Positions 1 through 64,000 of a stretch of 64,000 bases of DNA are shown here, one piece after another. A program made the translations under genes and the position numbers. Within the stretch, counting starts at the first letter, position 1; each line of letters begins with the position of its first letter. Source of the stretch: Aquimarina atlantica (GTDB lineage: Bacteria; Bacteroidota; Bacteroidia; Flavobacteriales; Flavobacteriaceae); assembly GCF_000626715.1 (NCBI RefSeq), contig NZ_AQRA01000004.1:434001-498000 (forward strand). Direction: 5' to 3'. The notes below the pieces were generated by a model that was given only the letters and a program-made list of their open reading frames with translations, did no database searches and was not told where the DNA came from.

Positions 1-272
1 TCTAATGTTTTTCCCGAAGCCAGGCTTAATGCTCCTGTTTTAGTGATTTCGAATAGATCATCACTGTTTGCAGTAATGCTATAGCTTAATGCATCTTCGT
101 TAACATCTGTAGCTGTTACCGTACCGAATATCTCAGTATCGATCGCAGTTTCTGAAGCACTAAAAGATTGTGCCTTGATTACCGGAGCCAAATTAATGGT
201 CTGATCATCATCTTTACTACATGATAGTGCCAAGATAGCTATCACTAGTAATAGAAATTTTGTTGTTTTCAT
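1..272 (-). CDS. Cadherin-repeat lipoprotein, partial (3' end outside window)
   Basis: Only the first 90 codons are in the window. The protein starts with a lipoprotein signal ending LALSC (Cys18), followed by an acidic KDDDQ stretch, which suggests lipidation and anchoring in an outer membrane leaflet. The rest is the start of a cadherin-like Ca-binding beta domain. It is closely similar to the N-terminus of the cadherin lipoprotein at 9788-10774, including the INLAPVIKAQSFS segment, so the two are duplicates. A LytTR-type promoter lies at 531-596, which would give an mRNA leader of about 250 nt. Role unknown; adhesion or surface signalling is an inference from the domain. Confidence 0.8.
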   Translation of the reverse strand, partial: MKTTKFLLLVIAILALSCSKDDDQTINLAPVIKAQSFSASETAIDTEIFGTVTATDVNEDALSYSITANSDDLFEITKTGALSLASGKTL

Positions 273-530
273 AGTACAGTTTCTCATTATGGGTTACTTT
301 ATTTTGACTTTCGTGTTTGATTTGTAATGGGGAGTATTAGAAAAGCAAAAGGATCTCCCCCTTAATTATCATTTTCTCAAGAGTCTATTCTTCTCTGGTG
401 TTTGTCTGGTATTAAAAACAGTGATTTAACTTCATTTTGGTATAGAAAAATGTATCATATACCATTGTAGATATTTCAATTAGCGTAATTTTTTGTATCA
501 TATTTTTGTTTTAGAATTAATAATTCTCAA

Positions 531-596
531 CAAGAATACAGACAACCGTGTAGAAGAGAGTAAAGGAGTTTGTGAAACGCTATTTGAGTTTGTGAA
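531..596 (-). promoter_or_regulatory. LytTR-type direct-repeat promoter, copy 1
   Basis: Read on the minus strand, there are two perfect TTCACAAACTC half-sites at 596-586 and 576-566, with a 9-bp spacer beginning AAAT. After exactly 27 bp comes TATTCTTG (538-531), one mismatch from the Bacteroidota -7 box TAnnTTTG. The same layout occurs at three other promoters in this island. The tandem spacing of about two helical turns is typical of LytTR-domain binding sites. Binding by the regulators at 8802-9545 or 11039-11770 is an inference. Confidence 0.65.
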
Positions 597-709
597 TGGA
601 AATAATCTATTATAAAATAAGGTAATCTATTGATAGTATGAAGTATACTCTTATATATAAGTGAAGTAGTAATTTACATTTTTTAGAAAGTCAATTCTTC
701 TTTGTTAAA

Positions 710-765
710 CTGAGCCTGTCGAAGTTTAATACTATTATTATTTAATTAATCTTCGATAGGCTCAG
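710..765. terminator. Long hairpin downstream of DUF6261-like gene
   Basis: Arms at 710-724 (CTGAGCCTGTCGAAG) and 751-765 (CTTCGATAGGCTCAG) pair over 15 bp with one G-U pair and a 26-nt loop. The hairpin lies 65 bp past the stop of the minus-strand DUF6261-like gene, so a terminator or mRNA-end role is plausible. The arm sequence resembles a dispersed intergenic palindrome I recall from other bacterial genomes. There is no strong U-tract. Confidence 0.45.
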
Positions 766-829
766 ACAGACATCTAGCCTTAAATTTATTTATAGACCTT
801 CTATACGATCATAATGATTAATCTCTAGC

Positions 830-1558
830 TCATTGTTTGATCTGTTTCTTCTGTAGTATTTCTTTTCGGTGGGTAATAATTTGCTGGTATCGTTCTGCCA
901 ATGTAGTTAATTCTCTTTGCAACACATCATATATATTGTTTTCATCGAGTTCTATATAAGCTTTTATTCTATTTATCAATTGGGTATACACAGTAATGGC
1001 TTCGGGCTTGATTGTGGTAAACGAAGTTTTGTTATGTTTACTCTCTTCTTCAATTCGGTTACTGTATAATTCTCTAAATTTCTGATTGGTCACCTTAAGA
1101 TGGTCTGCCCAATGTTGTAGTTCTACCTTCTGCAATGCTGTTTTTAAAGTATGCTCTGTTTCGAGATCACTAATAAGATTATGAATAGCTGCACTTTCTG
1201 ATTCATAATTCATACGGGCAATACTCCCACCATAGCTATCGATGCGGTCTAACAATAAATGTGCTGCAGTCTTTACTGTTGGGTTTTTATGATAGGTATT
1301 CATCAAAAAACCATATCGAAGGCCAGTTACGGCTTCATCTCTGTTACGGTCTAGTTCTTCTAATTCTTTGGTAAACTCCTTTTCTCGCTCATAGATTAAA
1401 GCGTCATCTAATCGAGCTACTATTTTCCTTAAAGGGTCAACCTTTGTCTGGATATGAAGTGCTACCGGATCATTTTTTTCGCAAATATCTACTGTATTGC
1501 GTAAAAACTCAATGAATTCTTCTTTATGAAGAACAATAAGGTTACTGGATGTTAACAT
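830..1558 (-). CDS. DUF6261-like helical protein
   Basis: This 242-aa protein has no signal peptide or membrane segment and is almost wholly charged alpha helix with coiled-coil stretches. Examples are EREKEFTKELEELDRNRDE near residues 57-75 and the Lys-rich C-terminus. The N-terminal half has a GLRYGF...HKNPTVKTAAHLLLDRIDSYGG segment. This pattern recalls DUF6261, a Bacteroidota-restricted family of unknown function; the assignment is from memory. It stands alone, with the minisatellite upstream of its start and a hairpin beyond its stop. No function can be assigned. Confidence 0.75.
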   Translation of the reverse strand: MLTSSNLIVLHKEEFIEFLRNTVDICEKNDPVALHIQTKVDPLRKIVARLDDALIYEREKEFTKELEELDRNRDEAVTGLRYGFLMNTYHKNPTVKTAAHLLLDRIDSYGGSIARMNYESESAAIHNLISDLETEHTLKTALQKVELQHWADHLKVTNQKFRELYSNRIEEESKHNKTSFTTIKPEAITVYTQLINRIKAYIELDENNIYDVLQRELTTLAERYQQIITHRKEILQKKQIKQ

Positions 1559-2239
1559 AATTTTGGTTTAGATTTTAAGATATTATAAGTAACAAAAATC
1601 TTTGCTAAATATTTCACAAAACAAACCACAAATAACTAATTAACAACACATTAACATTTACACACACTTCAGCAGATTCATGCATAGACCATAGCAATTT
1701 CCTGCACCCTGCAGCGAATCCATGTGTAAACCATAGCGATCTCCTGCGCCCTGCAGCGAATCAATGTGTAAACCATAGCGATCTCCTGCACCCTACGGCG
1801 AATCCATATGTAAACTATAGTGATCTCCTGCACCCTACAGCGAATCAATGTGTAAACCATAGTGATCTCCTACGCCCTGCAGCGAACCCATGTGTAAACC
1901 ATAGTGATCTCCTGCACCCTACGGCGAATCAATGTGTAAACCATAGTGATCTCCTGCGCCTTGCAGCGAACCCATGTGTAAACCATAGCGATCTCCTGCA
2001 CCCTACGGCGAATCCATGTGTAAACCATAGTGATCTCCTGCATGCTGTGTACTGATTTTAAGAAAATAACATAAAATCTCTTTTCAGCATTTTTATGGTC
2101 TATTCTGGTCTAACTTCTACATAAGGATTGTATTTTAGTATATAAAAAATCATTACCTATAGTTTCTACATTCAACACATATAAGTACTATGGTAATTAT
2201 AGAATGCTATTAATAATAATTTTGAACATATAAAATAAG
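1559..2239. other. Intergenic region dominated by a 42-bp minisatellite
   Basis: This 681-bp stretch lies between two divergently transcribed genes (DUF6261-like on minus, unknown on plus). Its centre, 1681-2042, is a tandem repeat. The flanks are AT-rich and presumably hold the two promoters. I see no RNA gene and no supported protein gene. Confidence 0.7.
1681..2042. repeat. Minisatellite, 42-bp unit, about 8.6 copies
   Basis: Units start at 1681, 1723, 1765, 1807, 1849, 1891, 1933 and 1975, and a 26-bp partial unit runs 2017-2042. Copies differ almost only by transitions (for example agcgat/agtgat and cgccct/caccct), except for a recurrent C/A change at position 41. Two variants tend to alternate (cgccctgcagcg versus caccctacggcg), suggesting an 84-bp higher-order unit. 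The unit is a multiple of three, and the plus-strand frame is open from 1636 to the stop at 2053-2055 with no ATG. The minus-strand frame is broken by TAG in unit 5. The DNA is locally more GC-rich than its surroundings. Confidence 0.9.
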
Positions 2240-2968
2240 ATGGATACTATAAGTAGTATTATTAAAAAGGCTCAGGACGATTTATTTCCCGAATTAGAGA
2301 AAAAAATTCGTTTGGAGTTACAAAAAAAAGATAAAAATTGGCTTATTGACCAGATTATTTACCTTACCTGTGAAAGACATAGTTTACATGAGCAGAAAAA
2401 CAGGCTTGAAGATATGAAGAAGCGTCTGGATCGAATACATAAGGTAGGTTATGATGATCGAGCCTTAATGAACTTTGTGGATAAGTATCGAAAAATTAGT
2501 AGAGAATATCTAGAAGAGTCTCGTTTCCTTATGCAACCACCGCACATGGGTTTAGCAACTATTGAACCTCATCAAAGATCAAAAAAAGGTGAGATCTTAC
2601 TCGAAGAAGCACGAGATATGCTCTATTTGACTTTATATGGTGATACAACTATTAATGTTAATTTGACACGAGGACAGGAAGAGGTTTTGACCATAATATT
2701 ACCTCTTAGTAAATCGGACTCGCTATTTTTTCTAAAAGCAGTTACAGAAGTCAATGCAGACGGAACCTGGAGTGATCCAGAAGGGGTATCAAATGATGAT
2801 CATACTAATAATGTCGGATTACAAGTAGAATTTAGTGATCATAAAAAGGGCAGTATTGGAATGGCCATATTTGTAGCATTAAACTTAATCAATCTTTTAC
2901 ATGTAAATGAACAAATTTTTTATGCCCGTATGGAAAAGGTAGAGCGAAGTTCATTGCAATCGCTGTAA
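2240..2968 (+). CDS. Hypothetical cytoplasmic protein
   Basis: I do not recognise this 242-aa protein. It lacks a signal peptide. Residues 1-95 are helical and charged, with probable coiled coil around KNRLEDMKKRLDRIH. Residues 120-242 look like a mixed alpha/beta domain ending in a hydrophobic helix (GSIGMAIFVALNLINLLHV). It sits between the minisatellite and the convergent TPR kinase gene, 30 bp from that gene's stop. The ATG at 2240 follows an A-rich leader, as is common in Bacteroidota. No neighbour suggests a role. Confidence 0.75.
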   Translation: MDTISSIIKKAQDDLFPELEKKIRLELQKKDKNWLIDQIIYLTCERHSLHEQKNRLEDMKKRLDRIHKVGYDDRALMNFVDKYRKISREYLEESRFLMQPPHMGLATIEPHQRSKKGEILLEEARDMLYLTLYGDTTINVNLTRGQEEVLTIILPLSKSDSLFFLKAVTEVNADGTWSDPEGVSNDDHTNNVGLQVEFSDHKKGSIGMAIFVALNLINLLHVNEQIFYARMEKVERSSLQSL

Positions 2969-2998
2969 AACAAGTATTTCTGATGCATCAAACTCAGT

Positions 2999-4852
2999 TT
3001 AATACTTTTTTTGAAAAGGCATTCTAATTTCTACTCGGGTACCGATAGCCAATTGATCATTATATAAATCAAAGATCTCATACCCTATATCTGTACCATA
3101 CTGATCTTTTAGGATTTCTAATCGCTGTTGTATCGCTTTTAATGCAAAGGATTCATGGTGATTGCCTTGTCGCTCCTGTATCTTTTTTGCTTCCTTTCTA
3201 CCGATACCATTATCGATGATCGTACATAACAAATGATCTGTAAATGTAAAATCTATGGTAAGTTGTTTTTTACCTGCTTTATGCAGCAAACCATGTAGCA
3301 ATGCATTTTCTATAAAGGGTTGTACTATTAAAGAGAGTACAGATAACCCCTCTGTATTTATGCTTTGTATAGAGTATGTAAAATCATCTTCGAATCTTAA
3401 TTTCTCTAGTTGAAGATAGACATCTAAAAACTCTAGTTCTTTTTCTATCGCTATAAAGTTTTTACTAGAATAGTTTAAGGTATTTCTAACCAATTGTGCA
3501 AACAAAACGATATAATCATAAGAAGAATCTGTATTTTGCTGAAGGATTAAATCCTGAATAGAATTGAGGGAGTTAAATATAAAATGGGGGTTCATTTGAG
3601 ATTTTAAAGCTTTTAATTCACTTTCTTTATATTGCTTTTCTATCTCTAGTCGTTTTTGAGTTTCTTGAAACTCTAAGGTGATTAATTCCATTTTTTTTCT
3701 GGCACGTAATCTCCCTATTAGGAACAATGCACTCATTAATATTAAAATTGCGATAATAATGGCTCCAATGAAGTAATTTTTATTTTGTCTCGATGTAGCC
3801 TCCGCAAGTTTGGTTCTGGCTTCTGCAGCATCCTTTTGGGCTGCTATTTTATCTGTTTCGTAAGCTACCTTTAGTTTTTCGGTAAGTGCTTTACGTTCAT
3901 TTGAATCTATAGAATCTTTTAACTTCTTGTATGCCGTATTAAATTCTGTAGCCTTTTCCTGATCCTGCAATATGCTATAAGCTATAAATAAATTTTGAAG
4001 GATATGCTTTTTAAAGTGTAAACTAGCTCCCGAATCTTCATAATTTTGTAATGCTTTTAAATATATAGGGACAGATTCTTCATGTTTTCCCTGAGAAGAT
4101 TTGATTTGTGCCATTTGCATATATGCACTACCTATACGCACGGTTTGCTTTGTGGTTATATAATATGCTAATGGCTCACTAATAAACTCTAACGCTTTCT
4201 CATATCTTTTTTGTATTTTATATAAATTACTTAAAGACATTTTCATTACCATCTCTCCGGGTTTAAACCCTACTTCGTGGCACATTTGAATACCTTTGGT
4301 ATAATACTGCTCGGTTAGATCTAACTTTCTGATTTTTAAATAGAGATTTCCAATATCAAAATATGTTCTTGCTCTCGAAGGAGAAGGAGGGTCATTCTCG
4401 GTTAATGCTAAATTTTCTAAAGCTAATGCTATACTTTTTTTATCATCTCCAGAATTGGCATATACAATTTGCAAACCACTGTTTGCTACTAGTTTTTGTT
4501 GTTTTGTACCAAAAGCATCAGCTTCTTTTTTAGCAATAATAGCTTGTTTCATCGCATCGTCCCATACTCCCTTAGCCCTATAATATCTGGCCATTTCATT
4601 TTGTATACTTACGCTATGATATTTGGCATCTATAGCTTTAGATATTGTAAGAGCTTCTTGAAGGTATGGTAGTACTTTCTCCATATCTCTATCTATATAG
4701 TAATAGGCTATTTTGATTAAAGAATTAACCCGTATTGTATCTTGGTTTACATTATTATTTAGAGCGGTGATAAGGCTGTCAATCGATTTTTCCTGAGAAA
4801 AAATATTGAACGAAATTAGGATTGCCAGAAGAAAGCTATTTTTTTTGAGCAT
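2999..4852 (-). CDS. LytS-type sensor histidine kinase with periplasmic TPR repeats
   Basis: Membrane sensor kinase, 617 aa: signal peptide (MLKKNSFLLAILISFNIFSQ), about six TPR-like repeats (residues 40-310), a coiled coil, one membrane helix (about 360-382), a second coiled coil, then a His_kinase domain with phospho-acceptor His423 in MNPHFIFNS and a HATPase domain (ENALLHG, DNGIGR). The start is placed at ATG 4852. An upstream TTG at 4876 is rejected because it lies inside the TATTCTTG -7 box. The last 200 residues are nearly identical to those of the three kinases upstream, so it probably feeds the same regulator (8802-9545). It has its own LytTR-type promoter at 4874-4939. Confidence 0.88.
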   Translation of the reverse strand: MLKKNSFLLAILISFNIFSQEKSIDSLITALNNNVNQDTIRVNSLIKIAYYYIDRDMEKVLPYLQEALTISKAIDAKYHSVSIQNEMARYYRAKGVWDDAMKQAIIAKKEADAFGTKQQKLVANSGLQIVYANSGDDKKSIALALENLALTENDPPSPSRARTYFDIGNLYLKIRKLDLTEQYYTKGIQMCHEVGFKPGEMVMKMSLSNLYKIQKRYEKALEFISEPLAYYITTKQTVRIGSAYMQMAQIKSSQGKHEESVPIYLKALQNYEDSGASLHFKKHILQNLFIAYSILQDQEKATEFNTAYKKLKDSIDSNERKALTEKLKVAYETDKIAAQKDAAEARTKLAEATSRQNKNYFIGAIIIAILILMSALFLIGRLRARKKMELITLEFQETQKRLEIEKQYKESELKALKSQMNPHFIFNSLNSIQDLILQQNTDSSYDYIVLFAQLVRNTLNYSSKNFIAIEKELEFLDVYLQLEKLRFEDDFTYSIQSINTEGLSVLSLIVQPFIENALLHGLLHKAGKKQLTIDFTFTDHLLCTIIDNGIGRKEAKKIQERQGNHHESFALKAIQQRLEILKDQYGTDIGYEIFDLYNDQLAIGTRVEIRMPFQKKY

Positions 4853-4873
4853 TGTTAAATAAATAATCTTCAA

Positions 4874-4939
4874 CAAGAATACTTACAACGCAAAAGAAGA
4901 ATACAAATGAGTTTGTGAAACTCAATTTGGATTTGTGAA
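4874..4939 (-). promoter_or_regulatory. LytTR-type direct-repeat promoter, copy 2
   Basis: On the minus strand the half-sites are TTCACAAATCC (4939-4929) and TTCACAAACTC (4919-4909), with a 9-bp spacer beginning AAAT. TATTCTTG (4881-4874) follows after exactly 27 bp. Both the spacing and the -7 octamer are identical to copy 1. It begins 6 bp beyond the stop of the upstream kinase gene and gives a leader of about 15-20 nt to ATG 4852, which decides that start codon. Confidence 0.65.
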
Positions 4940-4944
4940 CAGGA

Positions 4945-6201
4945 TTAATATTTCTTTTTGTAGGGCATTCTGATTTCAACTTTGGTACCTATGGCAAATT
5001 TATTATCATATAAATCTTGTATATGATATCCCACCACTGTACCATATTGCTCTTTTAAGATTTCTAAGCGTTGTTGTATCGCTTCGAGGGCAAAAGATTC
5101 ATGATGCCCTCCTTGTCGCTCCTGGATTTTCTTTGCTTCCTTTCTACCAATACCATTATCCGTAACCGTACATAATAAATGATCTGTAAATGTAAAATCT
5201 ATAACGAGTTCTTTTTTACCCGTTTTGTGTAGTAAACCATGGATCAGGGCATTTTCTATAAAAGGTTGTACGATTAGAGAAGGAACAGATAAACCCTCTG
5301 TATTGGTATGTTGGATAGTATATGTAAAATCATCTTCGAACCTTAATTTCTCTAATTGAAGATATATTTCTAAAAACTCTAATTCTTTATCAATAGCAAT
5401 AAAGTTTTTATTAGAGTAGTTTAAGGTATTTCTAACCAGTTGTGAGAACAATACCACATAATCATAAGAAGAATCTGTGTTTTGTTGCAGGATTAAATCC
5501 TGAATAGAATTAAGTGAATTAAATATGAAATGAGGATTCATTTGAGATTTTAAAGATTTCAATTGTAAAAACGCCAACTCATTCTTTTTACTTAGTTCTA
5601 ATTCTTTATATGCCGCTTCGAGGTCTTGTTTGTTCTTTTTTAATTCAATTTCCTTTTTCCTATTTAATGATTGCGAATAATTTAATATAACATAACTCGC
5701 AACAAAAATGGATAATATTAAAATAGGGTTCATTGTTTTCTCGGGATACAGACCTGTAGTTATTACAAAAGGGATGTAATATAATCCCCAACAAAGTACC
5801 ATTATTAATAATGTTATCCATTTATTATCAATTAATACTAGTGCTATCAAAGGGCATAAGAAGTAAAAATTCTCCATCAAAATAGAAGACTCAACAAAGT
5901 TTGCAAAAACAAATATGACAAAAATAAGCACCAAGATAAATAAGATACGTGCTAATAAAAGCTTTTTATGCTTTTGCAAAAAAACTATACTTACTATTGT
6001 AATAAAAGAAAAGAAACGCACCTTTAGCCCTTCTATTAAAGTTTCTGCAAAAAAATAATCAAACGCTGTAAAAAAAATAAGAAACACAAACCATGTTAAA
6101 CAAAAAGCATTTAACAATCGTATTCTTTTGTGCTCTATCTTATTATCTTGATAGATACCTGTATTTATAAGTTGTTTATATAGTTTTTTTATTTTAGTCA
6201 A
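4945..6201 (-). CDS. LytS-type membrane histidine kinase (six-helix sensor), operon copy 3
   Basis: This 418-aa kinase has six predicted membrane helices (about 31-50, 61-75, 83-101, 112-125, 129-147, 159-178), a coiled coil (180-215) and the His_kinase/HATPase output with His224 in MNPHFIFNS, the ENALIHG N-box and DNGIGR. The sensor has an ENFYFLCP motif after helix 3 and LYPEK after helix 5, which match positions in its paralogs. It is last in an operon behind regulator 8802-9545 and two kinases; the gap to the preceding gene is 24 bp. The start is TTG at 6201 with AGG eight bases upstream; no in-frame ATG fits, and paralogs align from this point. Confidence 0.88.
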   Translation of the reverse strand: MTKIKKLYKQLINTGIYQDNKIEHKRIRLLNAFCLTWFVFLIFFTAFDYFFAETLIEGLKVRFFSFITIVSIVFLQKHKKLLLARILFILVLIFVIFVFANFVESSILMENFYFLCPLIALVLIDNKWITLLIMVLCWGLYYIPFVITTGLYPEKTMNPILILSIFVASYVILNYSQSLNRKKEIELKKNKQDLEAAYKELELSKKNELAFLQLKSLKSQMNPHFIFNSLNSIQDLILQQNTDSSYDYVVLFSQLVRNTLNYSNKNFIAIDKELEFLEIYLQLEKLRFEDDFTYTIQHTNTEGLSVPSLIVQPFIENALIHGLLHKTGKKELVIDFTFTDHLLCTVTDNGIGRKEAKKIQERQGGHHESFALEAIQQRLEILKEQYGTVVGYHIQDLYDNKFAIGTKVEIRMPYKKKY

Positions 6202-6225
6202 TTCATACCTGATTATAAAGCCTTA

Positions 6226-7473
6226 TCAATATTTCTTTTGAAAAGGCATTCTGATTTCTACTTTGGTACCTGTAGCATACCCATTATCATATAAATCAAA
6301 CACTTGGTATCCTACCGCTGTACCATATTGCTCTTTTAAGATTTCTAATCGTTGTTGTATGGCTTCAAGAGCAAAAGATTCATGACGACCTCCTTGTCGA
6401 TCCTGGATTTTCTTTGCTTCTTTTCTACCAATACCATTATCGGTTACTTTACATAACAGATCATCTGTAAATGTAAAATCTATAGTAAGTCGCTTTTTAC
6501 CCGTTTTATGTAGTAAACCATGGATTAGGGCATTTTCTATAAAAGGTTGTACGATTAGAGAAGGAACCAATAAACCCTCTGTATTGGTGTGTTGGATTCT
6601 ATAAGTAAAGTCATCTTCGAACCTTAATTTCTCTAGTTGAAGATATATTTCTAAAAATTCTAGTTCTTTATCAATAGCAATAAAGTTCTTATTAGAGTAG
6701 TTTAAGGTATTTCTAACCAGTTGTGAGAACAATACTACATAATCGTATGATGAATCTGTATTTTGTTGAAGGATTAAATCCTGAATAGAATTAAGTGAAT
6801 TAAATATGAAATGAGGATTCATCTGTGACCTTAGCGATTTTAATTGTAGTAGGGCCAATTCTGTTTTTTTAGATTCTTTTAATTCTTTATAAGCTAACTC
6901 CAACTTTTTCTCATTACGAATATTAAGTTTTTTAAAATAATTAACTATTGCGTAAATACAATAAAACAAAATTATTATCACTACACCATTCATCCTGTTC
7001 GGGTGATCTTTAGGGTATATATCAAGATAATAGTAAGGAATAAAAAAGCAAACTATACTTACCAATGTAAATATTATCGGTAAAGTTTTTTTTTGATAAA
7101 TCGATAAGCTAATTCCCGGAATTAGAAGGAAGTAATACTCTGTGTAAATCCCAGGGTTAACCATTACGGTAGATAAATTTATAAAAATGAATAAATATAA
7201 AATCCACAACATTTTGGCAAACCCAAAAAAACCTTTCTTATTACATATCAATACAGAAATTAAATAAAACTGGGATATATAACTTATGATATGAGAACTT
7301 AGAGGCTTTTGAATAAAAATTAAATCTCCTATATAAAAAAATATACTGGTATGTAAAGCAATCAGCATATAAATATTTACCAGTCTTGTATGTTTATTTT
7401 GTATCGCACTAAATTCATCGTGGATACCAATAGCTATTATTTTTTTGTACCAGGCTGTTATTTTTTTTATCAT
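6226..7473 (-). CDS. LytS-type membrane histidine kinase (mosaic), operon copy 2
   Basis: This 415-aa kinase has six membrane helices (within residues 32-180), then a coiled coil and a kinase output with His221. Its output half is nearly identical to the kinases at 2999, 4945 and 7510. Its sensor half (residues 1-200) instead closely matches the kinase at 11772-13007, sharing TRLVNIY, NPGIYTEYYFLLIPGI and DHPNR. The similarity switches within the coiled coil, at about residues 200-217. This looks like domain recombination. It is the third gene of the operon led by regulator 8802-9545. The ATG start at 7473 is supported by alignment. Confidence 0.9.
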   Translation of the reverse strand: MIKKITAWYKKIIAIGIHDEFSAIQNKHTRLVNIYMLIALHTSIFFYIGDLIFIQKPLSSHIISYISQFYLISVLICNKKGFFGFAKMLWILYLFIFINLSTVMVNPGIYTEYYFLLIPGISLSIYQKKTLPIIFTLVSIVCFFIPYYYLDIYPKDHPNRMNGVVIIILFYCIYAIVNYFKKLNIRNEKKLELAYKELKESKKTELALLQLKSLRSQMNPHFIFNSLNSIQDLILQQNTDSSYDYVVLFSQLVRNTLNYSNKNFIAIDKELEFLEIYLQLEKLRFEDDFTYRIQHTNTEGLLVPSLIVQPFIENALIHGLLHKTGKKRLTIDFTFTDDLLCKVTDNGIGRKEAKKIQDRQGGRHESFALEAIQQRLEILKEQYGTAVGYQVFDLYDNGYATGTKVEIRMPFQKKY

Positions 7474-7509
7474 CCTTTATCCCATTATAAAATCAAATAT
7501 TCCTACTAA

Positions 7510-8796
7510 TCAGTATTTTTTCTGAAAAGGCATTCTGATCTCAACTTTCGTACCTATGGCAAGCTCATTATCATATAAATCAAACACCTCGTAACCTACA
7601 GCTGTACCATATTGATCTTTTAGGATTTCTAATCGTTGTTGTATGGCTTCTAGGGCAAAAGATTCATGACGACCTCCTTGTCGCTCCTGGATTTTCTTTG
7701 CTTCTTTTCTACCAATACCATTATCGGTAACTGTACATATCAGATTATCTGTAAATGTAAAATCTATAGTAAGTCGCTTTTTACCCGTTTTGTGTAGTAA
7801 ACCATGGATTAAGGCATTTTCTATAAAAGGTTGTATGATTAAGGAGGGAACAGACAAACCTTCTGTATTGGTATGTTGGATAGTGTATATAAAATCATCT
7901 TCGAACCTTAATTTTTCTAGCTGAAGATATATTTCTAAAAATTCTAATTCTTTATCAATAGCAATGAAGTCTTTATTAGAATAGTTTAAGGTATTTCTTA
8001 CCAATTGTGCAAACAAAACAATATAATCATAAGAAGCATCCGTATTTTGCTGAAGGATTAAATCCTGAATAGAATTAAGTGAATTAAAAATAAAATGAGG
8101 ATTCATTTGAGATTTAAGGGACTTCAGTTGTAAAAATGCCAATTCATTCTTTTTGCTTATTTCTAATTCTGAATACGCTTTTTCTAATAGTAACTTTTGA
8201 GTTTCTATAATACTATTCTGTTGCTGTAGTTTATCATTATTTTCTTTTAAAGAGAGTTCATTTTTTATGTTTAGATTCCTAAAAAGATTCACAATAAAGA
8301 ATACTCCTATAAACATAAATACAACATTAATATACCCAAAGTATTTTTCGGGATAAACAGGATGTAAATAATTGGGTAGATAAAATAAAATAATAGAAAG
8401 TGCAAGTGCGATATAATGAATATACTTTTTATCAAAAAACAGTAATGAAAACAAAGGAATAACCATATACTGATACTCTGCATAAAACCCTCTAAATGTA
8501 AAGTTTGCATGCAAAAATAGAATTAGCATTACTACAGATATAAATGCTAATCTAGATATAAAAAGATGTTCTAATTTTTGCAGGTATAGTATTCCAGAAA
8601 ATATAACAATTTCTACAACCAAAATCATTACTCTGGATGTTGTTAGTTGTTGTATTGCAAAATCAAAACATAAAAAGAACAGCGAAGCAAATAAAGAGAT
8701 TAAAGAACATAAATTAAGTACTTTAGATCGTTTTATCTCTAATGGAGTACTATTTTCTGTTATTCCCAGATGAATTAATTGTAGTAGTCTATTCAT
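7510..8796 (-). CDS. LytS-type membrane histidine kinase (six-helix sensor), operon copy 1
   Basis: This 428-aa kinase has six predicted membrane helices (about 28-175), with the paralogous motifs YAEYQYMVIP and VYPEKY. It has a longer coiled coil than its relatives (residues 180-225), then a His_kinase/HATPase output with His234 (MNPHFIFNS), ENALIHG and DNGIGR. It lies 5 bp downstream of the LytTR regulator gene, so the two are almost certainly co-transcribed and form the cognate pair. The sensor is poorly conserved relative to its neighbours while the output is nearly identical, so the signal sensed probably differs. The ligand is unknown. Confidence 0.9.
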   Translation of the reverse strand: MNRLLQLIHLGITENSTPLEIKRSKVLNLCSLISLFASLFFLCFDFAIQQLTTSRVMILVVEIVIFSGILYLQKLEHLFISRLAFISVVMLILFLHANFTFRGFYAEYQYMVIPLFSLLFFDKKYIHYIALALSIILFYLPNYLHPVYPEKYFGYINVVFMFIGVFFIVNLFRNLNIKNELSLKENNDKLQQQNSIIETQKLLLEKAYSELEISKKNELAFLQLKSLKSQMNPHFIFNSLNSIQDLILQQNTDASYDYIVLFAQLVRNTLNYSNKDFIAIDKELEFLEIYLQLEKLRFEDDFIYTIQHTNTEGLSVPSLIIQPFIENALIHGLLHKTGKKRLTIDFTFTDNLICTVTDNGIGRKEAKKIQERQGGRHESFALEAIQQRLEILKDQYGTAVGYEVFDLYDNELAIGTKVEIRMPFQKKY

Positions 8797-8801
8797 AAAG
8801 T

Positions 8802-9545
8802 CTATCGTATGGTATTTTCAAAAGAACTAAAACGGGTTCTGGAGATTTTGGCAGTTATATTTTGTGCCAATGTTATTGTCAAACTAGATTTATTAATGAC
8901 TTCAATATACTTTAAATTTATCATCCAGGTTCTGTGAGAGCGAAAAAAAGAAATATCCTCGGGTAGTAGATTTTCAAAATATTTTAAGTTTTTACTCGTC
9001 GTTAGCGGTTTATTTTCTGTTGTATAAATTTTGCTATACGACCCATCCGCTTCTATCGCTATAATGGTGTTAATCGCAATAATACGTCTATTACCTAATT
9101 CGGGAAGTATAATTTGTTTAAACTCTTTTTCTTTTATAGTGTTTAGTAAAACCTGGTAGTCTTCTATCTTCTTTTGCTTTTCTATTTTGTTTTGCAGTTT
9201 TTCTACAGCCTCTATTAATCGTCTTCTATCTATAGGTTTTACCAAATAATCTATAGCCGATAACTCAAAAGCTTTTATAGCATACTCATCAAAAGCGGTC
9301 ACAAAAATGATATCAAAATTCATTTCGTCAAAGAAATTTGCAATCTCATACCCCGCATAGTTAGGCATTTGTACATCTAAAAAAACGACATCGGGTTGTA
9401 ATTCTTTGATCTCTTTTACAGCATCTTCGAGGCAGGAACACTTGGCAAGAATATCTATATGTAGATCACAACGTTTTATTAAATTTGATAAAACATTTCT
9501 CGCCCTTTGCTCATCATCTACGATTATTGCTTTAATTACATTCAT
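8802..9545 (-). CDS. LytTR-family response regulator heading the multi-kinase operon
   Basis: This 247-aa regulator has an N-terminal receiver domain (acidic pair in IIVDDE, phospho-acceptor Asp in VVFLDVQMP, Thr in FVTAFDEYA, Lys in LVKPID). A linker coiled coil (about 125-150) precedes a LytTR DNA-binding domain (about 150-247) with the family signature FFRSHRTWMINL. It is first in the operon with three kinases and follows the LytTR-type promoter at 9550-9615. Autoregulation through that site, and control of the three similar promoters, is inferred from the shared motif. Confidence 0.93.
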   Translation of the reverse strand: MNVIKAIIVDDEQRARNVLSNLIKRCDLHIDILAKCSCLEDAVKEIKELQPDVVFLDVQMPNYAGYEIANFFDEMNFDIIFVTAFDEYAIKAFELSAIDYLVKPIDRRRLIEAVEKLQNKIEKQKKIEDYQVLLNTIKEKEFKQIILPELGNRRIIAINTIIAIEADGSYSKIYTTENKPLTTSKNLKYFENLLPEDISFFRSHRTWMINLKYIEVINKSSLTITLAQNITAKISRTRFSSFENTIR

Positions 9546-9549
9546 GTAA

Positions 9550-9615
9550 CAAAAGTAACTAGTTTAAAATTAGTGATCATGAAACAGTTTGCGAACGATA
9601 GTTTGAGTTTATGAA
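9550..9615 (-). promoter_or_regulatory. LytTR-type direct-repeat promoter, copy 3
   Basis: On the minus strand the half-sites are TTCATAAACTC (9615-9605) and TTCGCAAACTG (9595-9585), with a 9-bp spacer beginning AAAC. After exactly 27 bp comes TACTTTTG (9557-9550), a full match to TAnnTTTG. The half-sites are the least perfect of the four copies, as might suit an autoregulated promoter. The -7 box ends only 4 bp before the start codon of the regulator, so the mRNA may be leaderless or nearly so. Confidence 0.6.
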
Positions 9616-9681
9616 TAGCAAGTATAACTATCATATAACCACTCTTTTTCTATTTCATTAAAAAACAGACCATAATATTAA

Positions 9682-9730
9682 GCCCTCACAAAGTTTATCC
9701 TAAATTTGATTCAGAATTGCTTGTGAGGGC
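9682..9730. terminator. Perfect 10-bp stem with 29-nt loop
   Basis: GCCCTCACAA at 9682-9691 is perfectly inverted as TTGTGAGGGC at 9721-9730. It lies 58 bp past the stop of the minus-strand cadherin lipoprotein gene and upstream of the regulator operon promoter. A terminator is the likeliest role, but no clear U-tract follows. The arm resembles the CCTCACAGG core of the palindrome at 26227-26260. Confidence 0.4.
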
Positions 9731-9787
9731 ATGTAAAACTTTACAGCGGTCTAAATACCAATGGTAAATAGGATACTAAAAATATAT

Positions 9788-10774
9788 TTAAAACACTGCT
9801 ATAACTTCTGGTACATCGGTAACCATAAGTGATATATTTTTGAATACTGTAGAGTTTCCATCGGTTACACGAACCTGAATGGTATGACTGGTATCTGTCT
9901 CATAATCTAAATTTTTTCCTGGTGCCAAACTTAAATCACCATCATTACTAATCTCAAAAAGACCACTTGGATTACCCGACAAACCAAAACTAAGATTATT
10001 ACCTTCTGGATCAGTTGCACTTACTGTTCCTATCAATACTGTATCTGCAATATCTTCTGCTGCTATAAATCCAGGTTGATTAACAAATACCGGGGCTTCA
10101 TTTACATCGGTTATTTCTATTTGTAGTACAGCCGTAGTGGTTAAGCTCCCGTCTGATACTTCTATGTTTAAAGTATAAGAGGTTTGAGTTTCATAATCAA
10201 GATTCTCGCTAGCCTTTAAGCTTATCTCACCAGAGTTCGATATCTCAAAAATACTCGTATTCTGTGGAGTGGTACTTGTAATCGAAAATGTAAGGTCATC
10301 ATTATTTTGATCGGTCGCAACAATAGTTCCTAACACTCCAGAAGCATCTTCTGCAAATGAAAAATCCTGATTGGCTACTTCTGGAGCAACATTTTCATCA
10401 ACATCAGTTACATTAATGGTTATTTTTGCATTGGTTTTAGTGTTGCCATCAGTTACCTCTACTGTAATTTCGTGAGATTTTTTGGTTTCAAAATCCAGGT
10501 TTTTCCCTGTGATAAGACTTAATGCTCCTGCCTTGGTGATTTCGAACAATTCATCATTGTTTACAGTAATACTATAGCTTAATTCATTTTTCTCTGTATC
10601 TGTTGCTGTTACTGTACCAATTACTTCTGTGTCGGCAATTGATTCTAATACACTAAAAGATTGTGCTTTAATTACAGGGGGTAAATTAATCAATTGATCA
10701 TCATCTGTATTACAACTAGAAATTAATAGTCCAATTACTAATAAACTCTTTAAAAAAAATAATTTTGTTTTCAT
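9788..10774 (-). CDS. Lipoprotein with three cadherin-like repeats
   Basis: This 328-aa protein has a lipoprotein signal ending ISSC (Cys21), an acidic NTDDDQ tether, then three cadherin-like domains of about 97 aa each (roughly 35-130, 131-226, 227-322). Each contains an LDYET/LDFET strand, a V(T/S)DG turn and a Ca-binding DVxE/DVNEAP junction. The protein ends right after the third repeat with no T9SS tail, so it should be a lipid-anchored outer membrane or surface protein. Its N-terminus duplicates the partial gene at 1-272. It lies between the two kinase/regulator operons, but no LytTR-type site is visible upstream. Adhesion is an inference. Confidence 0.85.
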   Translation of the reverse strand: MKTKLFFLKSLLVIGLLISSCNTDDDQLINLPPVIKAQSFSVLESIADTEVIGTVTATDTEKNELSYSITVNNDELFEITKAGALSLITGKNLDFETKKSHEITVEVTDGNTKTNAKITINVTDVDENVAPEVANQDFSFAEDASGVLGTIVATDQNNDDLTFSITSTTPQNTSIFEISNSGEISLKASENLDYETQTSYTLNIEVSDGSLTTTAVLQIEITDVNEAPVFVNQPGFIAAEDIADTVLIGTVSATDPEGNNLSFGLSGNPSGLFEISNDGDLSLAPGKNLDYETDTSHTIQVRVTDGNSTVFKNISLMVTDVPEVIAVF

Positions 10775-11038
10775 GAAATGGGTTTTTAAAATTCATCACA
10801 AAACTGAATATTTTGGTAGTCTGAACTAAGAATTTACTTCCGAATGGATCATTTTAATTTCCTAATGAAAAATAGTTGCTACTTTTTCTTCTAAAAAAGA
10901 GAGATCCTTTCTTAGATGCATTATAATATTTTTTCTGCCTGATTTTGAGAAATGTTAGATAGAGAATGACAATTTTCATGATTTGGTTGTAGACAAATGA
11001 AAAGCAATCGATTTGTAATATGTGGTAGATCTTACGTT

Positions 11039-11770
11039 TTAAGTATAAAAAATGGCTTCAAAATTATCTTTATAACCTTTACTTACGGGTATTACAAGTT
11101 GTGTGTGTAATACAACTTCTTTATTTTTTTTAGAATACGTTTCTATTTTATTACTATTAACGATCCAGGAACGGTGTAATCTTATAAAATCTGTGTCTTT
11201 ACATAATAGTTCTTCATAATAGCTTAATTTTTTGGCGACCATATACTTTTTATCATCTACAGTATGAAGAATTGTATACATTCTATCTGCTTCTATACAC
11301 AGTATAGTATCTATATCTAAAATAGCATAATCTGATTTATAAGGGATTGCTATTTTTTTTAAGCCTTTCCTGTTTTCTAATAAAGTTTCGATGCGGTTAT
11401 AGCCAAACGAGCTATTATGTATTCGTATTACCTTTTTTATGGCTTTCTTTAAAAGTGAAACATCAATGGGTTTTAGCAAATAATCTATTGCCGCTATTTG
11501 AAATGCTTTTATGGCATAATGATCGTAAGCAGTAACAAAAATAATATGGAAATTCACATCTTCAAATGCATTCAAAAGTTGAAACCCGTTTTTTTGAGGC
11601 ATTTCGATATCTAAAAATACCAGTTCGGGCTTGTGCTTATTTATCAATTTTACAGCTTCATCTACATGCGTTGCTTCGGCTACTACATTAATTTCTGAGC
11701 AAAAAGAATCTAGTAAATAGCTCAGATTTTCCCTTGCATTTATTTCATCATCAACAATAATAGCATTCAT
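11039..11770 (-). CDS. LytTR-family response regulator of the second kinase pair
   Basis: This 243-aa regulator has a receiver domain (IIVDDE, phospho-acceptor in LVFLDIEMP, FVTAYDHYA, LLKPID) and a C-terminal LytTR domain with the signature FIRLHRSWIVNSNKI. ATG 11770 is chosen: it lies one base after the stop of the kinase gene and gives the usual MNAIIVDDE start. A GTG at 11779 would only add three residues. It is co-transcribed with its kinase. It could recognise the same direct-repeat promoters as the regulator at 8802-9545, but this cannot be decided from sequence alone. Confidence 0.92.
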   Translation of the reverse strand: MNAIIVDDEINARENLSYLLDSFCSEINVVAEATHVDEAVKLINKHKPELVFLDIEMPQKNGFQLLNAFEDVNFHIIFVTAYDHYAIKAFQIAAIDYLLKPIDVSLLKKAIKKVIRIHNSSFGYNRIETLLENRKGLKKIAIPYKSDYAILDIDTILCIEADRMYTILHTVDDKKYMVAKKLSYYEELLCKDTDFIRLHRSWIVNSNKIETYSKKNKEVVLHTQLVIPVSKGYKDNFEAIFYT

Positions 11771-11771
11771 C

Positions 11772-13007
11772 TTAGTCACTTATTAAGGTATAAGGTATTT
11801 TTAAAATTACTTTAGTACCTATTTTCACATTTTCATAGGTAAAACCAATATCTGTCTTGTAGTAATCTTTTAATAATAACAATCTATCTTCAATTGCCTT
11901 GGTAGAAAAAGATTGATTTGCTTCATTTACTTTATTTATGGTTTTAGATGCTTTTAAACCTACACCATTGTCGGTAATAATACACTTAAAAACCTCATCT
12001 TGCTGAAATTCTAATTCTAATATTTTCTTACCTTCCTGTTTATGTAACAACCCATGTTTTATGGCATTCTCTACAAAAGGTTGAATAATCATAGACGGAA
12101 TTTTTATATCTCCTATAGTATCTGCTCCTTGAATACTATATTCTAAAGAATCCCTAAACCTGAGGCGTTCTAATTCTAAGTACTTTTTTAAAAGAGATAA
12201 TTCTTCTTCAAAATACACAAAACTCTTTTCGCTCATATTAAGGTTACCTCGTATTAAAGTGGCAAATTGAGTTAGATAATCATATGCTTCTTGTTTATCA
12301 CCTTTAAGCACTAGGTTTTGTATAGAATTCATGGCATTAAACATAAAATGAGGATTCATCTGCGCTTTTAAAGATTTTAGCTGCAAATGTGCTACCTCAC
12401 TTTTTTTTGTCTCCTCTAGCTGTTTATATGCCAGTGCTAATTTTTCTTCGTTAGCAATATTATGTTTTTTAAAATAATTTACTATCGCATAGATACTGTA
12501 AAACAAACAAGTAACAACGACAACTTGTATTCTATTAGGGTGATCTATTGGATAGATATCAAAAAAATAATAAGGGATAAAAAAACAAATAATGCTTAAC
12601 AATGTGCATATAATCGGAATGGTATTTTTTTGATAAATAGATAAACAAATTCCCGGAATCAAAAGAAAATAATACTCTGTATAGATACCGGGATTAATCT
12701 TTAATACCGATAAATTAATAAAGACAAATAAATATGCAATCCACATGATTTTTGCATAATCAAAAAGATGTTTTTTATTACATATTAATATGCTTATTAA
12801 GGCAATATAAGAAACGTATGCTGTAAAATGGTCTGATATAGGTTTGTGAACAAAAATTAAATCTCCTACATAAAAAATGATTGACGTATGTAAACAAATT
12901 AAAACATAAATATTTACAAGCCTTGTTCGTTTGTTTTGTAAATCAGAGAATGTATCGGCAGTACCAATCGCAATTATTTTTCTATATAGCGCTATAATTT
13001 CTTTCAT
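11772..13007 (-). CDS. LytS-type membrane histidine kinase of the second pair
   Basis: This 411-aa kinase has six membrane helices (residues 31-180), a coiled coil (180-212), and an output domain with His220 in MNPHFMFNA, ENAIKHG and DNGVGL. The sensor half closely matches the kinase at 6226-7473, but the output half is only family-level similar to that group. This argues that its partner is its own regulator, 11039-11770. ATG 13007 (MKEIIALYRKIIAIG) is chosen because it aligns with the paralog's start. An ATG at 13121 would add 38 residues without a counterpart. Confidence 0.88.
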   Translation of the reverse strand: MKEIIALYRKIIAIGTADTFSDLQNKRTRLVNIYVLICLHTSIIFYVGDLIFVHKPISDHFTAYVSYIALISILICNKKHLFDYAKIMWIAYLFVFINLSVLKINPGIYTEYYFLLIPGICLSIYQKNTIPIICTLLSIICFFIPYYFFDIYPIDHPNRIQVVVVTCLFYSIYAIVNYFKKHNIANEEKLALAYKQLEETKKSEVAHLQLKSLKAQMNPHFMFNAMNSIQNLVLKGDKQEAYDYLTQFATLIRGNLNMSEKSFVYFEEELSLLKKYLELERLRFRDSLEYSIQGADTIGDIKIPSMIIQPFVENAIKHGLLHKQEGKKILELEFQQDEVFKCIITDNGVGLKASKTINKVNEANQSFSTKAIEDRLLLLKDYYKTDIGFTYENVKIGTKVILKIPYTLISD

Positions 13008-13158
13008 CCATTTTTTTATACCATCAATTATAAAAATAATTTTTCGATATAAATAAAATTGTTTCCGAATAACCGTTTTATATTTCCAGATTGCACAACC
13101 TGGTAGAGTTAACTTTATCATAAAAACGCTATATAACTAATTGATAGGATCGTGGTAA

Positions 13159-14424
13159 CTAATTCACATACTTACACTCTAAAACATTCTGTCCTCTAAC
13201 AATACCTTCTGTAAAAACCTTTTGATAGCCGTTACCATTATATTGTTGTGCAAATGTCACATACTGAAAACTGCATTTACCGTCCTTACGTTTCATAATA
13301 ATAACGCCCGATATTCGTCTACCAAGCTGTACACCTGTTAGTGTATTCCTGTAAATACTCCAATCGTTACCTGTAAAATAAGCTTTGATGATTGTTTCTT
13401 CCCAACGATATTGACTTGCCCAGGACTTTGCTGCCAGTGTAGCCTGTTTTTCTAATGCCGAGTTGCTAAATCCTTTTGCAGGTAAACGTCTGTTCTTTAT
13501 AGCTTCGGCTTCCTTCGCAGCATATGTCTTTTCTACATATTCTTTTGCCTTCAATGACCAATCTGCCAGTTTAGTATCTATTTTATCCTGAGCTTCTTTG
13601 CTTACCAGTAAATTTCGTATTACTTTTTGATCTTTATGGAAATAGTTGAACTTTTCATAAGTTCCCCATGTAGATTTTCCCAAATCATTTCCTGAACTAT
13701 ATTTTGCCCAAATAATCGATAGCGGACTTTCTACAAACATATACTCTCGTCTATTGCCTCCAACATCATAAACATCGACTCCTAAAACCTTACTTAGTTC
13801 TATCATAAAACTATAATCTTCGCTATGACCATTAGATAATTTTAAGAGTAGTTCTTTGCCTTTTTCAACATCTATATTCACCGAATTAAATGACTCTCCA
13901 TTGTGCAATTCTTTTGCAGCTGGATAATAAAGGTTACTATCGCTATCAACAGCTTGTGCGCCAACCCCACCTGTCATAATCTGTTTTGAAAAGTCTATTG
14001 CCCAATCTTCTACTTTCTTTTTATTCATACCAGCGACCTTAGCTTTATCTGCACTAAAGAAATTGGCATATAAAAAAGTCTCCCAAATACCTTCTCCTAT
14101 AGCTACTGCCGGTGTTTTTGGAGCTACAGATATATAGCTATTTTCATCATAAGGGATCACATAGATACCCGAAGTACCATAAATAGTTTTCCCTGATGCT
14201 TTACTGGCATCAGGATTATAGGTATATACTGCTGGCATACATTGTTTACAAGATGCCATTGCTAATAACTTTACACCATTGTTTTCTCCAATTTGTAAAA
14301 TTTGTTGTTTTTTCCCATCTCTTGAGGGTTCTAATAAATGAACCATTTGATCTTGCGCATAGAATTGATTAACAAAAGTGAAACTTAATGCTATTAGTAT
14401 TTGTAAATAGTTTTTCATTTTCAT
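13159..14424 (-). CDS. Secreted protein of unknown function
   Basis: This 421-aa protein has an N-terminal signal peptide (cleavage likely after QFYAQ, about residue 24) and no T9SS tail or membrane helix, so it is probably periplasmic. I recognise no family. A CKQC motif lies near residues 59-62 (MASCKQCMPAVYTYNP) and another Cys pair near the C-terminus. The middle third is Lys/Glu/Ala-rich and helical. It lies between the LRR gene (31 bp upstream) and the kinase/regulator pair (151 bp downstream) in the same direction, so it may supply or bind the signal for that system. That role is an inference from position only. Confidence 0.8.
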   Translation of the reverse strand: MKMKNYLQILIALSFTFVNQFYAQDQMVHLLEPSRDGKKQQILQIGENNGVKLLAMASCKQCMPAVYTYNPDASKASGKTIYGTSGIYVIPYDENSYISVAPKTPAVAIGEGIWETFLYANFFSADKAKVAGMNKKKVEDWAIDFSKQIMTGGVGAQAVDSDSNLYYPAAKELHNGESFNSVNIDVEKGKELLLKLSNGHSEDYSFMIELSKVLGVDVYDVGGNRREYMFVESPLSIIWAKYSSGNDLGKSTWGTYEKFNYFHKDQKVIRNLLVSKEAQDKIDTKLADWSLKAKEYVEKTYAAKEAEAIKNRRLPAKGFSNSALEKQATLAAKSWASQYRWEETIIKAYFTGNDWSIYRNTLTGVQLGRRISGVIIMKRKDGKCSFQYVTFAQQYNGNGYQKVFTEGIVRGQNVLECKYVN

Positions 14425-14455
14425 GATATACAGTTTAAATATGCGATGTAGTATC

Positions 14456-15373
14456 TTATTCTTTTATCACCTTTTTTCTTATTCTTTTACTTTTTGTCTC
14501 TATCACAAGCCAATATATTCCTCTCTTCATTTCTGAAATATCTAATTCATTAGTATTCTGTTTCTCTACTACATTTTCTCCAGTGAATGTATATAAAGTG
14601 AGTTTCTCTATTTTTTCTTCAGATCGAATAGTAACAAAGTCATTTGCCGGATTTGGATATACAATGATGTCATTACCTATCTTCTCTATAGATTCTGGCA
14701 TACCAACCACAGAAAAACCTATATCTACCTGACTATCTGTAGCATCTATACATATATCACTATAACTAGCAGATGCATCTTTTCGCCAGCGCCAATTTGT
14801 AGGAGGAGTAAACCCTCGATCTATATTAATACATATTAGTTTAGGGTTATTTTCTGCAAACAAAGTGAAATTAGGGTGATGGTTATTTCCATTTGCTATA
14901 TCCAATGTTTTAAGGTTTGGATTGTCATAACAATAAACAGATTGTAAAGATGGATACCCACTTATATCTAAATCGACTAACTCATTATCTGAACAGGTGA
15001 GTACAATTAGATTAGGATTGTTACCTAAATTTATTGTACTAATTTTATTTCCGTCTACTTGTACAGTTATTAATTTCGTATTATTACTTAGATCAAGTTT
15101 GGTTAATAAACCACGTGCAACAACGAGTTGTCTTATATTTATAAAAAACTCTATCCCTGTTAAATCATGTATGAATGGAGTTTGTCCAACAGATAAAAGG
15201 CCGCTATAATTTTGTGCTTCTGAAACATCTATTTCTCCGTCATTATTCAAATCTATTGAAGGAGAATGATGTATCAAATCATTTTTAAAATTAGAGTCAG
15301 GAAAATTAATAATTTGGCTGTAACCACTAATAGCCATAAAAAATAAACCTAGTGTAAGTAATTTTTCTTTCAT
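14456..15373 (-). CDS. Leucine-rich-repeat protein with T9SS sorting domain
   Basis: This 305-aa protein has a signal peptide (cut after SGYSQ, about residue 19), then an EF-hand-like calcium loop (DLNNDGEIDVSEA, about 41-53). Degenerate leucine-rich repeats follow at about 70-180 (LTKLDLSNNTKLITV, LVDLDISGYPSLQSV). A Por-type T9SS tail (about 235-305, VYPNPANDFVTI ... GIYWLVIETKSKRIRKKVIKE) ends it. It should be exported by type IX secretion to the surface or medium. It heads a probable operon with the unknown secreted protein and the second kinase pair, and has a LytTR-type promoter at 15403-15467. Confidence 0.87.
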   Translation of the reverse strand: MKEKLLTLGLFFMAISGYSQIINFPDSNFKNDLIHHSPSIDLNNDGEIDVSEAQNYSGLLSVGQTPFIHDLTGIEFFINIRQLVVARGLLTKLDLSNNTKLITVQVDGNKISTINLGNNPNLIVLTCSDNELVDLDISGYPSLQSVYCYDNPNLKTLDIANGNNHHPNFTLFAENNPKLICINIDRGFTPPTNWRWRKDASASYSDICIDATDSQVDIGFSVVGMPESIEKIGNDIIVYPNPANDFVTIRSEEKIEKLTLYTFTGENVVEKQNTNELDISEMKRGIYWLVIETKSKRIRKKVIKE

Positions 15374-15402
15374 TTTTACTGTATCTTAAATATATTATTT
15401 AC

Positions 15403-15467
15403 TAAAAGTAATAGTTAAGATTTCAGAACAAGGAAAGGATTTGTGAATCGTAATTTGAGTTTGTGAA
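15403..15467 (-). promoter_or_regulatory. LytTR-type direct-repeat promoter, copy 4
   Basis: On the minus strand the half-sites are TTCACAAACTC (15467-15457) and TTCACAAATCC (15447-15437), with a 9-bp spacer beginning AAAT. A TACTTTTA box (15410-15403) follows after 26 bp. The leader to ATG 15373 is about 25-30 nt. This links the LRR/secreted protein/second kinase operon to the same regulon as copies 1-3. Confidence 0.62.
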
Positions 15468-15586
15468 TAGCTCAGGTAATTAATTGCTTTTTAAAAATAT
15501 GTTTCTTTTCATTATGCAAACAACACTAAACTTTAATGTTTTAAAATCAGATAAGTTATATTACATTTAACCACAAAATCAGTGAA

Positions 15587-16213
15587 ATGACAATTTTTAA
15601 TGTCTTAGATATTTTAGGAACCATCGCATTCGTAATATCAGGTTCGTTAAGTGCAATGCACCGAAAATTAGATCTCTTTGGTATTTTTATCATTGCATTT
15701 GTCACTTCTATTGGTGGTGGTACTATTCGAGATATTCTTATAGGTAATACCCCAGTTTCCTGGATGCAAAATACGACCACAATGTATTTAATAGGAGGAG
15801 TAACTATATTTTCAATCATTTTTAGAAATAAACTAGATTATCTTAAAGGGTCGATTTTTTTATTCGACACTATTGGATTAGGAGTATTTACGATAATTGG
15901 GGTCGAAACAGGAATTAATGCAGGATTAGAACCTATTGTTTCGGTTGCTCTGGGAGCTACAACCGGATGTTTTGGAGGTGTGTTACGTGATATTCTATGT
16001 AATGAAATACCAGTACTTTTCAGAAAAGAGATATATGCTACAGCTTCTATAGCGGGTGGAGTTTGTTTTATGGTACTATACTCGTTTGATTTAGATCAGA
16101 ACATCACATACATCTCTACGGCCATGTTAATCATTATAATTCGATTACTGGTTGTAAAATATAAAGTATCATTACCATTATTTACTACAGCGAACAACGA
16201 TCTTACGAATTGA
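15587..16213 (+). CDS. Trimeric intracellular cation channel-family protein (UPF0126/TRIC)
   Basis: This 208-aa protein is a predicted inner-membrane protein of about seven helices built from two internally homologous halves. Each half has the glycine-rich signature GGGTIRD or GGVLRD (residues near 43-49 and 129-134), which defines the UPF0126/TRIC family. Family members form homotrimeric K+/cation channels; the physiological role in bacteria is unclear. It is divergent from the LRR operon, with a 213-bp gap holding the LytTR-type promoter. Length is normal for the family. Confidence 0.9.
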   Translation: MTIFNVLDILGTIAFVISGSLSAMHRKLDLFGIFIIAFVTSIGGGTIRDILIGNTPVSWMQNTTTMYLIGGVTIFSIIFRNKLDYLKGSIFLFDTIGLGVFTIIGVETGINAGLEPIVSVALGATTGCFGGVLRDILCNEIPVLFRKEIYATASIAGGVCFMVLYSFDLDQNITYISTAMLIIIIRLLVVKYKVSLPLFTTANNDLTN

Positions 16214-16268
16214 TTTTTCTAAATAATTGGTATCTTATTAGGCTCAATTTTGTTATTTTTTGTGTAGC

Positions 16269-16718
16269 ATGAAATTCGAACCTAAATCAGATACGTATAA
16301 GAAAAAAGTTAAAGAAAGCTTTGAACGACAAGAGTTCATGAAGCTAATCAATGCCCAATTAATTGACGTTCGACCGGGATATTGCGAGATTCATGTGCCT
16401 TATCATTCTAGTTTAACACAGCAACATGGTTTTTTTCATGCTGGCATCATTAGTACAATTGCTGATAATGCAGCTGGATATGCAGGCTTTTCATTGATGG
16501 AAGAAAATTCTTCTGTTCTAACCGTAGAGTTTAAGATCAATTTAATGGCTCCCGGGGATGGAGAACTACTTATAGGAAAATCAAATGTATTAAAAAACGG
16601 AAGAACGCTTACCATTTGTACATCTGAAGTATTTATCAGTAAAAATGGTGTAGAAAAACTGTGTGCTGCTGCGCAACTAACACTAATTGAGCTTAAAAAT
16701 AGTAGCGATCAGAAATAA
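16269..16718 (+). CDS. PaaI-family hotdog thioesterase
   Basis: This 149-aa single hotdog-fold protein has the PaaI-type core: QQHGFFHAGIISTIADNAAGYAG (about 53-75) with HGxxHxGxxxxxxD, then VEFKINLMAP and a C-terminal strand. Family members hydrolyse acyl- or aryl-CoA thioesters in the cytoplasm; the substrate is not predictable. ATG 16269 (MKFEPKSD) is preferred over a TTG nine bases upstream. It stands alone between the TRIC channel and the acetyltransferase on the same strand. Confidence 0.88.
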   Translation: MKFEPKSDTYKKKVKESFERQEFMKLINAQLIDVRPGYCEIHVPYHSSLTQQHGFFHAGIISTIADNAAGYAGFSLMEENSSVLTVEFKINLMAPGDGELLIGKSNVLKNGRTLTICTSEVFISKNGVEKLCAAAQLTLIELKNSSDQK

Positions 16719-16875
16719 TTCAATTATTGCTTAGGACAGGTTTGATCTTGTTTATCTTTTCCCTTTTTGTTTTTTATAGACTAATCATAGAAGGCGCATT
16801 TTGATCTCTACTTTTTTAAGTGTATTTAATATAACAAGAACAGCTATAATATTTAATAAAATACAGAAGTTACTC

Positions 16876-17328
16876 ATGAATTTCAGAAAAGCAACCCAAC
16901 AAGATGTTCCTTTCATCGTACAAATGATTGCTAATGATGATTTAGGGAAAACCAGGGAAAATTACCAAATTCCTCTCCCAAAAGAATATTTTAAAGCCTT
17001 TACAGCTATTAATGCAGATCCGAACCAGGAATTGATTGTAGTAGAAAATAATGATTTTGAAATTATTGGCACTTTACAATTATCTTTCATACAATACTTA
17101 ACATACCAGGGAGGAATTCGAGCTCAAATTGAAGCTGTACGAATTCGGGAAGATCAAAGAGGTAAAGGAATAGGACAAAAAATGTTTGAGTGGGCTATAG
17201 CGAGAGCAAAACAAAAAAGCGCGCATGTATTACAACTCACTACAGATAAAAAACGATCCGAATCCATACGGTTTTATGAGAAATTAGGATTTATAGCTTC
17301 TCATGAAGGTATGAAGCTTCATTTTTAA
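16876..17328 (+). CDS. GNAT-family N-acetyltransferase
   Basis: This 150-aa single GNAT domain has the acetyl-CoA binding motif A, AVRIREDQRGKGIGQKMFEWAI (residues about 85-106, with RGKGIG), and a C-terminal SIRFYEKLGF motif B. It lacks a signal peptide. ATG 16876 (MNFRKATQQD) gives the usual GNAT start; a TTG at 16801 would add 25 unrelated residues. The substrate is unknown. A bidirectional terminator follows at 17351-17378. Confidence 0.9.
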   Translation: MNFRKATQQDVPFIVQMIANDDLGKTRENYQIPLPKEYFKAFTAINADPNQELIVVENNDFEIIGTLQLSFIQYLTYQGGIRAQIEAVRIREDQRGKGIGQKMFEWAIARAKQKSAHVLQLTTDKKRSESIRFYEKLGFIASHEGMKLHF

Positions 17329-17350
17329 GCTTAACATCTATGGTTTATAA

Positions 17351-17378
17351 AAAAGGCTGCCTTTTCAGACAGCCTTTT
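17351..17378. terminator. Bidirectional rho-independent terminator
   Basis: AAAAGGCTG (17351-17359) pairs perfectly with CAGCCTTTT (17370-17378). The A- and T-rich ends serve both strands. It lies between the convergent acetyltransferase and collagenase genes. Confidence 0.8.
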
Positions 17379-17406
17379 ATAATAACAAACCTATTTATAC
17401 CTAAAA

Positions 17407-20400
17407 CTAATATTTAAGGACTTGTAAAGTTTTTGTTTTTGTATCTGTCATTATTTTCACAAAATAACTTCCAGACATTTTTATCTGTTCACCTAAGGTT
17501 ATTTGTCCAGGGTTTTTTCCATATTTTTTATGGATCAACAATTTTCCTTGTATATCATAAACCTTTACCACTAAATCTCTTTTATCTAATGTTGATGTAT
17601 TGATCACAAAATTCTCAGAAAATGGATTAGGAGAAATAGTAATGTTTTTGCCTAAGCTATACTCATTGCGATTTTTAACTCCCATTACTTTGGTAGTAAT
17701 CGTCTGATTTGGATTTGTTTGATATGCATAATCCAAAATAGTGTAAGATAAGCCATCATTAGCTACAGATATATGAAACCACCCGTAGTGTGTGTTACCA
17801 TTAACCTTAAAAGTAAATCCTACAAAGCCAGATTTTCCTTTCCAATCGGTATAGTCTGAAGAACTTATAATATAACTATTAGATTCTGCTCTAAAATTAC
17901 TAGCACTATCAATTCCTATCCCCTCTCCTATTAATGCTACATTTTTACTAGTACCTACGCAGACAAGGTCTTTATCATAAGTAACCAATCTCACAGAATT
18001 GCTAGTATACCAGGCACCATAGTCTTTATTATCTCCGGTTTCTATTCTAAAAAACTCCCAGGTATTTGATGAGGTAACGGTTATATCATTAATATCTACA
18101 TAAACCACTCCTGTATCTGTATTACAAGGAGCACAAGAACCACCGCAATCTATACCTGTTTCATTTCCATTCTGGATACCATCATTACAAGTAGGAGTAG
18201 AAACTGTTCCTATAGAGATGGTATAATCCTCAACTTCACCATAATCAAAAGAACCGCATGGTGATGGGATTGTATTGTATCTCATAGATACCCTCATTCT
18301 GGTGTTTCCATTTTTTGCACCATCAGGAATTGTAAAACTTCCACTTACAGAAGTATCTTTTGAAGCAGCTTTGCTCCACACTTGTTCATTAGGATCTTCA
18401 AAATCTCCATCCTGATTATAATCGACCCATACGCTATATGCTTCAGAATAAACTGTACTCGCCCATTTTGGTGTTATAGTGATGGTATGTGCAGTTCCTT
18501 TAGACAAGGCTGTAGATACAGAGGTAAAATCATTATACCCTCCACTTCCTACTGCAGATGTATTATCAATAGCACCTAATTGAACTCGGTTAATATATTC
18601 TGCAGATGGATCATTACCATTAGCCGCACAATACGTTAAGGTAGCACAAGGAGCACATGAACCCCCACAATCTATGCCAGTTTCATCACCATTTTGAATA
18701 CCGTCATTACAGCTTGGTGTCGTTTGACAAGGAGTACATGAACCACCGCAATCTACACCGGTTTCATCACCGTTTTGAATACCATCATTACATGTTGGCG
18801 TTGTGCTATTTCCAACATACACCGTATAATCTTCTACTTCACCCAAATACGTATCATTTCCGCAAGGATTTATTTTATCTTTGGATCCATATCCCATTCG
18901 TACTCTCATTCGTAATGGAGTCCCTGTTAAGGCAGAAGAAGGTACAGTTACCGTACCATTATAAGGGCCGGGACCGTAAAGAGAAAATACTTCTTCATCT
19001 GTATCTATAAAATCCCCATCCTGATTCCAATCGATCCAAGCCCCAATTGCATTGTATGACCAATGTTCATTTATAGTCTTTATTGTTAATGCAATTTGCT
19101 CCCCTTTTTGAACAACTGTAGATAAATTGGTGTGATCAGAATAGGGATTATGAGCCGTACTATTATTGATATCGCCAAAAATCACTTGGGTAATGTGTAA
19201 CTTACTATCTTCATTAGATGCGTCACAAAACGTTATAGGTGCTTTTTCAATATTTAATGTTATCGATTTAGAATCTGTTGCACCATCATTATCATATGCA
19301 GTAATCGTTAATTCATGTTGCCCAGGAGACAGAAAGTTTAATTTATTGATATGTGTCCATTGATAAGGGGCTACATAATCTGTAGAAATTAATTCTCCGT
19401 CTACTTTTAGTTCTGCTTTTTCAACTTTCTCGTCGTCTTTTATAACAGTTTCAACAGCTATATTTTCTTTTTGAACAAAATTCTGTCCGTTAGAAGGTTT
19501 TAACACTGTAATTACCGGTGGAGTATTAACCGGAGCCGGATCATTAGTAACAATTATGGAGTAATCTTCAATTTCTCCGATACTGTTTTGTGTTCCGCAA
19601 GGAGTTATATTATCTTCTGCTCCGTAACTCATTCGTACTCTCATTCGTGTTGTCCCTAATTTTGCACCAGATGGAGGCGTAATTTGTTTTGAATAGGGCC
19701 CAGCAGCATATTTATGAAAAACTTCTTCTCCAGCATCGATAAAATCTCCATCCTGGTTCCAATCAATCCACACTCCTAATGCATTATATGTCCAATGTTC
19801 ATTTTGTACAGTAATATCTAATGGAGTACTTTGATTGGTTCGTATTATTGCTGCCAGTGAAGTATAATCTACATAAGATGTTGTATATCCTGAAGCATTT
19901 TCAAAATCACCTAATCGAATTTTTGTAATATGAACATCGTCTCCTCCTTCTTTATTTGTAGCACTACAATATGTATTTGTACTAGACGGGTATACTTTAA
20001 TATAATTCTGAATCGTTTTTGTATCGCTACTTCCCCCTGTTCCTTGTGCCGTTAAGGTAACATTATATTCTCCTGGAGAGTTATATGTTATCTGTGGTGT
20101 TTGTTCATTAGTTGCACTAGAAGGAGCCCCAGATGGGAAAGACCAGTCAAGACCTGTAATATGACCTGTAGATTCGTTTACAAAATCTATTTTTCCTCCT
20201 GCAATAGTAGTTTTATTTGTAGCCGAAAACTCTGCTACTGGATTGTCACTAATATCGGCGTCCTTAAGTGGTCCCGTGATTATAAAATCGGCAGAACGGC
20301 TACCTGATGAGTTTAAATTTTTAAAATACCCAACAGTATACTTAAAGTTATTTACAAGTTCATTTTCTCTAAGTTTTAATATAGTATTATCAAGTTGCTG

Positions 20401-22491
20401 AGCAATATCTTTGGGTGCTGCTCCCGATCCTGTTCCTGTTATCTTACCTTCTATTTTAAAACGCCTATACGATTTTTCGGCATCTATCGCAACCGAAATG
20501 TTACTGGTATTGGGTAAGTTTCCTATTTCATTTTGAATTGCAGCAGGGCTTCCTATGCTAATTTGATTATCATCAAGCCAGTTTGTTGTAGGTTGCCATC
20601 CTATAACTTGTTCATTTTTTACTTGATTTAAGAAATTGTTATATGAAGTTTCCCCATTATTTCTAAGCTCACTTACAAAATTATCAAATCCAGAGATGTC
20701 ATTATTTCGGGTATACTCAAAAAAACGTTTTAAATAGTCAAAATTATTAAGATACCAATTATACCAGGCCGCGTTTCCGTAGGTGTAATGATAAAAATTG
20801 CCACTATCATAACTCGAATTAAAAACAGTATTAAGAGAAGGCCAACCCGATCCTCTATTGATAATCGCTCTTGTATTTTGTGCTAACATTTGTACTCCAT
20901 TAGTATCTGTAGATCCCGCAAAAAAATCGGCCATTCCTTCTTCATACCATACTAATCTACTATTGTTGTATATCTCTGATGATCCCCAGTTACCCGGTAC
21001 CAAATACCTACCTTGCAAATAATGACAATATTCATGTCTAAATAAAGATTCTAAAGATAAAGAGCTTTCTACCCCGACAGTTCGATCCCAGGTATAAAAA
21101 GTCGCAATCCCTTCTAAGTACATTCCTCCGTTATCGGTACGAATACCAAATAACAATGGTGCATAATCATCGTATTGCTGTTTAGAACCAAAAACGATCA
21201 TGTTAATGGTAGTATTGGTATCTCCTGCAACCGGTTCATCGGTTTGTACTAATCTAAAAAACTGACTTTGCACTTGTTTAGCTGCATGATACAGGTTTTG
21301 TATTTTTTCATCACTAAGAGGAGTACGAATGATCATTTTATCATCATCATAAGATACGGTCTTAGGAAACAAATATTCTTCTACTTCTTGTCGTATCGAT
21401 AATGGATGCTGACAAAGGTTATAAGCACTACAATCTCCATATTTGTTCAAGGCCATTTTTGCTTTTGCCCAACTAGGGGATAATTTTGGGAAATAATTGG
21501 TTATAGCTGCCAGGTGCCCTTGTATATCTCCAATAAGCTTATCTGATTCTGCTAATATGGCCAATGCCCCTGTTGCATTTTGCCATAAATATTGAAAATC
21601 TCCTCCTTTACTAATTAATGCACTATTTACCGCTGCCTTTCCTAACAAATCAAGAACTTGTTTGTCACTAACCAGTCCGTTTACAAAATCATCGGTTACT
21701 GTATTATAAAAAGCATTATAAACTGCGTTAGTTGCTTTTGTATATGCTTTTTGTATATCTGGGTCTGTAATGGATGTCCAGGTTTCATTGACTGCAAAAT
21801 CTCGTAGCACTCTCTCAAAAAGATTAATAGAAGCTGCTTTATGACGTGATTTTAAGTCTCCTGCTACTATAAGTAACTCTTCTAATACTTCCATAGCGTA
21901 TACATTATGATTAAGAAGTGACGAATTACTTCCTAAACCAGCAATTGCCTCATGTATTATATTATAAGTATCTGGGGTTAAATCAATTGATGTTTGATAA
22001 AAATCCAGATATATAGCAATATGCAGATAAATTGTTAGTCCATACATTCCTGTGTTGTTGGTACCGTTATAGGAAGATGCCAAACCTCTCACTTCATTGG
22101 CTACTGCTTTTACTTTATCGTTAGAAAAAATATAAGGTGAATAGGAACTATAATTAAATAAATCTCTATAACAATCATAATCATGAGTTTGTCGTATAGC
22201 ACTGACTAATGCCGAAGTAGATAAGCCATACCAATCTGCATTGGTACTATATTGGCAAGCAGCCTTTCTAGCGATTCCAAAAGTATTATCTTTGGCTTTA
22301 GCACTCGGAATAGGACCATCATTTTCATGAGAAACTCTCGAACAGTGATCAGATGAATGATCGGATGAATGGTGTGATGACTTGGGTATCGGTTTGTGAT
22401 GTTGAGCAAATGATAACTGGATTATCATTATAAGGCCAAAAAGCAGCCACATTGTTTTTTTCTCAAATAGAGAACATTGTAAAGATTTCAT
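17407..22491 (-). CDS. Large secreted collagenase (peptidase M9) with GEVED domains and T9SS tail
   Basis: This 1694-aa metalloprotease has a signal peptide ending QLSFAQ and a His/Ser-rich segment (31-50). An M9_N-like helical region (about 75-375) precedes the M9 catalytic domain with HEYCH zinc motif at 486-490 and probable third ligand Glu517 in EEGMADFF. Next come a collagenase C-terminal region, one PKD domain (about 755-835), three GEVED domains (NQDGDF, GEVEDY/GEIEDY), three Cys-rich repeats (CNDGIQNGDETG...DCGGSC) and a T9SS tail. It likely cleaves collagen outside the cell. The start could also be ATG 22452, which gives a more compact signal peptide. No LytTR-type site lies upstream. 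Confidence 0.9.
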   Translation of the reverse strand: MKSLQCSLFEKKTMWLLFGLIMIIQLSFAQHHKPIPKSSHHSSDHSSDHCSRVSHENDGPIPSAKAKDNTFGIARKAACQYSTNADWYGLSTSALVSAIRQTHDYDCYRDLFNYSSYSPYIFSNDKVKAVANEVRGLASSYNGTNNTGMYGLTIYLHIAIYLDFYQTSIDLTPDTYNIIHEAIAGLGSNSSLLNHNVYAMEVLEELLIVAGDLKSRHKAASINLFERVLRDFAVNETWTSITDPDIQKAYTKATNAVYNAFYNTVTDDFVNGLVSDKQVLDLLGKAAVNSALISKGGDFQYLWQNATGALAILAESDKLIGDIQGHLAAITNYFPKLSPSWAKAKMALNKYGDCSAYNLCQHPLSIRQEVEEYLFPKTVSYDDDKMIIRTPLSDEKIQNLYHAAKQVQSQFFRLVQTDEPVAGDTNTTINMIVFGSKQQYDDYAPLLFGIRTDNGGMYLEGIATFYTWDRTVGVESSLSLESLFRHEYCHYLQGRYLVPGNWGSSEIYNNSRLVWYEEGMADFFAGSTDTNGVQMLAQNTRAIINRGSGWPSLNTVFNSSYDSGNFYHYTYGNAAWYNWYLNNFDYLKRFFEYTRNNDISGFDNFVSELRNNGETSYNNFLNQVKNEQVIGWQPTTNWLDDNQISIGSPAAIQNEIGNLPNTSNISVAIDAEKSYRRFKIEGKITGTGSGAAPKDIAQQLDNTILKLRENELVNNFKYTVGYFKNLNSSGSRSADFIITGPLKDADISDNPVAEFSATNKTTIAGGKIDFVNESTGHITGLDWSFPSGAPSSATNEQTPQITYNSPGEYNVTLTAQGTGGSSDTKTIQNYIKVYPSSTNTYCSATNKEGGDDVHITKIRLGDFENASGYTTSYVDYTSLAAIIRTNQSTPLDITVQNEHWTYNALGVWIDWNQDGDFIDAGEEVFHKYAAGPYSKQITPPSGAKLGTTRMRVRMSYGAEDNITPCGTQNSIGEIEDYSIIVTNDPAPVNTPPVITVLKPSNGQNFVQKENIAVETVIKDDEKVEKAELKVDGELISTDYVAPYQWTHINKLNFLSPGQHELTITAYDNDGATDSKSITLNIEKAPITFCDASNEDSKLHITQVIFGDINNSTAHNPYSDHTNLSTVVQKGEQIALTIKTINEHWSYNAIGAWIDWNQDGDFIDTDEEVFSLYGPGPYNGTVTVPSSALTGTPLRMRVRMGYGSKDKINPCGNDTYLGEVEDYTVYVGNSTTPTCNDGIQNGDETGVDCGGSCTPCQTTPSCNDGIQNGDETGIDCGGSCAPCATLTYCAANGNDPSAEYINRVQLGAIDNTSAVGSGGYNDFTSVSTALSKGTAHTITITPKWASTVYSEAYSVWVDYNQDGDFEDPNEQVWSKAASKDTSVSGSFTIPDGAKNGNTRMRVSMRYNTIPSPCGSFDYGEVEDYTISIGTVSTPTCNDGIQNGNETGIDCGGSCAPCNTDTGVVYVDINDITVTSSNTWEFFRIETGDNKDYGAWYTSNSVRLVTYDKDLVCVGTSKNVALIGEGIGIDSASNFRAESNSYIISSSDYTDWKGKSGFVGFTFKVNGNTHYGWFHISVANDGLSYTILDYAYQTNPNQTITTKVMGVKNRNEYSLGKNITISPNPFSENFVINTSTLDKRDLVVKVYDIQGKLLIHKKYGKNPGQITLGEQIKMSGSYFVKIMTDTKTKTLQVLKY

Positions 22492-22788
22492 AAGATTTGT
22501 GTAAATAAAATATCCCTCGATCTTTTGTATAGGTTTATCGATCAGGATATAAGTTAAGTTTTAAATAAATAAGTATTTCTCAAGAGTAAAGGATATTCTT
22601 TATACTCGAAAATAAATGATAAGCCCTTTATGATATTGTCTATACATAATACAACACCATAAATCAGTAATCGTATAACATCTATATGAACGAATATATT
22701 ATTTACGGTCACCAGATGTTTCTTTGTCTTTTAATTGTATGTAAAAATCAAAGCAAGTGTCTTTTAAAAATAAACTGAATCCAAACAA

Positions 22789-22884
22789 TTATGCTGGGCC
22801 AGTATCTTCATAAATATGTTGAAGTGTAGAAATAATTTTGTTCTTGTGCTCAGGGAAAATTGAACGTAGCTGGCTGTTTTTCAT
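22789..22884 (-). CDS. Possible small peptide (31 aa)
   Basis: An ATG at 22884 opens a 31-codon frame, MKNSQLRSIFPEHKN... ending EDTGPA. The composition is protein-like and the codons are unbiased by repeats. It lies upstream of the collagenase in the same direction. Nothing else supports translation, and it matches no family I know. Confidence 0.25.
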   Translation of the reverse strand: MKNSQLRSIFPEHKNKIISTLQHIYEDTGPA

Positions 22885-23135
22885 TGTTTTAAAGTTTGTG
22901 TTTCTTAGTTGAGATAAAATTAGTTGATTTAAAAAATGATTATCAATAGTATATTATCCAAAGTTGATTTAATATTAACCTTAATTTGATCGTTTATCTT
23001 TTTTATTAGCATAAATAGTATTTCACAAATCAAACAAGCTTATAATCAGGGGGAGTTCGATCAAAGAAAAACATCTATTTTACAAGCTTAGAACAGCTTA
23101 TTTGTTTTTTAGAATAAAAGAACCATTCAAATTTG

Positions 23136-23143
23136 TATTTTTG
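23136..23143 (+). promoter_or_regulatory. Candidate -7 box of the CxGKC gene
   Basis: TATTTTTG is an exact match to the Bacteroidota -7 consensus TAnnTTTG, 21 bp before ATG 23165. No good -33 TTG lies at the expected distance. It supports ATG 23165 over the upstream TTG at 23102. Confidence 0.4.
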
Positions 23144-23164
23144 CACGAAATTTTATGCATACTG

Positions 23165-23551
23165 ATGAGAATTCTATTCTCCATATTATTATTTTTTTCT
23201 TTTGCCATACGCCCCGCTATGGAAATCAGTACTGTACTCTACTACCAGCTTAATATTGATAGTATTATAGAGAAATATTGTGTAAATAAAGAACGCCCTC
23301 GTCTTAATTGTAATGGTAAATGTTATTTAATGAGCCAAATGAAGGCGAAAACACAACCATCAAAAGAAAATTCTGATACTACTATTATAACAGAAGCTTT
23401 TATTCCGCTATTTTTTCAGGAAAACACAATACAAATAAAAAACACAAATCCGTTTGTTTTAGAACATACTCAGAATTGGAAATTAAAAAACAGCTATCTA
23501 AAAACGATTGCTAAAGATATTGACCACCCTCCCGAGTACATCTTTTCTTAA
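23165..23551 (+). CDS. Small CxGKC-motif membrane-associated protein
   Basis: This 128-aa protein has an N-terminal hydrophobic segment (MRILFSILLFFSFAIRP) and the motif YCVNKERPRLNCNGKCYL near residues 38-55. The motif has three cysteines, two of them in CNGKC. I recall similar small proteins beside TonB receptors in many Bacteroidota genomes; function is unknown and metal handling is a guess. It lies 339 bp upstream of a TonB receptor on the same strand. ATG 23165 is chosen because it starts the hydrophobic segment and follows a -7 box. Confidence 0.75.
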   Translation: MRILFSILLFFSFAIRPAMEISTVLYYQLNIDSIIEKYCVNKERPRLNCNGKCYLMSQMKAKTQPSKENSDTTIITEAFIPLFFQENTIQIKNTNPFVLEHTQNWKLKNSYLKTIAKDIDHPPEYIFS

Positions 23552-23890
23552 TTACACATCATATTTTGAATTTAATTTTTGAATAGATCATCAGTCAGTT
23601 TTTATTCAAACATTACTATTACAAAAAATTCAACATTTTTTAATATCAAAAAGACGATACTTTCTGGTATCAGTACTAAGATTTTTAGTTGAACAAACAC
23701 GTAGTAAAATTCAAAAATCATTAACCCATATACCTTGACAAAGAAAAAGTTAGGTTCTTTGTTTGGCTCTGTATAAAAAGGTTTTTGAGTTCATGCTATT
23801 TGTTTTCGGCTTACTACGCCTAAAAGCGTAGTGTTTTTTAATGGTACCCTATAATTAGGAAAGAATCGTCATTGCAACTCATTATATACA
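23552..23890. other. Leader region upstream of the TonB receptor
   Basis: This 339-bp gap contains a terminator-like hairpin at 23813-23839, only 51 bp before the receptor's start codon. No obvious Fur-type palindrome or riboswitch fold was found by eye. Confidence 0.5.
23813..23839 (+). terminator. Terminator or attenuator before the TonB receptor
   Basis: ACTACGC (23813-23819) and GCGTAGT (23826-23832) form a 7-bp stem with a 6-nt loop, followed by G and six Ts. It may terminate the CxGKC transcript, or attenuate readthrough into the receptor gene. Confidence 0.6.
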
Positions 23891-26221
23891 ATGAAAAACA
23901 TATTAGTTTATGCAGTTACCCTATGCTTAGGGGTATACGGCTATACACAACAATCATATAAAGGAAAAATAGTAGATCATACTAACAATCCATTATCAGG
24001 GGCAACTATTATTGAATCTAATAGTACTAATGGAGTAATGAGTGACTCTGAAGGAGTTTTTAAAATCACATTAGAAAACTCTACAGAAGTCACTATTAGT
24101 TTTCTGGGATATATCACCAAAAAAGTAAATTTAACAGATACTTTTACTACTATTAGATTAGCAGAAGATAATGTTGCCTTAGAAGAAGTTTTGGTAACCT
24201 CTGCAAGTAGAGAAATTCAAAAACGTTCTGAAGTACCGGGGTCTATTGCTTCAATACAAACGCAGGCAATTTCCGAAACCAAAGCTTTTGGTATTGACCA
24301 ATTGGTAAACCAGGTGCCCGGAGTATTTATGTCTACCTCACGATCAGCAAGTAATGAACAACATTTTATGGCTGTTCGTACTCCTATTTCTACAAAAGCA
24401 CTGTTCTTATATCTAGAAGATGGCATGCAAATTCGACCTACTTCGGTATTTAATCATAACGCATTATTAGAGATGAACAATACTTCTTTTGGTCGTGTTG
24501 AAGTATTAAAAGGCCCGGCTTCAAGTATCTATGGTAGCGAAGCTATAGGAGGTAGTTTTAATTTTATTACCAAAAACCCAACAGAAAAACTTACTGGTGG
24601 TATTGGTTTTCAAATTAATGACTTAGGCTTAACTCGATATGAGTTCGAAGTTTCAGATAAAACCAGTGAAAACTTCGGCTTCTATTTAGGTAGTCATCAT
24701 GTACAGCGAAAAGATGGCCCCATAGAACATAGTGATTATGAAAAGTTGGCTGTTACTTTTAAAACAGTGTATGACATTACCGAAACCGCAAGATGGACAA
24801 CTGTTTTTGATCTTGTAGATTATCGGTCAGACATGTCTGGTTCTTTAAGTGAAACCGATTACAATGAAGGAAATTATGAAAGTGATCAAACATTTACCGA
24901 AAGAGAAGCGATTACATTTAGAGCCAGAACTACACTAGACAAATTTTGGGACGATGCCAATAAAACTTCATTCAATTTTATGGTTAGAAATAATCGAATG
25001 GATCAAATTCCGTCCTATAGAATACGTCAATTTAGAAATCAGGGACAATTAACAGGATTAGGTTCGGGAGAAGTAAATTCTAATCGATTTAAAAGTTTTG
25101 TAGGATTAATTCAGCATAAGTTAGATTTCAACTTTGCCAATTCTTCATTAATCATTGGTGCTACAGCAGATTATTCACCACAAGATTATGTAGCAGAGAC
25201 CATACAAGTTGTTGTTGATCCCGAAACGGGAAGAAACCTGGAATACACTGTTAATTCCAGAGATTTTATCCTTAACTATAAAGCCAATATATTTAATTAT
25301 GCAGGTTTTTTTCAATATGAGATATCACCAGTAGAAGCCTTAAAAATTACCGCAGCACTGCGTTATGATGGTTTTGAATACGATTATGATAATCAAGTCG
25401 AAACTATAGGTGTAAATGATGCCGTAGATAATTTTAATAATCTAACTCCTAAATTAGGTGTCAATTATAATTTTAATACAAAAGCCGGGATGTATGCAAA
25501 CTATTCGCAAGGGTTTGCACCTCCCCAGGTTTCTACATTGTATCGTAATAGAAATGAACTACTAGGTATAAAACCAAGTCGTTATCATAATTACGAACTT
25601 GGAGGTTATTTCACTATTCCTTCAAAATTAAAATTAGATGCTGCTATTTATCTTCTTGAAGGACAAAACACCTTAATTACCTTAAGAGATCAGGATGATA
25701 ACTTTTTTAGTACCAATGCTGGTAAAACTCGATCATATGGTATTGAGTATGGTATAACCTGGATTCCTATAGAAGGATTATCGATAACTCATAATGGTAG
25801 TTATGCGCAGCATCGTTATGTAGAGTTTTTTGATAGAGGAATTGATTATTCTGATACCGACAGAGAAACTGCTCCCAATCTATTGGGGACTTCTTTAATT
25901 ACTTATCGTAAGAATTATGAAAACAATTTTGGATTCAGTATAACGGCAGAACACGAATTGGTAGGTAAATACAATACCAGTTTTGAAAATCAGATAGATA
26001 ATGAAGATGGCACTTTTGATACTGCAACCTATGATGGACATTCTGTTTTTAACCTTAGAGCTACCGTTCATTATAAAGGTTTTGAAGTATGGGGTCATGC
26101 ACTTAATGTTTTTGATGAGTTGTATGCCGCCAGAGCCTCATTTAATAGATTTAGAGGAGAAAATAGTTTTACGATAGGAAATCCAAGAGCTTTTCACCTT
26201 GGAGTAAAATATAATTTCTAA
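23891..26221 (+). CDS. TonB-dependent outer membrane receptor (iron/metal type)
   Basis: This 776-aa outer membrane receptor has a signal peptide (to about residue 19, ending YGYTQ). A carboxypeptidase-like beta-sandwich (about 22-105, KGKIVDHTNNPLSGATI) follows, then a plug domain (about 110-235, VEVLKGPASSIYGSEAIGG) and a 22-strand barrel ending in a terminal aromatic (VKYNF). It is shorter than SusC proteins, resembles siderophore/metal receptors, and has no SusD partner. It is followed by a PepSY-type protein, a pairing typical of ferric-siderophore uptake and reduction. The substrate cannot be named. Confidence 0.9.
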   Translation: MKNILVYAVTLCLGVYGYTQQSYKGKIVDHTNNPLSGATIIESNSTNGVMSDSEGVFKITLENSTEVTISFLGYITKKVNLTDTFTTIRLAEDNVALEEVLVTSASREIQKRSEVPGSIASIQTQAISETKAFGIDQLVNQVPGVFMSTSRSASNEQHFMAVRTPISTKALFLYLEDGMQIRPTSVFNHNALLEMNNTSFGRVEVLKGPASSIYGSEAIGGSFNFITKNPTEKLTGGIGFQINDLGLTRYEFEVSDKTSENFGFYLGSHHVQRKDGPIEHSDYEKLAVTFKTVYDITETARWTTVFDLVDYRSDMSGSLSETDYNEGNYESDQTFTEREAITFRARTTLDKFWDDANKTSFNFMVRNNRMDQIPSYRIRQFRNQGQLTGLGSGEVNSNRFKSFVGLIQHKLDFNFANSSLIIGATADYSPQDYVAETIQVVVDPETGRNLEYTVNSRDFILNYKANIFNYAGFFQYEISPVEALKITAALRYDGFEYDYDNQVETIGVNDAVDNFNNLTPKLGVNYNFNTKAGMYANYSQGFAPPQVSTLYRNRNELLGIKPSRYHNYELGGYFTIPSKLKLDAAIYLLEGQNTLITLRDQDDNFFSTNAGKTRSYGIEYGITWIPIEGLSITHNGSYAQHRYVEFFDRGIDYSDTDRETAPNLLGTSLITYRKNYENNFGFSITAEHELVGKYNTSFENQIDNEDGTFDTATYDGHSVFNLRATVHYKGFEVWGHALNVFDELYAARASFNRFRGENSFTIGNPRAFHLGVKYNF

Positions 26222-26226
26222 TAACC

Positions 26227-26260
26227 AATCCTCACAGGTTTTTAAAAACCTGTGAGGATT
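26227..26260. repeat. Perfect 34-bp palindrome between receptor and PepSY genes
   Basis: The 17-bp arm AATCCTCACAGGTTTTT is perfectly inverted with no loop, centred at 26243/26244. It fills most of the 54-bp gap. A T-tract lies inside the arms, so it could act as a weak terminator or an mRNA stabiliser that sets the receptor/reductase ratio. The sequence resembles dispersed palindromes I recall in other Flavobacteriia. Confidence 0.7.
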
Positions 26261-26275
26261 AAATTTAGTTAAGAA

Positions 26276-27517
26276 ATGAAAAAAAACAGACAACTAAACC
26301 AATGGCTTTGGAAATGGCACTTCATCGCAGGATTAATATCTCTTCCGTTTATCATCTTACTTTCTATAACAGGAGGATTATATTTATTTAAAGCAGATTA
26401 TGAAGCTTCCAAACATAAGGACATTAAAGAGGTAGTGGTTCAGGGAGCTCCTATTTCTCTTCAACAACAGTGGGAAATCGCAAACAAAAATGCTATAAAG
26501 AAACCCAATACAATGATTCTAACTTCTGCAGCTAACCAGGCCACAGAGTTTATATCAGGTCGTTTTGGTGGTAAAAGCAGTTTATATGTAAACCCATATT
26601 CGGGAGCTGTTTCTGGAGAAATTATCACCAGAGATACAACTATGTTTAAAATTAGAAAGCTGCATGGCGAATTGCTATCGGGTAAATTTGGAACCAAAAT
26701 CGTTGAACTTATTGCGAGTTGGATGATGGTTCTCATACTCACCGGGTTATATGTTTGGTGGCCCGATCGTGGTCGCAAAATAAAAGGTGTTTTTATACCC
26801 AGAATGAATGAGGGAAAAAGAACATTTTATAGAGATATACATGCTATTACAGGGTTTTGGATTTCTGGGTTATTACTCCTCATTCTGGCCGGTGGTTTTC
26901 CCTGGACAGATGTGGTTGGTGAAAATTTTAAACAACTCCAAAAAATAACCAATACTGGTTATCCTGCTACATGGAAAGGGCACCAATTACAATCAAAAGA
27001 CAAAGGAGATGCTTTAACATTGGATCAAATGGCAGCCAAAGCAGAGGATCTTCAACTTCCGGGAACAGTAATGATTCATTTTCCAAAAGGTCCTAAAAGT
27101 GTTTTTAGTGTATCTAATGTAAACCCATCTGATCTTAATACGCAAAAAAAGATCCATTTTGATCAATATTCTGGCCAGCAAATTCTATCTAATAATTGGG
27201 ATGATGTAGGTATTTTGATGCGTGGCCGAATGTGGGTTATGGCATTTCATCAAGGAGAATTTGGCGCCTGGAGCTGGTGGTTGATGCTACTAACCGCTAT
27301 AGCATTAACTATAATGAGTATCTCTGCATTGGTTTCTTATGTAATGCGAAAACGTAAAGGAAATTGGGGAATCCCAAAAGTACCTGTAACCTTTAAAATC
27401 GGATATGGAATCATGGTATCGATAGTAATTTTGGCTATCGTATTTCCTCTATTCGGAATAAGTCTCCTTTTGATCATCAGCACAGAATATCTAAGAGCTA
27501 AAATCAAAAAATCTTAA
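26276..27517 (+). CDS. PepSY-associated TM protein (siderophore reductase-like)
   Basis: This 413-aa inner-membrane protein has four main helices (about 18-38, 145-163, 193-213, 335-360) and a further hydrophobic pair at the C-terminus (about 370-405). Periplasmic PepSY-like segments lie between them. Conserved His residues near helices (WHFIAG, HGELLSG, DIHAITGF, FHQGEFG) are typical of the PepSY_TM family, some members of which reduce ferric siderophores. It lies 54 bp after the TonB receptor, across a perfect palindrome. The reductase role is inferred from the family and context. Confidence 0.85.
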   Translation: MKKNRQLNQWLWKWHFIAGLISLPFIILLSITGGLYLFKADYEASKHKDIKEVVVQGAPISLQQQWEIANKNAIKKPNTMILTSAANQATEFISGRFGGKSSLYVNPYSGAVSGEIITRDTTMFKIRKLHGELLSGKFGTKIVELIASWMMVLILTGLYVWWPDRGRKIKGVFIPRMNEGKRTFYRDIHAITGFWISGLLLLILAGGFPWTDVVGENFKQLQKITNTGYPATWKGHQLQSKDKGDALTLDQMAAKAEDLQLPGTVMIHFPKGPKSVFSVSNVNPSDLNTQKKIHFDQYSGQQILSNNWDDVGILMRGRMWVMAFHQGEFGAWSWWLMLLTAIALTIMSISALVSYVMRKRKGNWGIPKVPVTFKIGYGIMVSIVILAIVFPLFGISLLLIISTEYLRAKIKKS

Positions 27518-27521
27518 TCAA

Positions 27522-27665
27522 ATGTATATGTTAACTTATATTCTAATTACGGTAATTTCATGTTGTCTCCTTTATATTATTATACAAATGCATAAAATGA
27601 ATAAAATCGGACAGCAATACAAGCAAGCTAAACTTCACAAGAAAAAGGAAAAACAATATCTTTGA
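27522..27665 (+). CDS. Small single-helix membrane protein (47 aa)
   Basis: An ATG four bases after the PepSY stop opens a 47-codon frame. The N-terminal helix is MYMLTYILITVISCCLLYII with a Cys pair, and the tail is strongly basic (KQAKLHKKKEKQYL). The N-out/C-in topology follows from the positive-inside rule. Tight spacing implies translational coupling with the PepSY gene. It could be a small subunit of the uptake/reduction machinery; this is inferred from context. Confidence 0.6.
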   Translation: MYMLTYILITVISCCLLYIIIQMHKMNKIGQQYKQAKLHKKKEKQYL

Positions 27666-27706
27666 AACGTTTAGGCTATCAAAATAAAAACTTAAAAATT
27701 ACAATT

Positions 27707-28138
27707 ATGAAATCATCATTTTTATACTCAATTTCACTACTATTATTATTTATATCCTGTAATCAACTTTCTAAAGAAGAACAAGAGTTTGATACTCTCA
27801 TGCAAAAAGTAATTGATGTGCATGACGAAGTTATGCCAAAAATGGGAGAAATGAGTAGTCTTATTAAAGAGCTGGAAACTAAAATAGATACTACCGATCA
27901 AGGAAAATCATATGCAAAAGCGCAACAAGATGTAAAGGATGCTTATGATTTTATGATGACCTGGATGAGTGATTTTAGTGATAAATTCCCTCATGAGGAA
28001 GAAGGCAGTACAACAGATCCGGAAAAAGTATCATCACAAATAAAGCTGCTTAAGGAAGAAGAAATTAAAGTGAATTCTTTAAAGGATCAAATCAATTCTA
28101 GTATTAAAAATGCAAAGCAATTATTAGAAAAGTCATAA
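27707..28138 (+). CDS. Helical lipoprotein of unknown function
   Basis: This 143-aa protein has a lipoprotein signal MKSSFLYSISLLLLFISC (Cys18). The mature part is acidic and helical with coiled-coil character (about 25-140), including a repeated heptad-like Lys/Glu pattern and DFMMTWMSDF. I recall viral-A-type-inclusion-like or 'transposase-like' names for such proteins, but those names mean little. ATG 27707 is chosen over TTG 27662, which would put 15 residues before the lipoprotein signal. It lies 41 bp after the small membrane protein gene, probably in the same operon. Confidence 0.75.
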   Translation: MKSSFLYSISLLLLFISCNQLSKEEQEFDTLMQKVIDVHDEVMPKMGEMSSLIKELETKIDTTDQGKSYAKAQQDVKDAYDFMMTWMSDFSDKFPHEEEGSTTDPEKVSSQIKLLKEEEIKVNSLKDQINSSIKNAKQLLEKS

Positions 28139-28207
28139 CGACCGGTTGCCGTGTTATTTATAAAAATGTTTTACTTTAGCAATTGCAACAAATCATATTA
28201 AAGATCA

Positions 28208-29032
28208 ATGAAAAAAATTATTTTATTTGTTTGTGTATTGTTTATTTCGACTTTGTCTATTCATGCACAGAAAAAAAAGGACCTTCTTGAAGAAATAGAT
28301 AAACTAAGAAAGGAATTAAAAACTACTGAAGCCGAGTTAAATGATTCTCGTAAAAAGGAAAAAGCAACATTAACTCAGGTAAAAACGATGGAAGCCCAAG
28401 TAAAGGATCTAAAAGAAACTAATGCTTCTCTTTTAACCAATATGAGTAGTTTTACTGAGCTATCGAATCAGAAAGCTAAAAACTTAGAAACTTCTCTTAA
28501 AAGCCTTCAGGAAAAAGATAAACAAATTAAGACCATAAACGATGCAATTGGAAAAACTGATTCTACCAAACTAGCCACGTTAACGGTTTTAAAAAATGCA
28601 CTTGGTAGTGATGCTAATATTGCCGTACAAAACGGAGCTGTGTTAATCACTCTGGCTAATACACTATTGTTTGGTGAAGATGATAATAATTGCGTTATCG
28701 AAGATAAAGCAAAAGGTGTTCTAGGAAAGATAGCAAATGCTTTAAATGCAAAACCTGATTTAAAAATCATTGTCGAAGGAAATAGCAATGCGATTAAATT
28801 TAAAGACAAAAGTATTAGCGATAATTGGGATCTTAGTACAAAGCAAGCTGCATCGGTAGTAAGAGCACTACAAAATGATTTTAAAGTTGATCCAAAAAGA
28901 ATGGATGTTTTGGGAAAAAGTGAATACGGTTCACAAAGTATAGAAACTGCTACCAGAATCATAATTGATCCAAAGTTTGACGAGTTCTATGGGCTTGTTA
29001 AAGAGAATATGAAAAACGGATCCAAAAAATAG
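28208..29032 (+). CDS. OmpA-like protein with coiled coil
   Basis: This 274-aa protein has a signal peptide cut after SIHAQ (about residue 21). A long coiled coil (about 24-115) follows, then an OmpA/MotB-like peptidoglycan-binding domain (about 145-250) with VLGKIANALNAKPDLKIIVEGNSN, a STKQAASVVRAL helix and RMDVLGKSEYG. The usual NxDRR-type tail is degenerate (IETATRIIIDP). It likely tethers the envelope to peptidoglycan. A strong terminator follows, so it ends its transcription unit. Confidence 0.85.
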   Translation: MKKIILFVCVLFISTLSIHAQKKKDLLEEIDKLRKELKTTEAELNDSRKKEKATLTQVKTMEAQVKDLKETNASLLTNMSSFTELSNQKAKNLETSLKSLQEKDKQIKTINDAIGKTDSTKLATLTVLKNALGSDANIAVQNGAVLITLANTLLFGEDDNNCVIEDKAKGVLGKIANALNAKPDLKIIVEGNSNAIKFKDKSISDNWDLSTKQAASVVRALQNDFKVDPKRMDVLGKSEYGSQSIETATRIIIDPKFDEFYGLVKENMKNGSKK

Positions 29033-29056
29033 AAATACTCCTATTTTTATATAAGA

Positions 29057-29084
29057 CACCCGATCCTTGTGATCGGGTTTTTTA
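29057..29084 (+). terminator. Rho-independent terminator
   Basis: CCCGATC (29059-29065), loop CTTGT, GATCGGG (29071-29077), then six Ts. Textbook terminator for the OmpA-like gene. Confidence 0.9.
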
Positions 29085-29170
29085 GTACAAAAACCTAACA
29101 AAATACAGGTTTTAAGCTCTACTTTTAGCGTTTTACCCCTATCCCCAGTATCTTCATAAAAATGAGCTCA

Positions 29171-29219
29171 TTTTGAAAAAAGAAAGTAAATTATTATATT
29201 TACGTAACTGATTACGTAA
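29171..29219 (+). promoter_or_regulatory. MarR-GNAT gene promoter overlapped by twin palindromic operator
   Basis: TTTTG (29171-29175), a 19-bp spacer and TATATTTA (29195-29202) fit the Bacteroidota -33/-7 layout, with one mismatch in the -7 box. Two copies of the palindrome TTACGTAA (29200-29207 and 29212-29219) start 12 bp apart and overlap the -7 end and the start-site region. The second copy ends 12 bp before ATG 29232. This looks like a MarR autorepression operator. Confidence 0.6.
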
Positions 29220-29231
29220 TTAATTATACAT

Positions 29232-30185
29232 ATGAATTTTTTTGATAATATTGGTATTATAGCAATTGGCACCAGGCTTAGAATGTTAAGCGAAAAGATG
29301 ACAGAAGATGCTACAAAAATTTATGAAATGTATAATGTAGATTTAAAACCAAAATGGTTTCCTGTGTTTTATGTTCTATCTCAGAATGGCGAAAAATCTA
29401 TCACTGCCATAGCCAATGAGATTGGTCACTCTCATCCCTCTGTTAGTAAAATTGTTCGGGAGATGGTTAAGGAACAAATTTTATGTGAAAAAAAAGACAA
29501 AAATGATGGAAGAAAGAATAACATCGCGCTAGCTCCTAAAGGCAGACAGATCGCAAATCATATTAAAGATCAATATATCGATGTACAAAAAGCTGTAGAA
29601 GTTACCTTAAATCAAAGTAGGCACAACATGTGGCATGCTATCGAAGAATTCGAATTTCTTTTGAATCAAAAATCAATGTTTCATCGTGTTAAAGAAGAAA
29701 AAAAGCTTAGAGAAATAAAAAAGGTTGAGATCGTTCCTTATGAGTCTAAATATAGAACTTCGTTCAAAAACCTTAATGAAGAATGGATTACTACCTTTTT
29801 TAAGATGGAAGAAGCCGATCGTAAAGCTTTGGATAACCCAAAAGAGTACATTTTAGACAAAGGGGGCGAAATAATTGTCGCATTATACGAAAAAGAACCC
29901 GTTGGTGTATGTGCCTTGATAAAAATGGATGATCCTCATTACGACTTTGAACTTGCCAAAATGGCTGTTTCTCCGCAAGCCAAAGGTAAAGGTATAGGTT
30001 GGTTATTAGGAAAAGCTATAATTAAAAAAGCACAATCGCTAAATGCTCAAAAAATATATTTAGAAAGCAATACCGTATTAAAACCAGCGATTAATCTATA
30101 TCATAAGCTAGGTTTTAATAAAGTAGTAGGGCACTCAACTCCATACGAGCGATGTAATATCCAAATGGAATTGATATTAAACTAA
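29232..30185 (+). CDS. MarR regulator fused to GNAT acetyltransferase
   Basis: This 317-aa protein has an N-terminal MarR winged-helix domain (residues about 1-150; SITAIANEIGHSHPSVSKIVREMVKE is the recognition region, followed by the KKDKNDGRKNNIAL wing). A C-terminal GNAT domain follows (about 165-317; KMAVSPQAKGKGIGWLLGKAI with the KGKGIG acetyl-CoA loop, then LYHKLGF). This fusion is a known bacterial architecture. It probably represses its own gene through the TTACGTAA pair directly upstream and may couple a ligand to acetylation. The substrate is unknown. Confidence 0.92.
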   Translation: MNFFDNIGIIAIGTRLRMLSEKMTEDATKIYEMYNVDLKPKWFPVFYVLSQNGEKSITAIANEIGHSHPSVSKIVREMVKEQILCEKKDKNDGRKNNIALAPKGRQIANHIKDQYIDVQKAVEVTLNQSRHNMWHAIEEFEFLLNQKSMFHRVKEEKKLREIKKVEIVPYESKYRTSFKNLNEEWITTFFKMEEADRKALDNPKEYILDKGGEIIVALYEKEPVGVCALIKMDDPHYDFELAKMAVSPQAKGKGIGWLLGKAIIKKAQSLNAQKIYLESNTVLKPAINLYHKLGFNKVVGHSTPYERCNIQMELILN

Positions 30186-30619
30186 AAATGGCTATAATCT
30201 CGGCGTTAGGCAGGAGTTGAATCTAAAAATCCTTTCATAATGGATTTGTTTACTTGTTTTACCTCAGCTCCTCCACGCCGAATCATAGCCTATATTCTTT
30301 TAGAATACATAATTCTGGTCTTAAAAATAATAATTTGAATCTGTATTCCTATTCAGAAATTAAAGATTTGAATGCATTTGATATATAATGCAGATAGAAC
30401 AATAATAATTGCAAAGTTATTATTTCTCAAAAAAGAAGTGTCTGTTTTTTGAGAAATCAATGCATTTCAGAAATTTCGACAGAAATAAAACCAATCATCC
30501 GATCACATATAGATTACTTAAAATCAACATTTTAACAATATCATAAAAGCTAATCAAGTTCATTTTATCTCACCTTTTTTTCGTAACTTAATAAGATACT
30601 CACTTTAAACCTCTCAATC
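30186..30619. other. Intergenic region with long imperfect hairpin
   Basis: This 434-bp gap contains a nested inverted repeat at 30190-30290. The rest is AT-rich and presumably carries the promoter of the gene at 30620. No further gene was seen. Confidence 0.6.
30190..30290. repeat. Nested 101-bp hairpin-forming element
   Basis: Four arms nest in order: GGCTAT/ATAGCC (30190-30195 with 30285-30290), CGGCG/CGCCG (30201-30205 with 30276-30280), GGAGTTGA/TCAGCTCC (30213-30220 with 30264-30271, one G-U pair) and AAATCC/GGATTT (30227-30232 with 30242-30247). It starts 4 bp after the MarR-GNAT stop. It may be a terminator-like mRNA end, a structured RNA, or a small palindromic mobile element. Confidence 0.55.
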
Positions 30620-31066
30620 ATGAAAACCTTAGTACTGATTCTATTAGGGGTGTGCTTTTATTCTGCTGTTATGCAACAGAATAAAACTACCGATATTGAG
30701 CCTTATAACCTTGAAGGTGTTTGGGAACTTAAACATCAGTTTCTTTATGATCATAATCAAATAAGCGATACGATCTTAAATCAAAATGGATATCGCCAGG
30801 TAAAAATGTATAGCAAAGAAAAAGTGATGTGGACCCGCTTTGATCCAAAAGACAATAACGAATGGTTTGGTTATGGTACTTACATCATCAAAGATGGTAT
30901 CCTTGAAGAACGTTTAGAATATGCTTCTGGACCAATGATGAAAATTGTAGATACCATTCAAGTTTTTAGATTTGAACTAATGATGGATTCTAACTCTTAT
31001 CAACAAATTAATATTGATAAAAACGGGCAGTATACACTTGCCGAAAACTACAGTAGAATCGAATAA
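30620..31066 (+). CDS. Small secreted lipocalin-like protein
   Basis: This 148-aa protein has a short signal peptide (about residues 1-18). The mature part starts with YNLEGVWELKHQ, the GxW motif seen at the start of lipocalin-like beta barrels. Alternating strands follow (QVKMYSKEKVMWTRF, WFGYGTYIIKDGILEERLEY, IQVFRFELMM). I cannot name a specific family. It stands alone with a strong terminator after it. Confidence 0.75.
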   Translation: MKTLVLILLGVCFYSAVMQQNKTTDIEPYNLEGVWELKHQFLYDHNQISDTILNQNGYRQVKMYSKEKVMWTRFDPKDNNEWFGYGTYIIKDGILEERLEYASGPMMKIVDTIQVFRFELMMDSNSYQQINIDKNGQYTLAENYSRIE

Positions 31067-31095
31067 ACTCTTTTTAAGAAAATTAGATCAAAAAC

Positions 31096-31123
31096 AATGG
31101 AGTCCAGATATCTGGACTCCATT
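31096..31123. terminator. Bidirectional terminator, perfect 28-bp palindrome
   Basis: The 14-bp arm AATGGAGTCCAGAT is perfectly inverted; A-rich and T-rich flanks serve both strands. It lies between the lipocalin-like gene and the convergent LPMO-chitinase gene. Confidence 0.8.
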
Positions 31124-31155
31124 TTTAAACAATACACTTAGAAAATTAAAACAAA

Positions 31156-34100
31156 TTACTCTCTAATTATTTTACCCGTTGTCTTGTTTTTGGAAACTGT
31201 AATCGTATAAAAATACATTCCCGATTCTAGTTCACCGATATCAAAACTCTTAACACTTTCTCCTCTTTGAAGCCTGTCATTTTCAATACTATAAACTTCA
31301 ACCCCATTCGTATTAAATATCTGGAATCTGAAATAATCAGAACCTGATTTAGAAATGGCACTATCTAAAGCAACGTTAATTACGTTTCCAGAAATAGGAT
31401 TAGGAAATACCTTCCCTATACTATTTTGTGCATTAGCAGCTCTGGCACCTAATCCATTTAAATATGCTCTATGACTCGAAGAAAAAGTAGAATTATTTAC
31501 CAAATCCCAATTTATAGACCAGGTCATTAAACCTCTAAAACTAGGATATGTAGAATTGGTAGTATACGTTCTTCCAGGATACGAAGTTCCCTTAATCAAA
31601 TAATCAAGAGCTTGTTGTACAACTGCTTCAGAAGTATATCCGCTTCCTGCTGCTTGAGTAGTAGCGGGCAACCCAATCGCAACCTGATCTGCTCTAAGGC
31701 CAGGGAACGTAAGTCCTGTTTGAGCAACCGGGAAACCAGTAATTAACATTTCTGCCATAGCTACATGAAAATCTGCAGTGGCTGGCTGATATATTTTTCC
31801 ATCTCTACCAAACATAGAACCTGTATTATAGTGCTGAACATGGATATAATCCATTTCATTACGTAATGCATGAATTACAGGCAAATACGCTCCAAAAATT
31901 CCAGAATAATTTCCATAAGCACCTTGTACATAGGCTGTTTCTGGAGCCATGCTTAATATAAATCTATTTGCCCCAATATTGGTTCTAATAACTTTTGTAG
32001 CCGAAATAAGGTTTTTGATTTTTGCTGTAGTTGGATTCCTAAAATCAGAATCTCCGCTATCCAGTGAAAGGGAGCTTCCTTCCAAATCTATATCCAATCC
32101 ATTGAAACCATATGTATTGATAATATTGGTCATAGAACTTATAAATAAATTCTTTTCTGCTTCACTATTCAATTCTACTCTTGCATTAGCACCTCCAATA
32201 GAAATTAGTACTTTTTGTCCTCTACTCTTTACAGTAGCAACATCATCTATAAAAGCCTGAGTATTTCCATTATAAATACTATATGGACTAAATTGCATAT
32301 CGGCTGTACTTCCTGCTTTAGGTTCTGCAAATGCAACACAAATCACATCCCAATCTCTGGATACTTCGCTCAGTCTTGGAGTAGTAGAGCCATTATCAAA
32401 ATTATGCCAGTATCCTACCAATATTTTTCCTGGTAAATCATTATTTCCTCCTCCTGTACTACTTCTAATTACAACTGGATCAGAAGTGGTTTGGTTATTC
32501 TCATTATCGGTTGCTACCGCAGTTAAAGAATAACTACCAGATTGTGCATTGGTAATGGTATAAGAATACGGATTGGTAGTGTCTTCTCCTAGTTTTGTAG
32601 TGCCATTAAAGAACTCTACTTTAGTAACGGTTCCATCATCTGTTGCGGTTGCGTTAACAACAACTGAACTACCTGCAGTATATGTTGCTCCATTTGAAGG
32701 CGATGTGATATTTACTACAGGAGCACCGCCTGTTCCTCCTCCACAATCACCTGTTTTTGACCAGGCATCCTGCCAATGAGCTCCGGTACCTGGTGCATAT
32801 GCCCATGCTGCTGCAGAAGAACACCACCCAGGGATATTACATTTAAACTTCTCTCCTTCGTTTTGTACTTCCTGATCTTTGCTATATGAAGTTCCTGCAA
32901 CATATTGTGGTAACCCATCACAATTACCATTTCCTACTGTAGTTACAGAAATCGATATCGCAGAAGATGTTGAAGTAGCTCCACTATTATCAGTAGCTTT
33001 TGCTGTTAATGTATAATTTCCTACAGAAGCATTAGAAATTGTATATGTATAAGGGCTACTAGTATCCTCTCCCAGTTTTGTGGTTCCATTAAAGAACTCT
33101 ACTTTGGTAATAGTTCCGTCACTATCAGAAGCATTTGCTGTAACAGAAATTGAAGTCCCTTCGTTAAAAGAGTCATTATTATTGGGCGAAGTAATCGTAA
33201 CTGTTGGAGGAGTATTATTAACTCCATTAACGGTAATATTTATTACAGATGATGTAGTCGATGCTCCCTGGTTATCGGTTGCCTTGGCAGTTATTGCATA
33301 ATTTCCTGCAGAGATATTTTGCCAAACATATTCGTAAGGACCAGAAGCATCTTCTCCTAGTTTTGTGGTTCCGTTAAAGAATTCTACTTTAGATACTGTA
33401 CCATCTGTATCTGCTGCATTAGCAGATATTGTTACAGATGCTCCTTCCTGAAACGAGCTATTGTTATTTGGAGAAGTAATACTTACCGTAGGACTCATAT
33501 TAGGAGTACTACCGGTACAATCTCCTGTTTTTGACCAGGCATCTTGCCAGTGCGCGCCAGTACCCGGTGCATATGCCCATGCCGCAGCAGAAGAACACCA
33601 CCCAGGAATATTACATTTGAATTTTTCTCCTTCATTTTGTACTTCCTGATCTTTGCTATACGAAGTACCTGCAACATATTGTGGTATTCCTGAACAGTTT
33701 CCTCCTCCGGTATCAGCAAGTGTAGTTGCAGTTGCAGTATTACTAAAATCAGATTGATTATTTGCAGCATCCTTTGCTTTTATTCTAAAAGAATAAGAAG
33801 TGTTTGCTGTTAAGCCAGTTACTTGATAAGAAGTACCAGTTGCAGTCGCAACAATAGTATTTCCTTGATATATATCATATCCCGTTACAGCTACATTATC
33901 GGTAGCGGCATTCCAGGCAAGATCTACTGTAGTTTGTGTAGCATTTGATGCTCCTAGACCAGTAGGAACAGAAGGTGCCTGTGTATCAGTATCTCCTCCA
34001 TCAAAATTGATGTCACTAGTCGAATAAAATGCCTCTGGGCTGTCTGATCTTTGCCAAATACTATAAATAACATGTTTACCCGTCCTAGCAGGAAGTGTTA

Positions 34101-34644
34101 CCGGAATATTAACAATCCTTTCTGCTGCACTTGGTGGTGTTCGTACTAAAAGTTCAAGGCTATCCCACGTTAATGGCTGGTCGGGTGTCCAGCTTGCTTT
34201 GGTTATATAAACTTCATAATAAGCAGTTGCATGAGGAGCATGATTTGTCCAAGTAACTGTAAATGGTCCTGGAGAAACTTTTGTCGACACCCAATCAGAT
34301 CTAACTTGATCCATGCCTCCGTATTTTTCAGGCCTTCCACCGCTAGCCAGATTTCCATCCATCACATATTGCTGATGATTACCATTAGCATTCGCTTGAT
34401 TAATTTCACTCCAATCATATAATGGCTGTGTACCATGAGAAGCTACTGCTGCAACACAAGCCGCAGAATCCGGACTTTCAGGGTCTTCCTGAAAACAATT
34501 CCAAACACGACTTGGTGGGTATGTTACTGTGCCATGGGGGAAAACAGATAGAATTACTGTTAGAAATAAGGTCGTACAAATTAACTGTCGCCATGAACAA
34601 TTAATTTTAATAAAATTTACTGAGTTTGTGTGTGTTTTAAACAT
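31156..34644 (-). CDS. Secreted LPMO (AA10)-GH18 chitinase fusion with CBMs and T9SS tail
   Basis: This 1162-aa two-catalyst enzyme has a signal peptide ending before His37, which becomes the N-terminal ligand of the copper histidine brace. AA10 domain 37-213 has second His138 in APHATAYYEVY. Then follow FnIII (about 218-307), a chitin-binding module (317-376), two Ig-like Big_7 domains (about 382-568), a second nearly identical CBM (575-634), a third Big_7, GH18 (about 739-1065, catalytic Glu in FNGLDIDLEG near residue 854) and a T9SS tail (about 1080-1162). The LPMO would cut crystalline chitin oxidatively and the GH18 process the ends. It lies downstream of the GH18 gene on the same strand. 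Confidence 0.93.
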   Translation of the reverse strand: MFKTHTNSVNFIKINCSWRQLICTTLFLTVILSVFPHGTVTYPPSRVWNCFQEDPESPDSAACVAAVASHGTQPLYDWSEINQANANGNHQQYVMDGNLASGGRPEKYGGMDQVRSDWVSTKVSPGPFTVTWTNHAPHATAYYEVYITKASWTPDQPLTWDSLELLVRTPPSAAERIVNIPVTLPARTGKHVIYSIWQRSDSPEAFYSTSDINFDGGDTDTQAPSVPTGLGASNATQTTVDLAWNAATDNVAVTGYDIYQGNTIVATATGTSYQVTGLTANTSYSFRIKAKDAANNQSDFSNTATATTLADTGGGNCSGIPQYVAGTSYSKDQEVQNEGEKFKCNIPGWCSSAAAWAYAPGTGAHWQDAWSKTGDCTGSTPNMSPTVSITSPNNNSSFQEGASVTISANAADTDGTVSKVEFFNGTTKLGEDASGPYEYVWQNISAGNYAITAKATDNQGASTTSSVINITVNGVNNTPPTVTITSPNNNDSFNEGTSISVTANASDSDGTITKVEFFNGTTKLGEDTSSPYTYTISNASVGNYTLTAKATDNSGATSTSSAISISVTTVGNGNCDGLPQYVAGTSYSKDQEVQNEGEKFKCNIPGWCSSAAAWAYAPGTGAHWQDAWSKTGDCGGGTGGAPVVNITSPSNGATYTAGSSVVVNATATDDGTVTKVEFFNGTTKLGEDTTNPYSYTITNAQSGSYSLTAVATDNENNQTTSDPVVIRSSTGGGNNDLPGKILVGYWHNFDNGSTTPRLSEVSRDWDVICVAFAEPKAGSTADMQFSPYSIYNGNTQAFIDDVATVKSRGQKVLISIGGANARVELNSEAEKNLFISSMTNIINTYGFNGLDIDLEGSSLSLDSGDSDFRNPTTAKIKNLISATKVIRTNIGANRFILSMAPETAYVQGAYGNYSGIFGAYLPVIHALRNEMDYIHVQHYNTGSMFGRDGKIYQPATADFHVAMAEMLITGFPVAQTGLTFPGLRADQVAIGLPATTQAAGSGYTSEAVVQQALDYLIKGTSYPGRTYTTNSTYPSFRGLMTWSINWDLVNNSTFSSSHRAYLNGLGARAANAQNSIGKVFPNPISGNVINVALDSAISKSGSDYFRFQIFNTNGVEVYSIENDRLQRGESVKSFDIGELESGMYFYTITVSKNKTTGKIIRE
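32743..32922 (-). repeat. Shared 180-bp chitin-binding module, copy A
   Basis: Encodes a 60-aa Cys-flanked module (CDGLPQYVAGTSYS ... GWCSS ... SKTGDC), nearly identical to copies B, C and D. It resembles CBM5/12- or CBM73-type chitin binding by its aromatic and Cys pattern. It lies just before the third Big_7 and the GH18 domain of the LPMO fusion. Confidence 0.85.
33517..33696 (-). repeat. Shared 180-bp chitin-binding module, copy B
   Basis: Second copy in the LPMO-GH18 fusion, directly after the FnIII domain. The residues match copy A except near the N-terminal Cys (CSGIPQ instead of CDGLPQ). Confidence 0.85.
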
Positions 34645-34727
34645 GGTTTTACTATTTAAGTGTTATATCGAAATATACAAGCACTCGAATTGACGAATTT
34701 TGAGACTCAAAAACATCAATACGCACA

Positions 34728-34755
34728 ATGGGTTGATAAATAATTCAACCCATCA
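34728..34755. promoter_or_regulatory. 9-bp inverted repeat upstream of the LPMO fusion gene
   Basis: ATGGGTTGA and TCAACCCAT flank a short AT-rich loop about 85 bp before ATG 34644. There is no U-tract on either side, so an operator or leader hairpin is as likely as a terminator. Confidence 0.35.
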
Positions 34756-34799
34756 AAAAATCTGTAATCGTAATTTATATAATAAGATTCTTAATAGTA

Positions 34800-34840
34800 G
34801 TAACCATAAAAGGGTAGAAGAAATACCCTTTTATGGTTAC
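34800..34840 (-). terminator. Strong 17-bp hairpin after the GH18 gene
   Basis: GTAACCATAAAAGGGTA (34800-34816) pairs perfectly with 34824-34840 across a 7-nt loop, 16 bp past the stop of the GH18 gene. The minus-strand side has no long U-tract, so it may also protect the mRNA end. Confidence 0.6.
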
Positions 34841-34855
34841 AAAAACTATTTTAAA

Positions 34856-37800
34856 TTAATTTGATACTTTCATCTTACCATATTCTTTTTCTTTTCCTAT
34901 AGTAATCGTATATAAGTACAAACCAGTTTTTAGAGAACTAATATCAAATGTTTTACCATTCTTCCCATTCATCACATTATTTTCAAAATCTAATAACTTA
35001 GTTCCGTTAAGGGAATGTACTTCAAATCTAAAATTAGAGTTAGATTTTCCTGAATTTATCATCACATTTATGATACCATTTTCAGTTGGGTTCGGAAATA
35101 CGCTTACCGCAGAATTTCTTACTGTGCAATCTCCTGTCTTTGACCAAGCAGATTGCCAATGAGCTCCGGTACCTGGTGCATATGCCCATGCTGCTGCAGA
35201 AGAACACCATCCCGGAATATTACATTTAAACTTCTCTCCTTCATTTTGTACTTCCTGATCTTTACTATATGAAGTTCCTGCAACATATTGTGGTACACCA
35301 TCACAACTACCATTTCCTCCACCAGTAGTAACCGAAATTGATATCGCAGAAGATGTTGAAGTAGCCCCTTCATTATCAGTTGCTTTAGCTGTCAATGTAT
35401 AACTTCCCACAGATGCGTTAGAAATTGTATATGTATAAGGACTGCTAGTATCCTCTCCCAGTTTTGTGGCTCCATTAAAGAATTCTACTTTGGTAATAGT
35501 TCCGTCACTATCAGAAGCATTTGCTGTAATATCTACTGAAGTCCCTTCTACAAACGTAGTATTATTAGCAGGTGATGCAATACTAACTGTTGGAGGAACA
35601 TTATTTCCACCTCCATTATTATCACAAGGCCCTATCTTTTTCCATACTCCATCAGGGTTTGAATTCGTTTCTGGGTTTTGGTTTTGTGTCCACCATTTAG
35701 CCTGGTAATGTACATTATTGTATTTTACATCTTTACCTCCGGTGTATACCTCTGTAGCAGACCAGGTTGGAAAATTACTACAATTATCTCCACCTGTACT
35801 ACCATTCACAGTTACAGAAACGCCAGAAGATACTGTTGTTGCATTTTTATCATCTGTTGCTTTTGCAGTTAATGTGTAGTTTCCTTTAGCAACATTTGCC
35901 CATGAATATTCGTATGGTGCTGTAGTATCCTCTCCTAATAGAGTTGTACCATTATAAAATTCAACTTTTGTAATACTACCATCAGCATCAGGATCTGATG
36001 CATTTGCTTTTATGACAATAGTAGTTCCTTCTGTAAAGGTAGCATTATTAGCTGGTTCTGTTATATTTACTACAGGTGGTGTGTTTGTACCACTACCATT
36101 TACAGATATAGAAACCGCAGAAGAAGTTGTCGAGGCATTACCATTATCGGTTGCCTTTGCCGTTAAAGTATAATTACCTGCAGCAACACTCGCCCACGAA
36201 TATTCATATGGTGATGTTGTGTCTTCTCCTAATTTTATACTACCATTATAAAATTCGACTTTAGTAATAGTTCCATCGCTATCTGCTGCATTTGCGGTTA
36301 TGAGAACTGTGTCTCCTTCTGTAAAAGTAGCATTGTTGGCAGGAGCAGTTATATTAACTGTTGGAGAAACATTTCCTCCTGATCCTCCATTAGCAAAAAC
36401 TTCATTAATTTTATTCACCAAAGGAGATTTTACATCAGACCATCTTTTAAGTTTTCTACCAAAAGAAGTTGCTGTACCTCCAAATTCAAGATCACCATAG
36501 ACTGTCCAAATAATGGTCCCGGCAAGCTCATTATCATTAATAAACTGAGCTTTAATACCAATAGATTCTTCGTCATCATAACTCAAAAAATACTTCCCAT
36601 TCACCAAATAAGGAACTTTGGCTTCGTCATCCCATTTTCTGGTCCATCCACTATTAGGGGATAAAGCTTTTTGTTTGATAAAGAAATAATTTGGTGTACC
36701 ATCATATACTTCTTTTGGCCAATTTGTATAATCTGCTGCCGTTTGTATAGGTCCATCGGGTTGAACAGTTTCTGCTCTTTTTACAGTTTTTACATTAAGA
36801 TCTGCATTTCCTTCGGTAACAACACCTCTACCATAGAATGGAGCTCCAAAACATATTTTGTTTTTAGGAACTCCTGCTTCAACAAGTTTTTGTAAAGTAG
36901 ATTGCCAATTAAAAAAAGATACTTCTGCATCAGTATATGGGTAAACAGGAGCATTATGTCCTGCTTTATTAGACCAACCACCATTATAATCATAAGTCAT
37001 CATGTTAAAGTAATCCATATTAGCAACTACTCCAGACCAATTAAATCCATCCAGTTTTCTTGGATCTGCAGCCATAGCCGATGTAATTAATTTTGTAGGT
37101 CCTATAGCATTACGAATTTCTTGTAGTAAAGATTCAAAATTCGCAAAATCTGCCTGACTACCTGTAAAATTCATTCCTGAAAATGGTCCTGGATATTCCC
37201 AGTCTAAATCAATTCCGTCGAAACCAATATTGATTAATCTTTTACAGTCTTCAATAAATTTTGCTCTTTTTACAGGATCGGCAGCCATTTCTGGGAAATG
37301 TTTACACATACTCCATCCACCAATCGATGCCATCACTTTTACTCCTTTTTGATGTGCAAGATCTAGTAATCCCGGAGCTCCATTTTCTTTTTTAAGAGGT
37401 AACGGTAACCCTCCACTTAATCCCCAAACCGGGTGTGTCCAGGTACTAGCCCCAACCTCTACTTGAAATCCTTGAGCTTCTGCACGTCTTTTTATATCTT
37501 CATTTACATAGTTTACATATTCTAATTCTCCGAATAAAAGATGTAAATCCCAACTGCTATACAAATCTGTATAAAATAAATCAGCAGGTTCTTGTGTTAC
37601 ACCATCTTGATATATATTCTTATTTCTATGATCTCCACTATGTAAAGAACCATCACGAGCTACTCCAAAAAATGAATAATTTAGAATTGTGTATTTAGAA
37701 TAATCAATATTTAAATGTGTGAGTGCTCCTGCTTCAGGCACTCCAGCTTTACTATTTTTCCAGGCATCCCAGTTGGTAATATATCCTATAATCTGTTTTT

Positions 37801-37945
37801 GATGATCAGAAGTGGTAGCACTCCCTCCTGTGTTCACTTGTGCAAAAGCAATGGTTGAAATGCACATAAAAATAAAAAGCAAAGATGTTTTCAGATACAA
37901 ATCTAGAAAACGCCTAGCCTTAAAAGTTTGGTTTAATTTTTTCAT
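34856..37945 (-). CDS. Secreted GH18 chitinase with Big_7, CBM and T9SS modules
   Basis: This 1029-aa chitinase has a signal peptide ending STIAFAQ (about residue 36). GH18 spans about 50-510 with the DGIDLDWE motif (catalytic Glu250) and SIGGW at 207-211. Next are two Big_7 Ig-like domains (about 530-712), a CBM5/12-type module (about 722-775, YQAKWWTQNQ), a third Big_7 (about 785-870), shared module copy C (881-940) and a T9SS tail (about 947-1029). It hydrolyses beta-1,4 chitin outside the cell. It is divergent from the orphan LytTR regulator at 38284, whose control of it is plausible from position. Confidence 0.93.
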   Translation of the reverse strand: MKKLNQTFKARRFLDLYLKTSLLFIFMCISTIAFAQVNTGGSATTSDHQKQIIGYITNWDAWKNSKAGVPEAGALTHLNIDYSKYTILNYSFFGVARDGSLHSGDHRNKNIYQDGVTQEPADLFYTDLYSSWDLHLLFGELEYVNYVNEDIKRRAEAQGFQVEVGASTWTHPVWGLSGGLPLPLKKENGAPGLLDLAHQKGVKVMASIGGWSMCKHFPEMAADPVKRAKFIEDCKRLINIGFDGIDLDWEYPGPFSGMNFTGSQADFANFESLLQEIRNAIGPTKLITSAMAADPRKLDGFNWSGVVANMDYFNMMTYDYNGGWSNKAGHNAPVYPYTDAEVSFFNWQSTLQKLVEAGVPKNKICFGAPFYGRGVVTEGNADLNVKTVKRAETVQPDGPIQTAADYTNWPKEVYDGTPNYFFIKQKALSPNSGWTRKWDDEAKVPYLVNGKYFLSYDDEESIGIKAQFINDNELAGTIIWTVYGDLEFGGTATSFGRKLKRWSDVKSPLVNKINEVFANGGSGGNVSPTVNITAPANNATFTEGDTVLITANAADSDGTITKVEFYNGSIKLGEDTTSPYEYSWASVAAGNYTLTAKATDNGNASTTSSAVSISVNGSGTNTPPVVNITEPANNATFTEGTTIVIKANASDPDADGSITKVEFYNGTTLLGEDTTAPYEYSWANVAKGNYTLTAKATDDKNATTVSSGVSVTVNGSTGGDNCSNFPTWSATEVYTGGKDVKYNNVHYQAKWWTQNQNPETNSNPDGVWKKIGPCDNNGGGNNVPPTVSIASPANNTTFVEGTSVDITANASDSDGTITKVEFFNGATKLGEDTSSPYTYTISNASVGSYTLTAKATDNEGATSTSSAISISVTTGGGNGSCDGVPQYVAGTSYSKDQEVQNEGEKFKCNIPGWCSSAAAWAYAPGTGAHWQSAWSKTGDCTVRNSAVSVFPNPTENGIINVMINSGKSNSNFRFEVHSLNGTKLLDFENNVMNGKNGKTFDISSLKTGLYLYTITIGKEKEYGKMKVSN
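35126..35305 (-). repeat. Shared 180-bp chitin-binding module, copy C
   Basis: C-terminal binding module of the GH18 chitinase, nearly identical to copy A; HWQS replaces HWQD. It lies directly before the T9SS tail. Confidence 0.85.
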
Positions 37946-38283
37946 AATTTCTTACCTTAAGTTATAAATGGTTTGTGTTATTATTTACGAAAACGTTGTA
38001 GTTTTCAATGAAAAAGTAGAAAGAACTCGGGGTTTAAAAAAACTAATTAGCTGAATGACTTAAAACTGTAGATTTTCAGAAGAAAAACAGGAATAAGATG
38101 CATTTTACTCATATTCTATAATTTCTATAGGAAAAAGAGATTATCTTAAAAAACCTTTTAAAAAGAAAACAATAAAAAAGAATAAATCAGGTTACATACC
38201 CAGATAGGAAATAAGAATTATTCATAAAAAAAAGAGCAAATAATTACTATTTATTTATAGAACAACCCCTAAAAAACTACAGA
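37946..38283. other. Divergent promoter region, chitinase and orphan regulator
   Basis: This 338-bp AT-rich gap lies between divergent genes. I see no TTCACAAACTC-type repeat and no convincing small gene. The promoters could not be placed confidently by eye. Confidence 0.5.
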
Positions 38284-38994
38284 ATGAAAGTAAGATGTCT
38301 ACTCATAGACAATGACCCGTTAGCTATCAATACTTTAAAAAAACACCTGGCACATTTTGAACATTTCGAGATAGTTTTTGTATGTAATAATGCTGTTGAT
38401 GCCTTTAATTTTATTCGTGAAAATTCGATTGATTTAGTTTTTGTCGATATTTATACACCTATGGTTAATGGATTAGAATTTATTAAAAACATACACAATC
38501 CTCCTCTTATTATTATTACTTCTTCTGATGAAGATTATGCTGTACAAGGATTTGAATTAGGTGTTATTGATTATTTAATAAAACCAATCTCTTTAAAAAG
38601 ATTAGTAAAATCTTTACATAAAATATCCAGAACATTAAATACTGTAAACAAACTGCCTTATACATCCTCATTAGAAGATCATATTTTTATTAAAGTAGAT
38701 AAAAAAATGATCAAAATATATTTTGAAGATATTTTATACATAAAAAGTCTTAAGGATTATGTTATTATAAAAACAGATCATAAAGATTATGTAACGCATT
38801 ATAACTTATCTGCAATTACCAGACTACTACCAGAGTATCTTTTTATAAGAATCCACAGATCATATACTATCGCTATTAATAAAATTAAGGCTATTGATAA
38901 AAATTGTATCGAAATTGAAGATAAATCGCTCCCTATGGGAAGAAATTATATAAAAAAGGTTAAAGGTACTATCATAAATGGGGTTACCGTTTAA
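38284..38994 (+). CDS. Orphan LytTR-family response regulator
   Basis: This 236-aa regulator has a receiver domain with phospho-acceptor Asp in LVFVDIYTP, a Ser at the usual Thr position (ITSSDEDYA) and Lys in LIKPIS. The LytTR domain (about 130-236) carries FIRIHRSYTIAINKI. The acidic pocket reads IDNDP where IxDDE is normal, so one Mg ligand is replaced by Asn. No kinase gene is adjacent; the genes on both sides encode chitinases. Its LytTR part resembles the regulator at 50599-51324 more than those of region 1. It probably controls the chitinase genes. Confidence 0.88.
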   Translation: MKVRCLLIDNDPLAINTLKKHLAHFEHFEIVFVCNNAVDAFNFIRENSIDLVFVDIYTPMVNGLEFIKNIHNPPLIIITSSDEDYAVQGFELGVIDYLIKPISLKRLVKSLHKISRTLNTVNKLPYTSSLEDHIFIKVDKKMIKIYFEDILYIKSLKDYVIIKTDHKDYVTHYNLSAITRLLPEYLFIRIHRSYTIAINKIKAIDKNCIEIEDKSLPMGRNYIKKVKGTIINGVTV

Positions 38995-39000
38995 ATCAAA

Positions 39001-39027
39001 AAAGATCCGGGATATACCCGGATCTTT
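39001..39027 (+). terminator. Rho-independent terminator of the orphan regulator
   Basis: AAAGATCCGGG, loop ATATA, CCCGGATCTTT: a perfect 11-bp stem starting 7 bp after the stop codon. Confidence 0.8.
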
Positions 39028-39284
39028 AGTATGTATAAATGACCAGCATCTATTCACAACATAACAAACAAAATTTTAAGTAGCGAGTACAACCAAAAAG
39101 AAAACCAATATTACAGAATACTAAACCGTTGTTTTTATAAAAATGAGGTTTTAGAGGTTTATATTATGGTTGATACGTCTGCCAAATCAGGGCCCTAGAA
39201 TGCGTCTGTTAAAAAATCGTTGAGCTTGTGTTAGCTAATCAATGTTTCAGGACCCGTCATTTGGCAATTTTCTATTACTTCATT

Positions 39285-41897
39285 TTATTTTTTAATTACT
39301 TTTTTGGTGATTACTTCTCCACCAATATTAATTTTGTAGATATAGATTCCACTTTTAAGAGTCGATAAATCTTGTGTAAAATCTCTGCTTCCTGTATATT
39401 CTCTTAAAGATTTTGTATGCATTAATTTACCATAGATATCATATACATCAATTTTCACCCACGACACTTCAGGAACTGTTATCTGATATTTTATAACATC
39501 ATCTACCAATGTTTGAAATGCAACAGAAGACATATTTGGATTACTCTGAACACAGTCTGAAACAAACTCCCACACAGAGCTACTACCAGGGGTCTCTCCT
39601 TCTGTCCACCATTTGGCTTTGTAGATTTTTTGACTATGGTATACTTTATCTCCACTATTATAAGCAATAGATGTTACCCATTGTGGAGATCCACAAAAAT
39701 CTCCACCATTAGAACCACCGCTACAACTAGAAACAAATTCCCATACAGAGCTACTTCCCGGAGTTTCTCCCTTTGTCCACCATTTATTAGTATAGAGGTT
39801 ACCGTTATAGCTTACTTTTTGCCCTGCTATCGCATATACTTTATCAGCTTGCCATTCTCCTATTCCATCACAGCTTCCTCCCGCTACTTTTTCTTTCACA
39901 GTAAACGTAACAGTTGCCTCTGTAGATAGCCCTTCATTATCTGTAGCCGTAATTTTATAGGACACTTCACCAAAAGCAGTAGGAGTCCAGTCTGTAGTAT
40001 ATAGAGTACCATTTGCAGTTGGAGTAATTTCAATATTGTTTACCATAAATTTCACAGAGCTTACCTGATTGTCATCTGTTACTGTGGCTTTTAACTCAAT
40101 TGATGACAATGCTGTTTGCTCTATAACATCTGCATCTTTTGGTGTGATTAGAGTTATTGATGGAGGTGTGTTACCTCCCACTACTTTCTTCTTTACTGTA
40201 AAAACAATTGTCTTTTCTGAAGTTGCATTTTTATTATCTGTAGCAGAAGCAATAAGCGTTACTTCACCAAATGCTGCAGGAGTAAAACTGGCTGTATAGT
40301 TACTTCCATTTGCTGTGGCGCTAATATTAGTAGTATTATGCTTAAATACAAAAGATTGAATAGTCCCATCTGAATCTGTAGCACTGGCTTTTAGTGTTAT
40401 CGGAGACAATTCTGCCAATTCGATAACTTGCCCATTTGTGGGAGCTTCCCACACTACTGTTGGTGAATTGTTTATAGGATCGGTGTTTCCTGCAGCCTCA
40501 TTTACTGCTTTAAGAATACTTGAAGGTGAATTATATTCGGTATCTTGGGTAAGTTCCCATATAATCAACCCCTGATGCCCATACTGCTTAGAATATTTAA
40601 TTTTTTCTGCAGCTAATTTTGGTGTGTTATAGTATATTTTTTTTCCATTTTCTCCTATGTATCCTCTTAATTTTTTAGGATCCTTAGGGTCATAAGTTGT
40701 AGCTGCATTAGCAAAATCTTTTATGATATCCTTATAAGGAACAAATTTAGCTCCATTTCCTCCATCAGGTTTTTTTTCAGAAAAATCATAACCATACACT
40801 GGTAATCCGAAAGCTAGTTTGGCTTTTGGTACATTAAATCCTCCTGCATGATTCCAGGCTGGTGCGGCAAATCCCATCCAATATTCTAATGCATCTTGTG
40901 CAGAATAAATTGGATTATCTGCTGTTTGCCCTTGATAAGTCCCTGGTTCTACTTTATAAAGAGAAGAATGAGGTCCTTCTGGAGATTTATCCCATGATCC
41001 TGTAAAATCATAAGACATAAGACCAATCCAATCCATATAGTCTGCCATACCATCATCATAGTTATTTCCGTACCATGAAGTTCCAAAAACAGCGGCAGTA
41101 ATTAACTTATTAGGTATTTTGGCTCTTAATTTCTGGCTTAATTTTGTTAACCCAATACCTGCGGGGTGAGGACCTTTATCAGCATCTCCCCATTTGCTAC
41201 CTCTTACTCTTCCTCCCTGATCTGAAGTCCCGCTAATGGCTGGGTCTGCCCACCAACATTCCATATCCAAATCAACACCATCCAGATCATTTTGAGTAAC
41301 ATAATTAGCAATCAATGTTGCAATTTCATCTAGTTTGCTATCGTTGTTTTGATATTTGGTCATTAACCATAGAAATGCATAATCGGTAGCTCCTCCTAAT
41401 GCAACAGATACTTTTACTCCTTTGGCTTTAGCTTTTTGAAGAACTCCCAAATCGTTAAGAACAGAATCTACTTTTCTAGATTGAAACTCATCAAAAGATA
41501 TAGAAGCAAAGTTTGAGCTGTTATAATCGTTATTATTTTGCTTAAACATCAAAAAAGAAATATTAAGATGTGTTACTACCTCTGGATTAAATTTATTTTT
41601 GATATCATAATCAGCAACCCAGGTGGGCAGATATCCTATAATTCGCTGTTTTCCAGAATAATCAGGACCTAGTCCACCATCACCACATGGTCCTATTAGT
41701 TCCCAGGAACCAGCTCCAGGAGCATCATTGGTATAGTATTTACACTTATAATTATTATTATTATAAGAAACTTCTTGCCCCTGTTTATAAGGGACTTTAC
41801 TTGCATCCCACTCTGGAGAACAGGCAGGAAAAGTGTATTGTGCATGCATCAATAGCGCACAAAAAAACATAAACAAAAATGTATAAAAATTTTTCAT
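39285..41897 (-). CDS. Secreted GH18 chitinase with three CBM5/12-type modules and T9SS tail
   Basis: This 870-aa chitinase has a signal peptide ending LLMHAQ (residue 20). An N-terminal CBM5/12-like module (about 26-71) and GH18 (about 84-465, DGVDLDME with catalytic Glu213 and ALGGA) follow. Then come two Ig-like domains of the 'PTVVWEAP/ITLITP' subtype (about 476-665), two CBM5/12 modules (about 675-780, both with KWWTEGETPGSSS-like cores) and a T9SS tail. GH18 differs in sequence from the one at 34856, so the two are likely complementary rather than redundant. It follows the GH19 gene by 91 bp with a hairpin between. Confidence 0.92.
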   Translation of the reverse strand: MKNFYTFLFMFFCALLMHAQYTFPACSPEWDASKVPYKQGQEVSYNNNNYKCKYYTNDAPGAGSWELIGPCGDGGLGPDYSGKQRIIGYLPTWVADYDIKNKFNPEVVTHLNISFLMFKQNNNDYNSSNFASISFDEFQSRKVDSVLNDLGVLQKAKAKGVKVSVALGGATDYAFLWLMTKYQNNDSKLDEIATLIANYVTQNDLDGVDLDMECWWADPAISGTSDQGGRVRGSKWGDADKGPHPAGIGLTKLSQKLRAKIPNKLITAAVFGTSWYGNNYDDGMADYMDWIGLMSYDFTGSWDKSPEGPHSSLYKVEPGTYQGQTADNPIYSAQDALEYWMGFAAPAWNHAGGFNVPKAKLAFGLPVYGYDFSEKKPDGGNGAKFVPYKDIIKDFANAATTYDPKDPKKLRGYIGENGKKIYYNTPKLAAEKIKYSKQYGHQGLIIWELTQDTEYNSPSSILKAVNEAAGNTDPINNSPTVVWEAPTNGQVIELAELSPITLKASATDSDGTIQSFVFKHNTTNISATANGSNYTASFTPAAFGEVTLIASATDNKNATSEKTIVFTVKKKVVGGNTPPSITLITPKDADVIEQTALSSIELKATVTDDNQVSSVKFMVNNIEITPTANGTLYTTDWTPTAFGEVSYKITATDNEGLSTEATVTFTVKEKVAGGSCDGIGEWQADKVYAIAGQKVSYNGNLYTNKWWTKGETPGSSSVWEFVSSCSGGSNGGDFCGSPQWVTSIAYNSGDKVYHSQKIYKAKWWTEGETPGSSSVWEFVSDCVQSNPNMSSVAFQTLVDDVIKYQITVPEVSWVKIDVYDIYGKLMHTKSLREYTGSRDFTQDLSTLKSGIYIYKINIGGEVITKKVIKK

Positions 41898-41937
41898 GAT
41901 TAGTGTGATTAATTAATTCGAGTTTTTATATGTATAA

Positions 41938-41972
41938 TCGGGTAGCTAAATCAGTAATAGATAACTACCCGA
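41938..41972 (-). terminator. Hairpin between GH19 and GH18 genes
   Basis: TCGGGTAG (41938-41945) pairs with CTACCCGA (41965-41972) across 19 nt, 16 bp after the GH19 stop. It could partly terminate or process the message between the two chitinase genes. Confidence 0.5.
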
Positions 41973-41988
41973 AATAGTTCCTTAGCAG

Positions 41989-44664
41989 TTAATTTTTAAG
42001 GATTTTCTCAAAATAAACATCGTCATTTATATATATTTTAAATACATAAAGACCTTTTTTGAGATTTGACAGATCGTGCGTAAATGATTTTAGTGTCTTT
42101 GTATGGACCCCATTAAATGATTGCGTACTTATCAATTTTCCAGAAAGATGATATAAGTTAATCTTTACCCATGATACATTATCTGTTTTTATTCTAAAGT
42201 TTACAATATCCTGAGTTACAGTAGGGAAAACAGAGTACTTATTTGAAGTTATATCAACATTACTTTTACCGCAAGTTCCGGTTTTTGTCCAGGCCATTTG
42301 CCAATGCGCTCCTGTACCGGGAGCATATGCCCATGCTGCTGCAGAAGAACACCACCCCGGAATATTACATTTAAACTTCTCTCCTTCGTTTTGTACTTCC
42401 TGGTCTTTACTATACGAAGTTCCCGCAACATATTGTGGCAGTCCTTCACAATTTCCATTTCCTCCACCACTAGTTACCGTAACTGTTATTGCAGCAGAGG
42501 TTGAAGACGCTCCTTTATTGTCTGTCGCCTTTGCGGTTAATGAGTAATTTCCTACTATAACGTTTTCGAATGTAAAACTAAAAGGGCTAGCGCTACTTTC
42601 TCCTATTTTACTGTTATTATTAAAAAATTCTACCTTCGCAATCGTGCCGTCGCTATCTGATGCATTTACTGTGATAGGAATCGAGGTTCCTACTTCAAAA
42701 GAAGTATTATCTCCCGGAGAAGTTATACTAACAGTAGGAGCGTTATTATTTCCTCCTGTTGTTTTTTCTTTTACAGTAAAAGAAATTGCTTTTTCTGACG
42801 TATTATTTTGATCATCTGTAGCAGATGCTATAATCGTAATTTCTCCGAATGCAATTGGTGTAAAGCTAGCAGTATAGATATTTCCTGAAGCGGTAGGAGT
42901 AATATTAGTACTATTATACTTAAAGATAAAAGATTGAATAGTTCCATCGGTATCAGTAGCACTGGCTTTTAGGGTAATTGGAGCAAGCTCTTTTTGTTCT
43001 ACAACCTGCCCACTACCTGGCGATTCCCAAGTTATTACGGGGTTACTCCCATTAGAAACACCGCATTCTTTTACAAATTCCCATACAGTATCGCTTCCTG
43101 GGACATTACTACTATCTGCATACCATTTGTTTCTATAGACTTTATTATTGTATTTTACATAGTTATTCTTGTCCTTATAAATTCTTGAAGCATTCCATTC
43201 GGGCACTTCCTGGCAATCAAGATTTACTCCATCCCAAATAATAACTTTAATTTCTGATGTTGCCGTTATACCATTTTCGAATACCGCATTAGCGCTTAAA
43301 ACATGGCTTGTATAACTAGATGGTGTCCAACTGAAGGTTACTCCATCAAAAGTTTGATTTCCTACAGTTGTAGTAACACTTACTAATTTTGTGTTTTTTT
43401 CGTCTATAGATAAACTTACCGAAATTGGAGAAAATGTAGATTGCTCAAACATTTGATTATTCTTGGGGCTGGTAAATGTTACTTGAGGTTTTTGCGCACA
43501 GGGTTCTGCGGTTAAATCAGCAGAGTCTCCTCCATACTTAGACATATCTTTACATCCACAATCAGAAAGATCATGAACTCCATCCATATCTGTCCCTATT
43601 TGATAGATGTCTGTAAATCTTTCATAGTACCCTATTCTATCTAACACCTGAGGCTTTTCTGTACCTTGTCCACATTCTACGCCTCCATTAATAATATTTA
43701 CAGTCATCCCTAATCCCGGAATTCTATTTTTGGTTTTGTCTAGCTCATTAGGAGTCCATTTGTTCACCATTACATCATGAGCAGATGGTTTGGGGTATTG
43801 AGGTGTCATCCAAAACCAAATGGCAGTCTGAAAAGCCAAAGCAGCATCTTCTATTACTTTTTCTGGATGATTCAAAAGTATTTGTTTGTCTCCAAATATA
43901 AATTCACTTGCAGGGCCGTAATTATAATTATATGATAACTGTATGGGGCCTCTGCCCTTGTATGATTTTCCTGGAGTTGGAGGATAGTTTGTATCGGGAG
44001 AAGCATAAGAAGCATTCGTAGGCTCTTCACGAAAGTGTAACCCCCATGAAAATTGTCCTCCGGGAGCGGTTGACCACCCCCCTGTAGTCTCGTGAGAGAT
44101 ATTAGCAAAAAAAGCTGTGATTTCTCTTTTTCTGGTTTCAAGGCTTCCTTCTCCCAAAAAAGATCCATAATCTACTTTTTGAGTAACAATTTCTTTATCA
44201 GCATTTCTTGGTGCATCAAAATCTACATCGGTTCGAATCACTTTTGATACTCCTGTAGTCTTATCTACACGTGTAATTCTATACGCATTCGTACCGCACC
44301 TTCTTTCAAAGGTCACTTCGATTTTACTCATTCTATTAATAGCCTCGATAAAAGATTCGAAAGTATAAAAATCATCTTTTGGATCTAATACCCAAACACC
44401 ACCTCCGGTGTCTTTGGCACCAAAACGATACGGGAACAAGGTGTTCCATAAATCTTTATTTATCAAATCATTAACCTGATACAATGGATTTATGGTCAAA
44501 GATTTATCTAAAGAAGAAGAATCAGTTATTCTTGATACCCCGGGATATATATCATCATTAGAAAATGTTAGGTTGATAGTTAAGAGTAATACGGTAAAAA
44601 TCATTAACCATGATTTCCTGCCTAAAACCCTTTGGTTTTTTGGAGTGGTGAGTTTGTGTGTCAT
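41989..44664 (-). CDS. Secreted GH19 chitinase with CBMs, Ig-like domains and T9SS tail
   Basis: This 891-aa protein has an N-terminal signal segment (helix about 20-35). An uncharacterised region (about 37-165) leads into a GH19 catalytic domain (about 165-385) with catalytic Glu192 in SHETTGGW, a second acid in the HFREEP segment (213/214) and YKGRGPIQLSYNYNYG. It continues with a Big_7-like domain, a CBM5/12 module (about 486-536), two further Ig-like domains (one of the PVITWESP subtype shared with the GH18 at 39285), shared module copy D (739-798) and a T9SS tail. GH19 inverts the anomeric centre and is rarer than GH18 in this phylum. It is first in line before the GH18 at 39285. Confidence 0.92.
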   Translation of the reverse strand: MTHKLTTPKNQRVLGRKSWLMIFTVLLLTINLTFSNDDIYPGVSRITDSSSLDKSLTINPLYQVNDLINKDLWNTLFPYRFGAKDTGGGVWVLDPKDDFYTFESFIEAINRMSKIEVTFERRCGTNAYRITRVDKTTGVSKVIRTDVDFDAPRNADKEIVTQKVDYGSFLGEGSLETRKREITAFFANISHETTGGWSTAPGGQFSWGLHFREEPTNASYASPDTNYPPTPGKSYKGRGPIQLSYNYNYGPASEFIFGDKQILLNHPEKVIEDAALAFQTAIWFWMTPQYPKPSAHDVMVNKWTPNELDKTKNRIPGLGMTVNIINGGVECGQGTEKPQVLDRIGYYERFTDIYQIGTDMDGVHDLSDCGCKDMSKYGGDSADLTAEPCAQKPQVTFTSPKNNQMFEQSTFSPISVSLSIDEKNTKLVSVTTTVGNQTFDGVTFSWTPSSYTSHVLSANAVFENGITATSEIKVIIWDGVNLDCQEVPEWNASRIYKDKNNYVKYNNKVYRNKWYADSSNVPGSDTVWEFVKECGVSNGSNPVITWESPGSGQVVEQKELAPITLKASATDTDGTIQSFIFKYNSTNITPTASGNIYTASFTPIAFGEITIIASATDDQNNTSEKAISFTVKEKTTGGNNNAPTVSITSPGDNTSFEVGTSIPITVNASDSDGTIAKVEFFNNNSKIGESSASPFSFTFENVIVGNYSLTAKATDNKGASSTSAAITVTVTSGGGNGNCEGLPQYVAGTSYSKDQEVQNEGEKFKCNIPGWCSSAAAWAYAPGTGAHWQMAWTKTGTCGKSNVDITSNKYSVFPTVTQDIVNFRIKTDNVSWVKINLYHLSGKLISTQSFNGVHTKTLKSFTHDLSNLKKGLYVFKIYINDDVYFEKILKN
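42271..42450 (-). repeat. Shared 180-bp chitin-binding module, copy D
   Basis: C-terminal binding module of the GH19 chitinase, nearly identical to copies A-C except CEGLPQ at the start and MAWTKTGTC at the end. Confidence 0.85.
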
Positions 44665-44890
44665 TGTTAAAACAATTTTGTGTTAAGCTGTTGGTTTTCT
44701 TCAAGTTATTAAAACCCTGATCTCAAAATACCACTTTTACGTCCTCTTGGAGAAATAAATTATACGAGCGACACTTTTTAACACACAAAAGCCATCAGAT
44801 TGGCAATAAGTGAAATTTTAGATTTATCTTAATTATGCAATTTTATAATTGTGAGTTATTGAAGAAAAAAGATCAATTAATTAGGAGATA

Positions 44891-47140
44891 TTAAGACTTA
44901 ACAGACCTATTTTTTGAAATAACAATTTGGATCTGCTGCAATAGTGTTGCGGGTTCGAAAGGTTTATTTATCACTTTAGTAATACCAGCTTCTACGAAAT
45001 TTTCTTTGTTTTCAGATTCAGAAATAGCTGTTAACGCAATTATTGGAGTTTTCTCATCTGATTTACGTATTCGTTTCGTTGTTTCAAATCCATCAATCCC
45101 TTCCATCATTATATCCATAAAAATAAGGTCATATCCATTTTTCTCTGTCATTTTTAATGCTTCATAACCGTCTGATGCAATTTCACATTGATAACCAAAA
45201 TTAGTTATGATTTTTCGTGTAATTAATTGATTAATTTTATTATCCTCGACAACCAAAATTTTTACATCTTTCTTTTTTTTATCATCGAATTCTGCTTGCT
45301 CTACTTTCTCTTCCAGGTATTCGAAAGGTATTTGAAAACTAAAAGCAGTACCCTCCTTTTCGTTTGATACAACATCTAGCTTACTATTGCATTGAAGAAG
45401 TAGTTTGTTAGCTATGATCAGTTCGAGAGTAGTTAGGTTATTTTCATCTGACAAGGAAGTAAAAATCGCAGATTCGTTTTCTATAAAGGCTTTATTTAAT
45501 TCTTCTTGTTTTTTCTTAGTGAAATATAATGCTTTACTCTTTATTGAAAACAAGATAGTACTTGTATTTTCTCCTGAAAAAAGATGTTGTACAGAAAACT
45601 CTATAACGCCCCCATTTATATACCTAGAAGTATTTGAAAGGATACTAATAATTATTCTTGATAAGTGATCAGGATCGCCCAAAAGTTTTTTAGGTAATTT
45701 ATCATCTAATAGAAACTTAAAATCATTATTGTTTTCTCCTATTATAAAAAAATTAAGAGAGTCTTTAATTGTATTTGCTAGTTGAATAGGGTCAAAAGGG
45801 TGCTTTTTTAAAGAAATTTTATAAGCATCGTCCGATCTGTTTAATTCTATAATATCATTAATAAACCGTAATAAATATTTCCCCGAAAACTGTAATATAT
45901 TTAACTGCTCTTTTCGTTGGTCTTCGTTCGACTCTTTACTTTCTAATAAATGTGCAATGCCATTTATTGCATGAAGAGGAGTTCTTAATTCATGAGTAAT
46001 ATTATTTATAAACAATGTTTTCTGTTTATATGCTTCTTCTACCTTATTTTTTGCCTCTAATAATTCTTCATTTTTCTGTTGTAAGAGTATGTTATTTTCT
46101 GTTTTTAGTCTAGAATTTTTATATTGAAGTAAAATCAAAAGAACCAGAATAACTATAATTACAATTCCTGATATTAAAAGATATTCATTAAGTTTTAATT
46201 GAGTTTGTTGGTATTTATTCTCTGCCAGAATCCTTTCATTATCTTTTTGTTTTAGTTGAAGCTCTTTGTATCCCTTTATATCCTGAGCGTACTTTTCGAG
46301 AAAGATATTATTCTGTTTTGCTTGTTCTTGAATATATTCTTTATAATAGTCATTAGCGAGTTTATGCTCTTTTTTTCGATCATATATCTCTGCAATCCCA
46401 GTAAGATAGAGTGTATGGTTTGCAAAATTAGTTGTTTTTGCAGAGTCTATTTCTTGCTTAGCAATCTTTTCACCTTTTCTAAAATAACTAAGTGCTTCAT
46501 CATACCTATTTGTTTTCACACATGCTGTACCAATTCGATAATATAGATATATCAATCTAACATCTTTATGATATTTTTTTGCAAGTTCTATGGCTTTTTG
46601 AGAAACCTCATAACAATTTTTCCAGTCTGCATTTCGATAATAAATAGACGTTAGATTTACCAGCATATCTATACTTTGCTCTTCATACTTATAAGTTTCG
46701 GCTCCCTCTATCGCTTTTTTCAAGAAAAAAATCGCTTTATCATTATCTTTTGATATTATTTTATGATACAACCCCCAAAGGTTATTTATATAAATTTCGC
46801 CATATTCATCCTGCACTTGCTTTTGTAAAATAGTAGCTTTTTCGAGATAAGTTTCAAACCCTTCTAAATCCTGAACGGATATATATAATCCACTACGTAG
46901 TCTATAGATTCGGGCAATATGTCTTTTATCACCACTGTCTAATGCTAATTTTTCGGTTTCATCAATTATTGTAAGAGCCTTACTTATATAACTATAATCT
47001 ATCCAATGCTCTATAGAGTCTAAATTTTGTTCTAAAATATTCTCCTCCTGTAGAGAAGAGAAATTATAAATCTCTTTAGCATGAGTATATAAAATTGATA
47101 ATAAAATCAGAACTATTAGGGTGTGTACATTTCTTTTCAT
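44891..47140 (-). CDS. Hybrid histidine kinase with TPR sensor and degenerate ATP-binding domain
   Basis: This 749-aa protein has a signal peptide (MKRNVHTLIVLILLSILYTHA), TPR-like repeats (about 40-290), a membrane helix (about 320-340), a coiled coil, a HisKA domain with His383 in NITHELRTPLHAI, a HATPase domain (about 473-608) and a REC domain (about 625-745, Asp676 in IFMDIMM, Lys in NKPF). The HATPase lacks the DxGxG and GLGL glycine boxes: where these belong the sequence reads SIKSKALYF and NNLTTLELIIANKLL. The REC is intact. It may therefore work as a phosphatase or phosphorelay scaffold rather than a kinase. ATG 47140 is chosen over TTG 47176. It is downstream of no regulator gene. 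Confidence 0.85.
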   Translation of the reverse strand: MKRNVHTLIVLILLSILYTHAKEIYNFSSLQEENILEQNLDSIEHWIDYSYISKALTIIDETEKLALDSGDKRHIARIYRLRSGLYISVQDLEGFETYLEKATILQKQVQDEYGEIYINNLWGLYHKIISKDNDKAIFFLKKAIEGAETYKYEEQSIDMLVNLTSIYYRNADWKNCYEVSQKAIELAKKYHKDVRLIYLYYRIGTACVKTNRYDEALSYFRKGEKIAKQEIDSAKTTNFANHTLYLTGIAEIYDRKKEHKLANDYYKEYIQEQAKQNNIFLEKYAQDIKGYKELQLKQKDNERILAENKYQQTQLKLNEYLLISGIVIIVILVLLILLQYKNSRLKTENNILLQQKNEELLEAKNKVEEAYKQKTLFINNITHELRTPLHAINGIAHLLESKESNEDQRKEQLNILQFSGKYLLRFINDIIELNRSDDAYKISLKKHPFDPIQLANTIKDSLNFFIIGENNNDFKFLLDDKLPKKLLGDPDHLSRIIISILSNTSRYINGGVIEFSVQHLFSGENTSTILFSIKSKALYFTKKKQEELNKAFIENESAIFTSLSDENNLTTLELIIANKLLLQCNSKLDVVSNEKEGTAFSFQIPFEYLEEKVEQAEFDDKKKKDVKILVVEDNKINQLITRKIITNFGYQCEIASDGYEALKMTEKNGYDLIFMDIMMEGIDGFETTKRIRKSDEKTPIIALTAISESENKENFVEAGITKVINKPFEPATLLQQIQIVISKNRSVKS

Positions 47141-47677
47141 AAAACATCTTGTTTTATCTTTTAGCTTAGAGCACAACTTTATTGTAAAGAATTTAAAATC
47201 AATTTACATATCATTAGATCCTATTAAAAAAATTACATTGTCCTCGATAATTGTAATCACGAATAACAAATCTCAAGCATTTTATCAGGTAGATATAAAA
47301 CAAGATGGGGTAATTATTTGCATTACAGCTTGTATTGAGTTTAATTCTAAACAAAAATAAAATTTATTTTCCAAAATTTTAACACAATAAATCTTTTTAG
47401 GCAAAATATTTTATAGAGATAAGGTACTACATGAAGTATTTTTAAGTACTAATTGTCTTTACTTCTTGTAGTATACTTTAATAATACCCCTTGTAATTGT
47501 TTTTATTATAGAAGTGGTTTAAACTTTTTTGATTTAAGTGAAAAATAGTGGTTTTGTGTTCAGATGAAGTATTTTTTTAGTTGCATAGCAGAGCTACGGA
47601 AGTCAAAAATTATGAAATATGAACGTAAAAAGACATTTTTTTTAGCAATTTGAAAAAAGTTTAAACCACTTCATTAT
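47141..47677. other. Intergenic region with 20-bp inverted repeats
   Basis: This 537-bp gap lies between the start of the hybrid kinase and the end of the NagX-like gene. Very AT-rich. Its main structure is the inverted-repeat element at 47511-47672. No supported gene. Confidence 0.6.
47511..47672. repeat. Perfect 20-bp inverted repeat enclosing 122 bp (MITE-like)
   Basis: GAAGTGGTTTAAACTTTTTT (47511-47530) is exactly inverted at 47653-47672. The right end is 5 bp from the stop codon of the NagX-like gene. ATTAT lies close outside both ends, suggesting but not proving a target duplication. The interior has no open frame of note. Alternatives are a very long hairpin terminator or a regulatory cruciform. 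Confidence 0.6.
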
Positions 47678-48772
47678 CTAAACTTTAATAAATATCTTTT
47701 TTTTGTATAAAAAATATGCCAAAAGAGTATAGAAACCAACAACAACCAATGCATAAAAAAAAGAAGATAATAGTTTATCAATCGATGGGTACACAAAAAA
47801 TGTTTCAAAAAGAAATTGATGCACCGAAGTTTGAGAATTGATTTTAATTAAATAAAAAGATTTAGCAAATATCATAGAAGAAAAATAGATAATAATTGCA
47901 TTGGCTCCTACATATTTCACAAGGTTACCAAAATCATACTTTTTATAATCCATAAAATAATGAAATAGCACTAAAAACAGAGTTGCATAGCCCGATGTGA
48001 CTAGTACAAAACTACTACTCCACAACACTTTATTGATCGGGAAAAAGATACTCCATAAATACCCTATGATCATAAAGCTCCCTCCCATTATAGCTAACAA
48101 AATAAGTTTTCGTTTTGCTGTACTTGTCAAAATTTCTCCAACAAAAATACCGGTAATTGTTGTCACTATAGCTGGTAATGTACTAAGAATACCTTCTGGA
48201 TCATAATCTGGTTTCCAAATATGGTCTTTAAGTAATACATAATCCAGGTAATTAGCCCAGTTATTCGATCCTCTTTCTAGTATAGGAGACGCTCCATTGG
48301 GCAGTGGGATATATGTCAACCATATCCAATACCCAACAAGAATAGTAACAGCAATAAAAATCAACTGTTTTCGATTACAATTCAAATATAGAATAGATGC
48401 TATGCAAAATATAATTCCTATTCGCTGCAGTACCCCAGGCAGACGTACAGATTCTGTTTCGACAAAAGGAAAATAAGGTAAAAATACATTAATAAATAGC
48501 CCCAGTGCAATCAATTTAAGACTACGTATAAAGATTTTTTTATACATAGTCCTATCTGCTTTTTTATATTTGTAAACAAACGATATTGATATTCCTACGA
48601 TAAACAAAAAGAAAGGAAATACAAAATCTGCCAAAGTAAGACCATTCCATTCTGCATGTAACAATGGTTTATACACATAAGACCAATCTCCTGGTGTATT
48701 TACGAGGATCATAAGCATGATAGTAAGTCCTCTTAAAAAATCAACAGATTGTACTCTTTGTTTTTTTATCAT
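47678..48772 (-). CDS. NagX-like membrane acyltransferase-family protein (DUF5009)
   Basis: This 364-aa inner-membrane protein has about ten helices. It begins RVQSVDFLRGLTIMLMILVN, the family signature of the heparan-alpha-glucosaminide N-acetyltransferase/NagX group, and has a conserved HAEWNGLTLADFVFPFFLFIVG segment. NagX-type genes recur in GlcNAc-utilisation loci; the biochemical role is not settled. The gene overlaps the symporter gene upstream by 4 bp (ATGA), so the two are translationally coupled, which suggests a role in GlcNAc or chitobiose handling. Confidence 0.85.
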   Translation of the reverse strand: MIKKQRVQSVDFLRGLTIMLMILVNTPGDWSYVYKPLLHAEWNGLTLADFVFPFFLFIVGISISFVYKYKKADRTMYKKIFIRSLKLIALGLFINVFLPYFPFVETESVRLPGVLQRIGIIFCIASILYLNCNRKQLIFIAVTILVGYWIWLTYIPLPNGASPILERGSNNWANYLDYVLLKDHIWKPDYDPEGILSTLPAIVTTITGIFVGEILTSTAKRKLILLAIMGGSFMIIGYLWSIFFPINKVLWSSSFVLVTSGYATLFLVLFHYFMDYKKYDFGNLVKYVGANAIIIYFSSMIFAKSFYLIKINSQTSVHQFLFETFFVYPSIDKLLSSFFYALVVVGFYTLLAYFLYKKKIFIKV

Positions 48773-50589
48773 GAAACCAAATTTTTACCTAATCGTTTCC
48801 ATACTTTTGCAAGTAAAAAACCTGCCAGTACGGATAAAGTGGTAAGAATAATGGCTTGTGTTATGTTTCCATAAATCCAACTTCCCATAGAAAACAAAAC
48901 ACCGTATACCAAGGCGCACCCAAGTAACATCGCCAGTAACCCTGAAGGCACCATCCATTTTTCTTGTTTTTCTGATATTTCAATATTTTCTTTGTTTGCC
49001 TTTTCCAATATATGACTCCATCCTGGTCCACCTGGTTGAACTCTAGAATAAAACTTAAAAAGAATATCGTCATCATCTGGTTTGGTTAAGAAAGTAACAG
49101 CAACCCATATGATAGTAGTTATTAATACGACTAATGGAAACTGAAACCATGAAGGGAAGATTCCTTCTACCGTATCAGAACCAAAGAGAACTCCGTTTAT
49201 ATGTGGAACACTGATTAAAATCGAAATAATACCAGAAGAAAACATAGCAGAAATTTCACTCCAAGCATTGATTCTCCACCAGAACCATCTTAGAATAAAA
49301 ATTAATCCGGTTCCTGCTCCAAACATTAAAATGTATTTAAATATCTGAACCGCATTGGTAAGTGCTAATGCAAGTAAAGTACTTAATGCCATAAGTACAA
49401 CTGTTGCAATTCGCCCCATATTAACCTGAGCTTTTTCTGTAGCATCTTTATTTACATATTGTTTATATACATCATTAACTATATAGGATGCTCCCCAATT
49501 TAAATGTGTTGAAATCGTAGACATATAAGCAGAAATCAAAGATGCTACTACAATTCCTAAAAGTCCGCTGGGTAATTTTGTAAGCATTGCAGAATATGCA
49601 AGGTCATGCCCTAGTTTATCTTGAGTAACATCGGGAAAAGCCTCTTGAATACTGGTAAGATCAGGAAATACAACTAAAGACGCAAGTGCTACAATGATCC
49701 AAGGCCAAGGTCTAATTGCATAATGCATTATATTAAAAAAGAAAGTAGCACCAATAGCATGATTTTCATTTTTTGAAGCAAGCATTCGTTGCGCTATATA
49801 CCCACCACCTCCTGGTTCTGCGCCAGGATACCAGGAGCTCCACCATTGTATTGCCAATGGAATAACCAGTAAAGAAATTAGTGCTTCTTTATTATCAAAA
49901 TCTGGCACTAGAGAAAGTTTATCTTTTACGTTAGGATGAGAAACGAGATTTTCTAAGCCGTTTACTTCGGGTAGGTTAACACAATAATAAGCTGCACCTA
50001 CCGCACCTGCCATTGCTACAAAAAACAATAAAAAATCAGAGTAAACCACTCCTTTAAACCCTCCTAAAGCACTAAAAATAACAGTTACAACAGCCGCATA
50101 GCCTACAGTTTCTATAGCAGACAGACCAAGCATTACCTGCCCTATTTTGATAGCTGCTAATGTTACTCCAGACATTGCCAAAATATTAAAAATAACTCCT
50201 AGATATACCGAGCGAAATATTCTAAGAAAACGTGCTGGTTTACCAGAGTATCTAAGCTCATAGAACTCCATATCTGTATTTACATTAGATCGTCGCCATA
50301 ATCTGGCATAGATAAATACAGTCAATAATCCTGTTAATAAAAAAGCCCACCATACCCAATTTCCTGCAACACCATCTTGTCTTACAATATCGGTTACCAA
50401 ATTAGGAGTATCTGTAGAAAAAGTCGTAGCAACCATAGAAAAACCTAATAACCACCACGGCATACTTCGTCCTGATAAAAAATATTCTGATGCGCTTTTA
50501 CCTGACCTTTTCGAAACTATAATACCAATGAGCAATGTAGTTAAAAAGAAAAATATAATAATTGAATAATCTAAGGTACTAAGTTCCAT
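48769..50589 (-). CDS. Sodium:solute symporter (SSS family), probable GlcNAc importer
   Basis: This 606-aa inner-membrane protein has about 14 helices and begins with a typical SSS first helix. The core segments SGRSMPWWLLGFSMVATTFSTDTP (about 38-61) and ISAYMSTISTHLNWGASYIVND mark the sodium-binding/transport core. Length fits the family. It is encoded between a LytTR regulator and the NagX-like gene in one minus-strand operon within a chitin locus, so GlcNAc (or chitobiose) is the likely cargo; this is inferred from context. The C-terminal region (about 500-606) adds two helices and a hydrophilic loop. Confidence 0.88.
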   Translation of the reverse strand: MELSTLDYSIIIFFFLTTLLIGIIVSKRSGKSASEYFLSGRSMPWWLLGFSMVATTFSTDTPNLVTDIVRQDGVAGNWVWWAFLLTGLLTVFIYARLWRRSNVNTDMEFYELRYSGKPARFLRIFRSVYLGVIFNILAMSGVTLAAIKIGQVMLGLSAIETVGYAAVVTVIFSALGGFKGVVYSDFLLFFVAMAGAVGAAYYCVNLPEVNGLENLVSHPNVKDKLSLVPDFDNKEALISLLVIPLAIQWWSSWYPGAEPGGGGYIAQRMLASKNENHAIGATFFFNIMHYAIRPWPWIIVALASLVVFPDLTSIQEAFPDVTQDKLGHDLAYSAMLTKLPSGLLGIVVASLISAYMSTISTHLNWGASYIVNDVYKQYVNKDATEKAQVNMGRIATVVLMALSTLLALALTNAVQIFKYILMFGAGTGLIFILRWFWWRINAWSEISAMFSSGIISILISVPHINGVLFGSDTVEGIFPSWFQFPLVVLITTIIWVAVTFLTKPDDDDILFKFYSRVQPGGPGWSHILEKANKENIEISEKQEKWMVPSGLLAMLLGCALVYGVLFSMGSWIYGNITQAIILTTLSVLAGFLLAKVWKRLGKNLVS

Positions 50590-50598
50590 TTCTGAGTT

Positions 50599-51324
50599 TT
50601 ATTTTAATAAATTTGATTTGTTTTTTAATATTCGTTGTTTGGCATGAGCGGCATAATTCCTCCCTATCGGAATTCTTTTGTCTCCCACCTCGACAAGGTT
50701 TCCTTCTATAGACTTTACTTTATCTATAGCTATGGTATATGATTTATGAATCCTTATAAAATTTTCTGAAGGCAGTTCTTCACTGATACTTGTTAAAGAT
50801 TTATGAGACATAAACGTATCTTCTAATGTACTTACTCGAATGTAATCTTTGAGACTTTCTATAAAAAGGATATCGGTCAACAAAATTTTCACCAATTTCT
50901 TATCTACTTTTAAGAAAATATGAGCTGGTTGCATCAAATCCATAGAAGGCTCGTGTTTCTTTATTGTAATAAGCCTTGCTGTTAATTTATTTATCGATTT
51001 CAAAAATCGATTAAAAGAAATAGGTTTTACCAGATAATCGAGAACTTCTAGCTCATAACTTTCTAATGCATATTCTTTATAAGCTGTAGTTATTATTGCC
51101 TGAGGATATTCTTTCAAGCTTTTTAAAAATTCTAAGCCATTCATTCTAGGCAGGTTTATATCTAAAAACACAGCATCAACACCGCCTTGTTCCAAAATAG
51201 TTAATGCTTCAATTGGATCCTGAAAAGTACCAACAATTTCAACATTTTTAAATTCTTTTAAAAATGATTCAATAACTTCAATTGCCAAGGGTTCATCATC
51301 AATTATGATACATTTAATAATCAT
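50599..51324 (-). CDS. LytTR-family response regulator of the chitin/GlcNAc operon
   Basis: This 241-aa regulator has a receiver domain (IIIDDEP, phospho-acceptor in AVFLDINLP, ITTAYKEYA, LVKPIS) and a LytTR domain (about 135-235) with FIRIHKSYTIAIDKV and a GDKRIPIGRNY end motif. The start codon overlaps the kinase stop by one base (TAATG), so the pair is coupled. The symporter gene follows 9 bp downstream. It likely activates this operon or the divergent susC operon in response to the membrane kinase. Confidence 0.92.
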   Translation of the reverse strand: MIIKCIIIDDEPLAIEVIESFLKEFKNVEIVGTFQDPIEALTILEQGGVDAVFLDINLPRMNGLEFLKSLKEYPQAIITTAYKEYALESYELEVLDYLVKPISFNRFLKSINKLTARLITIKKHEPSMDLMQPAHIFLKVDKKLVKILLTDILFIESLKDYIRVSTLEDTFMSHKSLTSISEELPSENFIRIHKSYTIAIDKVKSIEGNLVEVGDKRIPIGRNYAAHAKQRILKNKSNLLK

Positions 51325-52343
51325 TATATAGGGATTTTAAGCAAAATCGAATACTCATTATTTTTTTGGGTTATATTTAATGTATATTTTTTTGGGTAAA
51401 GTATTTCTAATCTTCTTTTTACATTTTTTATTCCAATTCCGTTAAGTCTTTTAGTTTCAGATTCGTCTTCATAATTATTTTTGGATATAAATATCAGTTC
51501 ATTTTCAAATCTTTCAAAAGAGATTAACAACTCCATTCTATTATTATTCTTAAGTCCATGCTTAAAAGCATTCTCAATAAATGGTAAAAACAGCATAGGA
51601 ACTACTTTAACATCATCGATATTACCATTTATATCAACTCTAGAGTCTACTCGATCACCATAACGCATTTTTTCGAGCTCTATATAATTATCGATATGAT
51701 CAATCTCCTGTAAAAGAGGGAGTTTTTTTTTACTGGTATCATAAATTACATATCTCATAAAGTTAGATAGTTTTAATACAAGATTAGGTGCTAAATCCGA
51801 TTTTTTTATCGTTAATGCATATAAACTATTAAGTGTATTGAAAAAGAAATGAGGTTGTATCTGTGCTTTTAAATATTTTAACTCTGTTTTATATTGCAAC
51901 TCACTTAAATTTCTATTCTTATTTTGCATGATCAAAAAGTCGACCGTATACTTTATTGCAGAGGTTAATCCTACAACATACAATTCTCCTATAGCTACTG
52001 CTACAATATGATTAAACCCAAATGGATCTAGTCGTCCTTCTACTTCGGGCCAGATATCTTCGGTAACCAATAATAGGTTTAAACCTGATCTTAATATATA
52101 ATGAACCCCAAGAGACACAAATAAGAAAAGTATATAATGTACATACTTTTTTTTGAATATGAATTTAGGTACTAAATAATAAATATTAAAATAAACTAAG
52201 ATGATGTGTAAAGGAAATTCTACAAGGTTCGATTTTAATGAATACCAATAGTCATTAAAATAACTTCCCCATCGAATTACATTAAATAGAAAATAAATAA
52301 TCCAAAAATATAAATGATACTTTCGTTTAATAGTCCTTTGCAC
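51324..52343 (-). CDS. LytS-type membrane histidine kinase of the chitin/GlcNAc operon
   Basis: This 339-aa kinase has four membrane helices (about 10-28, 37-58, 67-90, 110-135). The output domain has the phospho-acceptor His in AQIQPHFFFNTLNS (about residue 161), an N-box ENAFKHG and a GIGIKNVKRRLEIL end. The usual DNG box before it is weak (SKNNYEDES). The start is GTG at 52343: an in-frame stop lies seven codons upstream and AGAGGGG, a strong Shine-Dalgarno rarely seen in this phylum, precedes it by 5 bp. It is divergent from susC with a 244-bp shared promoter region. Confidence 0.9.
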   Translation of the reverse strand: MQRTIKRKYHLYFWIIYFLFNVIRWGSYFNDYWYSLKSNLVEFPLHIILVYFNIYYLVPKFIFKKKYVHYILFLFVSLGVHYILRSGLNLLLVTEDIWPEVEGRLDPFGFNHIVAVAIGELYVVGLTSAIKYTVDFLIMQNKNRNLSELQYKTELKYLKAQIQPHFFFNTLNSLYALTIKKSDLAPNLVLKLSNFMRYVIYDTSKKKLPLLQEIDHIDNYIELEKMRYGDRVDSRVDINGNIDDVKVVPMLFLPFIENAFKHGLKNNNRMELLISFERFENELIFISKNNYEDESETKRLNGIGIKNVKRRLEILYPKKYTLNITQKNNEYSILLKIPI

Positions 52344-52587
52344 GTTACCCCTCTTTTTTCAAAATCACTAAATCATACTTGTTAAAACCTATTTTTTAAC
52401 AAAAATTTTTGAAAAATGTAAGGCTATTTATACAGAAAAACAAAAAAAATAAGAATATCAAATTTTAAAAAAACCGTCATCTATCAATGCATGTCGATTG
52501 TTATTAAAACCATGTCGTTTGTCTAAAAAAAATTTTGTTAAATAATTAAAATACTACTTTGAGATCATTCAAAAAACACATATTAAT

Positions 52588-55500
52588 ATGAAACAAAAGA
52601 TTTTAACCCTAACCACTCTATTATTTTTTTCTTTTCTGAGTTTTGGGCAGGGAACCCAAATAACGGGGACAGTAACGGGGGCTTCAGATGGTGTACCACT
52701 ACCTGGAGTTAATATTATTGTAAAAGGAACTACAAATGGAGTACAGACCGATTTTGACGGAAATTACACGATCACTGCAGCGGCAGGAGATGTAATTCAG
52801 TTTTCCTATTTAGGAATGTCAGACAAAGAAATTACTGTAGGTAGTGAAACAGTAATAAATGTTCAGCTACAAGAAGATGCTGAACAATTAGAAGATGTAG
52901 TAGTAACTGCACTGGGGATTAAGAAAACGAGAAAATCGCTTACGTATGCCGCCCAGGACATTAATGCCGCTGAATTAACCAAAGTAAAAGATGCTAACCC
53001 AATCAACAGTCTTTCTGGTAAAGTAGCGGGTGTTGTTGTAAACAGAAGTGCTTCTGGTGTCGGTGGATCGGTAAAAGTAACTTTACGAGGTAATACTTCT
53101 ACTAGGGATAACCAACCTTTATATGTGGTTGACGGTATTCCTTTACTAAACAATTCAGCAATCCAGCCTAACAGTACATTTGGTGATATTGACAATGCTG
53201 GAAACAGAGATGGTGGGGATGCACTATCACTGATCAACCCTGATGATATAGAAAGTATGACTGTATTAAAAGGTGCGTCGGCTTCAGCTTTATATGGTAG
53301 TCAGGGATCTAATGGGGTTATTTTGATTACTACTAAAAAAGGAAAATCAGGAAGCTTTAAGGCCAATGTATCTTCTAGTTTTACAGTAGACAATGCTGCT
53401 TATTTACTTGACTTTAATGATCGTACAGAAAAAAACATAGATGACTTCTTAGAAACAGGAACAACAGCAATTAATTCATTGTCAGTATCAGGAGGAACAG
53501 AAACTGCTCAAACTTATTTTTCGTATGCAAATACACAGGCTTCAGGAATACTTCCTACGCATAATGTAAAAAAACATACTTTAAACGTAAGAGAAACAGC
53601 TAAACTTTTTGACAATAGATTAACTGTAGATGCTAACATATTATTATCAACTCAAAAAATACACAATAAGCCAGTTTCTGGTTTATATTACAACCCACTA
53701 GTGGGAGCAACTTCTTTTAGTTCAGATACCGAACGTTTAAGAGATTATGAAGTATTTGAAGAATTCAATGCAGATAGAAATTTAATGGCCCAAAGATGGC
53801 TTGGAGAAACTTCTGATATCGTACAAAACCCATATTGGATAGTAAATAGAAATGCCAGTGATGATCTAAATCAAAAAGTGTTGGCATCTGTTTCTTTAAA
53901 ATATAAGTTTAATGATTGGTTAACCGTTCAAACCAGAGGAAGTTATGATAAAAACTTCTATAAATTTGAAAGAAGGATACACGCTACTACAAACGGAACA
54001 CTTTCTGCTACAAATGGTCGTTATTTATTAAATGATGTAGAGGATACTCAAATCTATGGTGATATCATAGCAACTATCAATACTCCTCTTTCCGACAGTT
54101 TTAATTTAACTGCTAATATTGGTACCAGTATCAGAAAATCAGACTTAGGTGAAAGCACTTTATTAGATTCTGGTGTAGGAGGTAATTTAAAAATACCGAA
54201 CATCTTTACACTTTCTAATTTTGTAGTGGGTACTGTAGGGGTTGTCCCAATATTAAAAGAAACTCAAGCAGAGCAAAAAGAAGTACAATCTTTATTTGCT
54301 AGTACTACACTAGGTTTTAAAGATATGTTATACTTAGATTTAACTGCCAGAAACGATTGGTCTTCAACTGTTTCAGACTCTTTCTTCTATCCATCTTTTG
54401 GTCTTACCGCAGTATTAACAGAGATGTTTGAAATGCCGGAGACTATTTCTTTTGCAAAAATAAGAGGGTCTTATGCAGAAGTAGGTAATGATATACAAAG
54501 TTTTGCCAATAACCCGATCAATACTATTGGTACAGGTCAAGGTGGATTAAATCCTCCTAGTATAATCCCTTTAAGTGAATTAAAACCAGAAAAACAAACT
54601 TCTTTGGAATTTGGTACAGAATGGCAATTTTTTGATAATCGTTTAGGGTTTGATGTAGGGTACTATAAAACAAACACTATTGATCAATTTATGACCATTG
54701 ATGGAGGAACTTTTACAGATTTCTTTTCAATCAATGCTGGAGATTTTGAAAACACTGGTATTGAAGCTTCGATTACAGCAACTCCAGTACAAAATGAAAA
54801 CTTCTCATGGGATGCAACGATTAACTTTGCTAGTAATAAAAATACAGTTAAGAAATTAGATCCTAGATTAGGCAGAGACTTCTTAGAACTAACACCTTTT
54901 AATGTTAACTCTTATGCCTTATTAATTAGAGAAGGGGGGGCCTTTGGTGATATTTATGGAAGACAATTGCGTAAAAACGAAAACGGACTCCCTATAGTAA
55001 CACAAGACGGTAGTGGTAGTCTTTCTTTTTCTGAAGAAGATACTACCATTGATGATCCAAATGTTCCTAGAGGATTTAAAAGGTTAGGTAATGCCAATCC
55101 TGATTTTTCCTTAGGATTCAGTAATACTTTAACCTATAAGAATATAACATTAACCTTTTTGGTAGATGGAAGATTTGGAGGAGAGGTAATGAGCCTTACC
55201 GAAGCTATAGTTGATGGTTTTGGTAACAATAACAGAAATGGTTCGGTTAGAGTATTTAATGAAACTACAAATTCTGAAACAACTATACCTGCTTCTCAAT
55301 ATTATCAATCTATTGGAGGAAGAAATGGATTTACTAGCGAATATATGTATGATGCCACTAATGTTCGTTTAGCAGAATTATCATTAGGATATAGATTTAA
55401 TTTAGGAGAAAATAGCTTCTTTAATTCTGTAAATACATCCATAGTAGGTAGAAATTTATTTTTCTTTTATAAAGATGCTCCTTATGACCCTAATGTATCC

Positions 55501-55590
55501 TTAAGTACGGGAAACGGACTTCAAGGTGTTGATATATTTGGGTCGCCATCTAGCAGAAGTATTGGCCTTAATGTAGGATTATCATTTTAA
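52588..55590 (+). CDS. SusC-like TonB-dependent transporter
   Basis: This 1000-aa outer membrane transporter has a signal peptide (ending SFGQ, about residue 21), a carboxypeptidase-like domain (about 24-105, GVPLPGVNIIVKGTTNGVQTD) and a plug (about 110-235) with the SusC signature LYVVDGIPL and VLKGASASALYGSQGSNGVILITTK. A 22-strand barrel follows, ending GLNVGLSF. With the SusD-like lipoprotein 18 bp downstream it should import chito-oligosaccharides. It is divergent from the kinase/regulator/symporter operon. The substrate is inferred from locus context. Confidence 0.95.
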   Translation: MKQKILTLTTLLFFSFLSFGQGTQITGTVTGASDGVPLPGVNIIVKGTTNGVQTDFDGNYTITAAAGDVIQFSYLGMSDKEITVGSETVINVQLQEDAEQLEDVVVTALGIKKTRKSLTYAAQDINAAELTKVKDANPINSLSGKVAGVVVNRSASGVGGSVKVTLRGNTSTRDNQPLYVVDGIPLLNNSAIQPNSTFGDIDNAGNRDGGDALSLINPDDIESMTVLKGASASALYGSQGSNGVILITTKKGKSGSFKANVSSSFTVDNAAYLLDFNDRTEKNIDDFLETGTTAINSLSVSGGTETAQTYFSYANTQASGILPTHNVKKHTLNVRETAKLFDNRLTVDANILLSTQKIHNKPVSGLYYNPLVGATSFSSDTERLRDYEVFEEFNADRNLMAQRWLGETSDIVQNPYWIVNRNASDDLNQKVLASVSLKYKFNDWLTVQTRGSYDKNFYKFERRIHATTNGTLSATNGRYLLNDVEDTQIYGDIIATINTPLSDSFNLTANIGTSIRKSDLGESTLLDSGVGGNLKIPNIFTLSNFVVGTVGVVPILKETQAEQKEVQSLFASTTLGFKDMLYLDLTARNDWSSTVSDSFFYPSFGLTAVLTEMFEMPETISFAKIRGSYAEVGNDIQSFANNPINTIGTGQGGLNPPSIIPLSELKPEKQTSLEFGTEWQFFDNRLGFDVGYYKTNTIDQFMTIDGGTFTDFFSINAGDFENTGIEASITATPVQNENFSWDATINFASNKNTVKKLDPRLGRDFLELTPFNVNSYALLIREGGAFGDIYGRQLRKNENGLPIVTQDGSGSLSFSEEDTTIDDPNVPRGFKRLGNANPDFSLGFSNTLTYKNITLTFLVDGRFGGEVMSLTEAIVDGFGNNNRNGSVRVFNETTNSETTIPASQYYQSIGGRNGFTSEYMYDATNVRLAELSLGYRFNLGENSFFNSVNTSIVGRNLFFFYKDAPYDPNVSLSTGNGLQGVDIFGSPSSRSIGLNVGLSF

Positions 55591-55608
55591 TACAAAGAAA
55601 TAAAGATT

Positions 55609-57222
55609 ATGAAAAATATAATGAAGAAAACAATTATTACTGCTTTTGTTGCGTTACTTGTCTTTTCTTGTACCGACGATTTTGAAGCATTAAATACAGA
55701 TCCAAATGGTCTGACAGATGAACAAAGCCAAGCTGATTTCACCAATGTAGGAGGGCCATTTAAACCTATATTTCTAAATCTGTATAGATACGATCCTGCA
55801 TGGCACACTCAATTGCAACATAATTTGAATGCAGATACGTTTTGTGGATATATGGCTCCACCAAACCCTTTTGCCAATGGAGCAAACACAACTAATTATG
55901 CTTTTATCGGTTTCTGGGATCAGTTCCCTTGGGATATTCCTTATTCTTCAACAGGAGTAATGAAAAATGCAGGTTTGATAAAAATACGTGGAGAAGAAAG
56001 ATTTCCTTTAATGTATGCTGTAGCAAAAGTTCTTAGAGTTTTAGGAATGCACCGTGTAACTGATGTATATGGACCAATCGTATATTCAAAATACGGATTA
56101 AACCCTACATTTTCAGAATATGATCGTCAGGAAGATGTATACAATCAGTTTTTTGTTGAACTTGAAGAAGCCATAACTACATTGTCTACGGATCCGTCAA
56201 ATACTCAATTTGCAAATTTTGATTTAGTCTATGGTGGAAATTTAGGACAGTGGATCAAGTTTGCTAATACTTTACGCTTACGCCTTGCGATTAGAATTTC
56301 AAAAGTGGCTCCTGCAAAAGCTAAAATAGAGGCTGAAAAATCTTTAGCGCACCCTGGAGGACTTCTTGAATCAAATGCAGATAATTTCTTGATTCAAGGG
56401 GGAGCAACCCATCCTTTAACAACATTTAATTCTAGTTGGAATGATGTACGTATGAATGCTTCTATGGAATCAATACTGGTAGGGTACAATGATGCAAGAG
56501 GCCCTGTGTTATTTGAAGAATCAAACGTAACTCCTGGCCAATTAAAAGGATTACGTGGTGGTATGCCATTACTTCCGGGGTACTCCGCCGCGTTAGATCA
56601 AAAAGAAGATTATGTTGAATTTTCCAGATTGGGAGATTCTTATATTGCTGATAGAACCCCTACTACAAGTATTCAACTTATGAACGCTGCAGAGGCATAT
56701 TTCCTTAAAGCAGAGGCTGCGTTAAGAGGATGGACTGGTGCAGGTGATGCACAAGCAAATTATGAAATGGGAATCAACACATCTTTCGCTCAACACGAAG
56801 TTTCTGGGGATGCGCCAGCTTATATTTCGGATAACACTTCTACAGCTATTGACTATGTAGATCCTGTCAATTCATCAAATAATATAAATGCAGTAAGTAA
56901 TATTACTGTTTCCTGGGATGCTGGAGCTACAAATGAAGAAAAATTAGAGAAAATCATTACTCAAAAATGGATTGCTATATTTCCTGACGGGCAGGAAGCA
57001 TGGAGTGAATATAGAAGAACCAGTTACCCTAAAATATTTCCTGTTGTAGTTAACAATAGTGGAGGTACTATTGATACTGATCTTCAAGTAAGAAGGTTAC
57101 CATTCCCTAACAGCGAAATAAGCACTAATCCTCAAGGAGTAGCGCAAGCAAGAACACTTCTTGGTGGGGCTGATAATGGAGGAACCCGACTATGGTGGGA
57201 TGTTCCTGGTGGAAATTTTTAA
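55609..57222 (+). CDS. SusD/RagB-like surface glycan-binding lipoprotein
   Basis: This 537-aa protein has a lipoprotein signal ending LLVFSC (Cys21), then CTDDFEALNTDPN, the usual start of the SusD-like_2 group. TPR-like helices follow, with AEAYFLKAEAALRGW and a C-terminal WIAIFPDGQEAWSEYRRTSYP block typical of the family. It forms the lid of the SusC transporter and captures the oligosaccharide. It starts 18 bp after susC; ATG 55621 is an alternative start with the same lipobox. A terminator-like hairpin follows. Confidence 0.94.
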   Translation: MKNIMKKTIITAFVALLVFSCTDDFEALNTDPNGLTDEQSQADFTNVGGPFKPIFLNLYRYDPAWHTQLQHNLNADTFCGYMAPPNPFANGANTTNYAFIGFWDQFPWDIPYSSTGVMKNAGLIKIRGEERFPLMYAVAKVLRVLGMHRVTDVYGPIVYSKYGLNPTFSEYDRQEDVYNQFFVELEEAITTLSTDPSNTQFANFDLVYGGNLGQWIKFANTLRLRLAIRISKVAPAKAKIEAEKSLAHPGGLLESNADNFLIQGGATHPLTTFNSSWNDVRMNASMESILVGYNDARGPVLFEESNVTPGQLKGLRGGMPLLPGYSAALDQKEDYVEFSRLGDSYIADRTPTTSIQLMNAAEAYFLKAEAALRGWTGAGDAQANYEMGINTSFAQHEVSGDAPAYISDNTSTAIDYVDPVNSSNNINAVSNITVSWDAGATNEEKLEKIITQKWIAIFPDGQEAWSEYRRTSYPKIFPVVVNNSGGTIDTDLQVRRLPFPNSEISTNPQGVAQARTLLGGADNGGTRLWWDVPGGNF

Positions 57223-57252
57223 AAAATTTGAGTTAGCCAAATAATACTGACG

Positions 57253-57293
57253 AAAGAGATGGATAGAGCATACCCTCTCGATTCCATCTCTTT
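57253..57293 (+). terminator. Hairpin terminator after susD
   Basis: AAAGAGATGGA (57253-57263) pairs perfectly with TCCATCTCTTT (57283-57293) across 19 nt, with a fourth T following. It separates the SusCD pair from the downstream catabolic genes, probably as a partial terminator. Confidence 0.65.
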
Positions 57294-57349
57294 TCATCAA
57301 AAGCCTTAAAATAATTAAAAACAATAAAAAATATCAAACTCTTGAGGAA

Positions 57350-59266
57350 ATGATCCAGGAAATTGAATATAAACAGGTAGGACAGTTTGAAAAAACGAAG
57401 TTTGAGAAGATTCATAATGAAATATTCCCCGATTCGTCGACAGCTTCAAAACTTGTTGCCCACGAAATTGCAACACTAATTAAACAAAAACAAGAAGAAG
57501 GAAAACCTTGTGTACTCGGTCTGGCTACAGGTTCTTCACCTATAAAAGTGTATGAAGAATTGGTAAGCCTACATCGTTCTGGAGAGTTAAGCTTTTCAAA
57601 TGTAGTTACTTTTAATCTGGATGAATATTATCCTATGGATACAGGTCACCAGCAAAGTTATTATCATTTTATGCATCAACACTTGTTTGATCATATTGAT
57701 ATTAACCCAGAAAACATCAATATTCCTGATGGTACCGTTCCTCTTGAAGAAATGGATCAATATTGTATTGATTACGAAATGAAGATCAAAAAGTATGGTG
57801 GATTAGATTTTCAACTCTTAGGAATTGGTAGAACAGGACATATCGGCTTTAACGAGCCTGGATCACACCCTAATTCGGGAACACGAATCATTACGTTAGA
57901 TCATATCACCAGAACTGATGCTTCTTCTGATTTTAACGGTTTAGAAAACGTTCCTAAAAAAGCGGTCACTATGGGAATAAGTACCATAATGAAATCCAGA
58001 AGGGTGTTGCTATTAGCCTGGGGACATAAAAAGGCTACAGTAGTAAAACAGACAATAGAAGGTGAAATTACATCCAACATCCCTGCATCTTTTTTACAAG
58101 AACATAAAAATACTACTATCATCCTTGATTCTGAAGCAGCTTCTGAACTTACACGAATCAAAACACCATGGTTGGTAGATCAATGTATCTGGAAAGAACA
58201 ATTAAAATTTAAAGCAGTTACCTGGTTGAGTCAAGAACTTAACAAACCTGTCTTAAAACTTACAGATAAAGATTATAATGATAATGGCATGTCTGGTCTT
58301 TTGGCAGTTGAAGGATCATCTTATGATCTAAACATTAAAATTTTTAATAAACTTCAACATACCATTACAGGTTGGCCAGGAGGAAAACCAAATGCAGATG
58401 ATACCAACAGACCCGAGAGAGCTTTACCTGCAAAAAAGAGGGTTTTAATTTTTAGCCCTCACCCAGATGATGATGTAATATCAATGGGAGGAACATTCTT
58501 GAGATTAATCGATCAAGGACATGATGTACATGTTGCTTATCAAACTTCTGGTAATATAGCCGTTACAGATGATGAAGCTTTAAAGTTTTCTGAGGTAGCC
58601 AATAGTGTCCATCCTGGTAAGGAAGGAGATACTTTTAAGAAAGTCATTGCATTCCTCAAATCAAAAAACCAAGGTGATATTGATATCCCAGAAGTTCGTT
58701 TAATTAAAGGATTAATTAGAAGGATGGAATCTTTGGGAGCTACTCGTTATTTTGGATTAGATGATGATAAAGTTCATTTTCTTGATCTCCCGTTTTATGA
58801 AACCGGAAGAATTAGAAAAAATCCTCTGGGAGAAAAAGATGTAGCTCTTACAGCAGATATTATCGAAAAAATAAAACCACATCAAATATATGCAGCAGGT
58901 GATCTAGCCGATCCTCATGGAACCCATAAAGTTTGCCTGGATGCTATTTTTGAGGCTGTTAACAACCTAAAAAGTAAAAGTTTCATGAATGATTGTTGGG
59001 TATGGCTATATAGAGGTGCCTGGCAAGAATGGGACGTTTCTGAAATTGAAATGGCTGTTCCTCTAAGTCCACACGAAGTATCCAAGAAAACTAATGCTAT
59101 TTTATATCACCAGTCTCAAAAAGACAGAGTGATGTTTCAAGGAGAAGATTCTAGAGAGTTTTGGTTAAGAGCTCGTGAAAGAAATAGAAATACAGCAATA
59201 TTATATGATAAGCTTGGTCTTGCAGATTATGAAGCTATAGAAGCTTTTAAGAGATATATATTTTAA
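57350..59266 (+). CDS. nagB: Glucosamine-6-phosphate deaminase fused to PIG-L/LmbE-type deacetylase
   Basis: This 638-aa cytoplasmic fusion has a GlcN6P deaminase (about 1-280) with LATGSSPIKVYEEL (phosphate loop), NLDEYYP (catalytic Asp) and GIGRTGHIGFNEP. A linker and a PIG-L/LmbE domain (about 360-638) follow, with the zinc motif PHPDDD at 370-375 and a second His region (DPHGTHK). It converts GlcN6P to fructose-6-P plus ammonia. The PIG-L half belongs to N-deacetylases acting on GlcNAc-type sugars, so it might supply the deacetylation step. This fusion is known in Bacteroidota as a long NagB. GAGGAA before ATG 57350 is a good ribosome site. Confidence 0.92.
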   Translation: MIQEIEYKQVGQFEKTKFEKIHNEIFPDSSTASKLVAHEIATLIKQKQEEGKPCVLGLATGSSPIKVYEELVSLHRSGELSFSNVVTFNLDEYYPMDTGHQQSYYHFMHQHLFDHIDINPENINIPDGTVPLEEMDQYCIDYEMKIKKYGGLDFQLLGIGRTGHIGFNEPGSHPNSGTRIITLDHITRTDASSDFNGLENVPKKAVTMGISTIMKSRRVLLLAWGHKKATVVKQTIEGEITSNIPASFLQEHKNTTIILDSEAASELTRIKTPWLVDQCIWKEQLKFKAVTWLSQELNKPVLKLTDKDYNDNGMSGLLAVEGSSYDLNIKIFNKLQHTITGWPGGKPNADDTNRPERALPAKKRVLIFSPHPDDDVISMGGTFLRLIDQGHDVHVAYQTSGNIAVTDDEALKFSEVANSVHPGKEGDTFKKVIAFLKSKNQGDIDIPEVRLIKGLIRRMESLGATRYFGLDDDKVHFLDLPFYETGRIRKNPLGEKDVALTADIIEKIKPHQIYAAGDLADPHGTHKVCLDAIFEAVNNLKSKSFMNDCWVWLYRGAWQEWDVSEIEMAVPLSPHEVSKKTNAILYHQSQKDRVMFQGEDSREFWLRARERNRNTAILYDKLGLADYEAIEAFKRYIF

Positions 59267-59307
59267 AATTAATTGCTTTGTTTGTTAGATAAATTTTTGC
59301 AAAAAAA

Positions 59308-59342
59308 CAACCTTCCCTCAATACATGAGGGAAAGTTGCTTT
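59308..59342 (+). terminator. Terminator-like hairpin after nagB fusion
   Basis: TTCCCTCA (59313-59320), loop ATACA, TGAGGGAA (59326-59333). Adding CAAC/GTTG outside gives 12 pairs plus one mismatch, followed by C and five Ts. Confidence 0.7.
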
Positions 59343-59410
59343 TAAAAAGAATCTCTTTGCTATGCACCAACAATAAGAAAATACATAAATGATAAATAAA
59401 CTAATGACTA

Positions 59411-60283
59411 ATGATATTATTTGCAGATAGCGGTTCTACTAAATGTGACTGGGTTCTTGTTAAAAATGATGGAGAGCTTATTCATAAGACTAAAACCGAT
59501 GGTATAAATCCTCTATTACTTTCTGACGATGCTATCATAAATATTGTTCAAAAAGCAAATACCATACTACAAAAAAGAGATCTTATTCATAAGATTTACT
59601 TTTATGGAGCAGGGTGCGGCGAGGCTGATGCTAAGAAAAAAATAGCTCTCGTACTACAATCTATATTTAAAAATGTAACATCTATTGTTATAGAAGAAGA
59701 TATTATTGGAGCTGTAAAAGCTACAACAGAAAAGCCAAGTGTAGTATGCATTTTGGGAACGGGAACAAATTGCTGTTATTTTGATGGAATAAACGTTATT
59801 CAAAAATCCCCTGCTTTAGGATATTTATTAGCAGACGAAGGGAGTGGTAATTATTTAGGGAAAAAATTAATTAAAGATTATTTTCTAGGCAAAATGCCAT
59901 CAGATACAGCTTCATTATTTAAAAATGATTATACTACAGAACTTAATCAAATTCTTGATGAGTTATATTGTGCTGATCACCCTAATAAGTATTTAGCTTC
60001 TTATGCTAAATTCATTTTTAGAAATCGGGGAAATGCTTATCTCGAGGAAATTTTACATCATGGTATTTCAAAATTTATAAATACCTACCTTTTCCAGTAT
60101 AAAGAAGAATTATCCAAACACCCTATACACTTTGTAGGTTCGGTAGCCTACTACTCGCAAGATATCATAAAAAAACTATTAGATGACTGTGGTTATCGGG
60201 TTAAGGGTTTTGTAAAAAAACCTATAGACCATTTAGTTAATCGCCAGATCATGCAAAGAATTTCTCAAAAAACAAGTCAGTAA
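59411..60283 (+). CDS. BadF/BadG-type ATPase, probable N-acetylglucosamine kinase
   Basis: This 290-aa protein is a two-lobed actin-like ATPase of the BadF/BadG/BcrA/BcrD family, which includes eukaryotic-type GlcNAc kinase. The phosphate-1 loop is ADSGSTKCDW (5-14), the second lobe has CILGTGTNCCYF (about 115-126), then GYLLADEGSGNYLGKKL. The C-terminal adenosine motif is HFVGSVAYY. In this locus it would convert GlcNAc to GlcNAc-6-P. Its stop overlaps the GH20 start (TAATG), so the two genes are coupled. Confidence 0.88.
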   Translation: MILFADSGSTKCDWVLVKNDGELIHKTKTDGINPLLLSDDAIINIVQKANTILQKRDLIHKIYFYGAGCGEADAKKKIALVLQSIFKNVTSIVIEEDIIGAVKATTEKPSVVCILGTGTNCCYFDGINVIQKSPALGYLLADEGSGNYLGKKLIKDYFLGKMPSDTASLFKNDYTTELNQILDELYCADHPNKYLASYAKFIFRNRGNAYLEEILHHGISKFINTYLFQYKEELSKHPIHFVGSVAYYSQDIIKKLLDDCGYRVKGFVKKPIDHLVNRQIMQRISQKTSQ

Positions 60284-62586
60284 TGAGTTTACGAATTATA
60301 CCCATCTTTTTTTTAATATTCATGGCCTGTAAAAGTCCAGATTCATCATCTCCTGTTAATCGATCTTTGAGTATTACCCCCATACCTTTCAAAGTAGATA
60401 CAAAACAAGGATATTTCGAGATCAACAAAAAAACTACCTTTCTATGTAGTGAAACATCTTCTGAGGTTATTGCAAGTTTTTTTATCGAAAAAATTAAAGC
60501 TTTTACAGGTCATTCTTTTTCAATACACAATGAGAGTGATACCAAAAATAACATTCAATTAATCAAAGAAAGTACTCTAGACTTTGGTGAACAAGAATAT
60601 CACTTATCCATATCAAAAGATGAAGTAAAAATAAAAGCTAAAACCGATCAAGGATTATTTTATGGTATGCAGACTTTTATGCAACTTCTTCCGTTATATG
60701 GTGCTAATTCAAAAAATCAAATGCATCTTCCTGTTAAAATCCAGGCTGTAGAAATAGAAGATAAACCACGTTTTGGTTGGCGAGGAATGCATCTGGATGT
60801 TTCCAGGCATTTTTTCTCTATTGATTTTATCAAAAAACAACTTGATGTATTAGCACTTTTCAAGATTAACAAATTTCATTGGCACCTAACCGATGATCAG
60901 GGATGGCGAATAGAAATAAAAAAATATCCGAAACTTACAGAGATTGGATCTAAAAGAAAAAATGCTGATGGTTCGGTTCATCAAGGATTTTATACGCAAG
61001 AAGAAATAAAAGAAGTTGTACAATATGCCAAAGAAAGGTTTATTGATGTAGTTCCGGAATTTGATACCCCTGGACATGCTATAGCTATTTTGGCTGGATA
61101 CCCTGAGCTTTCTTGTGGTAAAGAGAAATATGAAGTAAGAAATTTATGGGGTGTCGAGTCTAGTATTCTTTGTGCAGGAAAAGAAGAAACGTACACTTTT
61201 ATAGAAGATGTAGTTCAGGAACTATCTACCCTATTTCCATATGAATATTACCATATGGGAGGAGATGAAGTACCTAAAGATCAATGGAAAAACTCTTTAG
61301 AATGCCAAGAATTGAAAAAACGTGAAGGCTTAAAAGACGAAAAAGAGATCCAAAGCTATTTTATGGCTCGCGTAGAAAAAATCTTATTAAAATTTGATAA
61401 AAAAATGATTGGCTGGGATGAAATCCTCGAAGGAGGCATTACCCCTACAACCAATATTATGTCATGGCAAGGAGAAGAAGGTGGAATCAAAGCTGCTAAC
61501 AAAGGACATGATGTTATCATGACTCCTGCAAAATACTGTTATTTTAACTTTTATCAGGGTGATTTTAAAGCAGAACCATTAGCCTTTGGGGGGTATATCC
61601 CGCTAGAAAAAGTATATCACTATGACCCCATACCAAAAGAAATTAAAGACGATAAAAAGAAACATATTTTGGGTGCACAGGGAAATGTGTGGACAGAATA
61701 TGCTTATGAAGACAAAACAATCGAATACCTGTTATACCCACGTATTATAGCATTGGCTGAAACTACATGGTCGCAAAAAGAAAATAAAAAATTTGATGAT
61801 TTCTTAAATAGATTGAATACTGTTTATGATGTGCTAGAATATCATCATGTTAATTACCATATTCCTCTTCCTGAGGGGCCCACTTCAAATAAAATTGTAT
61901 TTATTGATAGTGTAAGCATTCCTTTTACCACTACACATCCGGTTAAAATGGTATACACTACAGACGGAACAGATCCAAATGCATCTAGTACAGCATATAC
62001 CGAACCCTTACATTTTAAGGAAAATACAGAACTACGAATTGCCTCTATATTGAAAAATGGAAAAATGAGTAGCATTCGAAAATTGAACATTACAAAAGAA
62101 AATCCTATTGCCGCTTCTGAAATGGAAAAACTATCTCAAGGGCTTATAATGAGAACGGTAAAAGGTAATTTCGATAGTATAAGTGATATTAAGGATACTA
62201 CAAAAATGCATACCTCTACGGTTAAAAAAATTGAAGATGCCAACACCACATACCACTGGGGGCATGAAGTGAAGAAAGATAATTTCAAAGCTGTTTTTCT
62301 TGATGGTTATGTTGATATCCCAGAAGATGGAGTGTATTATTTTTCCAGTACCCAGGATCAGGTTTGGATAGGAGATCAGCTTGTTATTGATTATAAGACT
62401 CCGTTAAAAAAACATCCTAAAGAGAGTTCGATCGCATTACAGAAGGGAAAGCATAAATTAAAAATAGTGTATCTAAACAATATAGCAAAAGGTTGGGCTA
62501 CAGATTGGAATACTGTAGAACTCAAATACAGAAAAGCTTCTGAGGTTGATTATAAAGAAATAAACGAAAACATGATTTTTCATTAG
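60283..62586 (+). CDS. GH20 beta-N-acetylhexosaminidase lipoprotein with PA14 domain
   Basis: This 767-aa protein has a lipoprotein signal ending IFMAC (Cys16). A GH20b domain (about 30-155) and a GH20 TIM barrel (about 160-510) follow, with catalytic Asp328-Glu329 in HMGGDEV, and HWHLTDDQGWRIEIKKYP, DTPGHA and WQGEEGG. Then come a chitobiase-type C-terminal domain (about 535-605) and a PA14-like domain (about 640-760). It removes terminal GlcNAc from chito-oligosaccharides, probably in the periplasm after SusCD import. Its start overlaps the kinase stop by one base. Confidence 0.94.
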   Translation: MSLRIIPIFFLIFMACKSPDSSSPVNRSLSITPIPFKVDTKQGYFEINKKTTFLCSETSSEVIASFFIEKIKAFTGHSFSIHNESDTKNNIQLIKESTLDFGEQEYHLSISKDEVKIKAKTDQGLFYGMQTFMQLLPLYGANSKNQMHLPVKIQAVEIEDKPRFGWRGMHLDVSRHFFSIDFIKKQLDVLALFKINKFHWHLTDDQGWRIEIKKYPKLTEIGSKRKNADGSVHQGFYTQEEIKEVVQYAKERFIDVVPEFDTPGHAIAILAGYPELSCGKEKYEVRNLWGVESSILCAGKEETYTFIEDVVQELSTLFPYEYYHMGGDEVPKDQWKNSLECQELKKREGLKDEKEIQSYFMARVEKILLKFDKKMIGWDEILEGGITPTTNIMSWQGEEGGIKAANKGHDVIMTPAKYCYFNFYQGDFKAEPLAFGGYIPLEKVYHYDPIPKEIKDDKKKHILGAQGNVWTEYAYEDKTIEYLLYPRIIALAETTWSQKENKKFDDFLNRLNTVYDVLEYHHVNYHIPLPEGPTSNKIVFIDSVSIPFTTTHPVKMVYTTDGTDPNASSTAYTEPLHFKENTELRIASILKNGKMSSIRKLNITKENPIAASEMEKLSQGLIMRTVKGNFDSISDIKDTTKMHTSTVKKIEDANTTYHWGHEVKKDNFKAVFLDGYVDIPEDGVYYFSSTQDQVWIGDQLVIDYKTPLKKHPKESSIALQKGKHKLKIVYLNNIAKGWATDWNTVELKYRKASEVDYKEINENMIFH

Positions 62587-62633
62587 CTGTATAATAACCT
62601 CTACATATTCACAAACTCTTAATTTAATACACA

Positions 62634-64000
62634 ATGAAATTACTTAAAAGATTATCAGTCGTCTTACTCATACAGGTATTTTTATTTTCCTGTACGAATG
62701 AAAGTTTTTTAGAAGAAGGGGCCGCAGAGGTTCAAAATTCTGAAACAAATCTAACAGACAAAACAGCACTCACAGAACCTATTGTCTTAGGATATTTCCC
62801 TTCCTGGTCCGAAAGCTGGGCTGGACCCGGGCAAGGATCAAAGCTAAGAGATATCCCAGAACATATCACTCATGTTTTTTTGGCCTTTGCAAAACCTAAT
62901 CTTAGATATCAAAAAGGTTCGTTAGATATCACCGATACAGGTATTCAAACTCCTTACGGCGGAGATACTTTAAAAGAATCTGTTGCAGCCTTAAAATCAA
63001 AAGGAATCAAAGTTATTCTATCTGTAGGTGGAGAAACATATTGGGGTACAGATGCAGCCTATGATATCAATTATCAACAAATCAAAGATCTGGTAGATGA
63101 TATGGGATTCGAAGGTATTGATTGGGATTTTGAGCCTAACGGTAGTTTTGCCACTATAGGTGATCCAATAAATGTACAACGTTTTATCGATTTCTTCACA
63201 AATTCTAGAGCCATTATGCCAAAAGGGCAATACCTGTTAGCTTGTGCTCCTGCTGGTGTTGGAGCCTTAGGTGGTGCAAATAATGATAACCCCTCCTCCC
63301 CTTTTGCCTATAGCAAAAGAAACACAGTAACAGGAGAATCTGATACTAACCTATTTAATGCAACTTCTCCTAATCAAGCCATTAGTCTATTTGGTTTTGC
63401 TACTACCGGGCATATGATCCCTGTAATGGAGGCTGTTGGTGATAAAATCGACCTTATCGCATATCAGGGATATAATACAGGAGCGGCCAGTAATAGAAAA
63501 ATTATGTATGATGCCTATAAACATTATTCAAATCAGTATGGATTTTCTATTGCAGCCGGAGTTCATTATCCTAACGAGCCTTGGGGGCCGTATTATGAAT
63601 ATACCTATCAAAATGTAGCAGAACTATCTAACCATATTGCTGCAAATAATACTACTAATGATGGAGTTATGATATGGCAATTATTACTGGGTAATACCAA
63701 CTCATCGGCATATGGGTATCTTCATATTGCTAGCCAGGTACTCAATGGTGTTTCACAATCTCAGGCAATCGCAAATGCAGAAAATTACCCAGAATCTCCA
63801 TACACTGGCGATGGCGGTGGAGGCGGTGGATCAGGCTGTGATTCTGCTCCCTGGAATGCTTCTGCTACATATAACACAGGTCAGGAGGTTGTGTATAACA
63901 ATAAATTATATCGCGCAAAATGGTGGACCAAAAATGATAGTCCATCATCAAATACTGGAAATGGACTACCATGGGAATTCGTTCAGAACTGTGATGGTAA
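62634..64000 (+). CDS. GH18 chitinase lipoprotein, partial (3' end outside window)
   Basis: The first 455 codons are present. A lipoprotein signal ends LFSC (Cys20). The GH18 domain (about 48-375) has SVGGE and a catalytic motif FEGIDWDFEP with Glu167; the Asp of the usual DGxDxDxE is Glu160. A Gly-rich linker (GDGGGGGGSG) and a CBM5/12-type module (CDSAPWNASATYNTG ... AKWWTKND) follow to the window edge. As a lipoprotein it should act at the cell surface, unlike the T9SS-released chitinases. A single TTCACAAACTC lies at 62608-62618 without a partner. It follows the GH20 gene by 47 bp. Confidence 0.92.
   Translation, partial: MKLLKRLSVVLLIQVFLFSCTNESFLEEGAAEVQNSETNLTDKTALTEPIVLGYFPSWSESWAGPGQGSKLRDIPEHITHVFLAFAKPNLRYQKGSLDITDTGIQTPYGGDTLKESVAALKSKGIKVILSVGGETYWGTDAAYDINYQQIKDLVDDMGFEGIDWDFEPNGSFATIGDPINVQRFIDFFTNSRAIMPKGQYLLACAPAGVGALGGANNDNPSSPFAYSKRNTVTGESDTNLFNATSPNQAISLFGFATTGHMIPVMEAVGDKIDLIAYQGYNTGAASNRKIMYDAYKHYSNQYGFSIAAGVHYPNEPWGPYYEYTYQNVAELSNHIAANNTTNDGVMIWQLLLGNTNSSAYGYLHIASQVLNGVSQSQAIANAENYPESPYTGDGGGGGGSGCDSAPWNASATYNTGQEVVYNNKLYRAKWWTKNDSPSSNTGNGLPWEFVQNCDG

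Follow-up and report, generated by a model that had tools for sequence, protein, structure and literature searches.

A 64,000-nucleotide stretch of the Aquimarina atlantica genome (the window) carries a pair of direct repeats upstream of four promoters, and two LytTR response regulators, RR1 and RR2, are encoded in the same gene cluster, raising the question of which regulator acts at these sites and to what effect. We consider it probable, with good confidence, that the four sites are RR1 operators activating the RR1 gene itself, the TPR kinase gene and operons for surface or secreted proteins.

Four proposed tandem operators in one gene cluster

The predicted operator reads TTCACAAACTC-N9-TTCACAAACTC, spans 31 bp with a 20-bp period, and occurs four times, always on the minus strand (Table 1). 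The original prediction had described this arrangement, with half-site starts 20 bp apart, a 9-bp spacer starting AAA(T/C) and TAnnTTTG-like boxes 27, 27, 27 and 26 bp further on, and each of these features is confirmed in the sequence, the spacers of operators 1–4 beginning AAAT, AAAT, AAAC and AAAT. Its description of the operator as invariant was overstated, the mismatches to the consensus being 0, 2, 3 and 2.

Table 1. Coordinates of genes, operators and −7 boxes in the window
Feature	Position	Strand	Description
CN1	1..287	−	Cadherin-NHL lipoprotein gene, 5' part; NHL 1.3e-42, Cadherin 7.8e-20
−7 box of operator 1	531..538	−	TATTCTTG; 27 bp past half-site 2
Operator 1	566..596	−	Half-sites 586–596/566–576; 0 mismatches; precedes cadherin-NHL lipoprotein operon
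TPRHK	2999..4852	−	TPR histidine kinase; His_kinase 1.5e-23, TPR_12 5.7e-15
−7 box of operator 2	4874..4881	−	TATTCTTG; 27 bp past half-site 2
Operator 2	4909..4939	−	Half-sites 4929–4939/4909–4919; 2 mismatches; precedes TPR kinase gene
HKc	4945..6201	−	Membrane histidine kinase
HKb	6226..7473	−	Chimera: HK4-like sensor, RR1-type transmitter
HKa	7510..8796	−	Membrane histidine kinase
RR1	8802..9545	−	LytTR response regulator; Response_reg 7.6e-22, LytTR 1.4e-16
−7 box of operator 3	9550..9557	−	TACTTTTG; 27 bp past half-site 2
Operator 3	9585..9615	−	Half-sites 9605–9615/9585–9595; 3 mismatches; precedes RR1
RR2	11039..11779	−	Second LytTR regulator; encoded in operon behind operator 4
HK4	11772..13121	−	Kinase probably paired with RR2; transmitter 47–49% to others
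U421	13159..14424	−	No Pfam match, likely secreted; relatives adjoin other sites
LRR protein	14456..15373	−	Type IX secretion tail; Por_Secre_tail 2e-13; LRR_4 5.4e-06, slightly below cut-off
−7 box of operator 4	15403..15410	−	TACTTTTA; 26 bp past half-site 2
Operator 4	15437..15467	−	Half-sites 15457–15467/15437–15447; 2 mismatches; precedes LRR/U421 operon

With up to 3 mismatches allowed, the pattern has 4 matches in the window as compared with none in 100 shuffles, and across the whole 5.69-Mb genome it finds only these four sites, the reversed-pattern control finding none; the motif pair is confined to this cluster and not scattered at random over the genome, the latter being one of the outcomes that would have spoken against the original prediction. 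A looser pattern adds 3 weak matches in the same genome, against 4 for the control. The CN1 operon starts at position 287 and continues past the left edge of the window, where two paralogous genes follow, and for TPRHK we propose an ATG start at 4852 (the list of open reading frames has a TTG at 4876). For the CAD gene (9788–10774), a search for an operator of its own found no 20-bp-spaced direct repeats in 10760–11060, and no direct repeats in 9540–9800 at settings that also missed the diverged operator 3 pair lying there. The cadherin and TPR-kinase promoters resemble each other outside the operator too, and are possible duplicates.

Promoter layout and proposed direction of control

A Bacteroidetes sigma-A box (TAnnTTTG, −12 to −5) with at most 1 mismatch stands at the expected place at all four window sites, the RR1 promoter being the only one with a perfect copy. 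Among 25 non-redundant sites, such a box is found at 25–27 bp in 21, compared with a mean of 1.2 and a maximum of 5 in shuffles preserving base composition only. These sites were hand-picked, each before a gene, from a list scoring at least 14, with the RR1 site of G061 added despite a lower score. Left out were L048:12860, the intragenic L102:4587 and L106:4860, L105:8998 and L105:15580, together with the duplicates L100:4005 (the same place as L062:13717), L099:9166 and L064:2867 (the last two overlapping chosen sites); when all eight are counted, the box is at 25–27 bp in 22 of 33.

In the mechanism that we propose, two RR1 molecules would occupy the 11-bp half-sites, which are separated by two helical turns, and cover about −70 to −40, from where RR1 would aid the Bacteroidetes sigma-A RNA polymerase, the 26–27 bp to the −7 box being kept. 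By the −7 box numbering of PMC6847099, transcription of RR1 is predicted to start at the A of its ATG (9545), and RR1 would turn on its own gene through an apparently leaderless message, as well as the TPR kinase and the operons of cadherin-NHL, LRR and U421-type proteins, which are predicted to be surface or secreted proteins. We infer the direction of control, activation, from the position of the operator. The evidence for binding would equally suit a repressor, with RR1 silencing the four promoters until released by a signal. This seems improbable to us, as the sites precede the core promoter and keep a near-fixed distance to the box, a layout that an activator touching the polymerase needs but a repressor does not, and the activator AgrA has its repeats near −60, according to a passage of PMC4227749.

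Conservation of the proposed operator

Alternatively, the repeated block might be no operator but a promoter fragment copied by duplication, an element of the transcript or a trace left by a mobile element, as the likeness between the cadherin and TPR-kinase promoters, and a cadherin leader of about 240 nt containing a small ORF, might suggest. However, its position ahead of the predicted start places the block outside the transcript, and the RR1- and LRR-type promoters have little in common besides operator and box. The upstream flanks diverge while the half-sites stay: in three informative promoter classes, column identity is 89–100% in the half-sites versus 59–71% in the 40 bp upstream, with the interval from half-site 2 to the box also fairly conserved (79–84%). 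Finally, copies in other genera precede different genes at the same spacing, and we give a non-operator origin very little credence. A search for a possible conserved peptide in nine aligned cadherin leaders found in each an ORF of 25–40 codons beginning at a similar position; these ORFs vary in sequence and length.

The operator 1 block of 31 bp is identical in 7 of 9 aligned cadherin-class promoters, operator 2 is kept in four genomes (G034, G063, G064 and G017), and the operator 4 class was aligned over nine LRR/U421-class promoters. Of 20 RR1 relatives with at least 50% identity, 14 have a pair before RR1 in the corresponding position; in the other six (G086, G144, two in G091, L065 and L064) it is not recognisable at the usual place, the L064 pair sitting at −169 instead. 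The same site, with the same spacing, is found in Lutibacter, Lacinutrix and other Flavobacteriaceae, where it precedes RR1 and cadherin/NHL/LRR-type genes. G061 and the metagenome-assembled L061 likewise have sites before RR1 and other genes, and in G011 and Lutibacter sites also occur at unlinked loci.

A blind, strict family-wide scan matched a site in G341, from a different genus, where it precedes a shortened RR1, and failed to detect the RR1-bearing G086, G091 and G144 as well as 2 of the 4 window sites. With a looser pattern, ten RR1-bearing genomes gave 46 matches versus 21 for the control, so that lone matches outside clusters are unreliable. An order-wide scan with a profile that includes RR2 found 5 of 395 genomes, the window's own among them. 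Of these more distant relatives, L107 and L108 look RR2-like and have a coding end ahead of them, no operator pair is visible by eye in L109, and in L110 the start was not located.

RR1 as the likely regulator

The original prediction treated both regulators as equal candidates. Its regulon, comprising the regulator/kinase operon, the TPR kinase, the cadherin lipoprotein and the LRR/secreted operon, is upheld by conservation, but the parity of RR1 and RR2 is not. We sampled 66 Aquimarina genomes, 11 with an RR1 orthologue and 55 without; the pattern is present in 10 of the former and 5 of the latter, the second figure being near the reversed-pattern control (Fisher p 1.4e-7, uncorrected for relatedness). 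These genomes are close kin, so the counts are not independent. Relatives in other genera keep the site beside RR1, which makes it very probably the switch of RR1.

Being likewise a LytTR regulator, with its operon behind operator 4, RR2 might act at the sites, alone or with RR1. It was found, however, in just 2 of the 66 genomes (E ≤ 1e-60), compared with sites in at least 10, and other genera have the site together with RR1 (the RR2 search covered the genus, and in L061 a 40% RR2-like gene adjoins RR1). This pattern of presence and absence disfavours RR2, whose involvement we hold to be highly improbable, and makes RR1 the likely binder of all four operators.

The RR1 protein itself is consistent with such a role. 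Both its receiver and LytTR domains score above the Pfam cut-offs, and in structure it matches best full-length ComE (4cbv) and a LytTR domain (3d6w); a sequence-profile search of the PDB gave receiver-type matches only, among the best 60 of 106. Its FFRSHRT motif fits the FhRhHRS-like DNA-contact motif of LytTR proteins, as described in part of PMC4227749, and all 12 aligned rows, RR2 included, keep R201 and H203.

Kinases and probable signal input

All five kinases (HKa, HKb, HKc, TPRHK and HK4) have the His_kinase domain PF06580, the H-box NPHFxFN and the G-box DNGxG, placing them in the LytS/YehU type. HKa, HKb, HKc and TPRHK share one transmitter type under different sensors and are probably the inputs to RR1, as HK4 probably is to RR2. 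HKb is a sensor-swap chimera. HKb and HK4 seem to be a naturally occurring instance of a single sensor type coupled to two regulators. In G011 and Lutibacter the kinase adjoining RR1 has Reg_prop, Y_Y_Y and His_kinase domains, as in the Reg_prop/Y_Y_Y sensor kinases of Bacteroidetes, whereas in the kinases of the window and of the close Aquimarina clusters a related transmitter is combined with membrane or TPR sensors.

A broader reading, which we offer tentatively and at somewhat less than even chances, is that of a plug-in signalling hub, combining an autoregulated, leaderless LytTR regulator, four transmitters of one clade, exchanged sensors and a rigid operator layout. Sensor modules would then have been traded among the four kinases and with the neighbouring RR2 system, and, as the rigid operator-promoter layout would admit any surface-protein operon, both coat and sensors could be rewired by cassette swaps.

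Relation to known LytTR systems

Most documented LytTR operators come from Firmicutes and Proteobacteria, and a GTT core is typical of several LytTR sites. In the window operators this core lies on the strand opposite to transcription, where the half-site complement, GAGTTTGTGAA, agrees by eye at about 8 of 9 positions with a LytTR consensus, [TA][AC][CA]GTTN[AG][TG]. Passages of PMC4847170 describe LytTR operators as two repeats of 9–11 nt, 11–13 nt apart, and the family as sharing no common consensus. The period is 20 bp at all four window sites, which, taken as 11-bp half-sites, have a spacer of 9 and, taken as 9-bp cores, a spacer of 11, and they lie within that published range.

AgrA of Staphylococcus aureus, ComE of Streptococcus and YpdB of Escherichia coli combine receiver and LytTR domains as RR1 does, and the family resemblance extends to a pair of direct repeats, spaced by about two turns, immediately before the promoter (passages of PMC4847170 and PMC4227749). 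The RR1 system differs from these in its half-site sequence, its 9-bp spacer that opens with a conserved AAA, a Bacteroidetes −7 box in place of −35/−10, a conserved cadherin/NHL/LRR regulon and the apparently leaderless RR1 message. The AlgR core of Pseudomonas aeruginosa (CCGTTTGTC, algD-RB3) has GTTTGT in common with the half-site complement, but the AlgR sites given in part of PMC4064291 form no regular 20-bp tandem pairs.

By analogy, the sites would work like known LytTR operators, and a Bacteroidetes regulon of this kind was absent from our literature searches: no title or abstract among open-licence papers described the present motif or any Bacteroidetes LytTR operator, and, among the matches listed for the motif letters TTCACAAAC, none was on the subject by title. 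What emerges is a precise operator, kept beyond the genus at a near-fixed distance from the unusual Bacteroidetes promoter, for which a likely regulator, targets and kinases can be named. Activation of the phylum's sigma-A promoter by a named factor becomes directly testable. Among the putative targets, the predicted structure of U421 has a mean pLDDT of 52.2.

Distribution of the predicted operator and of its candidate regulator

The original prediction of four promoters, each with tandem half-sites followed by a TAnnTTTG-like -7 box (hereafter the box), was confirmed in position and layout by reading the sequence. Allowing at most three mismatches, the pair pattern matches four times in the window, versus no match in 100 shuffles; throughout the organism's own genome (5.69 Mb, 39 contigs) these four remain the only matches, and the reversed pattern, used as a control, has none.

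Features of the window (window coordinates; operators are half-site pairs on the minus strand)
Feature	Position	Description
CN1	1..287	5' part of the cadherin-NHL lipoprotein gene
Operator 1	566..596	before cadherin-NHL lipoprotein operon, which starts at 287 and extends leftward
TPRHK	2999..4852	TPR kinase
Operator 2	4909..4939	before TPR kinase gene
HKc	4945..6201	membrane kinase
HKb	6226..7473	membrane kinase
HKa	7510..8796	membrane kinase
RR1	8802..9545	LytTR response regulator
Operator 3	9585..9615	before RR1 and three membrane kinases
CAD	9788..10774	
RR2	11039..11779	second LytTR regulator
HK4	11772..13121	kinase
U421	13159..14424	without Pfam match
Operator 4	15437..15467	before LRR/type IX secretion-tail protein and U421, then HK4 and RR2

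Within the genus Aquimarina the pattern is present in 15 of 66 genomes, and RR1 orthologues (56-100% identity) in 11, one of which (G016) matches over residues 1-160 only. Ten of these 11 carry the pattern; in the remaining one, G061, the corresponding position is occupied by a weaker pair (seven mismatches), which a perfect box follows at 27 bp. The pattern also occurs once each in five of the 55 genomes without RR1; because the reversed control matches seven of the 66 genomes, again once each, these five resemble chance matches. Eleven other genus genomes and, with RR2, the window's own have regulators like RR1 at 34-42% identity (E <= 1e-40), which were counted as paralogues; RR2 itself occurs in 2 of 66. 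In G034, G063, G064, G023 and G016 the RR1 operator lies within about 15 bp after U421, so the HK4-RR2-CAD block was either inserted in the lineage to which the window and G017 belong or lost outside it. In G016 (L044, 12053-12638) the cluster stops within RR1 and unrelated genes follow.

Predicted operators in other genera

Sites lie before RR1 and a cadherin/LRR gene in Lutibacter sp. GLR166 (RR1 61% identical), with a further one preceding a U351-like/U421-like gene pair on a different contig; before RR1 and four cluster genes in Lacinutrix jangbogonensis (64%; five sites), three of these genes matching the window's LRR protein by BLAST and one being U351-like; and before RR1 and a U351-like gene in the Flavobacteriaceae MAG L061 (66%). 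G086 has sites before U351-like, cadherin and cadherin-NHL genes, and G144 and G061 one additional site each near RR1. As the looser pattern underlying part of this set gave 46 matches in ten genomes versus 21 for the control, the set was restricted to sites that lie in the clusters or are accompanied by both a box and a related gene.

A stricter pattern, run blind over 397 family genomes, matched three, with two hits each in G000 and G341 and a single hit, within a gene, in G167; it missed the RR1-bearing G086, G091 and G144. One of the G341 sites, whose pair is followed at 25 bp by TATATTTG, directly precedes a 61-codon ORF matching RR1 at 53% identity over 53 residues, and no RR1 closer than 40% was found in this 90% complete genome, so that the RR1 copy looks shortened or decayed. 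This locus of another genus (L114, 1301-1531), with operator and box before the shortened gene, would be a site outlasting its regulator. Behind the other G341 site there is no ORF of at least 90 codons on the same strand within 1.5 kb.

Probable kinase inputs

The transmitters of HKa, HKb and HKc are 90.5-91% identical, their sensors 30-34%; the TPRHK transmitter is 81-83% identical to these three and that of HK4 47-49% (46.8% to HKb), and the HK4 and HKb sensors share 69.6%. In trees with many unresolved inner forks, the two HK4 transmitters stand apart from the other 26 rows (support 100/100), and the HK4 and HKb sensors cluster (100/99). Since identities and trees agree in grouping the sensors while splitting the transmitters, HKb (6226-7473) is a chimera: a sensor has been naturally exchanged between two signalling systems, the other being that of HK4 (11772-13121). 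RR1 thus probably receives four inputs. The kinase adjoining RR1 in G011 and Lutibacter is of the Reg_prop/Y_Y_Y type.

Operator conservation and promoter anatomy

RR1 carries a LytTR domain with the LytTR DNA-contact motif. Its predicted structure (mean pLDDT 86.7) best matches full-length ComE (E 3.7e-14, TM 0.38), the domains being alike but not the whole pose. The putative operator fits the general form of LytTR sites described in PMC4847170, and function in the manner of a LytTR operator is strongly supported. From its position we infer activation rather than repression by RR1. None of the papers listed in literature searches describes this operator by title or abstract.

Mean column identity in the half-sites is 95-100% in the cadherin and LRR/U421 promoter classes (nine sequences each), against 63-71% in the 40 bp upstream, and 89-94% against 59% in the RR1 class; between half-site 2 and the box it is 79-84% in all three. 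The TPR class, four close sequences with coding upstream parts, carries little information. In G011, 3.67 Mb of a single contig separates the RR1 operon from a cadherin-NHL operon, both of which have a site of their own; measured in the opposite direction, should the contig be circular, the distance is 1.68 Mb.

A box with at most one mismatch lies at 25, 26 or 27 bp (1, 11 and 28 sites) in 40 of the 42 sites first examined, many of them close kin. Among 25 non-redundant sites, hand-chosen for lying before genes, 21 have such a box at 25-27 bp, 15 at exactly 27 (shuffled downstream sequence: mean 1.2, maximum 5), and the other four a two-mismatch box at 27 bp.

The F. johnsoniae box spans -12 to -5, with transcription starting 4-5 nt after it (PMC6847099); by this numbering the operator would span about -70 to -40, its predicted centre of -55 comparing with promoter-proximal AgrA repeats centred near -60 (PMC4227749). 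At 9545-9557, 4 nt lie between the RR1 box and the ATG, and in the Aquimarina sequences, G011, G061 (GTG), Lutibacter, Lacinutrix and L061 the likely initiation codon likewise comes 4-5 nt after the box, so that RR1 is probably translated from a leaderless message; in F. psychrophilum, 5.5% of the mRNAs whose starts were mapped are leaderless (PMC9723704). A recognisable pair occupies the usual place in 14 of 20 RR1 relatives of at least 50% identity; none was recognised there in G086, G144, both G091 copies or L065, and that of L064 is at -169. With six of 20 lacking it at this place, the putative autoregulation of RR1 would not be universal.

Genes around the operators

In CN1 the lipoprotein cysteine is followed by CSKDDD, a putative surface-export signal resembling that of flavobacterial lipoproteins. 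CN1 is preceded by a leader some 240 nt long (288-530), which holds a small ORF whose start lies at roughly the same position in nine aligned relatives, its sequence being variable. A DUF6261 gene (830-1558) lies between operator 1 and the TPR kinase gene; related genes occupy the corresponding position in G023 and G032. After the CAD gene, a perfect 10-nt inverted repeat, GCCCTCACAA/TTGTGAGGGC, 29 nt apart (9682-9730), is possibly a terminator. At 17407-22491 a 1694-aa protein combines Peptidase_M9 (collagenase), PKD and GEVED domains with a type IX secretion tail.
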